Below, piece by piece: positions 1 through 64,000 of a stretch of 64,000 bases of DNA. The translations under genes and the position numbers were made by a program. The notes beneath the pieces are model-generated. The model saw only the letters and a program-made list of their open reading frames with translations. It was not told the DNA's origin and did not search any database. The stretch covers positions 372,001 to 436,000 of the forward strand of contig NZ_VFPQ01000001.1 of assembly GCF_006716785.1 (NCBI RefSeq). The letters run 5' to 3'. Positions within the stretch are counted from its first letter, which is position 1. Each line of letters begins with the position of its first letter. Source of the DNA: Thermopolyspora flexuosa. GTDB lineage: Bacteria > Actinomycetota > Actinomycetes > Streptosporangiales > Streptosporangiaceae.

Positions 1-1425
1 CTCCAGGTTGAGCATGGTGGCCTGCTCGTCGGGCGTGGGCCGCCCCTGACCGGCCGGGCCGCCCTGGCCGGGCCGCTCGGACGGCGTGGCGGGGCGGTGC
101 GGCTCGGGGCCGTAGGCCGAGGCGGGGGCGGGCCGGCCCGGCTGCGCCCCCTGCGGGCCCTGGTCCCCGGGATGGCCCTGGCCCGGGTGCCCCTGGGCCG
201 GACGGTCCCGTTCCGGCCAGTCCGGCCACTGCTGGGCGCCGGGTGCCTGGCCGGGCCCCGGGCCGCGGTCGGCGCCGCCCGCGGGCGAGGCCGGCGGGCG
301 GTACGGCGGGGCGCTGCCGGGCGGGGCCGTGTAGAGGCCGCCGCTCTTCGGGCGGGCCATGTAGACGGTCTGGTTGCCGTCGGGCTCGGCGGTGGACAGG
401 TACGGCGTCGGCCCGCTCTGCGCCGGGCCGCCACGGTCGTCCCGGCCGCCCGGCGGGCGGTCGAAGCCCACACCGCCCATCGCGGCGGCGCCCACGAGCT
501 TCGGCCCGGTCTCGAACGGGCCCCGCACCCGCGGCGGCTGCCGGTGCGCGTCCGCGCTGTCGCCGTGGTGCACCGGCCGCGCGGTCGCGGACAGGTCGGG
601 CGCCCGGCCGTCGGCGACCGCGCGCAGCATGGCGTCGGCCTGCTCGGCGGACAGGCGCATGGTGTGGTCCTTCTGCAGCAGGCCCTCGATGATCGGCCGC
701 AGCGGGCCCGCCTGGGTGGGCGGCTCCGCGGTCTCGGTCATCAGCGCGGCGAGCGTGGCGGCGACCGAGCCGCGCTCGTACGCGGGCCGCCCCTCGACCG
801 CGAAGTAGAGGGTGGCGCCGAGTGACCACAGGTCGGACTCGGGCCCGGCGTACTCGCCGCGCGCCCGCTCCGGCGCGGTGTAGCCGGGGGAGCCGATCAC
901 CATGCCGGTCCTGGTCAGGTCGGTGTCGCCGACCGCCTTGGCGATGCCGAAGTCGGTGAGCACGACGCGGCCGGTGTCGGTGAGCAGCACGTTGCTCGGC
1001 TTGACGTCGCGGTGGAGGATGCCCTGGGCGTGCGCGGCGCGCAGCGCGCTGAGCAGGTCGACGCCGATCTGCGCGACGAGCCGGGGCGGCAGCGGGCCCT
1101 CCTCGTCGATGACCTGCTCCAGGGAGCGGCCCTCGACCAGCTCCATGATGATCCACGGGAGGCCGTCCACCACGATGGCGTCGTGCACCGTGGCGACGCA
1201 CGGATGGTTGAAGCGCGCGGCGAAGCGCGCCTCACGGATCATGCGTTCGCGCAGCTCGGCCTGTTGCTCGGGGGTGAGCCCAGGGTCCCGGCGGATCTGC
1301 TTGACCGCCACCTCCCGCCCGAGCGAACGGTCCCAGGCACGCCAGACCGTGCCCATGGTTCCCCTGCCGAGGGGGGCCGTCAACTCGTAGCGGTCGGCGA
1401 GCAACCGCGTGTGCTCTTCCGGCAT
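1..1425 (-). CDS. Serine/threonine protein kinase, C-terminus beyond window
   Basis: Hanks-type Ser/Thr kinase, cytosolic as far as visible. The kinase domain fills about residues 1-270: Gly-rich loop GRGTMG, VAIK-type lysine in EVAVKQI, catalytic loop HRDVKPSN, DFG motif DFGIAK, and an APE-type motif (APERARGE). A long Pro/Gly/Gln-rich tail follows and runs out of the window, so an extracytoplasmic domain further on cannot be excluded. The ATG at 1425 is chosen because a TATCTT hexamer lies 7 nt upstream (1433-1438), as expected for a leaderless transcript. It lies downstream of and parallel to a paralogous kinase. Substrates are unknown. Confidence 0.9.
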   Translation of the reverse strand, partial: MPEEHTRLLADRYELTAPLGRGTMGTVWRAWDRSLGREVAVKQIRRDPGLTPEQQAELRERMIREARFAARFNHPCVATVHDAIVVDGLPWIIMELVEGRSLEQVIDEEGPLPPRLVAQIGVDLLSALRAAHAQGILHRDVKPSNVLLTDTGRVVLTDFGIAKAVGDTDLTRTGMVIGSPGYTAPERARGEYAGPESDLWSLGATLYFAVEGRPAYERGSVAATLAALMTETAEPPTQAGPLRPIIEGLLQKDHTMRLSAEQADAMLRAVADGRAPDLSATARPVHHGDSADAHRQPPRVRGPFETGPKLVGAAAMGGVGFDRPPGGRDDRGGPAQSGPTPYLSTAEPDGNQTVYMARPKSGGLYTAPPGSAPPYRPPASPAGGADRGPGPGQAPGAQQWPDWPERDRPAQGHPGQGHPGDQGPQGAQPGRPAPASAYGPEPHRPATPSERPGQGGPAGQGRPTPDEQATMLNLE

Positions 1426-1432
1426 GAGTAAG

Positions 1433-1438
1433 AAGATA
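1433..1438 (-). promoter_or_regulatory. -10 element of first kinase (leaderless)
   Basis: TATCTT on the minus strand, 7 nt before the ATG at 1425. This spacing puts the transcription start at or next to the start codon. No clear -35 is visible. Confidence 0.45.
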
Positions 1439-1467
1439 GTCCGCGGCGCTTGAGGCGCGCTTTCCGG

Positions 1468-2646
1468 TTACTTGCGTAGGCGCGGTGGCAGGAACCGGCG
1501 GGGGATAATCGACCGTACAAAAGAGGACAATTGCCTCATAAATGGATGAATCGGAGCGAGTGGGGACTGCTCCGACGGCCGCCGGTGGGCACCCTCGAAC
1601 GGCCGCCGCACCCCGGCCGCGCCGTCCCGCCGCTGCCACGGCGGCGGCTGCGCGCCGGACTCGTGCGGGCGGGAGTCCGGCTGCTGCGACGGCACGCGCA
1701 GCGTCCCGGCCCGGTGCTGCCCGCGGTGCTGCGCCTTGTGCGACGACCTGCGGTGCAGCGGCGCGGTCGCCGCCTGCGGCAGCCGGAACGAGCGGTGGGC
1801 CGGCCCGCCGAGCGGCTCCTCGGCCGAGCCGCCCGCCGCGACCCGGGCGAGCATGAGCGCGGCGCGGGTGCCGTCGAGCCGTTGCCGCGGATCGATCTGC
1901 AGCAGGCCGGTGAGCACCGGGGCGAGCGGTCCGGCCCGCTCCATCGGGATCGGCTCGCCGCTGGTGAGCGCGGCGAGCGCGGCCGCCGCGGACCGCCGGC
2001 CGTGCAGGCCGCGTCCCTCGACGGCGGTGTACAGGGTGGCCCCGAGCGACCACAGGTCCCCGGCGGGGGAGGCCTTGTCGCCGAGGATGCGCTCGGGCGC
2101 GATGTATCCGGCCGAACCGAGCACGATGCCGGCCTGGGTGAGCGCGACGTCGCCCTCGAGAGCGGCGAGCCCGAAGTCGGTGAGCACCACCCGGTCCTCG
2201 GTGACGAGCACGTTGCTCGGCTTGACGTCGCGGTGGAGGATGCCCTTGGCGTGCACCGCGCGCAGTGCCCCGAGCACGTGGCGGCCGATCTCGGCGACCC
2301 GGCGCGGCGGCAGCGGGCCCTCCTGCCGGATGACCTCCTCGAGGGACCGGGCGCGCAGCAGCTCCATCACGATCCACGGGCGGTCGTCCTCGGTGACCAC
2401 GTCGTACACGGTGATCACCGACGGATGGGCGACCATCGCGGTCGCCCGGCCCTCGCGCTCGGTGCGGGCGCACAGCTCCGCGCGCAGCTCCTCGTCGAGG
2501 ACGTTCGGCAGGCGCACCTCCTTGACCGCGACCTCACGGTCGAGAAGGTCGTCGTATGCCCGCCACACGGTGCCCATGCCGCCGCGCCCGACCGGTTCCA
2601 ACAGCCGGTAACGCTCGGCGAGCCGGTATCCGGAGGGCGCACGCAT
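1468..2646 (-). CDS. Serine/threonine protein kinase
   Basis: Second Hanks-type kinase, paralogous to the one downstream. Visible motifs are GRGGMGTVW, EVAVKEV, HRDVKPSN, DFGLAAL and a well-aligned C-lobe. The tail (about residues 290-392) is Arg/Ser/Gln-rich without a clear membrane span and ends in a basic, amphipathic stretch. The frame stays open to 2742. I place the start at ATG 2646 because it lines up with the paralogue, and because TAAGCT sits 7 nt upstream (2654-2659), a likely -10 for a leaderless mRNA. The 42-nt gap to the next kinase suggests possible co-expression, although that gene also has its own -10-like element. Confidence 0.9.
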   Translation of the reverse strand: MRAPSGYRLAERYRLLEPVGRGGMGTVWRAYDDLLDREVAVKEVRLPNVLDEELRAELCARTEREGRATAMVAHPSVITVYDVVTEDDRPWIVMELLRARSLEEVIRQEGPLPPRRVAEIGRHVLGALRAVHAKGILHRDVKPSNVLVTEDRVVLTDFGLAALEGDVALTQAGIVLGSAGYIAPERILGDKASPAGDLWSLGATLYTAVEGRGLHGRRSAAAALAALTSGEPIPMERAGPLAPVLTGLLQIDPRQRLDGTRAALMLARVAAGGSAEEPLGGPAHRSFRLPQAATAPLHRRSSHKAQHRGQHRAGTLRVPSQQPDSRPHESGAQPPPWQRRDGAAGVRRPFEGAHRRPSEQSPLAPIHPFMRQLSSFVRSIIPRRFLPPRLRK

Positions 2647-2653
2647 GGGTGGC

Positions 2654-2659
2654 AGCTTA
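2654..2659 (-). promoter_or_regulatory. -10 element of second kinase (leaderless)
   Basis: TAAGCT on the minus strand ends 7 nt before the ATG at 2646. It supports the shorter start and a leaderless transcript. Confidence 0.4.
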
Positions 2660-2742
2660 CCGATTTGTTCCCGGCTGCCAGAAGGCAGTGGCCCGAATCT
2701 TTGTTGGGACCTTCGGTCAATCTTCTGACTGTCGTCAGTCAT

Positions 2743-3091
2743 GGGGTCTGCAGTCCCAATAGTTCAGCCACATACGTCACGACACGTTACCCATCGCCTG
2801 AACTTCGGGCCTCGTACCCTGCAATGGCGCCCTGGAAAGCGACACCACCATACCGAGTGCCGCCGGTACGGCCAATGCAGGTCGACCACAAACGGCGTCC
2901 GGTGACGGAAGTCACCGCACCTTTCGTCAGGTAAGACGTGGGTAACGCGAAGTTCGTTCACGACCGGGCGTACCGCCGCCGCGCGGGCGGCGGGACCGCG
3001 AGCGCGCGTCCGGCCCCGGCCGCCCCGAGCCGTGCCGTACGGCGTGCCGGTCGGGCGGACGGGGCCGGTGACGTCGGTGGCCTCGGGCCGG
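2743..3091. other. Intergenic region with inverted repeat and 14-mer shared with 25786-25799
   Basis: No gene is supported here. It holds an inverted repeat GGTGAC-GGAA-GTCACC at 2901-2916 and the 14-mer CGTCTTACCTGACG (minus strand, 2925-2938), which recurs before the T4SS-like operon. A GC-rich hairpin lies at 2973-2993 close to the fumarase stop. This probably contains upstream control sequence for the second kinase gene. Confidence 0.5.
2973..2993 (-). terminator. GC-rich hairpin downstream of fumarase
   Basis: Perfect 8-bp stem CCGCCGCC/GGCGGCGG with a 5-nt loop, about 100 nt past the fumarase stop. There is no U-tract, so termination is only a suggestion. Confidence 0.3.
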
Positions 3092-4747
<1,656 letters not shown>

Positions 4748-4757
4748 CGCGCTCCTC

Positions 4758-5705
4758 CTAGGTTTTCCTAGAGATTACGACCCCGCCTCGCAGGCCCAGC
4801 ACGATGCCCGCGATGACGAGCCCGGCACCCGCCAGGTCGGCGGTCGTGGGCGTGCCGAGGCCGAGCACGACCGTGGTGACCAGCGAGCCCACCGGGATGA
4901 GCCCGGCGAGCAGGCCCGCCCGCTGCGGGCCGAGCCGGGGCAGGCCGGTGTACCAGAGCAGGAACGCGATCACGGTGATCACGACGGCGAGGTAGCCGAG
5001 GCCGAGCGCCTCGGCCGCGGTCGGCGGCCGCAGGATGCCGCCGCCGTCGAGCGCGAGCCCGATCGCCACCAGCAGCGGTACGGCGAGCGCGCACGCGTAC
5101 GCCGACACCCGGACCGCGCCGAGCCTGGGCAGCAGCGGCAGGGCGAGCAGCGAGAAGCACACCTCGCAGCCGAGCGCGACCAGCGACCAGGCCAGCCCGG
5201 CCGGGGTGCCGCTGCCGAGCCCGGTGGCGAGCGTGGCCCCGGCGACCACGACGGCCGCGGCGGCGACCACGCGCGGCGACGGCCGCCCGCCGACCAGGGC
5301 GAGCACGAGGGGGACCGTGCCGAGCACGGTGCCCGCGAGGGTGGGCCCGGACGCGTTCGCCGACTCGATCACCGCCACGTTGAAGATGACCAGCCCGGTC
5401 ATCGCCAGCGCGACGAGCAGCGCCACGTCCCGGCGGGTGAGCCGCTCGGTGGCCGGGCCGCGCAGCCGGGCCACGGCGAGCAGGATCGCCGCGGCCGCCG
5501 CGTACCGCACCGCCTGCCCGCCGTACACCGGGTAGTCGGCGATCAGCGCGGAGACCGCGGTGAGCGTGCCGACGAGGAACATCGCCGACGCCGCGCAGGC
5601 CGCTCCGGCGATCCAGGCGCGCCCGCGGCCGTCGGCGGGCGCCGGGGCGGAATCGGTGGTCCGCCTCGATTGCGTCGATGTGGGTTGTTCGTGCCGCACG
5701 TTCAC
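4758..5705 (-). CDS. DMT/EamA-family transporter
   Basis: About 315 aa with ten predicted hydrophobic segments in two EamA repeats, typical of drug/metabolite exporters. The frame is open to 6044, but the upstream part lies antisense to the MocR-type gene and does not look like protein; GTG 5705 gives a normal short cytoplasmic N-terminus. It is divergent from the MocR regulator, the usual arrangement for a target gene, with a palindrome between them. The stop codon forms part of the Shine-Dalgarno of the fumarase gene 10 nt downstream. The substrate is unknown; amino acids or related metabolites are common for MocR-linked members. Confidence 0.85.
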
Positions 5706-5725
5706 GGCGAGGATGCTAGGAACGC

Positions 5726-5774
5726 AATGGACCTCGTCCCTGGTCCATTCATGAGCGGAAACCGAGGACCAATT
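5726..5774. promoter_or_regulatory. Probable MocR operator between transporter and regulator
   Basis: Perfect inverted repeat AATGGACC-N8-GGTCCATT (5726-5733 and 5742-5749), plus a third half-site-like GGACCAATT (5766-5774) that runs into the regulator start. GGTCC/GGACC half-sites are typical of MocR/PdxR-type operators. It covers the divergent promoter region. Confidence 0.65.
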
Positions 5775-7260
5775 GCCGGATCTGCACCTTATCGTCGACC
5801 GGGCCAAGGGCGGCGTCGCCGCCCAGCTCGCCCGTGGGCTGCGCGACGCCATCCGCTCGGGCCGGCTGCGCCCCGGCGAGCGGCTGCCCGCCACCCGCGA
5901 GCTCGCCCGCGACCTCGGCCTGTCCCGGGGCGTGGTGGTCGAGGCGTACGAGCAGCTCGTCGCCGAGGGCTTCCTCGTCTCGCGGGTGGGCGCGGGCACC
6001 CGCGTGGCCCCGCTCGCCGCCGGCGTACCCGGCGACCGGGCCACGGACGACCCCGCCGGCCAGGACGACGGCGCGGCGGGGAAGCGGGCCGCGGCGGACG
6101 GCGCGCGGCCGCGCCGGAGGACCGGCCCCGGCGGGCGGTCGTTCGCGGCCGCGGACCGCTGGCGGTCGTACTACGGGTACCGGCCGACCTCGCCGGATCT
6201 GGCGATGTTCCCCCGGCAGCGGTGGCTCGCCGCGGTACGGCACGTGCTCGCCACGGTGCCGCACGACGGGCTCGACTACGGCGACCCGGGCGGGGTGCCG
6301 GAGCTGCGCGCCGAGCTCGCCGCCTACCTGCGGCGGGTGCGGGCCGCCGACGCCACGCCGGAGAACGTGGTGGTGGTGAGCGGGGTGGCCCAGGCGCTCA
6401 CCCTCGTCGTGCGCCACCTCGCCGGCGGGCGCGGCGGGCGGGTCCGGCTCGCCGTGGAGGACCCGACCACGCCCCGCCCGCTGCCGATGCTGCGCTCGGC
6501 CGGCGCGGAGCTGGTCCCGGTGCCGGTCGACGAGGAGGGCATGGACGCCGCCGCGCTGCGCCGCAGCGGCGCCGAGGCGGTGCTGCTCACGCCCGCGCAC
6601 AACTACCCGACCGGCGTGGTGCTCTCCCCGCGGCGCCGCGCCGAGATCGCCGCGTGGGCGGCCGAGACCGGCGCGGTCGTGCTCGAGGACGACTACGACG
6701 CCGAGTTCCGCTTCGACCGGGACCCGGTCGGCTGCCTGCAGGGCCTCGCCCCCGGCCACGTCGTGCTCGCGGGCAGCGTGAGCAAGTCGCTCGCCCCCGG
6801 CCTGCGGCTCGGCTGGCTCGTCGCCCCCGATCCGATCGCGCGGGCGGTACGGCAGGCCCGCGAGGAGGAGGACCTCGGCTCGCCGGTGATCGACCAGTAC
6901 GCCCTCGCCCACTTCATCGCGACCGGCGGCTACGACCGGCACCTGCGCCGCATGCGCCGCGAGTACCGGGCGCGGCGGGACGCGATGGTGCGCGCCCTCG
7001 CCGAGCACCTGCCGCAGGTGCGCGTGCCCGGCGTGGCGGCCGGGCTGCACCTGTACGCCGAGCTGCCGCCCGGCTGGGACGAGGAGCGCGTGGTCGCCGC
7101 GGCGACCGCCGCCGGGCTCACCGCCGACCCGGTCGCCCCGGCGCGCACCGCCCCCGGCCCGCCCGCCGTCGTGATCGGCTTCGCCCGCCTGCCGGTGCAC
7201 CGGATCGAGGCCGCGGTACGCGAGCTCGCCGCGGCGGTCCGGCCGTACCGGGCCGGTTGA
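5773..7260 (+). CDS. MocR/PdxR-type regulator (GntR HTH plus aminotransferase fold)
   Basis: 495 aa. Residues about 10-75 form a GntR winged helix (RPGERLPATRELARDLGLSR). Residues about 135-485 form a fold-type I aminotransferase domain with DDYDAEF and a PLP-lysine motif SVSKSLAPGLRLGW. Such proteins use PLP, sometimes as an external aldimine with an amino acid, to control a neighbouring gene. The start is TTG 5773, right at the last operator half-site; no better codon lies nearby in frame. The likely target is the divergent DMT transporter and, through coupling, fumarase. Confidence 0.9.
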   Translation: MPDLHLIVDRAKGGVAAQLARGLRDAIRSGRLRPGERLPATRELARDLGLSRGVVVEAYEQLVAEGFLVSRVGAGTRVAPLAAGVPGDRATDDPAGQDDGAAGKRAAADGARPRRRTGPGGRSFAAADRWRSYYGYRPTSPDLAMFPRQRWLAAVRHVLATVPHDGLDYGDPGGVPELRAELAAYLRRVRAADATPENVVVVSGVAQALTLVVRHLAGGRGGRVRLAVEDPTTPRPLPMLRSAGAELVPVPVDEEGMDAAALRRSGAEAVLLTPAHNYPTGVVLSPRRRAEIAAWAAETGAVVLEDDYDAEFRFDRDPVGCLQGLAPGHVVLAGSVSKSLAPGLRLGWLVAPDPIARAVRQAREEEDLGSPVIDQYALAHFIATGGYDRHLRRMRREYRARRDAMVRALAEHLPQVRVPGVAAGLHLYAELPPGWDEERVVAAATAAGLTADPVAPARTAPGPPAVVIGFARLPVHRIEAAVRELAAAVRPYRAG

Positions 7261-7330
7261 CCTGGCGCCCGCACGCCGGTCTGCGTGCCGGTGTGACGCG
7301 TTCGAGGTGTACGGCCGGTGCGCGGTGACC

Positions 7331-7336
7331 TAGTGT
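7331..7336 (+). promoter_or_regulatory. -10 element of DUF1707 gene (leaderless)
   Basis: TAGTGT ends 7 nt before GTG 7344. Confidence 0.45.
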
Positions 7337-7343
7337 CGAAGGC

Positions 7344-8030
7344 GTGGAGAGCAACCCTCGGCCCCCATCCATCAGCCGCAGCCTCGCGGAGAGCCTGACC
7401 GGCCTGTGGCAGGCCTGGGAGGCTCGCCGCCTTCCCGCCGGGGCGCCGCCGGAGCAGCGCGTGCCCGTGGCCCAGCTGCGCGCCTCGGACGCCGATCGGG
7501 AGCGCGTCGTGTCGGTGCTGCAGGAGGCGTGCGCCGACGGGCGGCTCACCGTGGCCGAGCACGAGGAACGGGTGGAGCGCGCCTACCTGGCGAAGACCCT
7601 CGGCGAGCTGGCCGCGCTCACCGCCGACCTGCTTCCCCCCGACCGGCAGCCGGTCAACCTCGACGACCGGCCGGTCACCGCGCTGTTCCGCAAGGAGCGG
7701 CGGGAAGGCCGCTGGGTCGTGCCGCCCCGGTACACCGCGACCGCGATCGGCACCACGGTCACCCTCGACCTGCGCGAGGCGCTGCTGCAGACCCACCACG
7801 TGACGCTCGAGGTCACCGTGGTCGGCGGCACCCTCGAGCTCATCGTGCCCGAGGGCGTCCAGGTGGAGATGCCGGCGAAGGCCACGTTCGGCGACAAGAA
7901 GAACCGGGTGCGCGCCGTACCGAGCCCGCAGGCCCCGCTCATCGAGATCACCGGGCGGGTGATCCTCGGGTCGATCGTCGCCAAGCCGCCGAAGCCTCCG
8001 AAGAAGGGCCGGTTCCGCCGCCACGGCTAG
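7344..8030 (+). CDS. DUF1707 and LiaF-like domain protein
   Basis: 228 aa, soluble. Residues about 45-97 form a DUF1707 domain (RASDADRE start, then VAEHEERVERAYLAKT). The C-terminal part (about 130-215) resembles the LiaF/YvqF-type beta-rich domain seen in cell-wall stress proteins. The last residues are strongly basic. GTG 7344 is chosen from the -10-like element 7 nt upstream. The function is not established; this domain pair is common in Actinobacteria and is thought to be membrane-peripheral. It converges on glpX with a hairpin between. Confidence 0.8.
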   Translation: MESNPRPPSISRSLAESLTGLWQAWEARRLPAGAPPEQRVPVAQLRASDADRERVVSVLQEACADGRLTVAEHEERVERAYLAKTLGELAALTADLLPPDRQPVNLDDRPVTALFRKERREGRWVVPPRYTATAIGTTVTLDLREALLQTHHVTLEVTVVGGTLELIVPEGVQVEMPAKATFGDKKNRVRAVPSPQAPLIEITGRVILGSIVAKPPKPPKKGRFRRHG

Positions 8031-8038
8031 CGGCGGGA

Positions 8039-8084
8039 CGCCCGGCGGACCGTACGGGACGCGTGCCCGCGGGTCCGCCGGGCG
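8039..8084. terminator. Bidirectional hairpin between convergent genes
   Basis: Perfect 13-bp stem CGCCCGGCGGACC/GGTCCGCCGGGCG (8039-8051 and 8072-8084) with a 20-nt loop, in the 79-nt gap between the DUF1707 gene and glpX. It lacks a U-tract but is well placed to stop both. Confidence 0.6.
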
Positions 8085-8109
8085 GCCGTACGGCCGTGCG
8101 GTCCGGGGC

Positions 8110-9150
8110 TCAGACCGCGGTGTCGAAGTTGATCGCGCTGTACGCGCGCAGCTTCCACAGCCGGTGCTCGCTCTCGATCTTGCGGACGGTGCCGGAGCGG
8201 CTGCGCATCACCAGCGAGTTCGTGATCGCACAGCCGCCGCGGTACCGCACGCCGCGCATCAGCTCGCCGTCCGTGATGCCGGTGGCGGCGAAGAACACGT
8301 CGTCGGACTTGACCAGGTCGTCGATGGTGAGCACCTTGTCGAGGTCGTGCCCGGCGTCCAGCGCGCGGCGGCGCTCGTCCTCGTCCCGCGGCCACAGCCT
8401 GCCCTGGATCACGCCGCCGAGGCACTTGAGGGCGCAGGCCGCGATGATGCCCTCCGGGGTGCCGCCGATGCCGAGCATGAGGTCGATGCCGGTGTCCGGG
8501 CGGGCCGCCATGATCGCGCCGGCCACGTCGCCGTCGGTGATGAACTTGATCCGCGCGCCGGTCTCACGGATCTCCTTGACGATCTGCTCGTGCCGGGGCC
8601 GGTCGAGGATGACCACGGTGACGTCCTGCGGCGCGCAGCCCTTCGCCCGGGCCACCGCGGCGATGTTCGCCGCCACCGGGGCGTTGATGTCCACCACCGA
8701 CGCCGCCTCCGGGCCGGTCACCAGCTTCTCCATGTAGAAGACCGCGGACGGGTCGTACATCGAGCCGCGCTCGCTCACCGCGATCACCGAGATCGCGTTC
8801 GACATGCCCATCGCGGTGAGCCGGGTGCCGTCGATCGGGTCCACGGCGACGTCGCACTCGGGGGCGTCGGCGTCCGCGGAGCCGACCCGCTCGCCGTTGT
8901 ACAACATGGGAGCGTTGTCCTTCTCCCCCTCGCCGATCACCACGACACCGTTCATCGACACCGTGTTGATCAACTGGCGCATCGCGTTCACGGCCGCGCC
9001 GTCGGCCCCGTTCTTGTCGCCGCGGCCGACCCACCGGGCCGCTGCCATCGCCGCCGCCTCGGTCACACGTACCAGCTCAAGCGCGAGGTTGCGGTCGGGC
9101 GCGTGCTCCTTCGTGGCCAAAGGCGGCGGTACCGAATTCTGGTCGGACAT
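8110..9150 (-). CDS. glpX: Fructose-1,6-bisphosphatase class II
   Basis: 346 aa from ATG 9150, the usual GlpX size. Metal and substrate motifs are visible: [26 protein letters not shown] and a C-terminal RSRSGT. It removes the 1-phosphate of fructose-1,6-bisphosphate in gluconeogenesis. The frame is open to 9453, but residues before MSDQNSV look non-coding and a GAAGAAGGG Shine-Dalgarno precedes ATG 9150. Its company (DUF4245, xseB, xseA, ispH) is the standard actinobacterial neighbourhood. Confidence 0.95.
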
Positions 9151-9308
9151 GATGGAGCCCTTCTTCGCGAAACTGCCGTAATCAAGAATCTCAGGCGCCT
9201 GCCAACTGCTTGCAGGGTGGTACGCCGTGCACCTGAATGACGACATTCCTTCCCTGCTGCGGAACTTTTGATCCCGATCGGCCCCGCGGGCGTCCCCGGG
9301 CGGGAAAG

Positions 9309-9342
9309 CCGGAAGATCGCATCGAAGGCCGACCGGAAGATC
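9309..9342. repeat. Direct repeat in glpX/tetR divergent region
   Basis: CCGGAAGATC occurs at 9309-9318 and 9333-9342, 24 nt start to start, just upstream of the TetR gene promoter. It could be an operator for that repressor, though TetR sites are usually palindromes. Confidence 0.35.
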
Positions 9343-9381
9343 AACAACGCGCACCCGCCCATCGAGGGCGGCCGGGAGGGA

Positions 9382-9387
9382 TAATGT
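9382..9387 (+). promoter_or_regulatory. -10 element of tetR-type gene (leaderless)
   Basis: TAATGT ends 7 nt before ATG 9395, predicting transcription from the start codon. Confidence 0.5.
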
Positions 9388-9394
9388 CGCCACC

Positions 9395-10036
9395 ATGAGC
9401 AGCGACACGGATCGGCCGGTCACCACGCGCACCTCGGAGCGGGGCGCGGCCACCCGCGGCGCCCTCCTCGAGGCCGCCAGACAGGTTTTCGTCTCCAGCG
9501 GTTTCGCCGAGGCGGGCGTGACCGAGGTCGTCGCGCGGGCGAAGGCCAGCGTCGGCAGCCTCTACCACCACTTCTCCGGCGGCAAGGCCGAGCTCTACAC
9601 GGCGCTCTTCGACGAGTTCCAGGACCGGCAGATCCAGCGCAGCAAGCAGGCCACCCAGGCGGCCCGCGCCGCCGGGGTCACCGACCCGATGGAGCTGCTC
9701 ATCGCCGGGGCCCGCGCCTACCTCGAGGGCTGCTTCGAGGAGCGGGAGCTGTCCGCGCTGTTCCTGCGCGGCGACGGCCCGCCCGGCTTCGAGGTCTACA
9801 TGCGGGAGAAGCTCGGCCAGTGGGTACGGCGCAACGCCGCGCTGTTCGACGAGGACGAGGGCGCGCTCGCGGTCGTCATCACCGGCGCGCTCGCCGCGGT
9901 CGCCCAGCACGTCTCGCTCGCCGAGGACGTGGCCGCCGCCCGCAGGCTCGCCGACGAGGCGCTCGTCATCATCCGCGGCATCCGCAGGCCCTCGGGCGAG
10001 CCGCCCGCGGAGGGCCCGGCCGCGGCGTCCGCGTAG
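9395..10036 (+). CDS. TetR-family transcriptional regulator
   Basis: 213 aa. The N-terminal HTH (about residues 17-64) shows the family pattern, with [19 protein letters not shown] and a recognition helix around [17 protein letters not shown]. The C-terminal ligand domain is not assignable. It is divergent from glpX and 73 nt before the DUF4245 gene, which has its own -10-like element. Its regulon is unknown; self-regulation through the upstream direct repeat is possible. It interrupts the usual close spacing of glpX and DUF4245 genes. Confidence 0.88.
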
Positions 10037-10095
10037 CCGTACCGGTGGCGCCCGGCGGCGGTGCGGGCGCGGTCGGGGGCGTCGGGGGAAGGCGG

Positions 10096-10101
10096 TAGTC
10101 T
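10096..10101 (+). promoter_or_regulatory. -10 element of DUF4245 gene (leaderless)
   Basis: TAGTCT ends 8 nt before GTG 10110. Confidence 0.4.
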
Positions 10102-10109
10102 CGCGTGAC

Positions 10110-10727
10110 GTGGGCCGATTCACCCAAGGGTTCGTTGGTTACGCGTTCGCGCTGCTGGTCTGCCTCGGCGCGGTCGGGTTGTTCCTGCTCGTGACGCCGC
10201 AGAGCCGTACCGAGCGCATCCCCGAGGTGAACTTCTCCATCGACCTGGCGAACGCGCGCCGCCAGGCCTCGTTCGAGGTGTGGGCGCCGGAGCCGGTGCC
10301 CGCGAACTGGGTGCCGAACAGCTCCCGGATCGCCCCGGACCAGGCGTTCTTCACCTGGCGGCTCGGCTTCGCCACCGCCAAGCGCAGGCACGCCATGCTC
10401 GCGCAGAGCGACGAGCAGCCCGCCGCGGAGTTCGCCAACCGCATGGCGAACAGCGACAAGCCGGTCGGCACCGTGGAGATCGCCGGGGCGACATGGGAGA
10501 AGCGGGAGCGGCCGGACAAGAACCAGCGCACGCTGATCCGGTTCCTCGACGGCGCCACGGTCGTGGTCACCGGGACCGCGGACTGGGACGAGCTCACCAC
10601 CCTCGCCACCAGCCTCAAGGCGTACCCCAAGGTCGAGGACACCCCCGGGCCCACGCCGTCCGCGTCCCCGTCGGTGTCCGCCTCGGCCGAGGCGGCGGCG
10701 ACGCCGTCCGGCGGGCAGGACGGCTGA
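10110..10727 (+). CDS. DUF4245 membrane-anchored protein
   Basis: 205 aa. One membrane span at about residues 8-30, then an extracytoplasmic domain with the DUF4245 signature (WVPNSSRIAP, GTVEIAGATWEK) and a Ser/Pro-rich tail. The role is unknown. The family is repeatedly found near glpX and the xse genes in Actinobacteria, as here. It converges on xseB with only 4 nt between stops. Confidence 0.85.
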   Translation: MGRFTQGFVGYAFALLVCLGAVGLFLLVTPQSRTERIPEVNFSIDLANARRQASFEVWAPEPVPANWVPNSSRIAPDQAFFTWRLGFATAKRRHAMLAQSDEQPAAEFANRMANSDKPVGTVEIAGATWEKRERPDKNQRTLIRFLDGATVVVTGTADWDELTTLATSLKAYPKVEDTPGPTPSASPSVSASAEAAATPSGGQDG

Positions 10728-10731
10728 GCGG

Positions 10732-11013
10732 CTAGAAGGGTGCCTCGGCGGGGCCGTTCCCGGCCCGCCCGTCGCGCTCCTCGCGCTCGGCCATCGCGGC
10801 GGCGAGCCGTACCCGGGCGCCCTGCAGCCACTCCTCGCACACCGCGGCGAGCCGCTCGCCGCGCTCCCACAGCCGGATCGACTCCTCCAGGGTGAGCCCG
10901 CCGGCCTCGAGCCGCCGCACCACCTCGGTGAGCTCCTCGCGCGCCTGCTCGTAGGAAAGTTTCCGCTCCGGCGCGTCGTGTGCCGCGTCCTGGGCTGCGT
11001 TCTCCTCTGCCAC
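10732..11013 (-). CDS. xseB: Exodeoxyribonuclease VII small subunit
   Basis: 93 aa. It carries the XseB core LSYEQAREELTEVVRRLE, then the GGLTLEESIRLWERGERLA helices. It binds XseA to make the nuclease that cleaves single-stranded DNA. GTG 11013 is preceded by TAAGGT at a 6-nt distance, a leaderless arrangement. Unusually, it is separated from xseA by an oppositely oriented GNAT gene and so needs its own promoter. Confidence 0.93.
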   Translation of the reverse strand: MAEENAAQDAAHDAPERKLSYEQAREELTEVVRRLEAGGLTLEESIRLWERGERLAAVCEEWLQGARVRLAAAMAEREERDGRAGNGPAEAPF

Positions 11014-11019
11014 GAGGCC

Positions 11020-11025
11020 ACCTTA
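11020..11025 (-). promoter_or_regulatory. -10 element of xseB (leaderless)
   Basis: TAAGGT on the minus strand ends 6 nt before GTG 11013. Confidence 0.45.
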
Positions 11026-11109
11026 CGGCGTCGCGCCGACGATCCGGCGCGCAAAACCACTTGGCGGGCGCGGCTCGGCCCGTTAGTCATGGGCTGCGTG
11101 GAGGACACA

Positions 11110-11604
11110 GTGAACGGCGGCGCGAGCGTGAAGGTGCGCGCCGCGACCGTGGACGACATCCCCGAGCTGGTACGGCTCCGCGAGATCCTCGACCGGCGCA
11201 TGCGCGCGGACGAGGGCGGCTACCCCGTATACGACGGCTGGCAGGAGGCGTACGCGCGCAGCCTGCGCGAGCGCATGGGCGCCCCCGACGTGGCCGTCTT
11301 CGTCATCGACCGGCCCGACGGCGACGGCCTGGCCGCCTGCGGCATGGGGTTCATCTACGAGCGCTTCCCCGGCCCGGTGCTGCCCGACGGCAGGTTCGGC
11401 TACGTGCTCGGCATGACCACCGACCCGGCCTACCGGCGCCGCGGGTACGGCCGGGCGATCCTCGAGGCGCTGCTCGACTGGTACCGGGCGAACGGCGTGC
11501 GCCGGGTCGACCTGCACGCCACCTCGGACGGCGAGCCGCTGTACCGCGCGTTCGGCTTCGACGCCCACTACCCGGCGCTCACCTGGGTGGATCCGGCACC
11601 GTGA
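11110..11604 (+). CDS. GNAT-family N-acetyltransferase
   Basis: 164 aa. It has a GNAT core with a V/LGMTT strand and acetyl-CoA loop [16 protein letters not shown], then a YRAFGFDA C-terminal strand. GTG 11110 is preferred because GGAGG ends 5 nt upstream (11100-11104); ATG 11089 is an in-frame alternative. The substrate is unknown. It sits between xseB and xseA on the opposite strand, and its last 26 nt overlap the 3' end of xseA. Confidence 0.87.
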
Positions 11605-12793
11605 TCGCGCGGATCCGGTCGTCGGCGAAGCGCACGCTCAGCTCCTCGCCGGGGGCGACGTCGGCGGCGAGCCGTACCACCTCGCCCGAGGGACGCTGCA
11701 CGATCGCGTAGCCGCGCTGCAGGGTCGCGGCGGGGGAGAGGGCGACCAGACGGGCGCGCAGGTGCTCCAGCGAGTCGGCGGCCCGGTCGAGGTGGGCGGC
11801 GAGGCAGCGGCGGGCGCGCTCGCGCAGCGCGTCCACCTGCTCCAGGCGGCGGTCGATCTCGCGCACCGGGTCGGCGAGCGACGGCCGGCTGCGCACCGCG
11901 GCGAGCCAGGCGGACTCCCGGTCGATCAGGCCGGTGAGCACCCGGCGGCCCCGGTCCCGCAGCTGCCGGATCAGCGCGAGCTGCTCGCCCACGTCCGGCA
12001 CCACCTTCTTCGCCGCGTCCGTCGGCGTGGAGGCCCGCACGTCGGCGACGAGGTCGAGCAGCGGGGTGTCCTGCTCGTGCCCGATCGCGCTCACCACCGG
12101 GGTACGGCAGGCGGCGACGGCGCGGACCAGGGACTCGTCGGAGAACGGCAGCAGGTCCTCGAGCGAGCCGCCGCCCCGCGCGATGATGATCACGTCGACC
12201 TCGGGGTCGGCGTCGAGCTTGCGCAGCGCCTCGGTGACCTCGCCCACGGCGTACGGTCCCTGCACGGCGACCTGCTCCACGGTGAACCGCACCGCGGGCC
12301 ACCGCCGCCGCGCGTTCTCCAGCACGTCCCGCTCGGCCGCCGAGTCCCGCCCGCAGATCAGCCCGACCGTCCGGGGCAGGAACGGCAGCCGGCGCTTGCG
12401 CTCCGCGTTGAACAGCCCCTCCGCGGCGAGGAGCTGCCGCAGCCGCTCCAGCCGGGCGAGCAGCTCGCCGATGCCGACCGGGCGGATCTCCAGCGCGGTG
12501 AACGCGAACGAGCCCCGGGTGACGTAGAAGTCGGGCTTGAGGCGCATCACCACCCGCGCCCCGTCCACCGGGCGTGGCGCGGTCGCCTCGTACACGCCCC
12601 GCGGGCACATCACCCGGGCGGACACGTTCGCGACCGGGTCGCGCAGCGTGAGGAACACGGTGCCGCCGCGGGCGCTCAGCTCGGTGATCTGGCCCTCGGC
12701 CCAGACCGTCCCCAGCCTGCCGATCCACTGCGCCACCATCTGCAGCACGCTGCGCAGCGGCAGCGGCTGCTCCGGAGAGCTCTTCGCGGCCAT
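11579..12793 (-). CDS. xseA: Exodeoxyribonuclease VII large subunit
   Basis: 404 aa, the normal size. An N-terminal OB fold (about 1-105) is followed by the catalytic domain with [15 protein letters not shown] and [19 protein letters not shown]. The coiled-coil C-terminal region binds XseB subunits. ATG 12793 follows TAGGCT by 7 nt, a leaderless layout. It degrades single-stranded DNA into acid-soluble oligonucleotides and acts in repair. Confidence 0.95.
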
Positions 12794-12800
12794 GCCGGGC

Positions 12801-12806
12801 AGCCTA
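12801..12806 (-). promoter_or_regulatory. -10 element of xseA (leaderless)
   Basis: TAGGCT on the minus strand ends 7 nt before ATG 12793. Confidence 0.45.
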
Positions 12807-12832
12807 TCCAGGCGATCGGGTCCGCCGGGCGG

Positions 12833-13972
12833 CTACTTTCCGGCCTGCTGCTCGAGCTTGGCGAGGCGGTTCTCGAACATGCGGATCACGGCCTCGCGAC
12901 CGTGGTGCGCCCGCTCGTACTCGAGCAGCTCGCGGATCTGCTCGGCCGACTTGCCCCGCATGCGGGCGCGCAGCGAGGCGATGGTGAGCGTGGCGTACCC
13001 GGGGATCGGCTCGGCCGGCCCGGTCGTGGTCGGCGCCTTGGCGCTCGCCGGTACGGCGGTGACCGGCGTCTCGGTCTCGGCGGCGGGCTCCTCGGCGGTC
13101 CGCGCGGCCTTGGCGAGCTCCTCGCCCTCGGCCGCGGCGGGCGCGGGCGCGGCGGGCGCGGGCGCGGCGGGCTCGGCGGCGGGCTGCGCGGGCGCGACGG
13201 CCTCCTCGGCCGCCTTCTCGACCCGCTCGACGTCCACCGCCTGCCCGGCCTTCGCCTCCGCCGGGGCCGGGGTCTCCGCCTTCTCGGCCTGCTCGGCCTT
13301 CGCCGCCGCGGCGGTCTCGGTCACCGTCTCCGCCGCGGTGACCTCGGGCTTCTCCTCGGCCGTGGCCTTCTTCCCGGTGTCCTCGGCCTTCTCCGCCTCC
13401 GCCGGTGCGGTCTCCGGAGCGACGGCCTCGGCGGGCCGCTCACGGACCTCCTCAGCGGCCGCGGCCGGCTCGGCGGCCTTCGCCGCCGCCTGCTCGGCCT
13501 GCTCGCGCGCCTGCTCCGCGTCCTCCTCGCGCCGCTCCTCCTCGGCCTTCTCCGCAGGCTTCTCGGTGGCCTTCTCCGCAGGCTTCTCCGCGGGCCGGGT
13601 GGGCGCGTAGATGACCGGCTCACGCCGTGCCGTACCGCCGTTCGCCTCCGCGGTCGGCGGCGCCTCGGACGGGCGCGGGGCGAAGATGACGGGCTCCCGC
13701 CGGGCGGGCCGTTCCTGCTCCGCGGCCGCGGTGCCCGCGTCCCGCGCGGCGCGCGGCTCGTGCAGCGTTTCCTCGTCCTTTTCCTCCCGGCCCGTCCGCG
13801 ACAGGGCCTGGCGCAACCGGCCGGCCAGCTCGAGCATGACGCCGACGGCGCTCACCGCCGTCTGCAGCAGTTTTCTGGGCACGTCCTTCGCCTTCTCCTC
13901 AGGACCCCCGCGATCGCAGAGCTTCGCGCGGATCGACCTTCCGATATCTTTGATGAAGTCTGGGAGGGACAC
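12833..13972 (-). CDS. Lipid-droplet-associated-type protein, Ala/Glu-rich
   Basis: 379 aa. The N-terminus (about 1-60) has a hydrophobic helix VSAVGVMLELAGRL. The middle (about 60-320) is low-complexity Ala/Glu/Pro/Lys with repeats such as EKPAEK, probably disordered or helical. The last 50 residues form a helical module (YATLTIASLRARMRGKS, then LEYERAHHGREAV). Position next to ispH on the other strand, plus this layout, matches the actinobacterial lipid-droplet-associated protein family; that label is inference. GTG 13972 is supported by AAGGAG 6 nt upstream, although the frame is open to 14107, antisense to ispH. Confidence 0.75.
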   Translation of the reverse strand: MSLPDFIKDIGRSIRAKLCDRGGPEEKAKDVPRKLLQTAVSAVGVMLELAGRLRQALSRTGREEKDEETLHEPRAARDAGTAAAEQERPARREPVIFAPRPSEAPPTAEANGGTARREPVIYAPTRPAEKPAEKATEKPAEKAEEERREEDAEQAREQAEQAAAKAAEPAAAAEEVRERPAEAVAPETAPAEAEKAEDTGKKATAEEKPEVTAAETVTETAAAAKAEQAEKAETPAPAEAKAGQAVDVERVEKAAEEAVAPAQPAAEPAAPAPAAPAPAAAEGEELAKAARTAEEPAAETETPVTAVPASAKAPTTTGPAEPIPGYATLTIASLRARMRGKSAEQIRELLEYERAHHGREAVIRMFENRLAKLEQQAGK

Positions 13973-14070
13973 CTCAGGCTCCTTCAGGCGGGTGTTTGCG
14001 GCGATTGCCTGGCGGTTCGCAACTCTAGGCGGTAAAGAGATCGGCGAACGGGTAACTGCGGCGTTCCCCG

Positions 14071-14076
14071 TAGCAT
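14071..14076 (+). promoter_or_regulatory. -10 element of ispH (leaderless)
   Basis: TAGCAT ends 6 nt before ATG 14083. Confidence 0.5.
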
Positions 14077-14082
14077 AGAGAC

Positions 14083-15057
14083 ATGACTGCTCAGAACCCC
14101 ACGACACGACGCGTACTTGTGGCCCGCCCTCGCGGATACTGCGCCGGGGTGGACCGCGCGGTCGCGACCGTGGAGAAGGCTCTCGAGCAGTACGGCCCGC
14201 CGATCTATGTGCGCAAGCAGATCGTGCACAACACGCACGTGGTGCGCACCCTGGAAAAGCGCGGTGCCGTCTTCGTGGACGAGACCGACGAGGTGCCCGA
14301 GGGCGCGATCGTCATCTTCTCCGCCCACGGCGTCTCGCCCGCCGTCCACGAGGAGGCGGCCCGCCGCTCGCTGAAGACCATAGACGCCACCTGCCCCCTG
14401 GTCACGAAGGTTCACAACGAGGCGAAGCGGTTCGCCGCCAAGGACTACGACATCCTGCTCATCGGCCACGAGGGGCACGAGGAGGTCGAGGGCACCGCGG
14501 GCGAGGCCCCCGACCACATCCGGCTCGTGGACGGCCCCGACGGCGTGGAGAAGGTCCAGGTCCGCGACCCGAACCGGGTGGTGTGGCTCTCCCAGACCAC
14601 GCTGTCGGTGGACGAGACCAAGCAGACCGTCGCCCGGCTGCGGGAACGTTTCCCGAACCTGATCGACCCGCCGAGCGACGACATCTGCTACGCCACGCAG
14701 AACCGGCAGACCGCGGTGAAGGAGATCGCCGCCCGGTCCGACCTCGTCATCGTCGTCGGCTCGAACAACTCGTCCAACTCCAAGCGCCTGGTCGAGGTCG
14801 CCAAGGACGCCGGCGCCCCCGCCGCGTACCTCGTCGACGACGCCTCCTACATCGAGGACGCCTGGCTCGAGGGCGTCTCCACCGTGGGCCTCACAAGCGG
14901 CGCCTCCGTGCCGGAGGAGCTCGTCGAGGGCGTGCTCGCCAAGCTCGCCACCCACGGCTTCACCGACGTCGAGGAGGTCGAGTCGGTGGCCGAGCACATG
15001 CGCTTCGCGCTCCCGCACGAGCTGCGCAAGGACCTGCGCGCCGCCACCACGGCCTGA
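14083..15057 (+). CDS. ispH: 4-hydroxy-3-methylbut-2-enyl diphosphate reductase
   Basis: 324 aa. It catalyses the last MEP-pathway step, making IPP and DMAPP with an iron-sulfur cluster. The three cluster cysteines lie in [21 protein letters not shown] and [11 protein letters not shown]. Substrate motifs [15 protein letters not shown] and SNNSSNS are present. It is divergent from the lipid-droplet-type gene, a common actinobacterial pairing. Confidence 0.97.
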
Positions 15058-15517
15058 CCTGCGGTACGGCTCCGCGTCGCCTACCGCTGTGATGCTTTCA
15101 TCGTTCCGTTCCGTCGGGCCTCTTCCCTTCGCCTGACCGTCCCGGCCGACGCACCGGGCCGCGGCGACGGCCGGTGACCGGCCGCGGCGGCGCGGTGGGA
15201 TCGTCGTGCCCGGGTCCATTACGCCATGATCGCCCGAGTCGGTGGCCGGTTTCCGGGGAACGACCGGGATTCAGTACGGCCGGCCGTGGGCAGACGATGA
15301 CCATGGATGGACCAAAGGCGATCAACGGGGCACAATACAGATCATTAACGGCCGTTACAGAGCGTAATGGAATGTAACGCTATGACGGCCGACCACGGAT
15401 CGAGCACGACGGACGACCGCGACGCACCCGCCGGGCACCCGGCCCCGCCGCGGCCGCCGTCGGCGGCCTGGCCGTCCCGCGCGGGCGGTCATGGCCACAA
15501 GGAGGGAAAGGACGCAC
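15058..15517. other. Intergenic region with TAACGGCCGTTA palindrome
   Basis: No supported gene. The right half is less GC-rich and holds a perfect 12-bp palindrome TAACGGCCGTTA (15346-15357), followed by GCGTAATGGAATGTAACGC (15363-15381), whose ends are complementary. It looks like a control region for the RidA gene. Confidence 0.45.
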
Positions 15518-15919
15518 GTGCGGCGTAAATCGATCTCGGTTCCCGGGCTCGATCACGACGATCAGCCGGGTCCCGCCGCGGTGACGGTCACCGGAGCGAT
15601 CGGCGGACTGCTCGTGACGGGCGGTATCAGCGGGCACGACCCGGAGACCGGCGAGATTCCCAAGAAGGCGGCCGACGAGGTGGCGCAGGCGTTCGCGAAC
15701 CTGCGGGCGATCCTCGACGCCGCCGACTGCACCCCGGAGAACGTGGCCAAGATCACCATCTTCACCACCGATCGGTCGATCCGCGAGCACGTCACCCGCG
15801 AATGGCTCGCCATGTTCCCCGACCCGGAGAGCCGCCCGGTCTGCCACACCCTGGTGCAGCAGCTCACCGGGATGCGGCTGCAGCTCGACTGCCTCGCCGT
15901 ACTGGCGGCGCAGGCCTGA
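15518..15919 (+). CDS. RidA-family (YjgF/YER057c/UK114) protein
   Basis: 133 aa from GTG 15518. It has the RidA fold signature GGLLVTGGISGHDPETGEIP and the C-terminal PVCHTLVQQL region. RidA proper deaminates reactive enamine/imine intermediates; many members have other or unknown roles, and the usual R-x-x-x-E end motif is not obvious here, so RidA itself is not claimed. GTG 15518 with AAAGGAC upstream is preferred over ATG 15491. Confidence 0.82.
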   Translation: MRRKSISVPGLDHDDQPGPAAVTVTGAIGGLLVTGGISGHDPETGEIPKKAADEVAQAFANLRAILDAADCTPENVAKITIFTTDRSIREHVTREWLAMFPDPESRPVCHTLVQQLTGMRLQLDCLAVLAAQA

Positions 15920-16436
15920 GCGCGCCGCGCCACGGCCGCGGGGCACGCGGCACGCCCTGCACGGCCCGGCATCGGGTGCCGCCCCGGCCGGACCGGAGGG
16001 GCGCCGCGTGCGTCCCGCGCGCCGGACGACGCCATCGGAGAGGGCATCGGCATGCCGTGCCCATCCGCGCCCGCCGCACATCACGCACCGGTACGGCGGG
16101 CTCGTTTCGTTCGGGCACCTGGTCGGCCGACGCGACGCCCGCACCGGCCGGACGGCGCGGGCCGGCCGTACGAGATCGTGCGTTCGCACCCTCCGCCGGC
16201 GGCAGGTGGCCGCCGCGGCGCGGCACGGCGCACGCCGTGTGCGTCTGTAGTGTCCCCTCCAGAAAATGTTTTCGTGAGGAGTCGCGCCGGCGGTTCTCCG
16301 CCCGCCCGCCCGGGATCCGGCGGGGAGCCGGGCGGGCCTCAGGGACCGACCACGACCAGCTTTCCTCGCGGTGCGAAAGACGCAAACCCGGCGTGTTCCA
16401 CCAGGCGGCACACGGTGTGGGTGACGGCCCCGTGCG
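15920..16436. other. 517-nt gene-free stretch
   Basis: Several open frames overlap here on both strands, but none shows a recognisable domain or plausible composition (Arg/Pro/Ala-rich shadows of high GC). A CTGTAGT heptamer at 16245-16251 matches one arm of the IclR-associated palindrome at 17355. Otherwise I see nothing. Confidence 0.4.
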
Positions 16437-17264
16437 TCACAGCGCGCGGTAGTCGGCGGCGATGTTCTCCGCGGTGCGGCGGATCAGCGGGACGTTCGTG
16501 GCCGGGTTGAGCCGGGCGCTCGGCAGCGACATCGACACCGCGCCGATCACCTCGCCCTTCACCATGATCGGCGCGGCCACGCAGGAGAGGCCGAGCGCGG
16601 CCTCCTCGCGGTCGATCGCCACGCCGTTCGCGCGCACCGCGGCGAGCTCGGCGAGGAACCGGTTCGGGTCGACGATCGTGTACGGCGTGCGCCGGGTGAG
16701 CCCTTCCCGCAGCACCCGCTGCACGGTCTCCGGGTCGCTCATCGCGAGGATCGACTTGCCCAGGCCGGTGCAGGCGGCGGGGACCCTGGACCCTACATTG
16801 GTGGGGGTGCGCACGGAGCTCTTACCGTGGATCTTCTCCAGGTAGATGATGTCGCTGCCCTCGAGCACGGCGAGGTGCACCGTGTGGTTGGTGCGGGCGT
16901 GCAGGTCGCTCATGTGGGGGACGGCGACGTCCCGCAGCCCGCGCGGGCGGCAGTGCTGGACCCGGTTGCCGAGCTCGAACAGCCGCCAGGCCAGCCGGTA
17001 GTTGGTGCCGGCCCGTTCCACGAAGCCGCCCTGCTCCAGGTAGGCGAGCAGGCGGAACGCGGTGGACTTGGGCACGCCGGCGCGGCGGGCCAGCTCGGTC
17101 ACCCCCAGCGTGGGGCCGGCGTTGCGGAAGGAGTCGAGCAGGTGCAAGGCCTTGCCGACCGAGGTGGAGGACAGGTCACGGCCGTTGGAGCCGAGGCCCT
17201 TCCGGTTCGGCGTGCCCTTGGTCGCGCGCAGAGCGGGGGAGCTGTTCGTGGTCGTTGCGCTCAT
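16437..17264 (-). CDS. IclR-family transcriptional regulator
   Basis: 275 aa. The N-terminal winged HTH (about 40-95) has SVGKALHLLDSF, LGVTELARRAGVPKSTAFRL and LAYLEQGGFV. The C-terminal effector domain has a VGSRVPAACTGLGKSILA stretch and a conserved tail (AAPIMVKGEVIGAVSMS). ATG 17264 is preferred over the longer frame to 17339 because the family N-terminus starts there and GAGAGGG lies upstream. The effector is unknown. It is divergent from a flavin reductase gene with two palindromes between them. Confidence 0.9.
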   Translation of the reverse strand: MSATTTNSSPALRATKGTPNRKGLGSNGRDLSSTSVGKALHLLDSFRNAGPTLGVTELARRAGVPKSTAFRLLAYLEQGGFVERAGTNYRLAWRLFELGNRVQHCRPRGLRDVAVPHMSDLHARTNHTVHLAVLEGSDIIYLEKIHGKSSVRTPTNVGSRVPAACTGLGKSILAMSDPETVQRVLREGLTRRTPYTIVDPNRFLAELAAVRANGVAIDREEAALGLSCVAAPIMVKGEVIGAVSMSLPSARLNPATNVPLIRRTAENIAADYRAL

Positions 17265-17354
17265 CAAGGCTGCCCTCTCGTCCTGGGACGCGGTGAGGCG
17301 GCCGCATCCCGCCGTGGACCGCGCGGTGAGATAGCTCACATGCGCGTGACCACA

Positions 17355-17372
17355 CTGTAGTAAGCACTACAG
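17355..17372. promoter_or_regulatory. Probable IclR operator
   Basis: Perfect inverted repeat CTGTAGT-AAGC-ACTACAG, about 90 nt upstream of the IclR start. Size and symmetry fit IclR-family sites, which often lie between the regulator and a divergent target. Confidence 0.65.
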
Positions 17373-17429
17373 AAATTGTCACGAGGGCAACGGGCGCGTT
17401 ACCGACATGTTTCGCAGGGACCCATAGAC

Positions 17430-17444
17430 GTGAGCAATGCTCAC
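17430..17444. promoter_or_regulatory. Second palindrome before flavin reductase
   Basis: Inverted repeat GTGAGC-AAT-GCTCAC, about 110 nt before the flavin reductase start. Its sequence differs from the CTGTAGT palindrome, so it may bind another regulator. Confidence 0.4.
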
Positions 17445-17553
17445 CATCCGGATAATTCGTGCCGTCTGGTGGAAAACAGCTCTGGATCACCCCTGCCGGG
17501 TGGGATGAGATGACGCGGGACAGCACGCCGCCGCAGCGCAACGGAGGAGAGCC

Positions 17554-18168
17554 GTGACGGAGCAGGCCGTCGACCCGCGACGGTACCGGGAGACCCTGGG
17601 GCACTACCCGACCGGGGTCGTGATCGTGACCGGGATCGCGGAGGACGGCGAGCCGGTCGGCATGGTGGTCGGCACCTTCACCGCGGTCTCGCTGTCGCCG
17701 CCGCTCGTCGCGTTCCTGCCCCGCCGCGACTCGCGCACGTTCGCCCGGCTGCGCACCGCCGCCACGTTCTGCGTCAACGTGCTCTCCGCCACCCAGGTGT
17801 GGCTGTGCCGCCGGTTCACCGACCCGGACGTGACCGACAAGTTCCACGGCGTGCCGTGGACGCCGGCGCCCTCGGGCGCGCCGATCATCGAGGGCGGCAT
17901 TGCCTGGATCGACTGCGACTACGACGCGATCACCGAGGGCGGGGACCACTACATCGTGCTGGGCCGGGTACGCGACATGCGGGTCACCGGCGACGAACCC
18001 CCGTTGCTGTTCCGCAAGGGCGGGTACGGCCGCTTCGCCCCGCTGGCCCCGGCGGAACCGGCGGCCGCGGACGCGGTGGACGGCGTGCCCCCGCACGACC
18101 GGACCGCGCCGCCGCCCCCCGCGGACGGGACGGCCGACGGCCGGGCGCATTCCGTGCCCCGGGCCTGA
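17554..18168 (+). CDS. Flavin reductase domain protein (HpaC-like)
   Basis: 204 aa. Residues about 8-165 form a flavin-reductase split barrel: YPTGVVIVTG, SLSPPLVAFLP, FCVNVLS, and DCDYDAITEGGDHYIVLGRV. Such enzymes supply reduced FMN or FAD to a partner monooxygenase, or act as flavoproteins themselves; no partner is adjacent. The tail (165-204) is Pro/Ala-rich. GTG 17554 has GGAGGAGAG upstream. Control by the divergent IclR protein is likely from the layout. Confidence 0.87.
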   Translation: MTEQAVDPRRYRETLGHYPTGVVIVTGIAEDGEPVGMVVGTFTAVSLSPPLVAFLPRRDSRTFARLRTAATFCVNVLSATQVWLCRRFTDPDVTDKFHGVPWTPAPSGAPIIEGGIAWIDCDYDAITEGGDHYIVLGRVRDMRVTGDEPPLLFRKGGYGRFAPLAPAEPAAADAVDGVPPHDRTAPPPPADGTADGRAHSVPRA

Positions 18169-18173
18169 CCGGG

Positions 18174-18830
18174 TCACGCCGCGGCGTCGGGGGACTCGCC
18201 GGGGGACGGGTAGAGCGGCGTGGCCGCGTACGCGGGCCGCCACACGTCGCGGTACGCCTCGCGGATCTCGGCGGGCAGGCCGGCGAGGATCGCGGCCACC
18301 GTCTCGTCGCTCGCCTCGTCGAGCACCCACGGCAGGTAGCGGCGGGCGTCGTCGCCGATCCGGGCGCGGTGCTCCCGGCCGAACTCCGCCCACTGCTCCG
18401 GAGAGAGGGTGGCGTCGATCAGCGCCAGGCCCTCGGCCTCCTCGTGCCGCAGGTGGTGCCGCAGCCTGGTGGCGAGCGCGTCGAGCACGTCGCCGAGCCG
18501 CCCGGCCCCGTCCTCGCGGTCGAGCACCGCGGCGTCCACCGCCGCGAGCAGCGGGTCGATCGCGGCGTGCTCCTCCTCCATCGCGTCGAGCAGCGCGAGG
18601 TCGTCGGGGCGGCCGGCGAGCACGTGCCGCATCGCGGGCCACAGCACGTCGTCCTCGGTCGTGTGGTGCACCCGCAGGAACTTCTTGAACAGCTCCCAGC
18701 CCACGGCGGTGCGCAGCACCCGCCGGGGGTCGTCGCCGGTGCGCGCCGCCACCCGGGCGAGCCGCTCCAGCTCCCGCCGGAGCGCGTCGTGCACCGCGAA
18801 CATCATCGTCATGTTCAGCGTGTAGGTCAT
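18174..18830 (-). CDS. Hemerythrin HHE-domain protein
   Basis: 218 aa. HHE cation-binding helices supply putative di-iron ligands: FAVHDALRREL, LRVHHTTEDDVLWP, EEEHAAIDPLL and LRHHLRHEEAEGLAL. Roles in the family include O2/NO sensing or oxidative protection; none is shown here. The ATG has AGGAGG 5 nt upstream, and a TTGACG-N18-TAGCGT promoter lies before it. It is divergent from a tandem MarR gene whose product may control it. Confidence 0.88.
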   Translation of the reverse strand: MTYTLNMTMMFAVHDALRRELERLARVAARTGDDPRRVLRTAVGWELFKKFLRVHHTTEDDVLWPAMRHVLAGRPDDLALLDAMEEEHAAIDPLLAAVDAAVLDREDGAGRLGDVLDALATRLRHHLRHEEAEGLALIDATLSPEQWAEFGREHRARIGDDARRYLPWVLDEASDETVAAILAGLPAEIREAYRDVWRPAYAATPLYPSPGESPDAAA

Positions 18831-18842
18831 CTCCGCCTCCTG

Positions 18843-18886
18843 AAATCGTCAATGACGCTAACCGTTCAACCGATAAATCGTCAACT
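18843..18886 (-). promoter_or_regulatory. Hemerythrin promoter with repeated TTGACGATTT
   Basis: On the minus strand, TTGACG, 18 nt, TAGCGT is a plausible sigma-70-type promoter. TTGACGATTT occurs twice, 32 nt apart (complements at 18843-18852 and 18875-18884), about three helical turns. That spacing suits a regulator such as the adjacent double MarR protein. Confidence 0.5.
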
Positions 18887-18925
18887 CGTATAACTATCAG
18901 CCCGGCGATAGGCTCCCGTCGGGAG

Positions 18926-19834
18926 GTGGAGACGGTGGAGGAGGCCGCGGAGAAGGCCCTGGAGAAGGCCCCGGAGAAGGCCGTGGCGGAGCCCGCGGAG
19001 CGGGGCGGCCTCGCCGCGGCGCTGGCCGCGTCCCTCGGCGCGCTGCTGCGCCGGGTCTACGCCGAGGTCACCGCCGCGGCGCTGCGCGACGACCCGCGCG
19101 TCCGCGACTTCGTCGTGCTCGACACGCTCGCCGACCAGGACGCCGACTCGCAGCACGAGCTCGCCGAGCGGCTCGGCATCAACCGCACGATCATGGTCGG
19201 GCTGGTCGACCGCCTGGAGCGCGCCGGCCACGTGGTGCGCACCCGCAACCCCGCCGACCGCCGCTCGTACCTGCTGTCCATCACCCCCGCGGGCCGCGCG
19301 GCCCGGGACGAGCTGGGCCGGGCGGTCGCCGAGCGCGACGCCCGCCTCACCGCCGCGCTCACCCCCGCCGAGCGGCAACGCCTCACCGAGCTGCTCGGCC
19401 GCCTGCTGCCCGAGCCCGAGCCGCTGCCCGCCGTCGCCTACCTCGTCGCCCAGGCCCACTACCGGCTGCGCCGCCGCGGCGACGCGCTGCTCGCCGGAAC
19501 CGGCCTGCGCACCCGCCACTTCGGCGCCATGGCCGCCCTCGAGACGCTCGCCCCCTGCTCCCAGCAGCAATTCGCCCGGCAGATCAACGTCTCCGAGCCC
19601 GCCGCCGTGCCGATCGTCGAGGAGCTGGTACGGCTCGGCCTGGTCACCCGCGGCCGGGACCCGCGCGACCGCCGCCGCTACGCGCTCGAGCTGACCGACC
19701 TCGGCCGGGCCCGCCTGGGCTTCCTCCGCGACACGGTGAACCGCATGCAGGCCGAGGTCCTCGGCCTGCTCGGCCCCGACGGGGAACGCGAGCTACGCGC
19801 CCTGCTGGCCAAGCTCCTCGCCGGTCCGCGCTGA
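18926..19834 (+). CDS. Tandem MarR-domain regulator (fusion)
   Basis: 302 aa. Two MarR winged-helix domains lie in one chain: residues about 30-155 (LGINRTIMVGLVDRLERAGHV and NPADRRSYLLSITPAGR) and about 165-300 (INVSEPAAVPIVEELVRLG and DPRDRRRYALELTDLGRAR). Typical MarR proteins are about 150 aa and dimerise, so this chain may act as a pseudo-dimer. The first 25 residues are Glu/Ala/Lys-rich with EKAxEKAPEKA repeats. The start GTG 18926 is uncertain. Its 3' end overlaps the convergent DUF6542 gene by 42 nt. Confidence 0.85.
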   Translation: METVEEAAEKALEKAPEKAVAEPAERGGLAAALAASLGALLRRVYAEVTAAALRDDPRVRDFVVLDTLADQDADSQHELAERLGINRTIMVGLVDRLERAGHVVRTRNPADRRSYLLSITPAGRAARDELGRAVAERDARLTAALTPAERQRLTELLGRLLPEPEPLPAVAYLVAQAHYRLRRRGDALLAGTGLRTRHFGAMAALETLAPCSQQQFARQINVSEPAAVPIVEELVRLGLVTRGRDPRDRRRYALELTDLGRARLGFLRDTVNRMQAEVLGLLGPDGERELRALLAKLLAGPR

Positions 19835-20410
19835 CCGGTCGCCGCGGGGCTTGCCGTACACGCGGGGCTCGAAGTAGCCCTCGGGCTCGGGTGCGTACCC
19901 GTCCGGCCCGGTACGGCGGGGTCGCGGCATGCCCGGCCCGCCGTCCCGCCCGGTACGGCCCGGCCGCGGCCGGTCGCCCGGCCGCCGGGGACGCGACGGC
20001 CGCTCGCCGCGCGGCGCCTTGGCCGCGCGCAGCTCGTCGCGCAGCGCGCGCACGTTGGCGGGCAGGCCGCGGAACCAGGCGAGGACGAGGACGAGCGCCG
20101 TCCCCGCGAACAGCCACGGCGCCCCGCCCGACAGCGAGGTGAACATGCCCAGGCCGAACGCCTGGAGGAACGACGCCGCCCCCAGCGAGCGCAGCAGCTC
20201 GTTGACGAGCATCGCGATGAAGTAGATCAGCGGCGGGGTGACGACGAGGGTGAGCAGCTGGCGTGGGTTGATGAAGAGCACCGCCGTCACGCAGGCCGCG
20301 ATGAACGCGATGCCGATCACCGCCGGGGCCCCGGTGACGCAGGCGACGAGGGTGACGACGAAGATCAGCGCGATCGCCCCGCGTGCCGTCAGCCTGACCC
20401 GCGCTCCCAC
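19793..20410 (-). CDS. DUF6542-type membrane protein
   Basis: 205 aa. Four hydrophobic segments in residues about 10-125 (including IALIFVVTLVACVTG and APWLFAGTALVLVLAWFRGLP), then a basic Arg/Pro/Gly-rich cytoplasmic tail. The membrane part resembles actinobacterial DUF6542 proteins that sit beside rmuC/ychF. No function is known. Upstream of rmuC's 3' side in the opposite sense of flow, it follows rmuC by 23 nt and is probably co-transcribed with it. Confidence 0.7.
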   Translation of the reverse strand: MGARVRLTARGAIALIFVVTLVACVTGAPAVIGIAFIAACVTAVLFINPRQLLTLVVTPPLIYFIAMLVNELLRSLGAASFLQAFGLGMFTSLSGGAPWLFAGTALVLVLAWFRGLPANVRALRDELRAAKAPRGERPSRPRRPGDRPRPGRTGRDGGPGMPRPRRTGPDGYAPEPEGYFEPRVYGKPRGDRSARTGEELGQQGA

Positions 20411-20433
20411 CGCTCCTCACCACCCGCCTCGGC

Positions 20434-21837
20434 CTACCCGGACAACCTACCGTTCATCCGGTCGGTGGGGGAGTCACTTGCCGCGTTGTGACCCGGCGCC
20501 GCGCCGTTGAGCCCGCCGTTGAACTCGCCGTTCGCGTCGCCGCCGATCTCGCCGGGGCGGTCCGGCGGATCGCCGATCGACTCGAGCAGCTCGGGGGTGA
20601 CCAGGCCGCGGGGCAGGTCCTCGACGAGGGCGGGCTCGCGGAGCGTGCCCTCGACGAGCCCGAGGTCCCGCATCTTGCGGGCGCTCACCAGCACCCGGCT
20701 CTCCAGCGAGCCCACCGTGGTGTTGTACGCGGCCACCGCACGGGTGAGCGCCCGGCCCAGCGCGTCGACGTTGCGGCCCAGGCTGCCGAGCCGTTCGTAC
20801 AGCTCCCGGCCGAGGTCGAAGACGGCCCTGGCGTTGCGGCTGAGCGCCGCCTGCTGCCAGGCGTAGTGCGCGGTGCGCAGCATCGTGATCAGCGTGGTCG
20901 GAGTGGCGATGTGCACCCGGCGGCCCAGCGCATGCTCCAGCAGCCCGGGATCGCGCTCCAGCGCGGGCGCGAGGAACGCCTCGCCGGGGATGAACAGCAC
21001 GACGAACTCGGGCGCGGGCGAGAACGCCTGCCAGTACGCCTTGGCGGCTAGCCGGTCCACGTGCTCGCGCAGGTGGCGGGCGTGCGCGTCGAGCCGCTCG
21101 GCGACCACCGCCGGGTCGTCCGCCTCGGCCGCCTCCAGGTACGCGGCGAGCGAGACCTTGGCGTCGACGACGATGTTCTTGCCCCCGGCGAGCCGTACCA
21201 CCATGTCCGGGCGGACCGTGCCGTCGACGGTGGCCGCGGTCGCCTGCTCGTCGAAGTCGCAGAATCGCGACATCCCGGCGATCTCGGCCACCCGGCGGAG
21301 CTGCAGCTCGCCCCACCGGCCGCGCGCCTCGGGGCGGCGCAGCGCGCGCACCAGCGCCGCGGTCTGGTCGCGCAGCTCGTGCGAGCTCTGCCGGACGAAC
21401 TCCATCTGCTTGACCAGCTCGGCCTGGGCCTCCCGGCGCCGCGCCTCGGCCTCGCGCAGCTGCTCCTCGACCTTGGCGAGCGTCTCCCGCAGCGGGGTGA
21501 CGAGGTGTTCCACCGCCTGCTTGCGCCGCTCCAGCTCCCCGGCGGCCTCGGCCCGGCCCGCGGCGAGCCGGTTCTCGGCCAGCTCCAGGAAACGGAGGTT
21601 GTTGACGTCGAGCGCGCGGGTGGCGAGCGCCTGGAACCGGTCGGCGAGCCGTTCCTCGACGTAGCCGACCATCTCCTCGGCGGCCTTGGCCCGCGCCTCG
21701 GCCGCCGCGGCGCGCGCCGCCGCGCCCGCCGACTCGGCGGCGGCCCGGGCCCGGGCCAGCGCGAAACCGATCGCCATGCCCGCGGCGAGGCCGACGACGA
21801 GCAGTACGAGTGCGAGGAGGTCCACGCTCGCGATCAT
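20434..21837 (-). CDS. rmuC: DNA recombination protein RmuC homologue
   Basis: 467 aa. An N-terminal membrane anchor (about 4-28) is followed by a long coiled coil (about 30-160) and the RmuC nuclease-like domain (about 170-380) with GRWGELQLRRVAEIAGM, RPDMVVRL and VVDAKVSLAAYLEA. RmuC limits inversion at short inverted repeats in E. coli. ATG 21837 places the anchor at the N-terminus; the frame extends to 21870. It is divergent from ychF with a 67-nt gap. Confidence 0.92.
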   Translation of the reverse strand: MIASVDLLALVLLVVGLAAGMAIGFALARARAAAESAGAAARAAAAEARAKAAEEMVGYVEERLADRFQALATRALDVNNLRFLELAENRLAAGRAEAAGELERRKQAVEHLVTPLRETLAKVEEQLREAEARRREAQAELVKQMEFVRQSSHELRDQTAALVRALRRPEARGRWGELQLRRVAEIAGMSRFCDFDEQATAATVDGTVRPDMVVRLAGGKNIVVDAKVSLAAYLEAAEADDPAVVAERLDAHARHLREHVDRLAAKAYWQAFSPAPEFVVLFIPGEAFLAPALERDPGLLEHALGRRVHIATPTTLITMLRTAHYAWQQAALSRNARAVFDLGRELYERLGSLGRNVDALGRALTRAVAAYNTTVGSLESRVLVSARKMRDLGLVEGTLREPALVEDLPRGLVTPELLESIGDPPDRPGEIGGDANGEFNGGLNGAAPGHNAASDSPTDRMNGRLSG

Positions 21838-21890
21838 CCCAAGGCGACCGCTGCGCGAGCGCGCCGACACGCCCGGTCGTCCGCGGCACG

Positions 21891-21896
21891 TAAAAT
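21891..21896 (+). promoter_or_regulatory. -10 element of ychF (leaderless)
   Basis: TAAAAT, an AT-only hexamer except for its neighbours, ends 8 nt before GTG 21905. Confidence 0.5.
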
Positions 21897-21904
21897 CGGG
21901 CTAC

Positions 21905-22993
21905 GTGAGCCTCAGCATCGGCATCGTCGGCCTGCCCAACGTCGGCAAGTCCACCCTGTTCAACGCGCTGACCAAGAGCGGAAACGCCTTGGCGGCGAAC
22001 TACCCGTTCGCGACGATCGAGCCGAACGTGGGCATCGTCGGCGTGCCGGACCCCCGGCTGCAGAAGCTGGCGGAGATCTTCGGCTCGGCCCGGATCGTGC
22101 CCGCGAAGGTGGAGTTCGTCGACATCGCCGGCCTGGTCCGGGGCGCCTCGGAGGGCCAGGGCCGGGGCAACAAGTTCCTCGCCAACATCCGCGAGACCGA
22201 CGCGATCTGCCAGGTCATCCGGGTGTTCTCGGACCCGGACGTGACCCACGTGGACGGCGAGGTGTCGCCGGAGCGCGACATCGAGACGATCAACACCGAG
22301 CTCATCCTCGCCGACCTGCAGACCCTGGACAAGGCGCTGCCCCGGCTGCAGAAGGAGGCGCGGTTCAACAAGGAGCGCAAGGTCGTCCTCGACGCCGCCG
22401 AGGCCGCGGTCAAGATCCTCGACTCCGGCACCACGCTGTACAGCGCGGGCAAGCAGGGCGCGATCAACCTCGACGACCTGCGGGAGCTGCACCTGCTCAC
22501 CGCCAAGCCGTTCCTGTACGTGTTCAACCTCGACACCGACGAGCTGGCCGACACCGAGCTGCGCGCCCGGTTGTCCGCGCTCGTCGCCCCGGCCGAGGCG
22601 GTGTTCCTCGACGCCAAGCTCGAGTCCGAGCTGGTGGAGCTGCCCGAGGACGAGGCGATGGAGCTGCTGCAGTCGGTCGGCCAGGAGGAGTCCGGCCTCG
22701 CCCAGCTCGCCCGGGTCGGCTTCGAGACGCTCGGCCTGCAGACCTTCCTGACCGCGGGGCCCAAGGAGGCCCGCGCCTGGACGATCCGCAAGGGCGCCAC
22801 CGCCCCCGAGGCGGCCGGCGTCATCCACTCCGACTTCCAGCGCGGGTTCATCAAGGCGGAGGTCATCTCCTTCGACGACCTCGTCGAGGCGGGCTCCGTC
22901 GCCGCCGTCCGGGCCGCCGGAAAGGCGCGCATCGAGGGCAAGGACTACGTGATGCAGGACGGCGACGTCGTGGAGTTCCGGTTCAACGTGTGA
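21905..22993 (+). CDS. ychF: Redox-regulated ATPase YchF (OLA1 family)
   Basis: 362 aa from GTG 21905. Obg-like P-loop protein that prefers ATP: G1 GLPNVGKST, G3 DIAGLVRGASEG, NxxD-type region FNLDTDEL, and a C-terminal TGS domain (GAGxxG replaced by RKGATAPEAAGVIHSDFQRG). It binds ribosomes and influences translation and stress responses. The frame is open further upstream, antisense to rmuC, without support. Confidence 0.96.
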   Translation: MSLSIGIVGLPNVGKSTLFNALTKSGNALAANYPFATIEPNVGIVGVPDPRLQKLAEIFGSARIVPAKVEFVDIAGLVRGASEGQGRGNKFLANIRETDAICQVIRVFSDPDVTHVDGEVSPERDIETINTELILADLQTLDKALPRLQKEARFNKERKVVLDAAEAAVKILDSGTTLYSAGKQGAINLDDLRELHLLTAKPFLYVFNLDTDELADTELRARLSALVAPAEAVFLDAKLESELVELPEDEAMELLQSVGQEESGLAQLARVGFETLGLQTFLTAGPKEARAWTIRKGATAPEAAGVIHSDFQRGFIKAEVISFDDLVEAGSVAAVRAAGKARIEGKDYVMQDGDVVEFRFNV

Positions 22994-23038
22994 TTTCACC
23001 GCCGACCGGGCGTGCCATCAGGCATTTCTTTCCCTGTG

Positions 23039-23065
23039 GTCAGGAATATGTCGAATATTCCTGAC
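23039..23065 (+). terminator. AT-rich perfect hairpin after ychF
   Basis: Perfect 11-bp arms GTCAGGAATAT/ATATTCCTGAC with a 5-nt loop, 45 nt after the ychF stop. It is strikingly AT-rich for this DNA and has only a weak T stretch after it (ATCCTTTTG). It may be a terminator for ychF or an operator for the methyltransferase gene that follows. Confidence 0.45.
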
Positions 23066-23152
23066 AAGAAGATCCTTTTGATGGATCATGGCGTTGCCGA
23101 CGCGTACCGCCGCTAACCGCCCATCCGTGGCGCAGGGGAAAGAGAGGTTGGC

Positions 23153-23947
23153 ATGTCCGGTCAGCCTGGTAAGCCTGCGATCGACACGTCCGTGCCGCAT
23201 TCCGCCCGGGTGTGGAACTACTGGCTGGGCGGCAAGGACAACTTTCCCGTCGACCGGGAGCTCGGCGACCGGGTGAAGGCGGTCTACCCGGAAATCGTGA
23301 CCCTCGCCCGGGCCGGGCGCTACTTCCTCGCGCGGGTGGTGCGGTTCATGGCCGGGGAGGCCGGCATCCGCCAGTTCCTCGACATCGGCACCGGGCTGCC
23401 CACCGCGGACAACACCCACGAGATCGCCCAGCGCGTCGCCCCCGAGTCGCGGGTGGTCTACGTCGACAACGACCCGCTCGTGCTGGTGCACGCCGAGGCC
23501 CTGCTCACCAGCACGCCGGAGGGCAGGACCGAGTACATCCACGCCGACCTGCGGGAGCCCGAGGTCATCCTCGCCCGGGCCGCGGAGACGCTCGACTTCA
23601 CCCGGCCGATCGGGCTCACCCTCATGGGCATCCTGGGGCACATCGCGGACTACGACGAGGCCCGCTCGATCGTCCGCCGCCTGATCGACGGCCTGCCGTC
23701 CGGCAGCTACGTCGGCATCTACGACGGGTGCGCCTCCGGGGACGAGATCGTGCGGAGCGCCGAGGTCTACAACGACTCCGACACCCTGCCCTACATCGTC
23801 CGCCCGCCGGAGCAGATCAAGGGCTTCTTCGAGGGACTCGAGCTCGTGGAGCCGGGCGTGGTCCACATCCAGGAGTGGCGGCCCGAGGCGCCCCTCGACA
23901 CGCTGCCCCACGTGGACAGCATGGGCGGGGTCGGCCGCGTTCCCTGA
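23153..23947 (+). CDS. SAM-dependent methyltransferase, PF04672 family
   Basis: 264 aa. The DUF574/PF04672 hallmark ARVWNYWLGGKDNFPVDREL is near the N-terminus, followed by the SAM loop FLDIGTGLPTADNTHEIAQ and acidic VVYVDNDPLVL. The family is greatly expanded in Actinobacteria; substrates are unknown. GGGAAAGAGAGG precedes ATG 23153. A paralogue follows after 431 nt on the same strand. Confidence 0.9.
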   Translation: MSGQPGKPAIDTSVPHSARVWNYWLGGKDNFPVDRELGDRVKAVYPEIVTLARAGRYFLARVVRFMAGEAGIRQFLDIGTGLPTADNTHEIAQRVAPESRVVYVDNDPLVLVHAEALLTSTPEGRTEYIHADLREPEVILARAAETLDFTRPIGLTLMGILGHIADYDEARSIVRRLIDGLPSGSYVGIYDGCASGDEIVRSAEVYNDSDTLPYIVRPPEQIKGFFEGLELVEPGVVHIQEWRPEAPLDTLPHVDSMGGVGRVP

Positions 23948-24378
23948 CACCGCGCGGCGCCGTGCGGGAGCGGTTTGGAAGGGCCGTCCCTCCGGCGCGG
24001 GTCCGCGGCCTCGGGCTCCCCGGTGGGCGGGCCGCGGGCACCCGGACGGGACCTCCCGGTCCCGGTGACGGCGGCGCCGCCCGCGTCGCGTCCGGCACAC
24101 CGGCGTCGAGAGCCGTGTCCGCCTCGGCGGACCGGCGGCTCTCGGCGCCTTTCGTGTGTTCAGGGCCGCCGCCGCAGGTCACGGGCCCGGGTACGGCCGC
24201 GCCGGGCACGAATCCTGACCCGGCCGTGGACAGTGACGACACTCTCCGTGTTCCACCGAGTACGCTTTGCGACTACCGGCATGACGTCAAGGACAGCCGA
24301 TGCGGGAGTAAAGCGTGGGATTCGCGACCGGCCCGTCCGGCGTGCGCGGATCCCCCGGCTCATCTGGAGGTGCGGCCC
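23948..24378. other. Spacer between the two PF04672 genes
   Basis: No supported gene, although one long frame of the second methyltransferase runs through it. It contains a strong hairpin with a T-rich tail at 24107-24155 and a less GC-rich stretch (about 24230-24320), likely the promoter of the second gene. Confidence 0.5.
24107..24155 (+). terminator. Rho-independent-type terminator
   Basis: Outer stem CGAGAGCCG/CGGCTCTCG (24107-24115, 24136-24144) and inner stem TCCGCC/GGCGGA (24118-24123, 24126-24131), followed by CGCCTTTCGTGTGTT. It probably ends the first methyltransferase transcript. Confidence 0.55.
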
Positions 24379-25284
24379 GTGCCCTACCGACGATACGGCG
24401 ACGACGCGACGTGGCCCCCGGAGGACGGGTGGGCGGATGAGGCGGCGGTGCCTTTCTTTCATACCGGTGCGCCGGCGCCGCGTACGCGGTTCACCCCCGG
24501 CGTGGCGAGCTCCGCCCGGGTCTACAACTGGCTGCTGGGCGGCAAGGACAACTTCGCGGCGGATCGGGAGGCGGGCGCCCGGCTGCTCGAGGTGATGCCG
24601 GAGGCACGGCTGGCGGCGAGGGCCAACCGTGCCTTCCTGCGCCAGGCGGTACGGCGGCTCGCCGCGGCGGGGGTACGGCAGTTCATCGACATCGGATGCG
24701 GGCTGCCCGCCGACGAGAACACGCACGAGGTCGCCCAGCGCGCCGCGCCCGGGTCGCGGGTGGTCTACCTCGACATCGATCCGATGGTGGTGGCGCAGGC
24801 GCGGGCGCTGCTCGCCACCGACGACCGCACGATCGCGATACGGCGCACGATGTGCGACCCGTGGCGCATCGTCACCGACCCGGTGATCCGCCGCCACCTG
24901 AACTTCTCCCGGCCGATCGGCCTGCTGCTGCTCGCGGTGCTGCACTACCTGGTGCGCGACGCGGCGGCGTGCGAGGTGGTGCGGATCCTGCGCAAGATGC
25001 TCCCGCCGGGCTCGTTCCTCGTGCTCTCCCACCTGCTCGAGGACGGGCAACCCCAGACGTGGCTGGCGCGGGCGGTGTACGGCGAGGCGGTGGTGCCGGT
25101 GACCGCGCGTACCGCCGAGCGGATCGCGGAGCTGCTCGACGGGATGGAGCCGGTCGCCCACGGGGTCGCGCACATCTCCATATGGCTCGAGGGCGACGAG
25201 AGCGCCGGCCTCGGCTCCGTCTACGACCAGGCGGCCCTGAGACAGATCCCGCTGGTGTGCGCGATCGCGCGGATGCCCGCATGA
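24379..25284 (+). CDS. SAM-dependent methyltransferase, PF04672 family (second copy)
   Basis: 301 aa. Same hallmarks as the upstream gene: SSARVYNWLLGGKDNFAADR, IDIGCGLPADENTHEVAQRA, VVYLDIDPMVVAQ. It has about 35 extra N-terminal residues rich in acidic and aromatic residues. GTG 24379 is chosen for GGAGG at 24366-24370, 8 nt upstream; the frame is open far upstream without support. The two copies have diverged well beyond recent duplication, so they may act on different substrates. Confidence 0.88.
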   Translation: MPYRRYGDDATWPPEDGWADEAAVPFFHTGAPAPRTRFTPGVASSARVYNWLLGGKDNFAADREAGARLLEVMPEARLAARANRAFLRQAVRRLAAAGVRQFIDIGCGLPADENTHEVAQRAAPGSRVVYLDIDPMVVAQARALLATDDRTIAIRRTMCDPWRIVTDPVIRRHLNFSRPIGLLLLAVLHYLVRDAAACEVVRILRKMLPPGSFLVLSHLLEDGQPQTWLARAVYGEAVVPVTARTAERIAELLDGMEPVAHGVAHISIWLEGDESAGLGSVYDQAALRQIPLVCAIARMPA

Positions 25285-26113
25285 CCCCGGGACGTACGGC
25301 GGGCCGGCCGGGGCACGGGCCACGGCCGTGGACACGGCGCCCGGCACGGCGTACGGCATGGCGTGTCCGACGTGGTGTGTCCGACGGTGGCGTCCGGTGC
25401 GGTGGGGAAACGTTCGGCGACGGCGGCCGCCCGTTATCCGGGACGAGCTGGACAAACGTCAGAAACGCGGCGGCATTCGCTAGCAGCGGACATTGCCGCG
25501 AGTGTCGCCCGAATTGTCCACTTACTGACACCGTGTCCGAGTGGCGGGTGATGCGAATGTGCAGGTCATCGCGTATTTGGGCGGTTTCTTCCGATGCGTG
25601 ATGACCTGCCGCCGGCACGGCGGCGGCCCACGTTGTCCGTGTCCCTGATGGTGGGGCGGCGGGGCGGTAAGGGAAAGTATTCGCGGGGCCTCCGCACGCC
25701 CGCCGCCCCGGCCCGGACGGCCGGACGGCACGGGTGTGAGGAGCCTCACGCGGCGCGGGTCCGGAGCCGACGTCCACCCGTGGTGCGTCTTACCTGACGT
25801 CCCGTATTTCGGGACGACTGTGGCGTGAAGGATAGGGAGGTCTGACCTTCGGGGGAACGCTATGTGGCGCGGCGGATGTCGCGGACCGGGCGTAATGTGC
25901 GTTGTTCACATCGGCGTCCCACCGGGATAGCGGTGCGTCGACGGTGATGCATACCCGGTTTGCGTAGTTGCGGCGATGCTTGCAGCATGGGCGTGGCTTT
26001 CCTGTAACAATTGGCAAGGCCGCTAGGGTGAACACTTCATCGGGCATAAGCAGGACTGAAAGTACTCGGACTAGAGCGCGCCGGCCCGCAGGACAGGCGC
26101 GAGCGGAGGCGTG
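25285..26113. other. 829-nt region before the T4SS-like operon
   Basis: No gene is supported on either strand; open frames are compositional. Base composition falls toward the right. It holds the 14-mer CGTCTTACCTGACG (25786-25799), the overlapping hairpin CGTCCCG-TATTT-CGGGACG (25798-25816) and a small palindrome ATGCT-TGC-AGCAT (25976-25988). It is long for this genome and probably contains the operon promoter and leader; a small RNA cannot be excluded. Confidence 0.45.
25786..25816 (+). promoter_or_regulatory. 14-mer plus hairpin upstream of T4SS-like operon
   Basis: CGTCTTACCTGACG at 25786-25799 overlaps a 7-bp hairpin at 25798-25816, about 300 nt before the operon start. The same 14-mer lies on the minus strand at 2938-2925 before the second kinase gene, also close to an inverted repeat. 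Confidence 0.45.
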
Positions 26114-27118
26114 ATGGCTCGCAGGTCGACCGTCCAGCAGGTCGCTGGCGACCACGAGCAGTCGGCGTACCCTTCGCCGGATCTTGACCTGGTGCCCCGG
26201 GGGCGTCGCGGGCGCCGGCTGCGCTGGAGCGGCAGCGGCGGCCGGTGGCTCGTCTGGATCGGACGGGCCGTGCTGTGGGCGTTGATCATCGTGATCCTGT
26301 TCAACGGGGTGCGGGCGCCGTTCGAAAGGTTCACTCAGGGGGAGCCCGCTCCGGCGGAGCCGACCGCCACGCCGGGCGCCGGGTTCCCCACCGAGCAGGC
26401 CGTCTCCTTCGCCAACCAGTTCGCCGCCGCCTACCTCAACTTCGACGCGGCCAACCCCGCCGTGCGCGCCCAGAAGCTCAAGCCGTTCCTGCCCGAAGCG
26501 GCCCACGACCAGTTCGGCTGGAACGGCTTCGGCCGCATGCAGGTCGTCGGCATCCAGCTCTCCCACGTCGAGGTGCAGGACGCCAACAACGGCGTGATCA
26601 CGTTCATGGTGCACTCGGGGGAGCGCCGCTGGCTGTTCTCCGTCCCGGTGTACGCCAGGGACGGCCGGTTCGTGGTCTCCCAGCGTCCCGCCCTGCTTCC
26701 CGCCCCGGGGCCCGCGGAGCTGCCCCCGGCGCCGCAGACCGAGCAGGACGAGGCGACGGCGGCCGAGCTCACCCCGCAGCTCAAGGGCTTCTTCGAGGCG
26801 TTCGCGTCCGGCGACGCGGAGCAGCTGCGGCGGTACGTCGCCGCCGGCGTCGACATCCAGGGCTTCAACGGGGCGTTCACACTCGCCCAGCTCAAGCAGG
26901 TGATCGTGCCCCCGGGCGGCAACACGAGGTCGGTCACCGCGATCGTGGTGTGGGCGATCCCGGCGAGCACGCCGACCGCCGACCCCGCGGCCCAGCCCAC
27001 GGACGCGCCGGTGGACCCGCCCGGCGCGCTCGAGCAGGCCTATCGGCTCACGGTGGAGAAGCAGGGTGACAAGTGGTTCGTCAAGGACGTCCGCGGTGCG
27101 AGCCGGGCCGTGGAGTGA
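26114..27118 (+). CDS. TcpC/VirB8-like conjugal transfer protein
   Basis: 334 aa. A basic cytoplasmic N-terminus and one membrane span (about 43-63) precede two NTF2-like domains, about 90-195 (AVSFANQFAAAYLNFD) and 215-330 (LKGFFEAFASGDAEQLRRYV). This is the layout of TcpC, the VirB8-like scaffold of Gram-positive conjugation machines. ATG 26114 has GGAGG 4 nt upstream; GTG 26111 is an alternative. First gene of a seven-gene run on one strand. Confidence 0.8.
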   Translation: MARRSTVQQVAGDHEQSAYPSPDLDLVPRGRRGRRLRWSGSGGRWLVWIGRAVLWALIIVILFNGVRAPFERFTQGEPAPAEPTATPGAGFPTEQAVSFANQFAAAYLNFDAANPAVRAQKLKPFLPEAAHDQFGWNGFGRMQVVGIQLSHVEVQDANNGVITFMVHSGERRWLFSVPVYARDGRFVVSQRPALLPAPGPAELPPAPQTEQDEATAAELTPQLKGFFEAFASGDAEQLRRYVAAGVDIQGFNGAFTLAQLKQVIVPPGGNTRSVTAIVVWAIPASTPTADPAAQPTDAPVDPPGALEQAYRLTVEKQGDKWFVKDVRGASRAVE

Positions 27119-27169
27119 GGCCGGTGGCCGGGCCGGTGGTCGTGACGGCCATGAGCAGGAGGACCCACA

Positions 27170-27454
27170 TTGATCGTGCAGACCATGGTGCAGACGCTGG
27201 AAGGTCTTGCCACCCCGGCCCCGAGCCCCACCGGAGTGGACACCCAGGGCCTCGCCGATTTCCTGCGTGGCTTCTTCGGTCCGCTCTTCCTGGTGGTCGT
27301 CTCGGTCGTTGCGATTTTTTTCCTTTTTACCCGTGAAATCACCAGGTTCGTGCAGTTCATTATTCTGGCGATCGGCATCGGCATTATTTTCTACGTACCC
27401 AACATCATCGAGGTGACGGCTCGGGCGATCGCGGGGGCGCTTGGCATCAGGTAG
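27170..27454 (+). CDS. Small two-span membrane protein of T4SS-like operon
   Basis: 94 aa. A short Thr/Pro-rich N-terminus precedes two hydrophobic segments (about 37-57 and 62-80, including FFGPLFLVVVSVVAIFFLF and FIILAIGIGIIFYVP). Size and topology recall VirB2/TrbC pilins or TcpD-type proteins, but sequence identity is not evident to me. The TTG start at 27170 is favoured by GGAGG 7 nt upstream (27158-27162). Local GC is lower than in neighbours, as expected for Phe/Ile-rich spans. Confidence 0.7.
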   Translation: MIVQTMVQTLEGLATPAPSPTGVDTQGLADFLRGFFGPLFLVVVSVVAIFFLFTREITRFVQFIILAIGIGIIFYVPNIIEVTARAIAGALGIR

Positions 27455-27489
27455 CCGGGATCGAGTAGCGGGAGAGGAGGGGGAACCAG

Positions 27490-30264
27490 GTGGATCTGCC
27501 CACGTACACCAATATCTGGCGGATCGAGAAGCGGCTGTACAAACTGTACGACCTTCGCCTGCCAATGCCGCTTCCGGTCGTCTGGATCGGTGTCTTTCTT
27601 GGGGTTCTGGCCGTCTGGACACTTCTTCTCCGGTTACTCCGCGTCCCTTTTGAAACCCCCTGGCACGTGCTCTATCTCGTGCCGCCCGGCGTGGTGACGT
27701 GGCTGTCCACCCGCCCGGTCATCGAGAACAAGCGGCTCACCGAGCTGCTCCAGTCGCAGCTCCGGTACCTGGGCGAGCCGCGCACCTGGTGCCGCATGGC
27801 CCCCGCCACGGAGCCGGACGAGATCCGGTTCGAGGCCCGCGTCTGGCGTCTGCCTCCGGAGGCCGCCCACGCCCTCGCGGCGAAGCGGGCGAAGCGCCGC
27901 GCCAAGGCGGAGGCGGCGGCCCGCAAGCGCGCCCGCGGCCGTGCGACCTCCCCGGCCACGGTCCCGGCGGCGCCGGCGGCGAAGTCCCCGGCGCCCTCCC
28001 CGGCGCGGGCGCTGCGGGGCCGCGCCGCGACCTCGGCCGCACCGCCGCTCGCCATCGGGGCGGGCGAGCCCGCGGCGGGGTCCGGGAACGGCGCGCGGGC
28101 CCGGGCGGGCGCGCCCGCGGAACCGGCCCTCCGGCCCGCGGAGCCGACGCCGGTCGCCGCCACGCCCGCCGTGCCGGGTGACGACGCCGCCGACCGCCAC
28201 GTGGTGGGCGAGATCAACCCCGCCGTCGCGGCCGCGGCGGCCGCCGTCACCGGCGCACGCGCCGACGCGGACGCGGCCGGGGACGGCGCGACCGCCCGGC
28301 GCGACCGCGGACGGGCACGTGCCGACGACGGCACCGCGGCCCGGCACAAGGAGGCCGTCACCGCGGGGCGGCCCGATGACGCCGAGCGCGGCGTGGCCGA
28401 GCCCGTGCCCGTGGCGAGCGCGAGCACCGATGCCGCCCGGACCGCCGACGACGGGGCCGGCGCGGAGCGGCCGCTGCAGTGGGGCGACGTGACCACCCCG
28501 CCGTGGAGCAGCGCCGCGGCCGCGGCGGACGAGACCGGTGCCTCGGTGGAGACGCGGGAGGACGACGCCGTCACCTCGCCGGGAGGCGGCGTGGTACGGC
28601 TGCTGCCCGTGCTGGGCACCGATGTCCGGGTTGCCCGCCGGAGGGGCGAGCGGGGGCCCGCGGCCTCCGGGTCCACGCCGGAGGCGGGCGACCGGCCCGC
28701 CACGCCCGCCGGGCTCGGCGTCGAGGCCCTGCGCAGGCTGCGCCGCCTCGCCACCGGCGCCGAGCGCACGGCGGAGACCGGCCCGGCCGAGGCGCCCACG
28801 ACCCCGTCGCCGTCCGCGGAGCCCTCGCCGGTGGCCGCGGAGACGGCGCACACCACCGCGCGGCGGGCGGAGGCCGCGCCGGATCGTGCGGCGACGGCCC
28901 CGGCGACCGGCGGCCCGGACCGGCCCGCCGACGCCACGGCGGACGAGCCCGTCACCGCGGCGAGCACTGCGGCGAGCACCGCGCCGAGCGGCGCCACCAC
29001 GGACGCCGCCGCGGCGCATGGCACGGCGCACGGCACGGCGGTCGGCGGCACCGCGCCGACGGCCGCACCGCAGCAGGACGCCCGGCCGCCGGAAGCGGGC
29101 CGGACGAGCGCCGCGGCCGAGGACGCCGCGGCCGACGACGACCTCGCCGAGGCGCGGCGGCAGCACCGCAGGGGCAGGCCGCCCCGGCGCAGCCGGCCGC
29201 CGCAGCGGCGCGGCCCGGCCACCCCGGTCACGATCCGGGCCGTGCCCGCCCCCGACCCCGCCGAGGCGACCAACCCGGCCGCGCCCGCCGTACCCGACCC
29301 GGCGGTCCGCCGGTTCCCCGAGCCCAAGGTGCGCCGGGTGGAGGCGGTGGTCGGCCGCGACACCTCCGGCGGCTGGCGGCGGCTCGCCCAGGTCGTGGTC
29401 GGCGTGGGCACCGGCCGCAGCGACGGCAGCGAGATCGACGAGGCCCGCGCCCGGTCGGCGATCAGCACGAGCAAGCGCATCGTCGTGCTCGGCTGCACCG
29501 GCGGCGCCGGGCAGACCACCACCGCGCTCATGCTCGGCCACACCCTCGCCACCTACCGCGAGGACCGGGTGCTCGCCGTGGACGCCAACACCGGCCCGCG
29601 CACCCTGTCGCACATGATCGCGGCCGAGTCGCCGGAGACGCTCACCTCGCTGCTCGAAGGCCTCGACGAGGTGAGCGGCTACCTGAGCATGCGCGCCTAC
29701 ACCACCCGCTGCGCCTCCGGCCTGGAGGTGATCGCCGCCGACACCGACGAGCACGCCACGCAGCGGCTCGCCGACCGGTCGATCCTCTCCGACCAGCGGC
29801 TCGCCGAGGCGATCCGCATGCTCGACCGGCACTACAAGCTGATCCTGATCGACCCGGCCGCGGCCGTGGCCGCCCGCGTCCTGCCGTACGCGGACCAGCT
29901 CATCCTGGTCGCCCCGGCGAGCGCGGACGCCCCGGACGCGATCGCGATGACCTACGACTGGCTCGACGGCCACGGCTGCAGCGACCTGCGCCGCCGCGCG
30001 GTGCTCGTGGTGAACGGCGTGAGCCGCCGCAGCCAGGAGGACGTCGAGCAGGCCGAGAGCGTGGCGAGCGGCCGGTGCCGGGCGATCGTGCGGGTGCCGT
30101 GGGACGAGGAGCTCGCCCCCGGCGGCACCGAGCCGCTCGAGCTCGGCCACCTGCGGGCCGCGACCCGGCGCGCGTACGTGGCGCTCGCCGGCGTGGTGGC
30201 GAGCGGGCTCGGCGCGGAGCGGCTGCGGGACCGCGCGGCACGGGCGGCGAACGAGGACCGATGA
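27490..30264 (+). CDS. TcpE-like membrane domain fused to MinD/ParA-like ATPase
   Basis: 924 aa. Residues about 1-115 resemble TcpE/PrgI (VirB3-like): YTNIWRIEKRLYKLYDLRLP, then two membrane spans. Residues about 140-630 are an Ala/Pro/Thr/Asp-rich low-complexity linker. Residues about 660-905 are a MinD/ParA-type ATPase: VVLGCTGGAGQTTTALMLGH, VLAVDANTGPRT, and LILIDPAAAVAARVLPYADQ. The signature Lys and P-loop Lys of KGGxGKT are Thr and Gln here, so ATP hydrolysis is doubtful unless this subfamily is adapted. It presumably links the secretion platform to a partner through the linker. GTG 27490 has AGGAGG upstream. Confidence 0.78.
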   Translation: MDLPTYTNIWRIEKRLYKLYDLRLPMPLPVVWIGVFLGVLAVWTLLLRLLRVPFETPWHVLYLVPPGVVTWLSTRPVIENKRLTELLQSQLRYLGEPRTWCRMAPATEPDEIRFEARVWRLPPEAAHALAAKRAKRRAKAEAAARKRARGRATSPATVPAAPAAKSPAPSPARALRGRAATSAAPPLAIGAGEPAAGSGNGARARAGAPAEPALRPAEPTPVAATPAVPGDDAADRHVVGEINPAVAAAAAAVTGARADADAAGDGATARRDRGRARADDGTAARHKEAVTAGRPDDAERGVAEPVPVASASTDAARTADDGAGAERPLQWGDVTTPPWSSAAAAADETGASVETREDDAVTSPGGGVVRLLPVLGTDVRVARRRGERGPAASGSTPEAGDRPATPAGLGVEALRRLRRLATGAERTAETGPAEAPTTPSPSAEPSPVAAETAHTTARRAEAAPDRAATAPATGGPDRPADATADEPVTAASTAASTAPSGATTDAAAAHGTAHGTAVGGTAPTAAPQQDARPPEAGRTSAAAEDAAADDDLAEARRQHRRGRPPRRSRPPQRRGPATPVTIRAVPAPDPAEATNPAAPAVPDPAVRRFPEPKVRRVEAVVGRDTSGGWRRLAQVVVGVGTGRSDGSEIDEARARSAISTSKRIVVLGCTGGAGQTTTALMLGHTLATYREDRVLAVDANTGPRTLSHMIAAESPETLTSLLEGLDEVSGYLSMRAYTTRCASGLEVIAADTDEHATQRLADRSILSDQRLAEAIRMLDRHYKLILIDPAAAVAARVLPYADQLILVAPASADAPDAIAMTYDWLDGHGCSDLRRRAVLVVNGVSRRSQEDVEQAESVASGRCRAIVRVPWDEELAPGGTEPLELGHLRAATRRAYVALAGVVASGLGAERLRDRAARAANEDR

Positions 30265-30288
30265 CGCGGCGAGAGAAGTGGTGAACCG

Positions 30289-32814
30289 GTGACCAGGGCG
30301 TCGAGGGCACGAAGCAGGCTGGCCGTACGGTATTTCGACGACCGCATCCTCCTCACCGACACGGCGGCCTGGGCGTACTTCCGGCTGCCGACGGTGAGCT
30401 ACGAGTTCATCACCGCCGAGGAGCGCGAGGCCCTCGCCAACAACATCACGATCGCGCTCGCCGCGATCCGCATGCCGGACGCCGAGGTGCACCTGCGGGT
30501 CGCGCACCGCGCCTACCCGGCGGCCGAGTGGGCGATGCAGCTCAACGAGACCTCCGACCAGGGGCCGGGCTGGCGCGAGTACCTCGAGGAGATGTACCGC
30601 CACGTGTGGGCGAAGGACTTCTGGACCAAGGAGGTCTACCTCGGGGTACGGCTCGGCCAGCGCGGCGCCCAGCTCGGCACCGGCTTCCTCGCCCAGCTGT
30701 TCGGCGCGTACCGGCGCGGCGAGCGGATCCTCGGCCTCGAGGACGACCACGTGCCGGAGCGGGAGATCGACCGGTGGACCGACGCGGCCGAGCGGCTCGG
30801 CCGCGCCCTCGCCTCCAGCGCGCTGCACGCCCGGCACGCCACCGCCACCGAGATCGCCTGGCTGTTCCAGCACGCGGTCCACGGCTCGATCGGCGACCCG
30901 CCGCCCCCGGCGTCGCGGTCCCGCGGCTGGGGCCGGGGCGAGATCGAGATGCTCGTCGAGGGCCAGATCCACAACGGCCGGTCCATGCTGTGCGTGGAGC
31001 AGCCCGCGGGCGAGTCGTACGTGGCGCACCTGTCGTTCGCCCGCTTCCCCGACCTCATGCCGTTCCCGGACGGCGAGCCGTGGCTGCACTTCGCCGACCA
31101 GCTGCCGTTCCCGGTCGAGGTGTCGAGCCGGATGCGGCTGGTGCCGCCGGTGCGGGCGAGCCGCGACGTGGCGCGCAAGCTCGCGCACGCCCGGGACATG
31201 GACATCCACATCCGGGAGGCGGGCGCGGAGGCGCCGCTCGCGCTCGCCGAGCAGATCGACGCCGCCCGCATGCTCGAGCACGGCATCACCAAGGAGCGGC
31301 TGCCGTTCGTGTACGGCTGGCACCGGCTGATCGTGTCCGCCCCGACCGAGGAGATCTGCCGCCAGCGCATCGAGGCGGTGATCGAGCACTACCGCGACAT
31401 GGGCATCGACGTGGTGAACTCCACCGGCGACCAGTGGTCGCTGTTCTGCGAGTCGCTGCCCGGCGACCGGGTGCGGGTGAACGCCTACGCCCAGCGGCAG
31501 CCGCTGCGCACCATCGCGGGCGGCATGGCCACGGCCACGGTGGAGCTCGGCGACCGGCCGGAGGAGGGCGGCTGGGTCGGGCCGTACATCGGGGAGACGC
31601 TCGGCCGGGCGCGGTCGATCGTGCACTTCGACCCGCTCGTCGCGGCGGTGCGCAACCGCCCCACGGCGATCGCGATCACCGGCGAGCCGGGCGGGGGTAA
31701 GACGACTCTGGCCCTGCTCCTCATCTATCAAATGGCGCTCCGAGGTGTCACCATCGCGGTGATCGACCCGAAAGGAGACGCCGAGTCGCTCGTGCGATTG
31801 CTGCAGAGGCGTGGCCGCAAGGCGCGCGTCGTCCCGCTGGGGTCGGCCGCGCCGGGCCTGCTCGACCCGTTCTCCTTCGGCGACGATCTCGCCACGAAGA
31901 AGACGATGGCGACCGAGACGCTGCGGCTGCTGCTGCCGCGCATGTCCGAGGAGCGCGAGTCGGCGATGATCCAGGCGGTGGCCGCGGTGGCGAACGGCCC
32001 GTCGCCGTCGCTCGGCAAGGTCGTGGAGTACCTCGAGCGGTCCGACGACCCGGCGTCGAAGAACCTCGGCGCGGTGCTGCGCTCGATGTCCGAGATGCAC
32101 CTCGCCCGGCTGTGCTTCGACCCGTCGGGCGGGGAGCGGTTCGAGACCGCCGGGTGGACCACGGTGTTCACCCTCGGCGGGCTCACCCTGCCGGACGTGG
32201 CCACGAACCGCGACGACTACAGCTACGAGCAGCGGCTCTCGGTCGCGCTGCTCTACCTCGTGGCGCAGTTCGCCCGCGGGCTGATGAACGGCCTCGACCG
32301 GCGCCTGCCCAAGGCGATCTTCCTCGACGAGGCGTGGGCGATCACCTCCACGCCCGAGGGCGCCAAGCTCGTGCCCGAGGTGAGCCGCATGGGCCGGTCC
32401 CGCAACACCGCGCTCGTGCTGGTCTCGCAGAACGCCGGCGACCTGCTCAACGAGCAGGTGACGAACTGCCTGTCGTCGGTGTTCGCGTTCCGCTCCACCG
32501 AGCGGGTCGAGGTGGAGAACGTGATGGCGCTGCTCGGCGTGGAGCCGACCGAGGAGCACAAGGCCGTGCTGCGGTCGCTCGGCAACGGCGAGTGCATCTT
32601 CCGGGACCTCGACGGCCGCGCCGGCCGCATCGGGGTCGACCTGATCTCCGACGAGCTGCTGCGGTGGCTCGACACGAATCCGACGCATGACAAGCCCGTC
32701 GGCGAGGCCGACGATCCGCACGGCGGTGCGGACGTCACGGACGCTCGTCTCGGCGGCGTGCAAGGCGGGGGCACCGGCGGTTCGGGGGCGGTGACGCAGG
32801 AGGTGCGGTCATGA
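30289..32814 (+). CDS. VirB4/TcpF-like secretion ATPase
   Basis: 841 aa. The N-terminal 440 residues match the VirB4/TraC-type adaptor domain in character. The motor domain has Walker A GEPGGGKTT (about 465-473), an IDPKGDAE motif, and Walker B AIFLDEAW (about 676-683), followed by a sensor-like SQN in VLVSQNAGDLLNEQ. VirB4 is the universal energy source of type IV secretion. The GTG start lies 24 nt after the previous stop. The stop overlaps the next gene by an ATGA tetranucleotide, so translation is coupled. Confidence 0.85.
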   Translation: MTRASRARSRLAVRYFDDRILLTDTAAWAYFRLPTVSYEFITAEEREALANNITIALAAIRMPDAEVHLRVAHRAYPAAEWAMQLNETSDQGPGWREYLEEMYRHVWAKDFWTKEVYLGVRLGQRGAQLGTGFLAQLFGAYRRGERILGLEDDHVPEREIDRWTDAAERLGRALASSALHARHATATEIAWLFQHAVHGSIGDPPPPASRSRGWGRGEIEMLVEGQIHNGRSMLCVEQPAGESYVAHLSFARFPDLMPFPDGEPWLHFADQLPFPVEVSSRMRLVPPVRASRDVARKLAHARDMDIHIREAGAEAPLALAEQIDAARMLEHGITKERLPFVYGWHRLIVSAPTEEICRQRIEAVIEHYRDMGIDVVNSTGDQWSLFCESLPGDRVRVNAYAQRQPLRTIAGGMATATVELGDRPEEGGWVGPYIGETLGRARSIVHFDPLVAAVRNRPTAIAITGEPGGGKTTLALLLIYQMALRGVTIAVIDPKGDAESLVRLLQRRGRKARVVPLGSAAPGLLDPFSFGDDLATKKTMATETLRLLLPRMSEERESAMIQAVAAVANGPSPSLGKVVEYLERSDDPASKNLGAVLRSMSEMHLARLCFDPSGGERFETAGWTTVFTLGGLTLPDVATNRDDYSYEQRLSVALLYLVAQFARGLMNGLDRRLPKAIFLDEAWAITSTPEGAKLVPEVSRMGRSRNTALVLVSQNAGDLLNEQVTNCLSSVFAFRSTERVEVENVMALLGVEPTEEHKAVLRSLGNGECIFRDLDGRAGRIGVDLISDELLRWLDTNPTHDKPVGEADDPHGGADVTDARLGGVQGGGTGGSGAVTQEVRS

Positions 32815-35210
32815 GGGTTCCCGTACGGGAACGGCGTAACCGGGTGGGCGGCACGGCGGGCACCGCGGCGAGGGCGCGCGAACCGGTACGGCGGCGCAGG
32901 CGGCTGGTGCGGCGGGTCGCGCTCGCGCTCGTCGCCGCGATCGGCCTCGCGCTGGCGCCGCTCGCCTTCCCGAACTCGGCGGCGGTCGCCGCGCCGTGCG
33001 ACATGTCCGGGGATCTCACCCCGGCGGTGGTCGGCAGCGGCGTGGACGGCCTGATCAAGCCGCCCCCGGCGACCATCGCCGCCCCGGAGCCCGAGGGCGG
33101 GGCCGGCGACCCGTCGGGCACCGGGCCGCAGCAGGGCTCGGCCGGCCGACCCGAGCCGAAGACCAACTACGAGCGGTACGGCATGGCCGGCCAGTTCTGG
33201 CACACCTACGACCTCGGCTGCACCGACATGGGCGCGGTGCTCGGCAACGCCTGGGCCAACACGATCTTCTCCACCGCCAAGGCGCTCAACCGGCTCACCA
33301 TCACCACCTACCAGGCCGCCGCCACCGAGGGGCCACTGCGGGCGATCAAGGACGTGGTGGACGACATCGTCACCAACCTCGCCAACGCCCTGTACTGGCC
33401 GTACCTGCGGGTGATCGTCATCCTCGCGGCGATCTGGCTCGCCTGGTACGGGCTGATCCGCAAGCGGGCGACCGTCACCACCGAGGGCGTCATCTGGATG
33501 GTGTGCGCGGTCACCGTCGCGGTGTGGTTCTTCAGCCGCCCGGGCGACTTCACCGGCATGGGCACCACGGTCACCGACAAGACCGGCGAGATCGTCACCT
33601 CGGCGTTCGCCGGGCTGCCCGGCGCGGCGGGCTCCTCCTGCCTGCCGCTGAAGGGCCAGGACGGGCCGGACGCGGTGCCCGCGTCCTACGACGGGGTGTC
33701 CGTGGTGGACCGCAACGCCGACCAGCTGTGGTCGACGTTCGTGTGCAAGCCGTGGCTGATGGGCGTGTTCGGCACCGCCGACCCGTCGACCACCCAGGTG
33801 AAGACCCTCGGCGCGAAGCTGCTCGACATCCAGGCGATCGACGTGCAGGAGCAGGGCGCGCAGCCGCAGAACTCCGCGGCGCACCAGGCCCGGTACGTCG
33901 AGGAGATCGTCACCCCGATGCGGAGCACCCCGACGTTCTTCCTGTTCCAGGGCAAGGACTGGACGTCGCGGCTCGGCATCGCGTTCGGCGCGCTCGTCGC
34001 CGCGGTGGTCGCGGGCCTGCTGATCTTCCTCGTCGCGGTGTCCCTGCTCGTGCTCAAGATCGGCTTTTTGATCCTGCTCATCCTCGGGCCGGTCTTCCTG
34101 CTCATCGGCGTGCACCCGGGCACCGGGCGGATCATCGCGATGCGCTGGCTGGAGATGCTCATCGGCACGCTGCTGCGGCAGGCCCTGCTCGCGCTGCTGC
34201 TCGGCGTGCTCGTGTACGGCTACGCGCTGATCATGTCCACCGGGCTGCCGTGGGGCATGCAGATCACGTTCATGGCGCTGCTCACCATCGCCACGTTCTT
34301 CTACCGGCGGCCGTTCCAGCACCTGTTCGCCTCGATGGACGGGCACACGATCACCACGCGGGTGCTCGGCGAGGCGGCCACCGCCCCGACCCTGTCGCGG
34401 GCCGCGGCGGTGCTGCCGCCGGTCATGGGCTACCGGGTCGGCCGGTGGACGCTGCGCCGCGCCGAGCCGCTCATCTCGGCGGCGGCCCGCGGCCACGCCG
34501 CCGGATCGGCCGCGGCCGCGGCGGCCACCGGGGTGGCCCAGGGCCGGGTGCGTGCCGAGGAGGGCGCGGCGGCGGGCGCTGCGGCCGGGGTCCGGGTGGC
34601 CGAGGGCGGCCGGCCCGCGCCGCTGGAGACCGAGGCGGCCGGGCGGCGCAGGCTCGCCGGGGCCGCGCCGCGGACCGGGTCGGCCCCGCCGCTGCGGCTG
34701 TCCGGCGGCTCGGGCGGCGCCACGGCGTCCGGCGCCGGCGCGGCGACGCGGGTGACCCGGGCCGCGGCGACCCGCGCCACCGAGGGCGGCTCGTCGCGCC
34801 TCGGCGGCTGGTTCAGCGGGTCCGGCGGCGGCTGGGCGTCGCACCGGTCCTCCGGCGGGTCGTCCCGGTCCTCCGGGAACGGCTCCGGCGGCGGGGGCTG
34901 GTTCGGCGGGCGGTCGCGCGGCTCGTCCGGCGGCTGGTTCGGTGGCGGCTCGCGCGGCTCCGGCGGGTCGGGCGGCTCGTCGCGGAGCTCCGGCACCGAG
35001 CGGTCGCGCTCCTCGTCGTCCGGCGGCGGCGGGCTGTTCGGCGGTGGCTCCTCGGCGCCGCGCCGTACCGCGGCCACCGTGCACGAGAGCGGGCCGTGGG
35101 CGCGCAACGGGTCGCGGCCCGAGCCGCCGCCGCTGTGGTTGCCGAGCCGTTCCGAGGAGGACACCGGGCCGTTCTGGCTGCGTCCGGCGAAGCGGGACTC
35201 CGACGACTAG
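32811..35210 (+). CDS. VirB6/TrbL-like polytopic membrane protein with Gly/Ser/Trp-Phe tail
   Basis: 799 aa. A basic N-terminus and signal or anchor segment (about 35-60, ending AAVAAPC) are followed by an extracytoplasmic loop, spans at about 198-216 and 225-243, a second loop with Cys residues, and spans at about 387-435, 455-475 and 482-500. From about 560 it is cytoplasmic and low-complexity; about 660-760 repeats GGWF/GGGWFGG with Arg-Gly and Ser. The topology fits VirB6/TcpH-type channel proteins. It is coupled to the VirB4 gene by ATGA. Confidence 0.78.
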   Translation: MRVPVRERRNRVGGTAGTAARAREPVRRRRRLVRRVALALVAAIGLALAPLAFPNSAAVAAPCDMSGDLTPAVVGSGVDGLIKPPPATIAAPEPEGGAGDPSGTGPQQGSAGRPEPKTNYERYGMAGQFWHTYDLGCTDMGAVLGNAWANTIFSTAKALNRLTITTYQAAATEGPLRAIKDVVDDIVTNLANALYWPYLRVIVILAAIWLAWYGLIRKRATVTTEGVIWMVCAVTVAVWFFSRPGDFTGMGTTVTDKTGEIVTSAFAGLPGAAGSSCLPLKGQDGPDAVPASYDGVSVVDRNADQLWSTFVCKPWLMGVFGTADPSTTQVKTLGAKLLDIQAIDVQEQGAQPQNSAAHQARYVEEIVTPMRSTPTFFLFQGKDWTSRLGIAFGALVAAVVAGLLIFLVAVSLLVLKIGFLILLILGPVFLLIGVHPGTGRIIAMRWLEMLIGTLLRQALLALLLGVLVYGYALIMSTGLPWGMQITFMALLTIATFFYRRPFQHLFASMDGHTITTRVLGEAATAPTLSRAAAVLPPVMGYRVGRWTLRRAEPLISAAARGHAAGSAAAAAATGVAQGRVRAEEGAAAGAAAGVRVAEGGRPAPLETEAAGRRRLAGAAPRTGSAPPLRLSGGSGGATASGAGAATRVTRAAATRATEGGSSRLGGWFSGSGGGWASHRSSGGSSRSSGNGSGGGGWFGGRSRGSSGGWFGGGSRGSGGSGGSSRSSGTERSRSSSSGGGGLFGGGSSAPRRTAATVHESGPWARNGSRPEPPPLWLPSRSEEDTGPFWLRPAKRDSDD

Positions 35211-35222
35211 GGACCGGCCGCG

Positions 35223-35915
35223 ATGTCGCAGGGTATCGACGGCAGGAGGGTCGTCTTCGCCGCCGTGGTCGCCGTGCTCGCGGCCCTCGGCGTCTACCTG
35301 CTGGTCGCCCCCGACCCGCAGGACGGCGAGGCGGGCCCGGCCGGCACCCCGGCGGCGGGCGGCGGGGAGGGCACGGCGGCGCCGCGTGCCTCCGGCTCGG
35401 CCGCGCCCTCTCCACCCGCCTCGGTGAACCCGCAGGAGTTCGACATCTACGCCTACCTGCCGTGGTCGCGGGAGCAGCTCGCGGCCTCGGCGGACGTGGC
35501 GCGGCGGTTCCTCGCCCAGTACGCCACCCACCGGCACGACGAGGACCCGATCAGCTACGCGGAACGGCTGAAGTCGTTCACCACCACCGAGCTCGCCACC
35601 TCGCTCACCCGCACGGTCACCGACCCGCGGCGGGTGGAGCAGGAGCGGGCCGACCAGGTGGTGTCCGAGGGCACCGCGCGGATCCGGCAGATCCGCACGT
35701 TCGGGGAGAACTCCATCACCTGGGTGGGCACCGCGACCGAGCGCATCACCGCGGCGAGCGGGCGGCGGGAGGTGGTCCAGGAGTACGCGGTGACCACGAT
35801 CCAGGTCGGTGAGGCCTGGAAGGTCTACGACTTCAACCTCGCCGAGGCCGGGCAGGAGGGCGACGCCGCCGGTCCGGCCCCCGGCGGCTCCGGCGGTGAG
35901 GAGCGGGCGGAATGA
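35223..35915 (+). CDS. Single-span VirB8-like accessory protein
   Basis: 230 aa. One N-terminal span (about 10-30, VFAAVVAVLAALGVYLLVA) and a Pro/Ala/Gly-rich linker precede a globular domain (about 70-210) that alternates helices and strands as in NTF2-like VirB8 folds (VARRFLAQYATHR, EYAVTTIQVGEAWKVYDFN). Assignment is by layout and neighbours, not clear identity. It begins 12 nt after the channel gene and overlaps the next gene by ATGA. Confidence 0.68.
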   Translation: MSQGIDGRRVVFAAVVAVLAALGVYLLVAPDPQDGEAGPAGTPAAGGGEGTAAPRASGSAAPSPPASVNPQEFDIYAYLPWSREQLAASADVARRFLAQYATHRHDEDPISYAERLKSFTTTELATSLTRTVTDPRRVEQERADQVVSEGTARIRQIRTFGENSITWVGTATERITAASGRREVVQEYAVTTIQVGEAWKVYDFNLAEAGQEGDAAGPAPGGSGGEERAE

Positions 35916-37027
35916 CCGCCGGCGGCATGGGCTCCGGCCGCTCCCGGGGCCACCTGCTCATCGTCGTGCTCGCCCTGTCCGGGCTGCTGCTGGTGGTGCT
36001 CGTCGTGGCGCCGATGCTGCTCACCACGTTCACGCTGCCGTTCGGCGGCCTCGGCTTCGGCGCGGACTGCGCCGAGGCGGCCGCCGACCGCGAGGACCTC
36101 TCGAAGACGGCGCGGGACGACATCCCCGAGGACTACCTGAAGCTGTACAAGGAGCACGGCGCGCGGATCGGCGTGCAGTGGAACGTGCTCGCCGCGATCG
36201 GCAAGCGCGAGACCGACCACGGCCGCTCCACGCTGCCCGGGGTGCGCAGCGGCACCAACTACGCCGGGGCGGCCGGGCCGATGCAGTTCCTCATCAGCAC
36301 CTGGGGCGGCAAGCCGCAGATCGACGTGCGGTCGGAGAAGTTCAACGGGTACGCCTCGGACGGCGACGGCGACGGCATCGGCGACGTGTACAACCCGGCC
36401 GACGCGATCCTCGGCGCGGCGAAGATGCTCAAGCGCAACGGCGCCCCCGACGACCTGCGGCGCGCGATCTTCGCCTACAACCACGCAACCTGGTACGTCG
36501 ACCAGGTGCTCGAGATCGCCCGGCGGTACGCGGCCTCCGGCGAGGTGGAGACGCTGCCGGACTCGAACCCGCTGTGCGACCCGTCGTACGTGAACGGCGC
36601 GCCCAGCCGGCTCGTGGCCAAGATCCTCGACTACGCGCTCGCCCAGCGCGGCAAGCCGTACCGATGGGGCGGCACCGGGCCGGACGCGTTCGACTGCTCC
36701 GGCATCGTCTACATGGCCTACCGGCACGCCGGGCTGACGATCCCGCGCACCACGTTCGGCCAGTGGCCGTTCGGGGTGCGGATCGAGCCGGGCGAGGAGC
36801 AGCCGGGCGACCTGGTGTTCTTCAACACCGGCCCGGGCACCCGGCCGGACAGCCCGGGGCACGTCGGGCTCGTGGTCGCGCCGGGCAAGATGATCGAGGC
36901 GCGGTGCACGAACTGCGGGCCGATCAAGGTGACCACGTACCGGGACCGGCCGGCCCTGGTCGGCTTCACCCGGCCGCTGGAGAACCCCGAGGTGAAGGAG
37001 CAGGTGCGCCGCCTCGGCCTCGCCTGA
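35912..37027 (+). CDS. VirB1/TcpG-type peptidoglycan hydrolase (SLT plus NlpC/P60)
   Basis: 371 aa. An N-terminal span (about 13-37) anchors two hydrolase domains outside the cell. The lysozyme-like transglycosylase (about 70-200) has a catalytic Glu near residue 99 (GKRETDHGRS) and AGPMQFLISTWG. The NlpC/P60 domain (about 235-355) has catalytic Cys near 261 (FDCSGIVYMAYRHAG) and His near 316 (SPGHVGLVV). Such two-headed enzymes open the wall for conjugation machinery. Last gene of the T4SS-like run. Confidence 0.9.
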   Translation: MTAGGMGSGRSRGHLLIVVLALSGLLLVVLVVAPMLLTTFTLPFGGLGFGADCAEAAADREDLSKTARDDIPEDYLKLYKEHGARIGVQWNVLAAIGKRETDHGRSTLPGVRSGTNYAGAAGPMQFLISTWGGKPQIDVRSEKFNGYASDGDGDGIGDVYNPADAILGAAKMLKRNGAPDDLRRAIFAYNHATWYVDQVLEIARRYAASGEVETLPDSNPLCDPSYVNGAPSRLVAKILDYALAQRGKPYRWGGTGPDAFDCSGIVYMAYRHAGLTIPRTTFGQWPFGVRIEPGEEQPGDLVFFNTGPGTRPDSPGHVGLVVAPGKMIEARCTNCGPIKVTTYRDRPALVGFTRPLENPEVKEQVRRLGLA

Positions 37028-37184
37028 CGGTGTCCTCGTCCGGCCCGCCCCGGCCCGGTTCCGGCATTTCCCCGGCCGTGCCGTACCGGGGACCCAATGC
37101 GCCGGCGGGCATTCGCCGCGCATACGAAAGGTAACGGCTGCCCATCGACCACAATGCGGTCGTTCGCCGGTCGCCGCCGTCCTT

Positions 37185-37190
37185 TAGGGT
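37185..37190 (+). promoter_or_regulatory. -10 element of NUDIX gene (leaderless)
   Basis: TAGGGT ends 8 nt before ATG 37199, separating this gene's transcription from the upstream operon. Confidence 0.4.
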
Positions 37191-37198
37191 CTTCTTTC

Positions 37199-37600
37199 AT
37201 GGGCATAGTGGTGGGGGCCGCGATCATCTCGGACGGCAGGCTGCTCGCCGCGCAGCGTGCCGCGCCCGCGGAGCTCGCCGGGGGGTGGGAGTTCCCCGGC
37301 GGCAAGGTGCACCACGGGGAGACCGACGAGGAGGCGCTCATCCGGGAGTGCCAGGAGGAGCTCGGCGTCGTGGTCTCGCTCGGCGAGCGGGTGGGCGGGG
37401 ACTGGCCGCTCGGCGACGACATGGTGCTGCGGGTGTGGTTCGCCACGGTCGTCGCGGGCACGCCGGTCGCCCGGGAGCACCTGGCGCTGCGCTGGCTCGC
37501 CCCGGACGAGCTGTTCGACGTGCCCTGGCTGCCCGGGGACCTGCCCGTGGTACGGCGGGTGCGGCAGATGCTGCCGGACCTGCTCGGCCTGAGCGAATGA
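37199..37600 (+). CDS. NUDIX hydrolase (MutT-like)
   Basis: 133 aa. The Nudix box GGKVHHGETDEEALIRECQEEL is nearly canonical (G-x5-E-x7-RE-x2-EE), with a WEFPGGK lead-in typical of MutT/CTP-pyrophosphatase members. It hydrolyses a nucleoside diphosphate linked to another group; 8-oxo-dGTP is one option. ATG 37199 is preferred over the longer open frame from 37097. Confidence 0.92.
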   Translation: MGIVVGAAIISDGRLLAAQRAAPAELAGGWEFPGGKVHHGETDEEALIRECQEELGVVVSLGERVGGDWPLGDDMVLRVWFATVVAGTPVAREHLALRWLAPDELFDVPWLPGDLPVVRRVRQMLPDLLGLSE

Positions 37601-37658
37601 ACCGGGCGCCGGGGTACCAAAACCCGCGCGACCTGGGTGAATGACGCCGCGAATAGGA

Positions 37659-37725
37659 CGCGCCACGAATTGCACCAAAGCGCCTGACTGGGAGTGTTGA
37701 CGACTCGTGGCGCGATTTCTACTTT
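37659..37725 (+). promoter_or_regulatory. Promoter and inverted repeat before Pro-rich membrane protein
   Basis: TTGACG (37697-37702), 17 nt, TACTTT (37720-37725) makes a good sigma-70-type promoter. CGCGCCACGA (37659-37668) is repeated inverted as TCGTGGCGCG (37705-37714), inside the promoter spacer, so it may be a two-site operator. Confidence 0.6.
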
Positions 37726-37793
37726 GCAGTTGCTTTCCCAAACTAGTATTCCTCTGACCCGAATTGCGAAGCGAGGACGGCGGAGGAACGGCG

Positions 37794-39200
37794 GTGATCC
37801 GATCCACCCGAATGACGGCGGTGACCGCCGTCGTGGCCTCGCTCGGCCTGACGGGTGCGGTGCTGCTCGCGGCCGCCCCCACGTTCGCGGCGAAGGCGTC
37901 GAGCCGGGCCGCCGCGGCCCCCACCGCCCCCGGCTTCACCGAGCCGGGCGGGGACCGGATCGACCCCGCCCAGCCCACGGTCGACGTCACCATGACCGTC
38001 ACGGTGACGGCGCAGCCGACCGAGACCGCCGACCCGGTGGTGACGGTCACCACCACGGTCACCCCGGTGCCGACCGTGACCCGGACCAGGACCGTACGCC
38101 CGTCGCCGACCCCGCCGAGCGACCCGCCGGCCACCTCGCGCACCACCCAGCAGCCCGTCCTGCCCACGCAGGCGCCGATCCAGCCCCCGGCCTCGCCGCC
38201 GGACACGACCACGAGCGGGGAGCCCACCGAGCCGCCGATCACGTTGCCGTCGGCGTCCCCGTCGCCGGAGCAGACGCAGAGCGCCACGCCGGTGGACACC
38301 TCCACCGAGTTCACCGAGCCCACCCCGGACTCGGTGGCGATCGAGATCCGGAACGCCTCGCCGGAGTACGACGAGATCGGGGTGAGCCGGCAGCTCGCCG
38401 TACCCGGCATCCTGCTCGTGCTGCTGGTGATCTTCGCGGTGTTCCTGGTGCAGAGCCGGCTGCAGCGCATGGCGCACGCGGCGGTGCGCGGCGGCAAGGG
38501 CGCCCCGTCCGCCGGGACCGCGGCGGCGAGCCCGGCGCCGTACCCGTTCGCGCCCGCCTACGCACCGGTCATCGGGTTCGTCCCGGTGCAGCCGATCATG
38601 ATGCAGCCGGGCTACTTCGGCCATCCGCCCGGGTACGTCGATCCGAGCACCGGCCTGCCGTACCCGGTGCCGCCGGGCGGGCCGATGCCGCCCGGCGCGG
38701 CCCCGCAGGCCTTCCCGCAGGCGCCCGCGCAGCCCGGCGCCGGGTATCCCGGCCAGGGCGTGTCCCAGGCGGGCCCGGCCGCGTCCTGGCAGCCCCAGGC
38801 GAACGTGCCGCAGGGCCACCAGGCCGCCCCGCCCGCGACCGGCCCGGTGTGGCCCGGCGGGGACCCGGCGGCGGGCGCTGCGGCCACGCCCGGCTCCGGC
38901 GCGCCCTCCGGCGGCTGGTTCACCCCGCGCGCCCGGACGTCCGGCGGGGGAGCGGGGCAGGCCGATCCCGACGCCGAGGCCACCTCGGTGCTGTTCGGCC
39001 GCCGGCGGCCCGCGGGGGCGCTCGAGCCCGGTCCCTCGGCGTCGATCCCCGGCCCGGCGGTGGAGACGGTCTCCATCGAGCGCCTCGGTCCCGACGGACG
39101 GCCGATCGGGCGCGAGGACGAGCAGGAGTCCGGCGAGCCGGACTCCGGCCCGAAGAAGGGCGCCGAGGGCAGGCGCCGCGGCCGCCACGCCAAGCCCTGA
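37794..39200 (+). CDS. Membrane protein with Thr/Pro/Val-rich ectodomain and Pro-rich cytoplasmic tail
   Basis: 468 aa. A signal peptide (about 1-33, ending PTFAAKA) precedes an ectodomain rich in Thr/Val/Pro with alternating TV repeats (VTMTVTVTAQPTETADP), then a span at about 193-215 (PGILLVLLVIFAVFLVQS). The cytoplasmic tail is Pro/Gly/Ala-rich with YxPxGG-like repeats and a basic end RRRGRHAKP. No domain is recognised. GTG 37794 has GGAGG 7 nt upstream. Its own promoter is visible; a link to the nearby secretion genes is only positional. Confidence 0.75.
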   Translation: MIRSTRMTAVTAVVASLGLTGAVLLAAAPTFAAKASSRAAAAPTAPGFTEPGGDRIDPAQPTVDVTMTVTVTAQPTETADPVVTVTTTVTPVPTVTRTRTVRPSPTPPSDPPATSRTTQQPVLPTQAPIQPPASPPDTTTSGEPTEPPITLPSASPSPEQTQSATPVDTSTEFTEPTPDSVAIEIRNASPEYDEIGVSRQLAVPGILLVLLVIFAVFLVQSRLQRMAHAAVRGGKGAPSAGTAAASPAPYPFAPAYAPVIGFVPVQPIMMQPGYFGHPPGYVDPSTGLPYPVPPGGPMPPGAAPQAFPQAPAQPGAGYPGQGVSQAGPAASWQPQANVPQGHQAAPPATGPVWPGGDPAAGAAATPGSGAPSGGWFTPRARTSGGGAGQADPDAEATSVLFGRRRPAGALEPGPSASIPGPAVETVSIERLGPDGRPIGREDEQESGEPDSGPKKGAEGRRRGRHAKP

Positions 39201-39279
39201 CCCGGCCCACGCGCCCCCGGCGTACGGCACACCGCCGCGGACCTCGCATCCCCTCGCGCACGCCGTACGCGCGACCTTC

Positions 39280-39329
39280 CGGAAAAAGGGAAACGGGCGC
39301 GGATCCCCGTGACGAGGATCCGCGCCCGT
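39280..39329 (-). terminator. Strong terminator of sdhCAB
   Basis: 14-bp perfect stem ACGGGCGCGGATCC/GGATCCGCGCCCGT (39293-39306, 39316-39329) with a 9-nt loop. Read on the minus strand it is followed by TTTCCCTTTTTCC. It lies 27 nt after the sdhB stop and may also stop the convergent gene. Confidence 0.85.
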
Positions 39330-39355
39330 GATGACGCGTGGCGGTCCGGGCGGCA

Positions 39356-40129
39356 TCAGCGGCCGGCCTTCTCCGTCTTCTCCGAGCGCCGGAAGATCTT
39401 GCTGCCGAGCCAGACGAGCGGGTCGTAACGGCGGTCCACGACACGCTCCTTCATCGGGATCAGCGCGTTGTCAGTGATCTTGATGTGCTCGGGGCAGACC
39501 TCGGTGCAGCACTTGGTGATGTTGCAGAAGCCCAGGCCGTGCACGTCCTGCGCGAGGTCCTTGCGGTCCTCGACGTCGTAGGGGTGCATGTCCAGCTCCG
39601 CGATCCGCATGAGGAAACGCGGGCCCGCGAAGTGCGGCTTGTTCTCCTCGTGGTCGCGGATCACGTGGCAGACGTTGTTGCACATGAAGCATTCGATGCA
39701 CTTGCGGAACTCCTGCGAGCGGTCCACATCGACCTGCTGCATGCGCATCTCGCCCGGCTTGACGTCCTTCGGCGGCGTGAAGGACGGGATCTGCCGCGCC
39801 TTCTCGTAGTTGAACGAGACGTCGGTGACCAGGTCCTTGATCACCGGGAACGTCCGCATCGGCGTGACGGTGATCGTCTCGTCCTCGGAGAAGGTGGACA
39901 TCCGGGTCATACAGCCGAGGCGCGGCTTGCCGTTGATCTCCATGGCACAGGAGCCGCACTTGCCCGCCTTGCAGTTCCACCGCACGGCGAGGTCGGGCGC
40001 CTGGGTGGCCTGCAGCCGGTGCAGGACGTCGAGGACGACCTCGCCCTCGTTCACCTCGACGGTGTAGTCCTCCAGCCTGCCCTCGCCGCCCTCGCCACGC
40101 CAGACGCGGAACTTCGCCTTGTAGCTCAT
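39356..40129 (-). CDS. sdhB: Succinate dehydrogenase iron-sulfur subunit
   Basis: 257 aa. The N-terminal ferredoxin domain has [2Fe-2S] ligands in CKAGKCGSC and a later PRLGC. The C-terminal domain has CIECFMCNNVC and CNITKCCTEVCPEHI for the [4Fe-4S] and [3Fe-4S] clusters. It passes electrons from SdhA to quinone. It starts 1 nt after the sdhA stop, so it is translationally coupled. Confidence 0.96.
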   Translation of the reverse strand: MSYKAKFRVWRGEGGEGRLEDYTVEVNEGEVVLDVLHRLQATQAPDLAVRWNCKAGKCGSCAMEINGKPRLGCMTRMSTFSEDETITVTPMRTFPVIKDLVTDVSFNYEKARQIPSFTPPKDVKPGEMRMQQVDVDRSQEFRKCIECFMCNNVCHVIRDHEENKPHFAGPRFLMRIAELDMHPYDVEDRKDLAQDVHGLGFCNITKCCTEVCPEHIKITDNALIPMKERVVDRRYDPLVWLGSKIFRRSEKTEKAGR

Positions 40130-40130
40130 C

Positions 40131-42050
40131 TCAGCCCTTCTTCCCCGCCACGGCGTCGTAGTGTGCCAGCTCTTCGTCGGTCAGGTACTTGCTCAGCTCT
40201 TCCCGGTCGAACAGGGTGAGCAGGTCGTCCCGCATGAGCGGCTGGGGCTGCTCCTCGACGGCGACCGAGCCGTCGTCGGCGAGGGAGCAGACAAGCAGCT
40301 TGCGCCGCCACTCGGGCGACATCGCCGGGAAGTCGTCGCGGGTGTGGCCACCGCGGCTCTCCTCGCGGAGGAGCGCCGCCTTGCCCACGCACTCGGAGAC
40401 GAGCAGCATGTTCCGCAGGTCGAGGGCGAGGTGCCAGCCGGGGTTGTAGATCCGGCCGCCCTCGGCGCCACAGTTCGCCGCGCGCTCCTTGAGCTTCGCG
40501 ATGATCTCGAGCGCCTCGGTGATCTCGTCGGCCTTGCGGATGATGCCGACGAGGTCGTTCATCGTGCGCTGCAGCTCGGCGTGCACCTCGTACGGGTTCT
40601 CGCCGCCCTTGCGCTCCAGCGGCGCCAGGGCCTCGGCCTCGGCCCGCCGTACCTCGTCGGCGGAGACCTTGGGCCGGGTCTTCAGCGCGTCGACGTACGC
40701 GGCCGCGCCCGCGCCCGCCCGCCGGCCGAACACCAGCAGGTCGGACAGCGAGTTGCCGCCGAGCCGGTTGGAGCCGTGCATGCCGCCCGCGACCTCGCCG
40801 GCCGCGAACAGGCCGGGCACGGAGGCCGCCGCGGTGTCGGCGTCGACCTCCACGCCACCCATGATGTAGTGGCAGGTCGGGCCGACCTCCATCGGCTCCT
40901 TGGTGATGTCGACGTCCGCCAGCTCCTTGAACTGGTGGTACATCGACGGCAGCTTCCGCTTGATCACCTCGGGGGCGAGCCGGGTGGACACGTCGAGGAA
41001 GACGCCGCCGTGCGGGCTGCCCCGGCCGGCCTTCACCTCGGCGTTGATCGCGCGGGCGACCTCGTCACGCGGCAGCAGCTCGGGCGGGCGGCGGTTGTTC
41101 TGCTGGTCGGTGTACCAGCGGTCCGCCTCCTCCTCGGTGGTGGCGTACTTGTCCTTGAACACCTCGGGGATGTAGTTGAACATGAACCGCTTCCCCTCGG
41201 AGTTCCGGAGCACGCCACCGTCACCGCGCACCGACTCGGTGACGAGGATGCCGCGCACCGACGGCGGCCAGACCATCCCGGTGGGATGGAACTGGATGAA
41301 CTCCATGTTGATGAGGTTCGCGCCCGCGCGCAGCGCCAGCGCGTGGCCGTCGCCGGTGTACTCCCAGGAGTTCGAGGTGACGCGGTAGGACTTGCCGATG
41401 CCGCCGGTGGCGAGCACCACCGCCGGGGCCTCGAAGACGACGAACCTACCGGTCTCCCGCCAGTAGCCGAACGCGCCGGCGATCGCGCCCTTCGGCCCGA
41501 ACGCGGGGTTGTCGTCCTTGAGCAGCGTGGTGATCGTGCACTCGGCGAAGACCTTGATGAACGCCTCGGGGTCGCCGTGGACGCGCTCGTCCTCCTGCTG
41601 CAGCGCCACCACCCGCTGCTGCAGGGTGCGGATCAGCTCCAGGCCGGTACGGTCACCGACGTGGGCGAGCCGGGGGTACTCGTGACCGCCGAAGTTCCGC
41701 TGGCTGATCTTGCCGTCCGGCGTGCGGTCGAAGAGCGCACCCCACATCTCGAGCTCCCAGACGCGGTCCGGGGCCTCCTTGGCGTGCAGCTCGGCCATCC
41801 TCCAGTTGTTGAGGAACTTGCCGCCGCGCATGGTGTCGCGGAAGTGCACCTGCCAGTTGTCGTTGGGGTTGACGTTGCCCATCGCCGCGGCCGCGCCGCC
41901 CTCGGCCATGACCGTGTGCGCCTTGCCGAACAGCGACTTGCACACGATCGCCGTACGCTTGCCCTCCTGCCGGGCCTCGATCGCGGCGCGCAGTCCGGCT
42001 CCGCCGGCGCCGATGACGACGACGTCATATTGGTGACGTTCGATATCCAT
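40131..42050 (-). CDS. sdhA: Succinate dehydrogenase flavoprotein subunit
   Basis: 639 aa. FAD-binding GAGGAGLRAAIEARQEG at the N-terminus, covalent-FAD region GKAHTVMAEGG, capping-domain EFIQFHPTG, and active-site region with HGSNRLGGNSLSDLLVFG. It oxidises succinate to fumarate. Middle gene of the operon, 12 nt after sdhC. Together with the single large membrane subunit it fits the actinobacterial Sdh1-type enzyme. Confidence 0.96.
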   Translation of the reverse strand: MDIERHQYDVVVIGAGGAGLRAAIEARQEGKRTAIVCKSLFGKAHTVMAEGGAAAAMGNVNPNDNWQVHFRDTMRGGKFLNNWRMAELHAKEAPDRVWELEMWGALFDRTPDGKISQRNFGGHEYPRLAHVGDRTGLELIRTLQQRVVALQQEDERVHGDPEAFIKVFAECTITTLLKDDNPAFGPKGAIAGAFGYWRETGRFVVFEAPAVVLATGGIGKSYRVTSNSWEYTGDGHALALRAGANLINMEFIQFHPTGMVWPPSVRGILVTESVRGDGGVLRNSEGKRFMFNYIPEVFKDKYATTEEEADRWYTDQQNNRRPPELLPRDEVARAINAEVKAGRGSPHGGVFLDVSTRLAPEVIKRKLPSMYHQFKELADVDITKEPMEVGPTCHYIMGGVEVDADTAAASVPGLFAAGEVAGGMHGSNRLGGNSLSDLLVFGRRAGAGAAAYVDALKTRPKVSADEVRRAEAEALAPLERKGGENPYEVHAELQRTMNDLVGIIRKADEITEALEIIAKLKERAANCGAEGGRIYNPGWHLALDLRNMLLVSECVGKAALLREESRGGHTRDDFPAMSPEWRRKLLVCSLADDGSVAVEEQPQPLMRDDLLTLFDREELSKYLTDEELAHYDAVAGKKG

Positions 42051-42062
42051 TTCTTCAGTTCC

Positions 42063-42881
42063 CTACGCGAACGGAAAGTCGATGATGCCCTTTGCGACGA
42101 GGCGCACGTACAGGTCGGCCACGATCACCGAGACCAGCGAGGCCCAGGCGAGCTGCTGGTGCTTGGCGTTCAGCTTGGAGATGTAGGTCCAGGCCTTGTA
42201 GCGCAGGGGGTGCCTGGAGAAGTGGTTGAGCCGCCCGGCGACGATGTGGCGGCAGGAGTGGCAGGAGATCGTGTACAGGACGATGAGGGCGGCGTTCACC
42301 ACCAGGATGACCGTCCCCAGCCCGATGTGACCCCAGTTCCCGTTCTCGTCACGGAACGCCAGGATCGCGTCGAAGGTGAGGATGGCACCGATGAGGAGCG
42401 CCACGTACCAGAAGTAGCGGTGGATGTTCTGGATGATGAGCGGGAACCGGCGCTCACCGGTGTACTTCCGGTGCGGCTCGTTCACCGCGCAGGCCGGCGG
42501 CGACAGCCAGAACGACCGGTAGTAGGCCTTGCGGTAGTAGTAGCAGGTGAGACGGAAGCCGCCGGGGAAGGCGAGGATCAGCAGAGCCGGTGGCAGTACC
42601 CACCAGTCCCCGACCGGGGCCCACCCGAAAAGACGCGCGCCCTCCGGGCAGCTTGAGGCCAGGCAGGGCGAGGAGAACGGTGCGATGTACGGCTCGGCGA
42701 AGTAGTCGGGGTCGAAGGCCGCCCAGAGGCCGTACACGACGAAGCCCGTCAGGCCTAGGAAGGTGGCCAGTGGTCCCAGCCACCAGCGATCGGTCCGGAG
42801 GGTACGTGCGCGGATCTGGGCGCGGTGCTTCCGTTGCGTCGTGGGTTCTCTGGCCGGGGGCCCGGCCACCATCTGGGTCAT
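42063..42881 (-). CDS. sdhC: Succinate dehydrogenase cytochrome b-type membrane subunit
   Basis: 272 aa from ATG 42881 (GAGAGG 6 nt upstream; GTG 42896 is possible). Five hydrophobic segments: FLGLTGFVVYGLWAAF, WVLPPALLILAFPGG, FWYVALLIGAILTFDAILAF, GTVILVVNAALIVLYTIS and WASLVSVIVADLYVRLV. His residues in IIQNIHRYFW and SCHSCRHI are candidates for haem ligands. One fused subunit replaces separate SdhC and SdhD. A CRP-like box lies about 185 nt upstream. Confidence 0.9.
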   Translation of the reverse strand: MTQMVAGPPAREPTTQRKHRAQIRARTLRTDRWWLGPLATFLGLTGFVVYGLWAAFDPDYFAEPYIAPFSSPCLASSCPEGARLFGWAPVGDWWVLPPALLILAFPGGFRLTCYYYRKAYYRSFWLSPPACAVNEPHRKYTGERRFPLIIQNIHRYFWYVALLIGAILTFDAILAFRDENGNWGHIGLGTVILVVNAALIVLYTISCHSCRHIVAGRLNHFSRHPLRYKAWTYISKLNAKHQQLAWASLVSVIVADLYVRLVAKGIIDFPFA

Positions 42882-42896
42882 CGGCGACCTCTCCAC

Positions 42897-43403
42897 CTCC
42901 CCGGGACCTCACTCCGCTATGAGTGGTCCTGGTGAGTTTTTACTGAATGCCTTGTCATCGTCGCGGACCGCACAGCCTACTCGGCACGCGACTTGGTGGG
43001 GCATACGTTACGACGCCCGTCTCCCTCGTAGTGCAGAGGGGGTTCACCTAGGTGCAGCGCTTCATGTGATTTCGGTCACGTCGGACGCCGCGCCGCCGGG
43101 GGCGGCCGGTGGCCGTCGCCCGGTGCGGGGTGCCTGCCGATCGTGACGCGGAACTCGTCAATCCGGCGTTCTACCTGGTTGAACCGGTCGAAGTCTACCG
43201 GCCCCGGAAGGCCGGAGTTCGCATGCGGGCCGCCGCCGCGGCGGGTGGGCGGGGTCTTTCTCACGTGGCCAGAATCACAATCAGAATCCGATTCTAGCGA
43301 ACTGTGCGCCCGCATCGCAGAACGGTTCTTGCGCGACACGCGCGGATCGAGGAAAATTCGCCGGTTCGCGGCCCCGCGGGGGTGCGACAGGAGTGACAGG
43401 AGA
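42897..43403. other. Upstream region of sdhCAB
   Basis: No gene is supported. It is AT-richer near 42930-43080 and carries the CRP-like box at 43065-43080. The rest (to 43403) has no structure I can support. Confidence 0.45.
43065..43080. promoter_or_regulatory. CRP/GlxR-type box upstream of sdhC
   Basis: TGTGATTTCGGTCACG matches TGTGA-N6-TCACA at 9 of 10 defined positions. CRP/GlxR regulators are known to act on sdh operons in other Actinobacteria. The distance, about 185 nt before sdhC, is long but compatible with an upstream promoter. Confidence 0.6.
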
Positions 43404-43428
43404 GCCGCCCCGGCACTCCCGGGGCGGC
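43404..43428 (-). terminator. Hairpin retained after permease remnant
   Basis: 10-bp perfect stem GCCGCCCCGG/CCGGGGCGGC with a 5-nt loop. On the minus strand it lies 75 nt past the stop of the permease fragment and is followed by TCTCCTGTC, so it was probably that gene's terminator. Confidence 0.5.
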
Positions 43429-43503
43429 GGATTGGTGCTCCGGCCGTGGCGGCGCGGCCGAGGGTGACACGGCCGAGTGACCCGGCCGCGCCCGCGTTGG
43501 GCC

Positions 43504-43587
43504 TCAGGTGGTGGCGAGGGCGACGGTCGGGGAGAGACGCGCGGCGCGCATCGCCGGATAGATGCCCGCGAGCGTGCCGATCGCCCC
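43504..43587 (-). pseudogene. C-terminal remnant of MacB/FtsX-type ABC permease
   Basis: Reading leftward to the TGA at 43504-43506, the last 27 codons give IGTLAGIYPAMRAARLSP then TVALATT. This is the hallmark C-terminus of MacB/FtsX permeases (LAGxYPAxRAARLxPxxAL). Upstream of the Gly-Ala at about 43587 the frame becomes Arg/Pro/Ser-rich instead of the expected hydrophobic helix, so homology ends there. The rest of the gene has been lost, and the region beyond is histidine kinase DNA on the other strand. Confidence 0.75.
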
Positions 43588-43681
43588 CGGCCTGCTCGGG
43601 CGGGTACGGCGGGAGCGTCCCCGGGACGTTCCCAGGCCCGCCGGACGATCCGCCGCAGGCGGTCCGCCGCCCGCCGCCCGG

Positions 43682-44942
43682 GTGCCGCTGTGGCACCGGC
43701 TGGGCCTGCGCGCGGCTCACCCTGCTGTACGGCGTGCTGTTCTTCGTGGCCGGATCGACGCTGGTGTGGATCGGCTACCTGCTCGTCGCCCGGGCACTGG
43801 GCCAGCGGTTCGTGGTCAAGGTGGGCGCGGTACGGCTGCCGCCCTCGACGCCGGTGCCGGAGAGCAGCCCGGCCCCGACGGCGAGCCCGATGCCGGTCGA
43901 GGAGGTGCCGCCGCCGGAGTACGCGCAGGAGGTGGCCGCCGCCTACCAGGAGCGGGCCGAGGTGGTGCACGACGAGGTGCTGCGCTACCCGGTGCTCGTG
44001 ATGATCGTCGTCGGCGTGGTGGCGCTGGCGTTCGGCCACCTCGTGGCGGACCGGGCGCTGCGCCCGCTCAACCGGGTCACCGAGACGGCCGAGCGGCTGT
44101 CGGAGAGCACGCTGCACGAGCGCATCGCGCTGCGCGGGCCGAACGACGAGGTGAAGCGGCTCGCCGACACCTTCGACGCGATGCTCGACCGGCTGCACCG
44201 GGTGTTCGACGCGCAGCGCCGGTTCATCGCCAACGCCTCGCACGAGCTGCGCACCCCGCTGGCGATCAACCGTACGGTGCTCGAGGTGTCGCTGGAGGAT
44301 CCCGAGGCGTCGCCGGACCTGAAGGCGATGGCCCGCGCGCTGCTCGCCACCAACGCCCGCTACGAGCGGCCGATCGAGGGGCTACTGCTGCTCGCCCAGT
44401 CCGAGCAGGAGCCGGCGGTGCGCCGCGCGGTGGACCTGCGGCCGGACGTGCTGTCCGTGCTCGACCAGCTCGACATGCAGCCCCGCAAACGGCAGGTGAC
44501 CGTGCACCGGGATCTCGCGCCCGCGGTCGCGCAGGGGGATCCGCTGCTGCTGGAACGCTGCGTGTACCACCTGCTGGAGAACGCGGTGAAGTACAACGTG
44601 CGCGGGGGAGACGTGTGGGTGACGGTGCGCGCGGCGAGGGTCCGCGACGGCGCCGCGCCTGGTGCCGGCGCCGGTCCGGGCTCCGGGTCCGGCGCGCACG
44701 GTGAGGGCGGCGAGGTGGTGGTGACGGTGGAGAACACCGGCCCGCTGGTGTCCCCGCACGAGGTGGACGACCTGTTCGAGCCGTTCCACCGTACGCAGGG
44801 GGAGCGGGTGCGCTCGTCGCGCGGGGCCGGTCGCGGCCTGTCGATCGTGCGCGCCATCGTGACCGTGCACGGCGGGTCGGTCGAGGCGCGGGCCCGGCCC
44901 GAGGGCGGCCTCGCCGTCACCGTGCGGCTGCCGTCCACCTGA
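43682..44942 (+). pseudogene. Sensor histidine kinase with apparent N-terminal frameshift
   Basis: From about 43717 the frame gives a complete kinase: span RLTLLYGVLFFVAGSTLVW, short Pro-rich sensor loop, span YPVLVMIVVGVVALAFGH, HAMP, HisKA with FIANASHELRTPLAINR, then HATPase with LLENAVKYN and GAGRGLSIVRAI. The matching N-terminus VPLWHRLGLRA lies in another frame; the shift falls in the GCGCGCGG run at about 43707-43715, where adding two bases or losing one would restore it. In the kinase frame no start codon lies close upstream. No response regulator is adjacent. It may be real decay or a sequencing error. Confidence 0.75.
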
Positions 44943-44947
44943 CCCGC

Positions 44948-45490
44948 TCAGCCGAGCTCCTCGATGACCTCGCGGCGGAGGGCGGCGAGGTCGAGGCCCG
45001 ACTCGGCGATGACGCGGGCGCCGAGGCCGTCGCGTTCGCGGATCAAACCGAGCAGGACGTGGCCGTCGCCGATGTGGTTGTGCTTGAGCGCGATCGCCTC
45101 GCGCAGCGCGAGCTCCAGCACCTTCTTCGCCCGGCCGGTGAACGGGACGTGGCCGAGCGCGGACCGCCTGCTCCGGGCGGGCCGGTCGAGGGCGCCGGGG
45201 CCGAACGCGGCCTCCACCTTCTCCCGGACCGCGTTCAGGTCGATGCCGATCTCGCTGAGCAGCTCGGCGTCGAGATCCCGGTCCTGCCCGCTCAGCCGCC
45301 GCACGGCCTCGACCGCGGCCTCGTGGCCGAGCCCGTGCCGGATGAGGGTACGGCCGGCGAGGGTGTCCGGCATGGTGAGCATCGCGAGCAGGAGGTGCTC
45401 GGTCCCGATGTGCCCGTGGCCGAGCCTGCGGGACTCCGCCTGGGCGGCGGTGGTGAGCTGCCGGGCCTGCTTCGTGAATCGCTCGAACAT
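44948..45490 (-). CDS. Clp_N-domain protein (ClpC N-terminus only)
   Basis: 180 aa. Two Clp amino-terminal repeats, about 2-70 (FTKQARQLTTAAQAESRRLG, then HIGTEHLLLAML) and 105-180 (FTGRAKKVLELALREAIALK, then HIGDGHVLLGLIRE). No AAA+ module follows, so it cannot unfold substrates; it may bind substrates or adaptors in competition with or for ClpC. It is 2 nt downstream of the HTH gene, clearly an operon. Confidence 0.88.
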   Translation of the reverse strand: MFERFTKQARQLTTAAQAESRRLGHGHIGTEHLLLAMLTMPDTLAGRTLIRHGLGHEAAVEAVRRLSGQDRDLDAELLSEIGIDLNAVREKVEAAFGPGALDRPARSRRSALGHVPFTGRAKKVLELALREAIALKHNHIGDGHVLLGLIRERDGLGARVIAESGLDLAALRREVIEELG

Positions 45491-45492
45491 CG

Positions 45493-45732
45493 TCAGTCGT
45501 CCCCTCGTGATCTGAAGAGTCCGCGCTTGGCGGCGTACTTCTTGTGCACCGCCTGCCGGGTCACGCCCAGCAGGTTCGCGATCTCCTGCCAGGTCCAGCC
45601 CTGTTCGCGCGCGTTGCGCACCTGAAGTTCCTCGAGCCGGTCGGCGAGCTCCCGCAGCGCGCGTACGGCCCGCAGGCCGATGGCCGGATCCCGGCTGCTC
45701 GCGTCCGCGGCGACCTTGGTGGTGTCCGTCAT
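45493..45732 (-). CDS. Small HTH DNA-binding protein
   Basis: 79 aa. An N-terminal helix (about 20-42) leads to the HTH TWQEIANLLGVTRQAVHKKY (about 46-65), then a basic tail. This fits a compact repressor. Its promoter carries two related inverted repeats, one over the -35 and one over the -10, which suggests autorepression. It is paired with the Clp_N gene, a combination common in Actinobacteria. Confidence 0.87.
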   Translation of the reverse strand: MTDTTKVAADASSRDPAIGLRAVRALRELADRLEELQVRNAREQGWTWQEIANLLGVTRQAVHKKYAAKRGLFRSRGDD

Positions 45733-45735
45733 GGT

Positions 45736-45778
45736 GTCAACCTAAGTTGCCTCGCCGAAGCTGTCAACCCTGGTTGAC
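45736..45778 (-). promoter_or_regulatory. Autoregulated leaderless promoter of HTH-Clp_N operon
   Basis: On the minus strand TTGACA (45767-45762), 17 nt, TAGGTT (45744-45739), then 6 nt and the ATG, so the mRNA is probably leaderless. GTCAACCCTGGTTGAC (45763-45778), a perfect palindrome, covers the -35. A weaker copy GTCAACCTAAGTTGCC (45736-45751) covers the -10; the two start 27 nt apart. Confidence 0.75.
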
Positions 45779-45854
45779 GTCTCAGGCGGTGAAACACCCC
45801 GAGGCGGGCGCCGCGGCGCTTGTTACGGTGGCCGTGCGAAAGGAGGCGCGGACC

Positions 45855-46658
45855 ATGACGGCGCGCGGGGTCTACACCCACGGTCACCACGAGTCGGTAC
45901 TGCGGTCACACCGCTGGCGCACCGCCGAGAACTCGGCGGCCTACCTGCTGCCATACCTCACCCCGGGGATGCGGCTGCTCGACGTCGGCTGCGGACCCGG
46001 CACGATCACCGCCGACCTCGCCGCGATCGTCGCCCCCGGCACGGTGACGGCCCTGGAGGCGACCGAGGACGCGCTCGACCTCGCCAGGGCGGAGGCCGCG
46101 GCCCGCGGCCGGGCGAACATCGAGTTCGCGGTCGGCGACGCGCACGCGCTCGGCCTCCCCGACGACGCCTTCGACGCGGTCCACGCCCACCAGGTGCTCC
46201 AGCACCTCGCCGACCCGGTGCAGGCGCTGCGCGAGATGCGCCGGGTGTGCCGGCCCGGCGGCGTGGTCGCGGTGCGGGACTGCGACTACGCCGGCATGAT
46301 CTGGTACCCGGAGCTCCCCGGGCTGGCGGAGTGGGCGGAGCTCAACTCGCGGGTGGTGCGCGGCAACGGCGGCGAGCCGAACGCGGGCCGCCGCCTGCTC
46401 TCCTGGGCGCGGGCCGCCGGGTTCACCGAGATCACGCCCACCGCCTCGGTGTGGTGCTTCGCCACCCCGGAGGACCGGGCCTGGTGGGGCGGCCTGTGGG
46501 CGGACCGCGTCCGCGCCTCCGCGTTCGCGGGCCACGCCCGCGGGCACGGCGCCACCGACGCCGACCTGGAGCGCATGGCGGCCGCGTGGCGGGAGTGGGC
46601 CGCCGCGGAGGACGGCTGGTTCGTCGTCCCCCACGGCGAGCTCATCTGCCGCGCCTGA
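45855..46658 (+). CDS. Class I SAM-dependent methyltransferase (UbiE/Methyltransf_11 type)
   Basis: 267 aa. SAM motif [17 protein letters not shown], acidic [10 protein letters not shown], motif II region [19 protein letters not shown], motif [15 protein letters not shown]. The substrate is unknown. ATG 45855 has AGGAGG 8 nt upstream, so I reject the longer frame from 45747. It converges on the S9 peptidase gene with a 4-nt gap. Confidence 0.9.
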
Positions 46659-46662
46659 GCGC

Positions 46663-48762
46663 TCAGGAGGCGTCCGGCGCGGGCACGCCGAGCGCCCGGC
46701 GCAGGAAGTCCACCTGCAGCAGCAGGAGGTTCTCGGCCACGACCTCCTGCGGGGTCATGTGGGTGACCCCGGACAGCGGCAGCACGGTGTGCGGGCGGCC
46801 CGCGGCGAGCAGCGCGGACGACAGCCGCAGGGTGTGCGCGGCGACCACGTTGTCGTCGGCGAGCCCGTGGATGAGCATGAGCGGGCGGGTCAGCTTCTCC
46901 GCGTCCGCGATGATCGAGGACCGGTCGTAGGCGTCCGGGTGCTCGTCCGGGTGGCCGAGGTAGCGCTCGGTGTAGCCGGTGTCGTACAGCCGCCAGTCGG
47001 TGACCGGCGCGCCCGCGATCGCCGCGTGGAACACGTCGGGGCGGCGCAGCACGGCGAGCGCGGCGAGGAAGCCGCCGAACGACCAGCCGCGGATCGCGAC
47101 CCGGTCGAGGTCGAGGTCGTCCGGGTACCGCCGGGCCACGTCGTGCAGCGCGTCCACCTGGTCCTCGAGCACCGGCGTGGCGAGGTCGAGGTGGACCGCC
47201 CGCTCGAACGCCGGGCCCCGGCCGGGCGTGCCGCGGCCGTCGGTGACGATCACCGCGAACCCCTGCTCGGCGAACCACTGCGACACCAGGAAGGCCCCCT
47301 GCGCGGCGAGCACCCGCTGGGCGTGCGGCCCGCCGTACGGGTCCATGAGCACCGGCAGCCGGGCCGAGCCGGGCCTGTGCCAGGAGGGGAGCAGCAGCGC
47401 GGTGGCGAGCTCCCGCTCACCCGCGCGCAGCAGCGACACCCGCAGGTCGAGGCCGGGCCGCTCGGCGAACGAGGCGATCGGTACGGCGGGCCGTCCCGGC
47501 GCGTGCACCCGCACCGCGACGCCCTCCTCGTCGAGCGACTGCCGGACCACGAGCAGCGTGCCGCCCGCGAGCCGCCCGGAGTGCACGCCGGGCCCCGCCG
47601 GGCTCACCCGTTCCACGCCGCCCTGCGGCGACCAGGTGTACAGGTGGATCGACGTGGGGTCGTCCTCGCTCGCCCGGAACAGCACGGTGTCGCCGTCCAC
47701 GTCGCTGACCCCGCGCACCTGCAGCCCGGGCGGGGTGACCGCGCGGTCCCCGGCGAACAGCCGGTTCGTGTCGCCGTCGATCGCGATCAACACCGGCGTC
47801 CCGTCCGACAGGAACGCGGGCACGCCCGCGTGCACGTCCACCCACGCCGGGTCGGTGTCCTCGCGCAGCAGCGTGGTCTCCCCGGTCGCCGGGTCGACCC
47901 GCCACAGCCGGATCGTCCGCTGGTCCCGCGGCATGGTCACGATGACCAGGCCGTGCCTGCTCCACCGGGCGTTCGCCAGGTACTCGTCCTCGAACGGCAC
48001 GGGGACGCGCGTCCCGTCGAGCCCGATCACGAACAGGCCGACCTCGGCGTTCGCGGTGCCGGCCGCCGGGTAGGCCATCGCCGTGGGCTCGCGGTCCGGG
48101 TTCGCCGGGTCGGCGATGTGCCAGCGGGTCACCGGCGCGTCGTCCGCGCGCTCGACGAGCAGCGCGGTGCCGTCCGGGGACCACCAGTAGCCGCGGAACC
48201 GGCTCAGCTCCTCGGCGGCGATGAACTCGGCGAGGCCGTACGTGACCGTCTCCGTCTCGGGCTCGGCGAGCGCGCGGTCCTCGCCGGTGGCGAGGTCGAT
48301 CACGTGCAGCGCGCCGCCGGTGACGTACGCGACGCGGCCGCCGTCCGGGGAGAGGCGCGGGTCCACGACCGGCCCGGCGGTCTCCAGGCGGCGCACCCCG
48401 AACTCCCCGTCGCGCAGCCCCGCCAGGTACAGCGTGCCGGAGAGGGCGAAGACCGCGGCGGTCACCTCGCGGTCGGTGGCGTACGCGACGATGCCGCCCG
48501 CCTGCTCGCGGGCGCGCTCGCGGCGGGCGCGCTCCTCGGGCGGCAGGTCCTCCTCGGCCGGGGCGAGCCGCCGCGGGTCGACGATCATCCGCTCGGCCCC
48601 GGTGGCGACGTCGAACTCCCACAGGCCCGTCACCGGATCGGTGCCGGAGGTGGTACGCAGGAAGACGATGCGGCCGCCGTCCGGGCTGAGCGTGAAGTCG
48701 CGCGGCACCCCGAGGGTGAACCGGCGGGTCCGGGCGTGCAGGCGCGGAAAGCTCTGGGTCAT
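46663..48762 (-). CDS. S9-family prolyl oligopeptidase / dipeptidyl peptidase IV-like
   Basis: About 699 aa. An N-terminal beta-propeller (about 20-430) has DPP4-like blades ([30 protein letters not shown]). The alpha/beta hydrolase domain (about 450-695) has nucleophile GWSFGGFLA, acid GLADDNV and His in SGVTHMT. It lacks a signal peptide, so is cytosolic. It cleaves short peptides, probably after Pro or similar. ATG 48762 is preferred over GTG 48768. It is divergent from mshB. Confidence 0.92.
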
Positions 48763-48786
48763 GGACACCAATCCTGCCAGTGCCGA

Positions 48787-48792
48787 TACGCT
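48787..48792 (+). promoter_or_regulatory. -10 element of mshB (leaderless)
   Basis: TACGCT ends 6 nt before ATG 48799, within a 36-nt divergent gap. Confidence 0.4.
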
Positions 48793-48798
48793 CGAAAC

Positions 48799-49713
48799 AT
48801 GAGTGATCGGCGGTTACTTCTCGTGCACGCCCACCCCGACGACGAGAGCATCACCACCGGCGCCACCATCGCCAAGTACGCCGCGGAGGGCGCGCACGTC
48901 ACGCTGGTCACGTGCACCCTCGGCGAGGAGGGGGAGATCATCCCGCCCGAGCTGGCGCACCTCGCCGCCGACCGGGAGGACCGGCTCGGCGAGCACCGCA
49001 TCGGCGAGCTCGCCGCGGCGTGCGCCGCGCTCGGCGTGCGGGACCACCGGTTCCTCGGCGGGCCCGGCCGGTGGCGGGACTCCGGCATGATGGGCGCCGC
49101 CTCGAACGACCACCCGCGCTGCTTCTGGCGGGCGGACGTGGACGAGGCCGCCGGGGAGCTCGTGAAGATCATCCGCGAGGTGCGGCCGCAGGTGCTCGTC
49201 ACCTACGACGAGAACGGGTTCTACGGGCACCCCGACCACATCCAGGCGCACCGGGTGGCCTGGCGCGCGTTCCACCTCGCCGCCGACCCGGCCTACGGCG
49301 AGGGCGAGCCGTGGCCGATCGCGAAGTTCTACCACACCGCGCTGCCGCGGTCGGTGATCAAGCGCATGGCCGACGACCTGCGGCGCAGCGACGTGGGGTT
49401 CCTCCCGGCCGACGCGGTCGACGAGCCGTCGTACGGCTGCGCGGACGAGGACGTGACCACCGAGATCGACGCGCGGGAGCACGTCGCGGCGAAGCTCGCC
49501 GCGCTGCGCGCGCACGCCACGCAGGTCACCGTGCGGGGACAGTGGTTCGCGCTGTCGAACAACATCGGCCAGGAGGCCCTCGGGGTGGAGTACTTCATCC
49601 TGCGGGCCGGGGTGCGCGGGCCGGCCGGCGTCGGCGCGCCGTACGAGACCGGCGGGCTCGGCGAGCCGTACGACCGGGAAGACGATCTGTTCGCCGGGGT
49701 CGACCAAGGGTGA
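48799..49713 (+). CDS. mshB: N-acetyl-GlcN-inositol deacetylase of mycothiol synthesis
   Basis: 304 aa, PIG-L/LmbE fold. Zinc motif [14 protein letters not shown] with the general base Asp, and the third ligand in [13 protein letters not shown]. It removes acetyl from GlcNAc-Ins, the second mycothiol step. Mcas-type paralogues are similar, but [19 protein letters not shown] elements and the gene partner favour MshB. It begins a short run with the DUF6113 gene 3 nt downstream. Mycothiol genes mark the host as actinobacterial. Confidence 0.93.
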
Positions 49714-49716
49714 TCG

Positions 49717-50406
49717 ATGCGCAACATGCCTGCTGAGCCGCCCGGAGCGGGGGAGGGACCCGGCACGGCCGAGCGGGCCGTCCCGCCGGGGGCGGCCGAG
49801 CCCGCCGTGGCCGGCGCCGGGAACGCGGGAGGCGCCGGAGACGCGGCGGGCGCCGCGCCGGAGCCACCGGATCGCCCGGCGGACGCGAGCGACGCGGACG
49901 GCACGGAGGGCGCCGACGGCAAGGACGGCCAGGAGCCGCCGGGGGAGGGCGAAGCGGTGCCGGACTCCGCGGCCGAGGAGGTCGGCCAGGCGATGCTCAC
50001 CGGGGCCACGTACGGCGTGCTGTTCGTGCTCGGGGTGTTCCTCGGCATCGTCGGCGCGCTGGAGCACTCCTGGTACCTCACCGGCGGCTTCCCGACGGTC
50101 GCGATCGCCTGGCTGGCCGTGCTGTTCGCGGTGCCGTACGCGATGGCCCGGCTGATGGGCACCCGCCTCGCCGCGGTGATGGTCGCGGTCGGCTGGGGGA
50201 TGATCTCGGCGGTGCTCGCGGTGCACCGCGCCGAGGGCGACCTCGTCATCGCGGGCACGTTGCCCGGCTACGTCTACCTGTACGGCGGCATGGTGGCGGT
50301 GGCGGTCGCCGTGGTGCTCGCGCCGTCCTCGTCGAACGGGTCGTGGCTGCTCACCCCGCGGTTCGGCGCCCCGCCGCCGGACCGGGACGGCGGGCGGCCG
50401 GACTAG
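49717..50406 (+). CDS. DUF6113-type membrane protein
   Basis: 229 aa. A disordered acidic Pro/Gly/Ala-rich N-terminus (about 1-85) precedes four hydrophobic segments (about 90-215), including GATYGVLFVLGVFLGIVGAL and VYLYGGMVAVAVAVVLAP. It resembles the DUF6113 proteins that follow mshB in other actinomycetes. Function unknown. It begins 3 nt after mshB, so is surely co-transcribed. Confidence 0.75.
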   Translation: MRNMPAEPPGAGEGPGTAERAVPPGAAEPAVAGAGNAGGAGDAAGAAPEPPDRPADASDADGTEGADGKDGQEPPGEGEAVPDSAAEEVGQAMLTGATYGVLFVLGVFLGIVGALEHSWYLTGGFPTVAIAWLAVLFAVPYAMARLMGTRLAAVMVAVGWGMISAVLAVHRAEGDLVIAGTLPGYVYLYGGMVAVAVAVVLAPSSSNGSWLLTPRFGAPPPDRDGGRPD

Positions 50407-50453
50407 GCGGGCCCGGGCTTTCCCGCCGGGCCGCGGGCGCGGACAATCGAGCC

Positions 50454-50906
50454 ATGGGCGCCTGGCTCCGGATCCGGCAGGTGGTGAACCTCCTCAACCT
50501 GTCCACGCCGCTCGGCCTGCTCATCGCCGTGGTGGGCCGGGCGCGGATCCGGCGCGGCGCGTACGGGCTCATCCTCGCCTGCGGATTCCGCATCCCGACG
50601 ATGGCCGGGGCGTTCACGGTCGGGAACGTGGTGCTGACCGGCCGGGACGAGGGCTACCTCACCGGCCGGCTGCTGGAGCACGAGTCGCGGCACGCCACCC
50701 AGTACGCCTGGTGCCTCGGCCTGCCGATGATCGTGCTCTACCTGCTCGCCTCGGCCGCCTCCGTCGCGATCTGCGGCAACCCCGGCTCGTGGAACGTGTT
50801 CGAGCGGCGCGCGAACCTCGCCGACGGCGGCTACCGGGACGTCCCCCCGTGGTGGCGGGCCGCGCGGCGGCGCGCGGGCGGCGATCCGGGCCGGGCCGCC
50901 GGGTGA
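50454..50906 (+). CDS. Small membrane protein with HExxH motif
   Basis: 150 aa. Two hydrophobic stretches (about 14-27 and 90-104) flank a central LLEHESRHATQYAWCLG, where HESRH is an HExxH zinc-protease-type motif. The C-terminus is basic. No named family is certain to me; it could be a zinc metalloprotease or a degenerate relative. ATG 50454 follows GACAAT by 6 nt, possibly leaderless. A textbook terminator follows. Confidence 0.75.
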   Translation: MGAWLRIRQVVNLLNLSTPLGLLIAVVGRARIRRGAYGLILACGFRIPTMAGAFTVGNVVLTGRDEGYLTGRLLEHESRHATQYAWCLGLPMIVLYLLASAASVAICGNPGSWNVFERRANLADGGYRDVPPWWRAARRRAGGDPGRAAG

Positions 50907-50911
50907 GTCGC

Positions 50912-50933
50912 GCCGCGGATTCCGCGGCTTTTT
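50912..50933 (+). terminator. Rho-independent terminator
   Basis: Stem GCCGCGG/CCGCGGC with a 3-nt loop followed directly by TTTTT, 6 nt after the stop of the HExxH gene. Confidence 0.85.
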
Positions 50934-51079
50934 GCGGCTGATTTCCCGATGTGTGCGAAGACATTCTGAAAATCGGCTGAGCGACGCATGTTTTCCACCG
51001 AGCGGGAATGATCAAGGTTGGGCGACGCGCGTCCGGCGGCGTTCGTCCAGACCAGACAGCGCTACGAACAGGAGCGTCC

Positions 51080-52054
51080 ATGTCGCAGACCGTTCGTCGT
51101 GGAAGCCTCGCCCCGGCCCCGCCCCGCGAACGGGGCCGGCCGTCGCACTTCAGGGACCGCCTCACCCACCCGGCGCCGGGCTTCCGGGAGGTCCTGCTGG
51201 TCGCCTGGTACGGGGCCCTGCGCCGGGAGAACGGGGACGCCGACCGCATCCCGGTGAAACGCACCGGGCTGCCCCCGGTGACCGCCACCGACACCGCGGT
51301 CACCTGGGTCGGCCACGCCACCTACGTGCTGCGCATCGGCGGCCTGACCGTGCTCACCGACCCGGTCTGGTCGCAGCGCATCCCGGGCGTGCGCCCGCGG
51401 CTCACCCCGCCGGGCGTGGCGTGGAGCGACCTGCCGCCGGTGGACGCGATCGTGATCAGCCACAACCACTACGACCACCTCGACGCGCCCACGGTCCGCC
51501 GGCTGCCCCGGGACGTCGCGGTCTTCGTGCCGCTCGGGCTGCGCCGCTGGTTCACCCGCCGGGGCTTTGCCAACGTGACCGAGCTCGACTGGTGGGAGAG
51601 CGCCGAGCTCGGCGGGGTGACCTTCGCCTTCGTGCCCGCCCACCACTGGAGCCGCCGCGGCGTGTTCGACACCTGCCGCACCCTGTGGGGCGGCTGGGTC
51701 CTCGACACCGAACGGCACCGCGTCTACTTCGCCGGGGACACCGCCTACGGCCACCACTTCCGGGACATCGGCGACCGCCACCCGGGCATCGACCTCGCGC
51801 TCATGCCGGTCGGCGCGTACGAGCCGCGCCGGTACCTCAGCGGCGCGCACGTCGACCCGGCCGAGGCGGTGCAGGCCTGCCTCGACGTGGGCGCGCGGCG
51901 CATGGCCACGATGCACTGGGGCACGTTCGCGCTCTCCGCCGAGCCGCCGCTCGCCCCGGTCGAGGAGGCGCGCCGGGCGTGGGCCGCGCACGGCCGGGAC
52001 CCGGCCGACCTGTGGGACCTCGCCGTCGGCGAGACCCGGCTGCTGCCCGGCTGA
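51080..52054 (+). CDS. MBL-fold metallo-hydrolase (NAPE-PLD/UlaG-like)
   Basis: 324 aa. Metal-binding SHNHYDHLD, later AHHWSRRG, FAGDTAYG and MHWGTFALS, with a WVGHATYVLRIGGLTVLTDP lead typical of NAPE-PLD-like lactonase/phospholipase members. The substrate is unknown. ATG 51080 has GGAG 5 nt upstream; the frame is open to 51008. It converges on the CysRS gene. Confidence 0.88.
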   Translation: MSQTVRRGSLAPAPPRERGRPSHFRDRLTHPAPGFREVLLVAWYGALRRENGDADRIPVKRTGLPPVTATDTAVTWVGHATYVLRIGGLTVLTDPVWSQRIPGVRPRLTPPGVAWSDLPPVDAIVISHNHYDHLDAPTVRRLPRDVAVFVPLGLRRWFTRRGFANVTELDWWESAELGGVTFAFVPAHHWSRRGVFDTCRTLWGGWVLDTERHRVYFAGDTAYGHHFRDIGDRHPGIDLALMPVGAYEPRRYLSGAHVDPAEAVQACLDVGARRMATMHWGTFALSAEPPLAPVEEARRAWAAHGRDPADLWDLAVGETRLLPG

Positions 52055-52075
52055 CGCTCGCGACTCGGTCGCGGC

Positions 52076-53461
52076 TCAGTCGAGGACCACCTTCTGCCCC
52101 TCCGGGGTGTCGGCGACCTTCACGCCCATCGCGGCGAGCTCCTCGCGCAGCCGGTCGGACGTGGCCCAGTCGCGTGCCGCCCGGGCGCGCTCGCGCCGCT
52201 CGAGCAGCTCGGCCGCCCCCGGCGGGAGCGTGGGCGCGGCCCCGATGTCCCGGGACAGGTCGAGCCCGAGGACGTGGTCGAGCTCGAGGAAGGTCTCGAA
52301 CCGGGACCCGGGCGGCACCGACTCGTCCCGCTCCAGCTCGCGCAGCACGCGCAGCGCGGCCGGCGTGTCGAGGTCGTCGTCGAGCGCGGCCTTCGCCCGC
52401 GCGGCGTACTCGGCCGCCATCGGCCGGCTGGGGTGCTCGGCCCACTCCGCCACCCGCCGCCGCCAGCGCCGCAGCGTGCGGTCGGCCGCGCGCAGCGTGT
52501 CCCAGGTGAGGTTCATCTGCTGCCGGTACCGGTGCTCCAGCATCGCCAGCCGTACGGCGAGCGGGTCGAGCCCGGCCTCGACCACGTCGCGGACGAGCAC
52601 GACGTTCCCCGCCGACTTGGCCATCTTGCGCCCGTTGAACAGCAGGTGCTCGCCGTGCACCCAGTGCGCGACGACCTCGTGGCCCACCGCCGCGTTCGAC
52701 TGCGCCCGCTCGTCCTCGTGGTGCGGGAAGCGCAGGTCGATGCCGCCGGTGTGGATGTCGAACCGGTCGCCGAGGTAGCGCAGCGACATCGCCGAGCACT
52801 CCACGTGCCAGCCGGGGAAGCCGCGTCCCCACGGCGCCTCCCAGGTCAGCTCCCGGTGGGAGTGTTTCCACAGCGCCCAGTCGGCGTGGAACCGTTTCCG
52901 CGGGTCGGGTTTGTCGAACCGGTGGCCGGGTTTCAGCTCGTCAAGGCGATTTCCCGAAATCTCGCCATAATCCGGGAAAGATTGGGCGGAGAAGAAGACC
53001 GACCCGTCGTCCACGACGTACGCGTGGCCCTTCTCGATCAGCTTCGCGATCAGCTCGATCATGAGGTCGATCGACTCGGTCGCCCGCGGCGTGTACTCCG
53101 GCGGCCGGATGTTGAGCGCCGCGATGTCCTGGCGGAACGCGTCCTCGTAGAACCGCGCGACGTCGAGCGCCGACCGCCCCTCGGCCCGCGCCTGCCGCAG
53201 GATCTTGTCCTCGCCGGTCGGATCGATCTCCGCGTCGTCCACGAGATGCCCGACATCGGTGATGTTCTGGCACACCACCACCCGCAACCCGTGCCGCTCG
53301 CACACCCGCCGGATCATGTCCGACAGCAGGTACGAGCGCAGGTTGCCCACGTGCGCGTACCGGTACACGGTGGGCCCGCAGGTGTACATCCGCAGTCCCC
53401 GCGCCCCGTCCGGCACGACCTGCTCCACCCGCCTCGCCTTCGTGTCGTACAGCCGCAGCAT
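52076..53461 (-). CDS. cysS: Cysteinyl-tRNA synthetase
   Basis: 461 aa. Signature region TCGPTVYRYAHVGNLRSYL (HIGH equivalent HVGN), zinc ligands in TCGP, HVECSAMS and FPHHEDE, and KMSKS equivalent KMAKSAGNVV. Length and the tRNA-binding C-terminus (about 360-461) fit CysRS, not MshC, which is shorter. Actinomycetes often have a second cysS; this could be either copy. ATG 53461 follows TAGGCT by 6 nt (leaderless). Confidence 0.9.
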   Translation of the reverse strand: MLRLYDTKARRVEQVVPDGARGLRMYTCGPTVYRYAHVGNLRSYLLSDMIRRVCERHGLRVVVCQNITDVGHLVDDAEIDPTGEDKILRQARAEGRSALDVARFYEDAFRQDIAALNIRPPEYTPRATESIDLMIELIAKLIEKGHAYVVDDGSVFFSAQSFPDYGEISGNRLDELKPGHRFDKPDPRKRFHADWALWKHSHRELTWEAPWGRGFPGWHVECSAMSLRYLGDRFDIHTGGIDLRFPHHEDERAQSNAAVGHEVVAHWVHGEHLLFNGRKMAKSAGNVVLVRDVVEAGLDPLAVRLAMLEHRYRQQMNLTWDTLRAADRTLRRWRRRVAEWAEHPSRPMAAEYAARAKAALDDDLDTPAALRVLRELERDESVPPGSRFETFLELDHVLGLDLSRDIGAAPTLPPGAAELLERRERARAARDWATSDRLREELAAMGVKVADTPEGQKVVLD

Positions 53462-53467
53462 GCCTCG

Positions 53468-53473
53468 AGCCTA
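53468..53473 (-). promoter_or_regulatory. -10 element of cysS (leaderless)
   Basis: TAGGCT on the minus strand ends 6 nt before ATG 53461. Confidence 0.45.
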
Positions 53474-53530
53474 GACGACCGCCCCGCACCCGCCCAGGCG
53501 CGCGGCGAGCGGCATCCGGTACGGCGGGGC

Positions 53531-55372
53531 TCAGGCGGCGGTGGGGTCGAGGAAGGAGAGGATGTCGGTGTCGCCGCGCTCGCGCAGCACGGCGAGGATC
53601 TCCTCCTTCATCGTGCCCTCGGGCAGCCCGAGCCGGGCGCCGATCAGGCGCAGTCCCTCGGCCTCCGAGGCGACCGGGGCGGTGTACCCGATCAGGTGGA
53701 GGGCGCGGGCGAGCGGCGGCAGCTGCGGGGAGGCCGCGGGCAGGAACCGGGTGAGCAGCTCGCCGGCGTCGGAGACGGTGAGGAAGACGTGGTCGCCCTC
53801 CATCGCGTTGTACTCCTGCAGGATCGTCCGGATCGAGCCCACGGTCGGCCGGTCGGTCCAGGTGATCGGCACGTCGCCGCTCGGCGTGCTCGTGGTGACC
53901 CCGCCGCCGGGGGCGAGGCCGAGGTGGGCGGCGAACCCCGGGGGCAGCGGGAAGCTCGCCCCGCGCAGGTGGTCGGCGGTGACGTCGATGCGGTGCCACC
54001 AGCGGCCGTCCCGGCTGCGGAAGCAGCGCACCGAGAGCGCGACGTCCTTGCGGGTCTGGTAAGGGTCCGGCTGGTCCACCCGGATCCACCCGGGCTGGGC
54101 GGTCTCGTAGCCGGGCGCGCCCGGGTAGCCGCGCCCGGCCGCCCCGGCCATGCCGTACCGGCCGGGCACCTCCGGGCCCGCGGGCGCGGCGGGCTGCTCG
54201 GCGGCGGGACGGTCCGCCTCGCGGGCGCCCATCTCCGGCATCTCGGGCACGCCTGCGTACTCCTCGCCGCCCCAGCGGCGCAGGCCGTACCGGTCGCGGT
54301 CGACGCGCAGGAACCGCTCGTCCGAGGCGAGCTGGTTGCGGATGCCGACGAGGCTGTAGTCCTCGCCGATGCGCCGCTGGATCTCCTCCGGGGTGAGCGG
54401 CTCGCCCGCCACGGCGAGCACGGCCTCGGCCTTGTCGCCCGCGCTGCGCGGCCAGGGCACCACGTGCCCGTCGAGGATGCGCAGGTTCGGCACCGAGGCG
54501 AGCCAGCGTTCGGCCACGTCCTCGCGGATGCCGAGCCGGGCGACGAGCGCGACCGCGTCGTCGAGCTTCACCGGGCCGTCGGTGAACAGCTGCCGGGTCT
54601 TCTCCCGCAGCTCGTCCGCGCCGCCCGCGACGAGCCAGCCGTCCACCTGCTCGTAACCGGCGAGCAGGGTGCGCACGAACCGCCAGGCGGGCACGCCGAG
54701 CGTGCGCAGCTCGGTCCGGTGCCACGGCACCGCCGCGGCGAGGTCGTCGGCCGGTACGGCGGCGCCGAGCCGGCCGCGCAGCCAGTTGAGGTGCGCCACC
54801 AGCGGGGCCGCCTCCGGCCGGGTGAGCGCCTCGTCGACGTGGTCGCGCAGGTCGCGCTCGATCTGCCGGATGCGCTCCCGGGTGACCGAGAACCGCTGGG
54901 CGAGCTCGTCGAGGGTGACCCGGTGCTCGGCGTACACCCGGTCCCGGGCGATCGCGAGCTGCCGCTCGTCGAGGTCGGCGAACAGCTCGTCGATGAGCTC
55001 GGGCAGCGGCCGGTCCGGGCGGGCGGGCGTCTCCGGCAGCCTGCCGGTCTCGGAGGCCATGAGCCGGTCGAGCACCTCGGAGAAGAGCCGCTGCACGGTC
55101 TCCCGGTCGCCGGGGGTGCGCAGGCTCTCCGCCGGATCGACGAACCTGAGCAGCGGCAGCACGTCACCGAGCGGGATATGGCCCCAGTTGGCGATGGCGA
55201 GGTCCGCGAGCCGGGCCGCCACCTGGGGGGTGCCGATCAGGGCGCAGGCGCGGTCGAGCGGGAGCGCCTGCCACCACGCGTCGGGCAGCCGCGGGTCGTT
55301 CGCGATCGGCTCCACCTGTCCGGGCGGGGTCCAGCGCAGGGGAGGCACGATGTCGCACAGGCTCAGGTTCAT
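53531..55372 (-). CDS. Sigma-region-4-like HTH protein, partner of SF1 helicase
   Basis: 613 aa. Order of parts: a conserved N-terminus (MNLSLCDIVPPLRW); a sigma-70 region-4-like HTH at about 150-180 (ELAQRFSVTRERIRQIERDL); a helical middle (about 200-300); a HARE/RpoE-delta-like winged helix at about 312-370 (GEPLTPEEIQRRIGEDYS); an Ala/Pro linker; and a C-terminal domain (about 445-613) with DGRWWHRIDVTADHL and RERGDTDILSF. It is paralogous to the 762-aa protein upstream, with the helicase gene between. No sigma region 2 is present, so it is not a sigma factor. ATG 55372 is set by the paralogue. Function unknown. Confidence 0.72.
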   Translation of the reverse strand: MNLSLCDIVPPLRWTPPGQVEPIANDPRLPDAWWQALPLDRACALIGTPQVAARLADLAIANWGHIPLGDVLPLLRFVDPAESLRTPGDRETVQRLFSEVLDRLMASETGRLPETPARPDRPLPELIDELFADLDERQLAIARDRVYAEHRVTLDELAQRFSVTRERIRQIERDLRDHVDEALTRPEAAPLVAHLNWLRGRLGAAVPADDLAAAVPWHRTELRTLGVPAWRFVRTLLAGYEQVDGWLVAGGADELREKTRQLFTDGPVKLDDAVALVARLGIREDVAERWLASVPNLRILDGHVVPWPRSAGDKAEAVLAVAGEPLTPEEIQRRIGEDYSLVGIRNQLASDERFLRVDRDRYGLRRWGGEEYAGVPEMPEMGAREADRPAAEQPAAPAGPEVPGRYGMAGAAGRGYPGAPGYETAQPGWIRVDQPDPYQTRKDVALSVRCFRSRDGRWWHRIDVTADHLRGASFPLPPGFAAHLGLAPGGGVTTSTPSGDVPITWTDRPTVGSIRTILQEYNAMEGDHVFLTVSDAGELLTRFLPAASPQLPPLARALHLIGYTAPVASEAEGLRLIGARLGLPEGTMKEEILAVLRERGDTDILSFLDPTAA

Positions 55373-55445
55373 CGGTTCCAACCGGACACGGAATATGAAG
55401 AAGAAATCATCAAATATCGGGAGATGTGCGGATTAGCGTAGGGGA
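55373..55445. other. AT-rich spacer between helicase and HTH gene
   Basis: The 73-nt gap contains an unusually A/T-rich run at about 55389-55424 (GAAGAAGAAATCATC and similar). It could hold a promoter for the HTH gene or mark its separate origin. Confidence 0.35.
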
Positions 55446-57518
55446 TCAGGGCGGCAGGAAGGGACTGGCCCGTCCCGTATAGGAAACGTAGAGCACCTCG
55501 CGCGTCCTCGTGCAGGCGGTGTAGAGCAGGCCCCGCTCACGCTGCATGTCGTGGGCGCGGGCCGCGGCGTCCTCCTCGGCCGGGGTGAGCGCCTCCGGCG
55601 CGGGGACGACCCCGTCCGCCACCCCTATCACGGCGACCCGGGTGAGCTCCAGCCCTTTCATGCCGTGCAGGCTGGTGACCTTCACGTCGACGCCCGCCTC
55701 GCGCAGCGCGGCCCGCGCCGCCCGGACCAGCTCGGGCGAGCGCGCCGCCACCGCCACGTCCTCCGGCGCGGCGCCCTCCGCGAGCCACTGCCGCACCTGC
55801 GCGACGAGCCCGGCGAGCTCGGCCTCGAGCGACACGTACCCGCGCACCACCGGCCGCTCGCCGCCGCGGATCGCCCGCAGCCCGTCGAACCCGGTGCTGC
55901 CCGCCACCAGCCCGTCGGCCGGGCCGCCGCCGCGCAGCCGTACCGCCCAGGTGAGGATCTCCCGGGGCACCCGGTAACAGGTGCTCAGGTGCGCCCGGCG
56001 GGCCGGGATGCCCACGTCGTCGAGGGACACGTGGGTGTCGAACATGCGCTGGTGCGGGTCGCCCACGACGAAGACGTCGTCGGGCCCGGGCGGCACCGCG
56101 GCGCGCAGCAGCCGCCACTGCGCCGGGTGCAGGTCCTGCGCCTCGTCCACGATGAGATACCGGTACGGCTCGCGCCGCCGCCCGCCCGCCTCGAGCAGGT
56201 CGCCGGTGCTGCGGCCGAGCACCAGCGACGCCTCGGCGGCGAGCTGGAGCAGGGTGCGCCGCCCGGTGGCGGCGAGCCGCGCCTGGAACTCCTCGATGCA
56301 CGCCCACACCGTGCGGCGCTCGTCCGGGCCGAGCTCCACGCCGCGGCCGACGCGCGGGGCGGCGAGGTACTCGTCCAGGCCGCGCAGGTTCTGCGCGAGC
56401 ACCACCTGCTCCCACTCGCGGGCGAGGAACGCCGGGCCGCGGCCGCAGCCCACCGCCGCGGCGGCCTGCCGCCACAGCTCGGCGAGCTCGCCCGGCTGGG
56501 CGAGCTTCGGCGGCCTGCCCTCGGCGTCGGCCACGATCCGGTGGGCCAGCCGGTCGATGTTCACCACCTCGACGCGGCGCCGCGCCTCCTCGTCGTCGAT
56601 GAGCAGGTCGAGCCGCGCGGACAGGTCGGCGGCGAGCCCCTGGGAGAGGGTGACGAACAGCACCGTGCCCTCGGCGCGCCGGGCGAGGTGGGCGGCCCGG
56701 TGCAGCGCGACGAGCGTCTTGCCGGTGCCCGCGCCGCCGGTGACGAGCACCGGCTCGGGGTAGCCGTCGCCGTGGGCGAGCCGGTGCTGCGGCGGGTCGA
56801 GGAAGGTGCACCACGCCGGCCGGGTGAGGATGCGCTCGAGCGTGGCCGGGCCGGCGAAGGCGGCCTGGTCCGGGCTGCGGGCGAGCGCGGCGACGAAGTC
56901 GTCGGGGTCGATGTCGCCGGCGGGGACCGCCCGCCGGGCGTCGAGCGCGCGCCAGGCCGCGGCCATGCTGCCGCCCTGGGCGAGCACCGCGAGCGGGGCG
57001 TACTGGCTCTCCGGCAGCAGCGGCTCGGCCGCCGCGAGGTGGGACTCGGTGCTCATCAGCCGGACCAGCCGCAGCAGCCGCAGGTCGATGCCGAGGTGGA
57101 GCAGGTCGCCGTCGCACACGTGGGCGAGCAGCCGCCGGTCGGTGGCGGCGGCCGCGCGGCGCAGCGCGGGCTCGATCTCGTCGAGTGCCTCGGCGTCCCA
57201 GCTCTCCACCACCCCGATCGCGCTGTTCACCGTGTACCGGTGGCGGCGCGCGTAGGTCCACGCCTGCTCGTCGGGCAGCACGGTGATGAACCAGTAGAGG
57301 TCGCCCACCCGCAGCGCCACCGCCCGCAGCCCGTCGGCGAGCCGTAACGTCACCACGCGGCGGTCCCGGGCGTGCCGTACCCGCTCGGGGACCGGGGCGT
57401 CGGGGGCGCCCGCGAGGAACCGGCGGACCGCGGCCAGGACGTCCTTGCGCGCCGGCCACGCCAGACCGTTCAGCTCCCTGGGGAACTCTGGGGAGATCGC
57501 GAGTCGCGGCACGGACAC
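55446..57518 (-). CDS. UvrD/Rep-like SF1 helicase with RelE-like N-terminal domain
   Basis: 690 aa. Residues about 5-100 look like a RelE/ParE-type toxin fold (ARDRRVVTLRLADGLRAV, VGDLYWFITVL, RRHRYTVN). The helicase follows: Walker A TGGAGTGKTLVA (about 260-268), Walker B LIVDEAQDL (about 455-463), GDPHQRMFD (486-494), and C-terminal SLHGMKGLELTRV and GLLYTACTRTREVLYV. No nuclease module is seen. UvrD proteins with such N-termini are known in bacteria, several in defence contexts. It is flanked by two paralogous HTH-type proteins in the same direction. Confidence 0.85.
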   Translation of the reverse strand: MSVPRLAISPEFPRELNGLAWPARKDVLAAVRRFLAGAPDAPVPERVRHARDRRVVTLRLADGLRAVALRVGDLYWFITVLPDEQAWTYARRHRYTVNSAIGVVESWDAEALDEIEPALRRAAAATDRRLLAHVCDGDLLHLGIDLRLLRLVRLMSTESHLAAAEPLLPESQYAPLAVLAQGGSMAAAWRALDARRAVPAGDIDPDDFVAALARSPDQAAFAGPATLERILTRPAWCTFLDPPQHRLAHGDGYPEPVLVTGGAGTGKTLVALHRAAHLARRAEGTVLFVTLSQGLAADLSARLDLLIDDEEARRRVEVVNIDRLAHRIVADAEGRPPKLAQPGELAELWRQAAAAVGCGRGPAFLAREWEQVVLAQNLRGLDEYLAAPRVGRGVELGPDERRTVWACIEEFQARLAATGRRTLLQLAAEASLVLGRSTGDLLEAGGRRREPYRYLIVDEAQDLHPAQWRLLRAAVPPGPDDVFVVGDPHQRMFDTHVSLDDVGIPARRAHLSTCYRVPREILTWAVRLRGGGPADGLVAGSTGFDGLRAIRGGERPVVRGYVSLEAELAGLVAQVRQWLAEGAAPEDVAVAARSPELVRAARAALREAGVDVKVTSLHGMKGLELTRVAVIGVADGVVPAPEALTPAEEDAAARAHDMQRERGLLYTACTRTREVLYVSYTGRASPFLPP

Positions 57519-57631
57519 CTCGGCTGGGTGGTACGGGGTTCGGTGGGGCTGCGCGTCACGAGGGACGGAATGTGCCGGGTGGCTGCGCTACCGGGGTGGG
57601 GACATGGGTGGCTCGCGATGCCGAACAGTGA

Positions 57632-59920
57632 TCAGTGGGTGACCGGGGTGGCGAGCAGCGAGAGCAGGTCGCGGTCGCCCCGCTCACGCAGCCGCCCGAG
57701 CAGGTCGGCGCGCGGCGTCGCGCCGTCCATGCCCACGCGCGTGGCGATCACCCGCAGCGCCTGGTCCATGGTGCCTCCCGGCGCGGTGTAGCCCACCAGC
57801 CGCAGCGCCTGGGCGGCCTTGTCGCCGCCGGCCACCGCGGGCAGGTGCCGGGCGCGCAGCATGCCGTCCTCGGTCACCGTGACGAACAGGTGCCCGCCCA
57901 CCTGGGCGCCCGCCTCGATCAGCAGCGGGCGGATCGTCTCCAGCGCCGGGCGCGCCTGCCAGGCGAGGGTGAGCTCCCCGGTGGCGCACCGCACGGTACG
58001 GCTCTCGCCGGGCTGCATGCCGAGGTAGGCGGCGAACCCGCTGGGGATCGCGCACGGCCCGCCCGCGAGGTGGTCCTCGGAGACGTCGATGCGGAACCAC
58101 CAGCGCCCGTCCGGCTGCTTGAAGCAGCGCCGGGTGAGCGCGACGTCCTTCAGCCCCGCGCCGCCGTCGCCGCCGTCCCGCACCACCGGGCGCGACGGCG
58201 AGGAGACCAGGTCGAGCCGCGGCTCGCCGGACACGGACGCCCCGGGCACCCGCTTCGGCAGCGGGTCGGCCCCGGCGCCCGCCGGGGCGGGCTCGGGCGC
58301 GGGGGCGTCCGGCACCGGCGGGCGGTCCGCCCACGGGATGGGCTCCGGCATGGGCTCCGGCCCGGCCCCGTACGGCGGCCGCAGCGGCTTGGCCGGCCGG
58401 TCGCCGAGCGGCGGCTCGGCCGCCGGGACCGGCTCGGGCCCGGCCTCCGGCCCGCCCAGGCCGGGGAAGGCGGGCTCGAGCGCGTCCGCCGGCATCTCGC
58501 CCCGCCGCTCGGGCTCGGCGGGCGGCACGTCGGGCTCCGCGGCGGGCGCGGGTACGGCGGGCGCCGCCTCGGCCGCCTCGGGAAGCGGCTCGGCGGCCTC
58601 GGGCCGCTCGGCGGCGTCCGGTCCGGGGGCCTCCGGCCGGTCGGCGGCATCCTGACCGGCGGCCTCCGGCTCGGGCCGCTCCGGCTCCGGCCGTACCTCG
58701 GCGTCGGGGTCGGTCGCCTCGGCCGGCTTGCCGCCCGGCCCCTCGATGCGCAGGCCGGGCACGCTCTCCAGCCACTCCCGCGCCACCTCGGCGTGGATGC
58801 CGAGCGAGGCGACGAGCCGGGTGGCCTGCGCGACGGTGGGCGGCCGCTCGGCGTCGAGCACGAGCCTGCGGGTCTTCTCCTGCAGCTCGGCGAGGTCACC
58901 GGTGACCAGCCAGTCGCCGGTGAGCCGGTGCTCGGGCAGCGTGGCGAGCACGAACTGCCACGCGGGCACGTCGAGGGAGCGCAGCTCGCGGGAGTGCCAG
59001 TCGGCGGCGGCGACCAGCCGCGACTTCGGCGCGGCCGCGCCCAGGGACTCGGCGACCGTCTCCAGGTGCCGCCGGTACGGCTCGGCGTCCGGCCCGGCGA
59101 GCCAGTCCGCGAGCCGCCGCCGCAGCCGCTCCTCCAGCTCCACGATGCGCTCGGTGGGCACCGCGAAGAGCTTGGCGAGCTGGTCCGCCTCGGAGGGCTG
59201 GTCGGTGAAGATCCGGTTCTGGGCCACCGCCCACGCCTGGTCGTCGAGGTCGGCGAAGGCCGCGTCGACGAGCGCGAACAGGTCCGACGGGTCCCGCCTG
59301 CGGGTGCCGGGCGCCGGGGTCGGGGACTCCTGGCCGGGCAGCTCGGCGGCGGGCGCGGACTCCACCGCGGACGCGGGCAGCGACGAGGAGGCCGGGGGGA
59401 ACGCGGCGGGCCCGGCGGGCGGGAACATCGCCGGGGGCAGCGGCTCGGCCTTGGCCTCGCGCTCGGCCCGGCCGGCGGGCTCGGCCCGCTCCCCGGCCGC
59501 CCCGGGCCCCTCGGCGAGCTTGCCGAACACCGCGCCGAACAGCGCGGTCAGCATCGGGCGGGCCTGGATGAACGGCTGGTCGAGCAGCTCCCGGCCGGTG
59601 AGCGCGAGCAGCCCGGCCCACGACCCGGCCCGGTCGAGCGCGATCTCCACCTGCGGGTCGTCGGCGTCGTCGGGGCCGGCCACGTACAGCGCGGGCAGGA
59701 TGTCGCCGATCGCGGCGGCGGGCCAGTGCTCGAGCGCGAGCTCGGTGAGCAGCTCGGCGAGGCGGTCGGCGGAGAGCACGGCGAGCACGCGCGCCATCGG
59801 CAGCGACCGCCACCAGGCGTCGGGGAGTCCGTCGCGCTCGACCGGCTCGGTGAGGGTCCGGATGCGGGCGGCGTCACTCCAGCGCAGGGGTGGGACAAGG
59901 TCACTGAGGCAGAAGTTCAT
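57632..59920 (-). CDS. Paralogue of the HTH protein with long acidic linker
   Basis: 762 aa. Its N-terminus (MNFCLSDLVPPLRW, then GLPDAWWRSLPMARVLAVL) and C-terminal domain (DGRWWFRIDVSEDHL, RERGDRDLLSLL) match the 613-aa protein. The HTH position holds a degenerate DQLAKLFAVPTERIVELEERL. In place of the winged helix there is a 130-residue linker rich in Pro/Glu/Ala/Asp. Likely first gene of a three-gene unit. ATG 59920 is set by homology and a GGGGA 5 nt upstream; the frame is open to 60064. Function unknown. Confidence 0.7.
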   Translation of the reverse strand: MNFCLSDLVPPLRWSDAARIRTLTEPVERDGLPDAWWRSLPMARVLAVLSADRLAELLTELALEHWPAAAIGDILPALYVAGPDDADDPQVEIALDRAGSWAGLLALTGRELLDQPFIQARPMLTALFGAVFGKLAEGPGAAGERAEPAGRAEREAKAEPLPPAMFPPAGPAAFPPASSSLPASAVESAPAAELPGQESPTPAPGTRRRDPSDLFALVDAAFADLDDQAWAVAQNRIFTDQPSEADQLAKLFAVPTERIVELEERLRRRLADWLAGPDAEPYRRHLETVAESLGAAAPKSRLVAAADWHSRELRSLDVPAWQFVLATLPEHRLTGDWLVTGDLAELQEKTRRLVLDAERPPTVAQATRLVASLGIHAEVAREWLESVPGLRIEGPGGKPAEATDPDAEVRPEPERPEPEAAGQDAADRPEAPGPDAAERPEAAEPLPEAAEAAPAVPAPAAEPDVPPAEPERRGEMPADALEPAFPGLGGPEAGPEPVPAAEPPLGDRPAKPLRPPYGAGPEPMPEPIPWADRPPVPDAPAPEPAPAGAGADPLPKRVPGASVSGEPRLDLVSSPSRPVVRDGGDGGAGLKDVALTRRCFKQPDGRWWFRIDVSEDHLAGGPCAIPSGFAAYLGMQPGESRTVRCATGELTLAWQARPALETIRPLLIEAGAQVGGHLFVTVTEDGMLRARHLPAVAGGDKAAQALRLVGYTAPGGTMDQALRVIATRVGMDGATPRADLLGRLRERGDRDLLSLLATPVTH

Positions 59921-59971
59921 CTGTTCCCCATCCGGCTCTTCACTCTCGACCCACGGGTGACAGCCCGCAGA

Positions 59972-59987
59972 CCAGACCATAGTCTGG
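59972..59987 (-). promoter_or_regulatory. Palindrome before helicase cassette
   Basis: CCAGAC-CATA-GTCTGG, perfect 6-bp arms, about 52 nt upstream of the cassette start. It encloses TATGGT, a possible -10, so a bound repressor would block transcription. Confidence 0.5.
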
Positions 59988-60212
59988 CAAACCCGGCGTC
60001 GCTGTGGGGGTGTCCCGCCCGCCGTGCCGACGCGGCTCTCCACGCGCCTCTCCACGTGGCGCACCGCGCGGGGCGGGCGCGGGCGTCGCGGCCACCCGGT
60101 GAACGACTGACTGTACGCCGAAACGGCCGCCGGGACGAACCCGCCGCACGACCAGCCCGGCCGGATGCCGCGGGGTGAACGCTGTCAATAACCTGCTGGT
60201 GAACAGAGCATC

Positions 60213-60235
60213 GCCACGTGATCACGCGACGTGGC
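60213..60235 (-). terminator. Hairpin after methyltransferase gene
   Basis: GCCACGT/ACGTGGC, 7-bp arms with a 9-nt loop, 23 nt past the stop on the minus strand. It has no U-tract. Confidence 0.35.
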
Positions 60236-60257
60236 ACGGGCCCGGCCGGGCGGCGGC

Positions 60258-61037
60258 TCAGTCGAGCACGGCGGCGAAGCGCAGCCGGACATAGTCGGCC
60301 ACCCACTCCGAGCCGCGCCGCAGCGCCGGGGCGGCGAGCTCGTTCACCCGGTGCAGCAGCGGCTCGACGATCGCCGGGGGCACCTCGGCGAGCAGGTAGC
60401 CCGCGAACATGCGCACCCAGTCGGCCGCGCCGTTCGGGCACTCGTCGAGCGGCGTGGGACGGTCGAAGTACTCCAGCAGCCGCACGGTGAACCCGGCCTT
60501 CTCCAGGCGCAGCGCGTACTCGGCGGGCGACGGGAAGTACCACGGCAGCTCCGGCTCGCGCAGGCCGTACTCGCGCCACGCCGTGGACATCGCGGCGGTG
60601 AGCGCCGCGCAGTTGCCCGCCCCGCCCATCTCCGCCACGAACCGCCCGCCGGGCCGCAGCGCCATGCGCACGCACCGGATCACCGCGTCCGGGTCCCGGC
60701 TGAGCCAGTGCAGCGCCGCGTTGGAGAACACCGCGTCGTACGGCTCGGCGACCACGAAGTCGTACCCGTCGGCGACGATGAAGTCGAGCCCGGGGTAGGT
60801 GGCGATCGCCCGCTCGATCATCGCCCGCGAGCCGTCGATCCCGAGCACCTGGGCGCCCCGGGCGGCGATGTCCGCGGTGAACACCCCGGTGCCGCACCCG
60901 AGGTCGAGGATGCGCTCGCCGGGCCGGGGGTCGAGCAGTTCCACCAGGGGCGCCCCGTGCGCGGACACGTAGCCGAAGGAGCTGTCGTAGGCGCGTTCGT
61001 TCCACCGGGTGGGGGCCGGTGTGTCGTGTCGCAGCAT
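60258..61037 (-). CDS. Class I SAM-dependent methyltransferase (trans-aconitate/UbiE-like)
   Basis: 259 aa. SAM motif I ILDLGCGTGVFTADIA, acidic LGIDGSRAMIERA, motif II YDAVFSNAALHWLSRDP, and MALRPGGRFVAEMGG. The FSNAALHW motif is characteristic of Tam-like methyltransferases, though the true substrate may differ. It is monocistronic in appearance, upstream of the helicase cassette by 337 nt. Confidence 0.88.
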   Translation of the reverse strand: MLRHDTPAPTRWNERAYDSSFGYVSAHGAPLVELLDPRPGERILDLGCGTGVFTADIAARGAQVLGIDGSRAMIERAIATYPGLDFIVADGYDFVVAEPYDAVFSNAALHWLSRDPDAVIRCVRMALRPGGRFVAEMGGAGNCAALTAAMSTAWREYGLREPELPWYFPSPAEYALRLEKAGFTVRLLEYFDRPTPLDECPNGAADWVRMFAGYLLAEVPPAIVEPLLHRVNELAAPALRRGSEWVADYVRLRFAAVLD

Positions 61038-61192
61038 GCTCAGCTCACAATCTCGGACACCGGGTCCGACCGCCGTCTGTAATGGCTGCCACTCTAGGGC
61101 TATGTGAGCCGAACTCGTGCTCTTCGCCGGGGTGTCGCGCCGACCCCGCTGACCTGCGTGATCACCCCGTCACCGGGGGTCACCCGGGACCC

Positions 61193-62317
61193 TCAGCGCA
61201 TGTGTGCCGCCCAGTTCGCGCGCAGGTGTTCGCGCGCCTCGTCGATCTGCGGGATGGTGAGCACCACGGGCTCGCCGGTCGCCCTCGGCAGCCGCGCCGC
61301 CGCCTCGGCGTCGAGCGTGCCGCGCATCTCCATCGCCTCCATGCGTACCGGCCGGACGTGCCCCTGGAGCAGCAGGTTCTGCCCCTCGTCGGAGAAGAGG
61401 AACTCCTGCCACAGCCGCGCGGCGGCCGGGTGCGGCGCGTCCTTGTTGATCGCCTGGACCCGGTAGTCGGCGAGCACGGCGTCGCGCGGCACCACGACCT
61501 TCCACGCCGAGCCGTCGGGGGAGGTGGTGGCGCCCCGGGCGAGGTGGGCGTAGTCCCAGTCGATCAGCACGGTGGCGCGCCCCGGCGGGGCGAGCGCGTT
61601 GAGCCTGCGCAGGTCGGAGAAGAACTCGACGCCGCGCCGTACCTGGGGCCGACCCCCCTTGAGCGAGGCGGCCATCACCGCGTCGAACGCCGCCGCGACC
61701 TGCCGCGGGTCGCCCGGCAGCGCCACCTTCGCCCCGGAGTCCGGCCGCAGCAGGTCGGCGAAGGTCGCGGGCGGCTTCACCCGGCGCGAGTCGTACCCGA
61801 TGGAGACGTATCCGCCGTAGGCGGCGTACCAGGCGCCCTTGTGGTCCTTCAGGTCGTCGGGGATCTCGTCCCAGACCGCGACCCGGTACGGCCGGAACCG
61901 GCCGGCGTTCGCCACCGCGACGTCGAGCCGCAGGTCGAACACGTCCGGCCGGACCTTCTTGGCGAGCTCGATCTGCCGCCCGCTCGGCGCGTCCGGCTCG
62001 GCGAGCCGGACGTTGATGCCGTACTCCTTGCGGAACCGGTCGATGAGCGCGCCGAAGTTGTTCCGGTCCCGGGACACGCCGATGAGGGTGAGCTCACCCT
62101 CCTTCCGCGCGGCCCGGACGAGCCCGTCGAGGTCGCCGAACCCCTCGCGGAGCGTCGTGGCCTGCGGGTTCGCGCTCGCGGGCGACGTGGCGGCGGGGCG
62201 CTGCTCGCCCGATCCCGAGCCCGAGCAGGCGGCGAGCGCGCAGGCGGCGAGGGAGCACGCCCCGAGCAGGGCGAGCGCCCGGACGGTACGGCTGGCATGC
62301 GACGTCACGGACCACAT
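61193..62317 (-). CDS. Extracellular solute-binding lipoprotein
   Basis: 374 aa. A lipoprotein signal (about 1-31) has a lipobox around LAAC with the acylated Cys followed by SGSGSG. The mature part resembles periplasmic-binding fold type II proteins for Fe3+ or polyamine/thiamine uptake: RKEGELTLIGVS, FRKEYGINV, YVSIGYDSRRV, FLFSDEGQNLLLQGHVRP. No permease or ATPase gene is adjacent in the window. ATG 62317 is chosen; GTG 62308 is possible. Confidence 0.85.
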   Translation of the reverse strand: MWSVTSHASRTVRALALLGACSLAACALAACSGSGSGEQRPAATSPASANPQATTLREGFGDLDGLVRAARKEGELTLIGVSRDRNNFGALIDRFRKEYGINVRLAEPDAPSGRQIELAKKVRPDVFDLRLDVAVANAGRFRPYRVAVWDEIPDDLKDHKGAWYAAYGGYVSIGYDSRRVKPPATFADLLRPDSGAKVALPGDPRQVAAAFDAVMAASLKGGRPQVRRGVEFFSDLRRLNALAPPGRATVLIDWDYAHLARGATTSPDGSAWKVVVPRDAVLADYRVQAINKDAPHPAAARLWQEFLFSDEGQNLLLQGHVRPVRMEAMEMRGTLDAEAAARLPRATGEPVVLTIPQIDEAREHLRANWAAHMR

Positions 62318-62394
62318 ACTCGCCGTGATCGGTCGCGGCGCCCCGGGGCGGCACGGCGAGCAGGAACTTTCCAGGAAGAATCTCGAGGAAAACG

Positions 62395-62637
62395 TCAAGG
62401 AGACGGCCGGCGCGCGGGCGGGTCCGGCACGACCTTGGCGGCGACCACGGTCTCCTCGGCGATCTCGACGAGCGAGCCGTCCCGGCGGCGCACCGTGAGC
62501 GTCCCGTCCCGCCAGGACTCCAGCACGCCGACCGCGTCGCGGAAGCCCTCGGGAACGCGGCGCCGTACCGAGACACGCCGACCGACGTCCCCCGGCGTGA
62601 TCCTTACCACTAGTCTTGCGCCGTAGTGGGGGGACAC
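62395..62637 (-). CDS. Stand-alone SH3-like domain related to N-terminus of an actinobacterial acetyltransferase
   Basis: 80 aa. The sequence VVRITPGDVGRRVSVRRRVP and the following VGVLESWRDGTLTVRRRDG resemble the N-terminal SH3-like domain of actinobacterial GNAT proteins encoded near fdxA. Here the frame stops at 62395 and the next gene starts 77 nt on, so no acetyltransferase domain follows. It may be a naturally short form or a truncation. The start (GTG 62637 or GTG 62610) is unclear. Confidence 0.65.
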   Translation of the reverse strand: MSPHYGARLVVRITPGDVGRRVSVRRRVPEGFRDAVGVLESWRDGTLTVRRRDGSLVEIAEETVVAAKVVPDPPARRPSP

Positions 62638-62740
62638 GGACAGGCGACCCCCTCGCGTTTCGATTACATGGCCTGCACCGCAATACTAGGGCTAAGACCC
62701 GCGGTCGAGCCGTGCCGTGGCGCAGGAGAAGGAGCCCGAG

Positions 62741-63067
62741 GTGACCTACGTCATCGCACAGCCTTGCGTGGATGTCCTGGACAAGGCGTGCATCGAGGAA
62801 TGCCCCGTGGACTGCATCTACGAGGGCGAGCGCATGCTCTACATCCACCCCGACGAGTGCGTGGACTGCGGGGCGTGCGAGCCGGTCTGCCCGGTCGAGG
62901 CGATCTACTACGAGGACGACCTTCCCGAGCAGTGGAAGGACTTCTACAAGGCCAACGTCGAGTTCTTCGAGGACCTGGGCTCGCCCGGCGGCGCCTCGAA
63001 GGTCGGCAAGATCGGTAAGGACCACCCGATCGTGGCCGCGCTTCCCCCGCAGGGCGAGGGGCACTGA
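62741..63067 (+). CDS. fdxA: 7Fe ferredoxin (3Fe-4S/4Fe-4S)
   Basis: 108 aa from GTG 62741, with AAGGAG 6 nt upstream. Cluster cysteines: PCVDVLDKACIEECPVDC and CVDCGACEPVCPVEAI, the layout of actinobacterial FdxA. The C-terminal extension (about 60-108) is typical. It carries electrons to P450s or other redox enzymes. It is followed after 5 nt by dapC, a conserved actinobacterial pair. Confidence 0.94.
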   Translation: MTYVIAQPCVDVLDKACIEECPVDCIYEGERMLYIHPDECVDCGACEPVCPVEAIYYEDDLPEQWKDFYKANVEFFEDLGSPGGASKVGKIGKDHPIVAALPPQGEGH

Positions 63068-63072
63068 CCGTC

Positions 63073-64000
63073 GTGTCCGCACCCTCCCGGGCGCTGCCGG
63101 ACTTCCCGTGGGATCGGCTCGCGCCGTACAAGCGGACGGCGCAGGCCCACCCGGACGGCATCGTCGACCTCTCGGTGGGCACCCCCGTCGACCCGGTGCC
63201 CACCGTCGTGCGGGAGGCCCTCGCGGCCGCGTCCGACAGCCCCGGCTACCCGACGACGCACGGCACCGCGGAGCTCCGTGAGGCCGCCGCCGGGTGGCTG
63301 CGCCGCCGTCTCGGCGTGCACGTCGACCCGGCCGCGGTGCTGCCCACGATCGGCTCCAAGGAGCTGGTCGCGTGGCTGCCGACGCTGCTCGGGGTACGGC
63401 CCGGCGACCGCGTGGCCTTCCCCGAGCTCGCCTACCCGACCTACGACGTGGGGGCGCGCCTCGCCGGCGCGACCCCGGTCGCCACGGACGGCCTGCTCGC
63501 GCTCGGCCCCGAGCGGGTGCCGCTGGTGTGGGTGAACTCGCCGTCGAACCCGACCGGCCGGGTGCTGCCCCCCGAGCACCTGCGCAAGGTGGTCGCGTGG
63601 GCGCGCGAGCGCGGGGCGGTGGTCGCCTCCGACGAGTGCTACATCGAGCTGGGCTGGGAGGAGCGGCCGATCTCGATCCTCCACCCGGACGTGTGCGGCG
63701 GCTCGCACGAGGGCCTGCTCGCGGTGCACTCGCTGTCGAAGCGGTCGAACCTCGCCGGGTACCGGGCGGGCTTCGTCACCGGGGACCCGCGGCTCGTGCG
63801 CGAGCTGCTCGAGGTCCGCAAGCACGCCGGGATGATGGTGCCCGCGCCGGTGCAGGCCGCGATGACCGCGGCGCTGCGCGACGACGCGCACCTGGAGGAG
63901 CAGCGCGCCCGGTACGCGGCGCGGCGGGCGAGACTGCGCCCGGCGCTGGAGCGGGCCGGGTGGCGCATCGAGCACTCCGAGGCCGGGCTCTACCTGTGGG
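63073..64000 (+). CDS. dapC: Succinyldiaminopimelate transaminase, 3' end beyond window
   Basis: 309 codons visible. Fold-type I PLP aminotransferase: DLSVGTPVDPVP, GSKELVAWLPTLL, NSPSNPTGRVLP, ASDECYIELGW, and the PLP-lysine region SLSKRSNLAGYRAGF. Position right after fdxA and sequence character fit DapC of lysine and peptidoglycan precursor synthesis. GTG 63073 lies 5 nt after the fdxA stop. Confidence 0.9.
   Translation, partial: MSAPSRALPDFPWDRLAPYKRTAQAHPDGIVDLSVGTPVDPVPTVVREALAAASDSPGYPTTHGTAELREAAAGWLRRRLGVHVDPAAVLPTIGSKELVAWLPTLLGVRPGDRVAFPELAYPTYDVGARLAGATPVATDGLLALGPERVPLVWVNSPSNPTGRVLPPEHLRKVVAWARERGAVVASDECYIELGWEERPISILHPDVCGGSHEGLLAVHSLSKRSNLAGYRAGFVTGDPRLVRELLEVRKHAGMMVPAPVQAAMTAALRDDAHLEEQRARYAARRARLRPALERAGWRIEHSEAGLYLW

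What the first reader, a model, noticed from the sequence alone, without database searches (positions are those of the whole stretch)
26114..37027. Type IV secretion-like operon without relaxase, coupling protein or integrase
Seven adjacent genes encode a coherent Tcp/VirB-type envelope machine, yet the window has no TcpA/FtsK coupling ATPase, relaxase, oriT-like cluster or integrase, and is surrounded by housekeeping genes with similar composition. It may be a domesticated chromosomal secretion or DNA-uptake system, not a conjugative element.
Basis: partly seen in the sequence, partly recalled or inferred. Interest (0 to 1): 0.75.

Follow-up and report, generated by a model that had tools for sequence, protein, structure and literature searches.

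The report
Chromosome-owned conjugation-like machine in actinomycetes
Seven neighbouring genes that look like the DNA-transfer pore of a conjugative plasmid turn out to be an inherited, regularly present part of the chromosome in a large family of soil actinomycetes, so a mobile-element machine seems to have been turned into a cell component whose job is not yet known.

Summary
Window 26111-37027 (+) encodes seven proteins of a Firmicutes/Actinobacteria-type (MPF_FA) conjugation pore: TcpC, a small membrane protein, a TcpE-MinD fusion, VirB4/TcpF, VirB6, a second VirB8-fold protein and an SLT+NlpC/P60 hydrolase. No relaxase, coupling protein or integrase was seen in the 50 window proteins scanned; the genome gives no VirD4 or TrwC match. 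Vertical inheritance is strong: VirB4 matches in 146 of 146 family genomes drawn; all seven genes are collinear in 68 of 68 distinct loci, mostly beside YchF/RmuC and MutT. VirB4 is as constrained as YchF. Nocardiopsis plasmids carry the same pore (VirB4 75% and 71%) with VirD4, a MobF relaxase and a separate MinD with intact P-loop; in chromosomal copies MinD is fused to TcpE (76 of 77) and its P-loop lysine is glutamine (93 of 93). Two further actinobacterial families carry their own versions (60 of 60 and 38 of 41 genomes). Function is unproven; the nearest tested precedent, Streptomyces cmdABCDEF, acts in sporulation (PMC2782261). New variant of a known kind.

The parts
26111..27118 (+). 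TcpC, VirB8-like bitopic protein (335 aa)
   Evidence: PF12642 E 6.3e-17, over cut-off; collinear in 68 of 68 distinct loci
27170..27454 (+). small membrane protein (94 aa; two hydrophobic stretches by eye), in the slot next to TcpE
   Evidence: no trusted profile; own profile hits Nocardiopsis plasmid proteins at 1e-40 and a Bacillus plasmid protein at 1e-11; 68 of 68 loci
27490..27800 (+). TcpE domain (VirB3-like) of the fusion protein
   Evidence: PF12648 E 5.1e-21, residues 5-103
27801..29391 (+). variable Ala/Pro/Arg-rich linker of the fusion protein (borders approximate)
   Evidence: read from translation; open frames holding both domains run from 663 to 1733 codons in 76 distinct copies
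29392..30264 (+). MinD/ParA-fold domain of the fusion, P-loop GCTGGAGQT with Gln for the catalytic Lys
   Evidence: AAA_31 1e-6; model pLDDT 88.5, best PDB matches ParA 3ea0, FlhG, FleN, MinD; Gln in 93 of 93 distinct copies and 11 of 11 further loci
30289..32814 (+). VirB4/TcpF ATPase (841 aa)
   Evidence: AAA_10 3.4e-67; NF052333 7.6e-70; Walker A in 93 of 93 distinct copies, Walker B in 100 of 100 loci
32811..35210 (+). VirB6/TcpH-like polytopic channel protein (799 aa)
   Evidence: PF04610 9e-9; NF046089 3.3e-22, under cut-off
35223..35915 (+). second VirB8-like protein: one helix plus NTF2 fold (230 aa)
   Evidence: no family match; AlphaFold pLDDT 82, best PDB match PrgL VirB8 domain E 1.9e-5
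35912..37027 (+). VirB1/CwlT-like bifunctional wall hydrolase, SLT + NlpC/P60 (371 aa)
   Evidence: PF00877 7.6e-20, PF13406 2.6e-5; Cys motif DCS[GA] in 80 of 80 distinct copies, GHxG in 86 of 87 loci
37097..37600 (+). NUDIX (MutT-like) gene, usual downstream neighbour, not a core part
   Evidence: PF00293 4.5e-18; 62 of 68 loci
21905..22993 (+). YchF GTPase, usual upstream neighbour (synteny marker)
   Evidence: PF06071 3.5e-39; 57 of 68 loci
20434..21870 (-). RmuC, usual upstream neighbour (synteny marker)
   Evidence: PF02646 1.3e-93; 50 of 68 loci

Best explanation
This is an MPF_FA-type conjugation pore that became a permanent chromosomal organelle in an ancestor of the family (shown: distribution, synteny, constraint; inferred: the direction mobile to chromosomal). 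It has kept the pore and its motor and lacks the DNA-handling parts of its plasmid cousins. Inferred working: the wall hydrolase opens peptidoglycan locally; TcpC and the second VirB8-fold protein line a path through membrane and wall around the VirB6 channel; VirB4, docked on TcpE, powers assembly or transport; the MinD-fold domain tethered to TcpE, which has lost the P-loop lysine, acts as a fixed positional or scaffold module instead of a cycling ATPase. With no VirD4 partner found, substrates would enter after Sec/Tat export or directly through VirB4, as discussed for Ptl, Brucella VirB and ComB. My commitment on purpose, at about 0.4 within this reading, is a host role in hyphal development or envelope export, by analogy with the Streptomyces cmd operon.
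For: VirB4 matches in 146 of 146 family genomes drawn. In the class draw of 394 genomes, 41 family genomes match at full strength (none among the unmatched rows shown), against 19 of the other 353 at 1e-40 with a broader profile (only two candidates per genome were scored). Seven genes collinear on one strand in 68 of 68 distinct loci, with YchF in 57 and MutT in 62. Distance correlation with YchF 0.87 and RmuC 0.83; VirB4 mean distance 0.120, YchF 0.144. Median dN/dS VirB4 0.078, YchF 0.096. VirB4 Walker A 93 of 93, hydrolase Cys motif 80 of 80, P-loop Gln 93 of 93 distinct copies. Own genome: VirD4 0, TrwC 0; its eight PF01580 matches are read as FtsK, EccC-like and two AICE genes. Plasmid cousin with the same pore plus VirD4 and MobF and a separate intact MinD. 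Two other families with family-wide versions, mostly in fixed places. cmdABCDEF precedent.
Against: No experiment. The plasmid copies could be captured chromosomal genes: monophyly of the chromosomal copies against them is neither shown nor rejected (AU p 0.53), so the direction rests on the MinD state. The second VirB8-fold protein evolves fast (dN/dS 0.475), unlike a purely internal housekeeping part. cmd is only distantly related: an ATPase of the cmd-like kind aligns weakly with VirB4, its SCO6880-type partner does not (tested with a plasmid's proteins, not with cmd itself), so the functional analogy is loose. Three genomes of another family of the same order lack a strong match. Fusion fails in 1 of 77 distinct copies (L063) and in one more locus (L246) where TcpE and MinD lie in two frames. 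A few genomes match VirB4 in two pieces. A HerA/DUF87-type coupling ATPase, as on the Bacillus plasmid, was not searched genome-wide.
Confidence: 0.82

Rival explanations
1. Host-supplied conjugation channel: the chromosome keeps the pore and resident plasmids that carry only a MobF relaxase and VirD4 use it in trans.
For: The Nocardiopsis plasmids pair this very pore type with MobF and VirD4. In genome G013 a plasmid-like 62-kb contig carries MobF (44%) and a frame-broken VirD4 relative (40%) but none of the pore genes in the 22-kb unit searched, and the only VirB4 match in that genome is the chromosomal one. Five of five Pseudonocardiaceae plasmids fetched have MobF and VirD4 matches and no pore-gene match.
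Against: The comparison group behaves the same: four of four Streptomyces plasmids fetched also have MobF and VirD4 without these pore genes. It is not a clean control, because Streptomyces chromosomes hold cmd and SCO6871-6884. VirD4 was found in 4 of 10 and TrwC in 1 of 10 family genomes, too rare to keep the pore everywhere. A Streptomyces cmd mutant transferred an SLP2-derived plasmid normally, but that plasmid has its own transfer genes.
Confidence: 0.17
2. DNA uptake or release machine, like H. pylori ComB or the gonococcal island.
For: T4CP-less pores are known for uptake in ComB (review PMC12857230, section 20 read).
Against: No competence family was seen among the window proteins scanned; no natural competence is known to me for the family (recalled); ComEC was not searched.
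Confidence: 0.1
3. Inactive remnant of an old integrative element.
For: No relaxase, coupling protein or integrase seen.
Against: Strong constraint and intact motifs over the family; all seven genes retained in 68 of 68 loci.
Confidence: 0.02

Closest known systems
MPF_FA conjugation systems (ICEBs1, Tn916, pCW3 recalled; here a Bacillus subtilis plasmid NZ_CP154917.1)
   Same: Same order TcpC, small protein, TcpE-type transfer protein, VirB4, VirB6-type, VirB8-fold, SLT/C40 hydrolase; VirB4 30% identical
   Different: The plasmid has one more small gene after VirB4, a DUF87 ATPase and a replication-relaxation protein; here none of these, and TcpE is fused to a MinD-fold domain
Nocardiopsis plasmids NZ_CP099838.1 and NZ_CP080600.1 (NZ_CP074136.1 of nearly the same length as the latter)
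   Same: VirB4 75% and 71%; all pore parts present
   Different: They carry VirD4 and MobF; MinD is a separate gene with intact KGGVGKTT; part of the set is inverted; the hydrolase read on L228 shows SLT only
Streptomyces cmdABCDEF (SCO4126-4131), PMC2782261
   Same: Chromosomal, conserved, VirB4-like ATPase beside membrane proteins, resembles plasmid transfer genes, not needed for transfer of an SLP2-derived plasmid (abstract and sections 5, 8, 10, 13 read)
   Different: Different sub-lineage: its ATPase has an SCO6880-type partner, and a protein of that family does not align with this VirB4; different gene set; known phenotype in sporulation
Patescibacteria T4SS, PMC12102498
   Same: Mostly relaxase-less, chromosomal, widespread monoderm T4SS (abstract and part 1 of section 13 read)
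   Different: Of MPF_FATA kin, with PrgI/TrsD-type parts; epibiont lifestyle
T4CP-less pores Ptl, Brucella VirB, ComB, Trw
   Same: Pore without VirD4 (PMC12857230, section 20 read)
   Different: Gram-negative systems, not homologous part for part (recalled)

Membership tests
MPF_FA-type T4SS (pore) | VirB4/TcpF ATPase with Walker A and B | tested here: met
   NF052333 score below its curated cut-off
MPF_FA-type T4SS (pore) | TcpC/VirB8, TcpE/VirB3, VirB6 and VirB1-like hydrolase in one operon | tested here: met
Conjugative element (ICE or plasmid) | relaxase | tested here: not met
   none among the 50 window proteins scanned; TrwC 0 matches in own genome; other relaxase families were not searched genome-wide
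Conjugative element (ICE or plasmid) | coupling protein VirD4 or TcpA/FtsK type | tested here: not met
   PF02534 0 in own genome; eight PF01580 matches read as FtsK, EccC-like, AICE; DUF87/HerA type not searched genome-wide
Conjugative element (ICE or plasmid) | integrase, variable presence among relatives | tested here: not met
   no integrase among the window proteins scanned; VirB4 matches in 146 of 146 family genomes; att sites not searched
Streptomyces cmd operon | SCO6880-type partner of the VirB4-like ATPase | tested here: not met
   profile comparison with a plasmid's SCO6880-family protein: probability 0.1%; cmd itself was not compared
Streptomyces cmd operon | needed for aerial growth and sporulation | not testable with these tools
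   needs a deletion mutant
Protein-secretion T4SS | secreted substrate dependent on the machine | not testable with these tools
   no candidate effector identified

The most novel reading that the evidence does not exclude
Several families of mycelial actinomycetes keep a conjugation pore as a core, vertically inherited organelle of their own, probably for development or export; in the window's family the plasmid's MinD-type positioning ATPase was welded to the pore protein TcpE and then disarmed (P-loop Lys to Gln in all copies read), turning a cycling positioner into a fixed anchor.
Probability: 0.5. Interest if true: 0.87.

Novelty: new variant of a known kind. Interest (0 to 1): 0.74.

Why it matters
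One survey of actinobacterial T4SS elements asked for integrase, relaxase and coupling protein beside VirB4 (PMC3218068), and another, which does recognise MOBless T4SS, reported few T4SS in the phylum (PMC3158045; passages of both read), so a family-wide pore without those parts is easily overlooked (inference). A 71-75% identical plasmid counterpart gives a before-and-after pair for how conjugation machines become cell organelles, and a clean genetic target: one seven-gene operon, one VirB4 match in the window's genome, in antibiotic-producing genera such as Nonomuraea, Streptosporangium and Microbispora (antibiotic production recalled).

Tried and rejected
Considered and set aside: an active ICE (present throughout the family, no integrase seen); a remnant (constraint too strong); an AICE (the genome has two, at C1:217 kb and C2:98 kb, read from L168 and L169, with FtsK-type transfer genes, unrelated to this operon); a defence system (of six operon proteins scanned, PADLOC gives only mad8 and a weak PDC-S73 match, both for VirB4). 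The plasmid-in-trans idea looked good in G013 and in Pseudonocardiaceae plasmids, but the Streptomyces comparison gave the same picture. Rooting of chromosomal against plasmid copies stayed open (long outgroup branches). The two Methyltransf_19 genes upstream are local: 1 of 75 loci. G022 has a VirD4 relative about 9 kb downstream of VirB4; tblastn at 1e-5 finds no relative of it in 50 other stretches, several of them from one genome, so it is not a conserved partner. tblastn of five coupling or relaxase proteins finds nothing beside the operon in 120 family loci and 11 f48 loci; in 3 of 11 f39 loci an FtsK-type gene answers. A plain alignment search with the window's MinD part missed it in 17 of 75 loci; the motif is there in 100 of 100. 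The 75 loci and the correlations and motif counts include genomes fetched twice; searches give the cleaned figures (93 distinct copies, window included). Fusion lengths printed are unreliable where the linker is long (start guessed); one search replaces them. Paper searches, judged mostly from listings, showed no description of a family-wide T4SS in these families; the library lacks most subscription journals, so this is not proof of absence.
Full report
What is there. Seven genes on the + strand, 26111-37027, follow each other with gaps of 12 to 51 bases or 4-base overlaps. By profile they are TcpC, an unassigned 94-aa membrane protein, a TcpE domain fused through a long low-complexity linker to a MinD/ParA-like domain, VirB4/TcpF, a TrbL/VirB6 protein, an unassigned 230-aa protein and an SLT plus NlpC/P60 hydrolase. 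The 230-aa protein is predicted as one helix plus an NTF2 fold, best matched by the VirB8 domain of PrgL and by CagV, IcmL-like and TraM structures, so the machine has two VirB8-like parts. A Bacillus subtilis plasmid has the same order with one extra small gene.

What is not there. Of 53 genes called in the window, 49 plus one further frame were scanned with Pfam: kinases, fumarase, aminotransferase, FBPase, exonuclease VII, LytB, RmuC, YchF, succinate dehydrogenase, CysS and the like; no integrase, relaxase or coupling protein was listed (in only matches at 1e-8 or better), and there is no tRNA. In the whole genome (5.77 Mb, 3 contigs) VirD4-type PF02534 and relaxase PF08751 give no match. 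FtsK-type PF01580 gives eight matches, which I read as FtsK, two EccC-like genes (by size and double domain, inference) and two AICE transfer genes, whose surroundings (integrase-, excisionase-, replication- and GntR-like genes, judged from translations, not profiles) are in L168 and L169. A HerA/DUF87 partner and other relaxase families were not searched genome-wide.

Vertical inheritance. VirB4 was found at 75-97% identity in 35 of 36 other family genomes of the close set, the miss being 74% complete, and in one genome of a second family of the order. In an even draw from the order 148 of 150 genomes match: 146 of 146 of the family, the second family's one genome, and one weak match; the three genomes of a third family have no strong match. 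In the class, the plain search matched 63 of 394: 41 family genomes (no family genome among the unmatched rows shown) and 22 others at 25-34% in the matched pieces.

Same place, same constraint. Of 100 copies read, window included, 93 are distinct by VirB4 DNA; 68 distinct loci have at least 7 kb on both sides, and all 68 carry the seven genes in the same order on one strand, with YchF in 57, RmuC in 50, MutT in 62. In 55 distinct loci VirB4 distances follow YchF (r 0.87) and RmuC (0.83), as well as these follow each other (0.77), and VirB4 is on average less diverged than YchF (0.120 against 0.144). Median dN/dS on 49 to 118 close pairs per gene, which share genomes and are not independent: VirB4 0.078, small protein 0.10, YchF 0.096, RmuC 0.13, MutT 0.21, TcpC 0.22, VirB6 0.25, hydrolase 0.26, second VirB8 0.475. 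VirB4 Walker A is intact in 93 of 93 distinct copies and the hydrolase Cys motif in 80 of 80; the SLT motif as I wrote it in 79 of 87 loci. A few genomes (G149, G101, G127, G025) match VirB4 in two pieces, which may be assembly or real breaks.

A mobile counterpart. Of 857 plasmid records with a VirB4 relative, only four exceed 60%: a Nonomuraea record of 11.9 Mb that is a chromosome by size, and three Nocardiopsis plasmids at 75, 71 and 71%, the last two of nearly the same length. The 90.9-kb N. exhalans plasmid holds all pore parts and also a VirD4 (PF02534 1e-15) and a 2251-aa MobF relaxase with TrwC, primase and helicase domains; the other two also match both. On the two plasmids read, MinD is a separate gene with an intact CIKGGVGKTT loop, recognised by the chromosomal MinD profile at 1e-54 and 2e-48. 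In the chromosomal copies the domain lies in one open frame with TcpE in 76 of 77 distinct copies that have the upstream genes (the exception is L063) and reads GC.GGAGQ[TS]: Gln for the P-loop Lys in 93 of 93 distinct copies. Eleven further loci from other branches all have the Gln; nine show the fusion in one frame, one is cut by a contig end, one (L246, whose VirB4 is also split) has the two domains in two frames. The structure is still a MinD/ParA fold (pLDDT 88.5). I infer loss of ATP cycling; nucleotide binding is untested. The fused, lysine-less state is easier to derive from the plasmid state than the reverse, but trees leave the root between them open (AU p 0.53).

Not alone. Distant relatives led to two more families, coded f48 and f39. 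A VirB4 of f48 matches in 60 of 60 genomes and 46 of 46 genera at 62-94%; one of f39 in 38 of 41 genomes and 37 of 40 genera at 71-94% (the query's own genome counted in both). In f48 the six pore genes (small protein, a TcpE-sized protein, VirB4, VirB6, VirB8-like, NlpC) occur in 10 of 10 further loci with the same flank in 8; in f39 small protein, TcpE-sized protein, VirB4, a VirB6-like protein and an M23 hydrolase occur in 10 of 10, beside folate genes in 6 (flank genes named by eye; the TcpE-sized proteins have no profile match). They form one starred clade with two sporadic sequences, apart from the window's clade. In f39 an FtsK/SpoIIIE gene (PF01580 4.5e-12 and 2.5e-14) lies about 5 kb from VirB4 and recurs in 4 of 10 loci; it could be a coupling partner. 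A Micromonospora lupini genome paper notes a lone VirB4-like gene among unknown neighbours (PMC4182475, passages). In the class draw with the broad profile, 15 of the 60 matching genomes belong to none of the three families.

What it may do. The review literature lists T4CP-less pores that secrete protein in two steps, elaborate pili or take up DNA (PMC12857230, section 20), and a mostly relaxase-less, widespread system in Patescibacteria (PMC12102498, abstract and part of section 13). The nearest tested precedent in actinomycetes is cmdABCDEF of Streptomyces: a conserved chromosomal operon with a VirB4-like ATPase, resembling SLP2 plasmid transfer genes; mutants fail in aerial growth, septation and chromosome segregation, while transfer of an SLP2-derived plasmid with its own transfer genes is unchanged (PMC2782261, abstract and sections 5, 8, 10, 13). 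It is not the same family as far as tested: an SCO6880-family protein from a plasmid does not align with this VirB4, its neighbouring ATPase does, weakly. I therefore commit, with modest confidence, to a host function in development or envelope export, and keep a plasmid-serving pore and DNA uptake as rivals.

A rival tested in part. If chromosomes lend the pore to plasmids, plasmids with MobF and VirD4 but no pore should be common in these hosts. Five of five Pseudonocardiaceae plasmids fetched and one plasmid-like contig of G013 fit, but so do four of four Streptomyces plasmids, whose hosts have other chromosomal VirB4-like clusters; one Glycomycetaceae plasmid instead holds an SCO6880-type set. 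The plasmids were picked from the best VirD4/MobF matches, not at random. The result does not favour the rival.

Verdict. It is a member of a known kind of pore, in a variant (relaxase-less, family-wide, with a disarmed MinD welded to TcpE) that I did not find described in the library searched.

Noticed in passing
window 53531-60064: Three-gene cluster on the - strand: 613-aa and 762-aa proteins with similar starts (no Pfam match at 1e-8) around a UvrD-type helicase whose best PADLOC match is GajB; possible defence cluster.
   Followed up: partly
window 23153-25284: Two Methyltransf_19 (S-adenosyl methyltransferase) genes between YchF and TcpC; relatives in 1 of 75 loci.
   Followed up: partly
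window 37764-39200: Conserved neighbour with Thr/Pro-rich outer part, one membrane segment and Pro-rich tail (by eye); a match in 67 of 68 distinct loci by ORF search, which may include low-complexity matches; 64 of 75 by tblastn; no Pfam match.
   Followed up: partly
L168 3625-12108, L169 5479-11546: Two AICE-like elements in the window's own genome (integrase-, excisionase-, Rep-, FtsK- and GntR-like genes by eye).
   Followed up: partly
L200, L201, L250-L258 and L186, L191, L259-L267: Two more actinobacterial families with family-wide pore operons, mostly in fixed places; f39 has an FtsK-type gene nearby in 4 of 10 loci.
   Followed up: partly
L185 9484-17140: In one genome of genus code g59 the VirB4 and VirB6 frames are about 7.6 kb apart, with a Ser/Thr kinase-like gene and others in between.
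   Followed up: no
L249, L268-L270: 62-kb contig of G013 with TrwC matches about 22.2 kb apart, suggesting a repeated plasmid (not confirmed base by base: identity at that shift 0.44, indels likely); MobF and VirD4 relatives but no pore genes in the unit searched.
   Followed up: partly
L175 9497-11404: VirD4 relative about 9 kb downstream of VirB4 in G022, not seen in 50 other stretches searched.
   Followed up: partly
window 27170-27454: The small membrane-protein gene has clearly lower GC (0.586, GC3 0.78) than its neighbours, though its sequence is well conserved.
   Followed up: no
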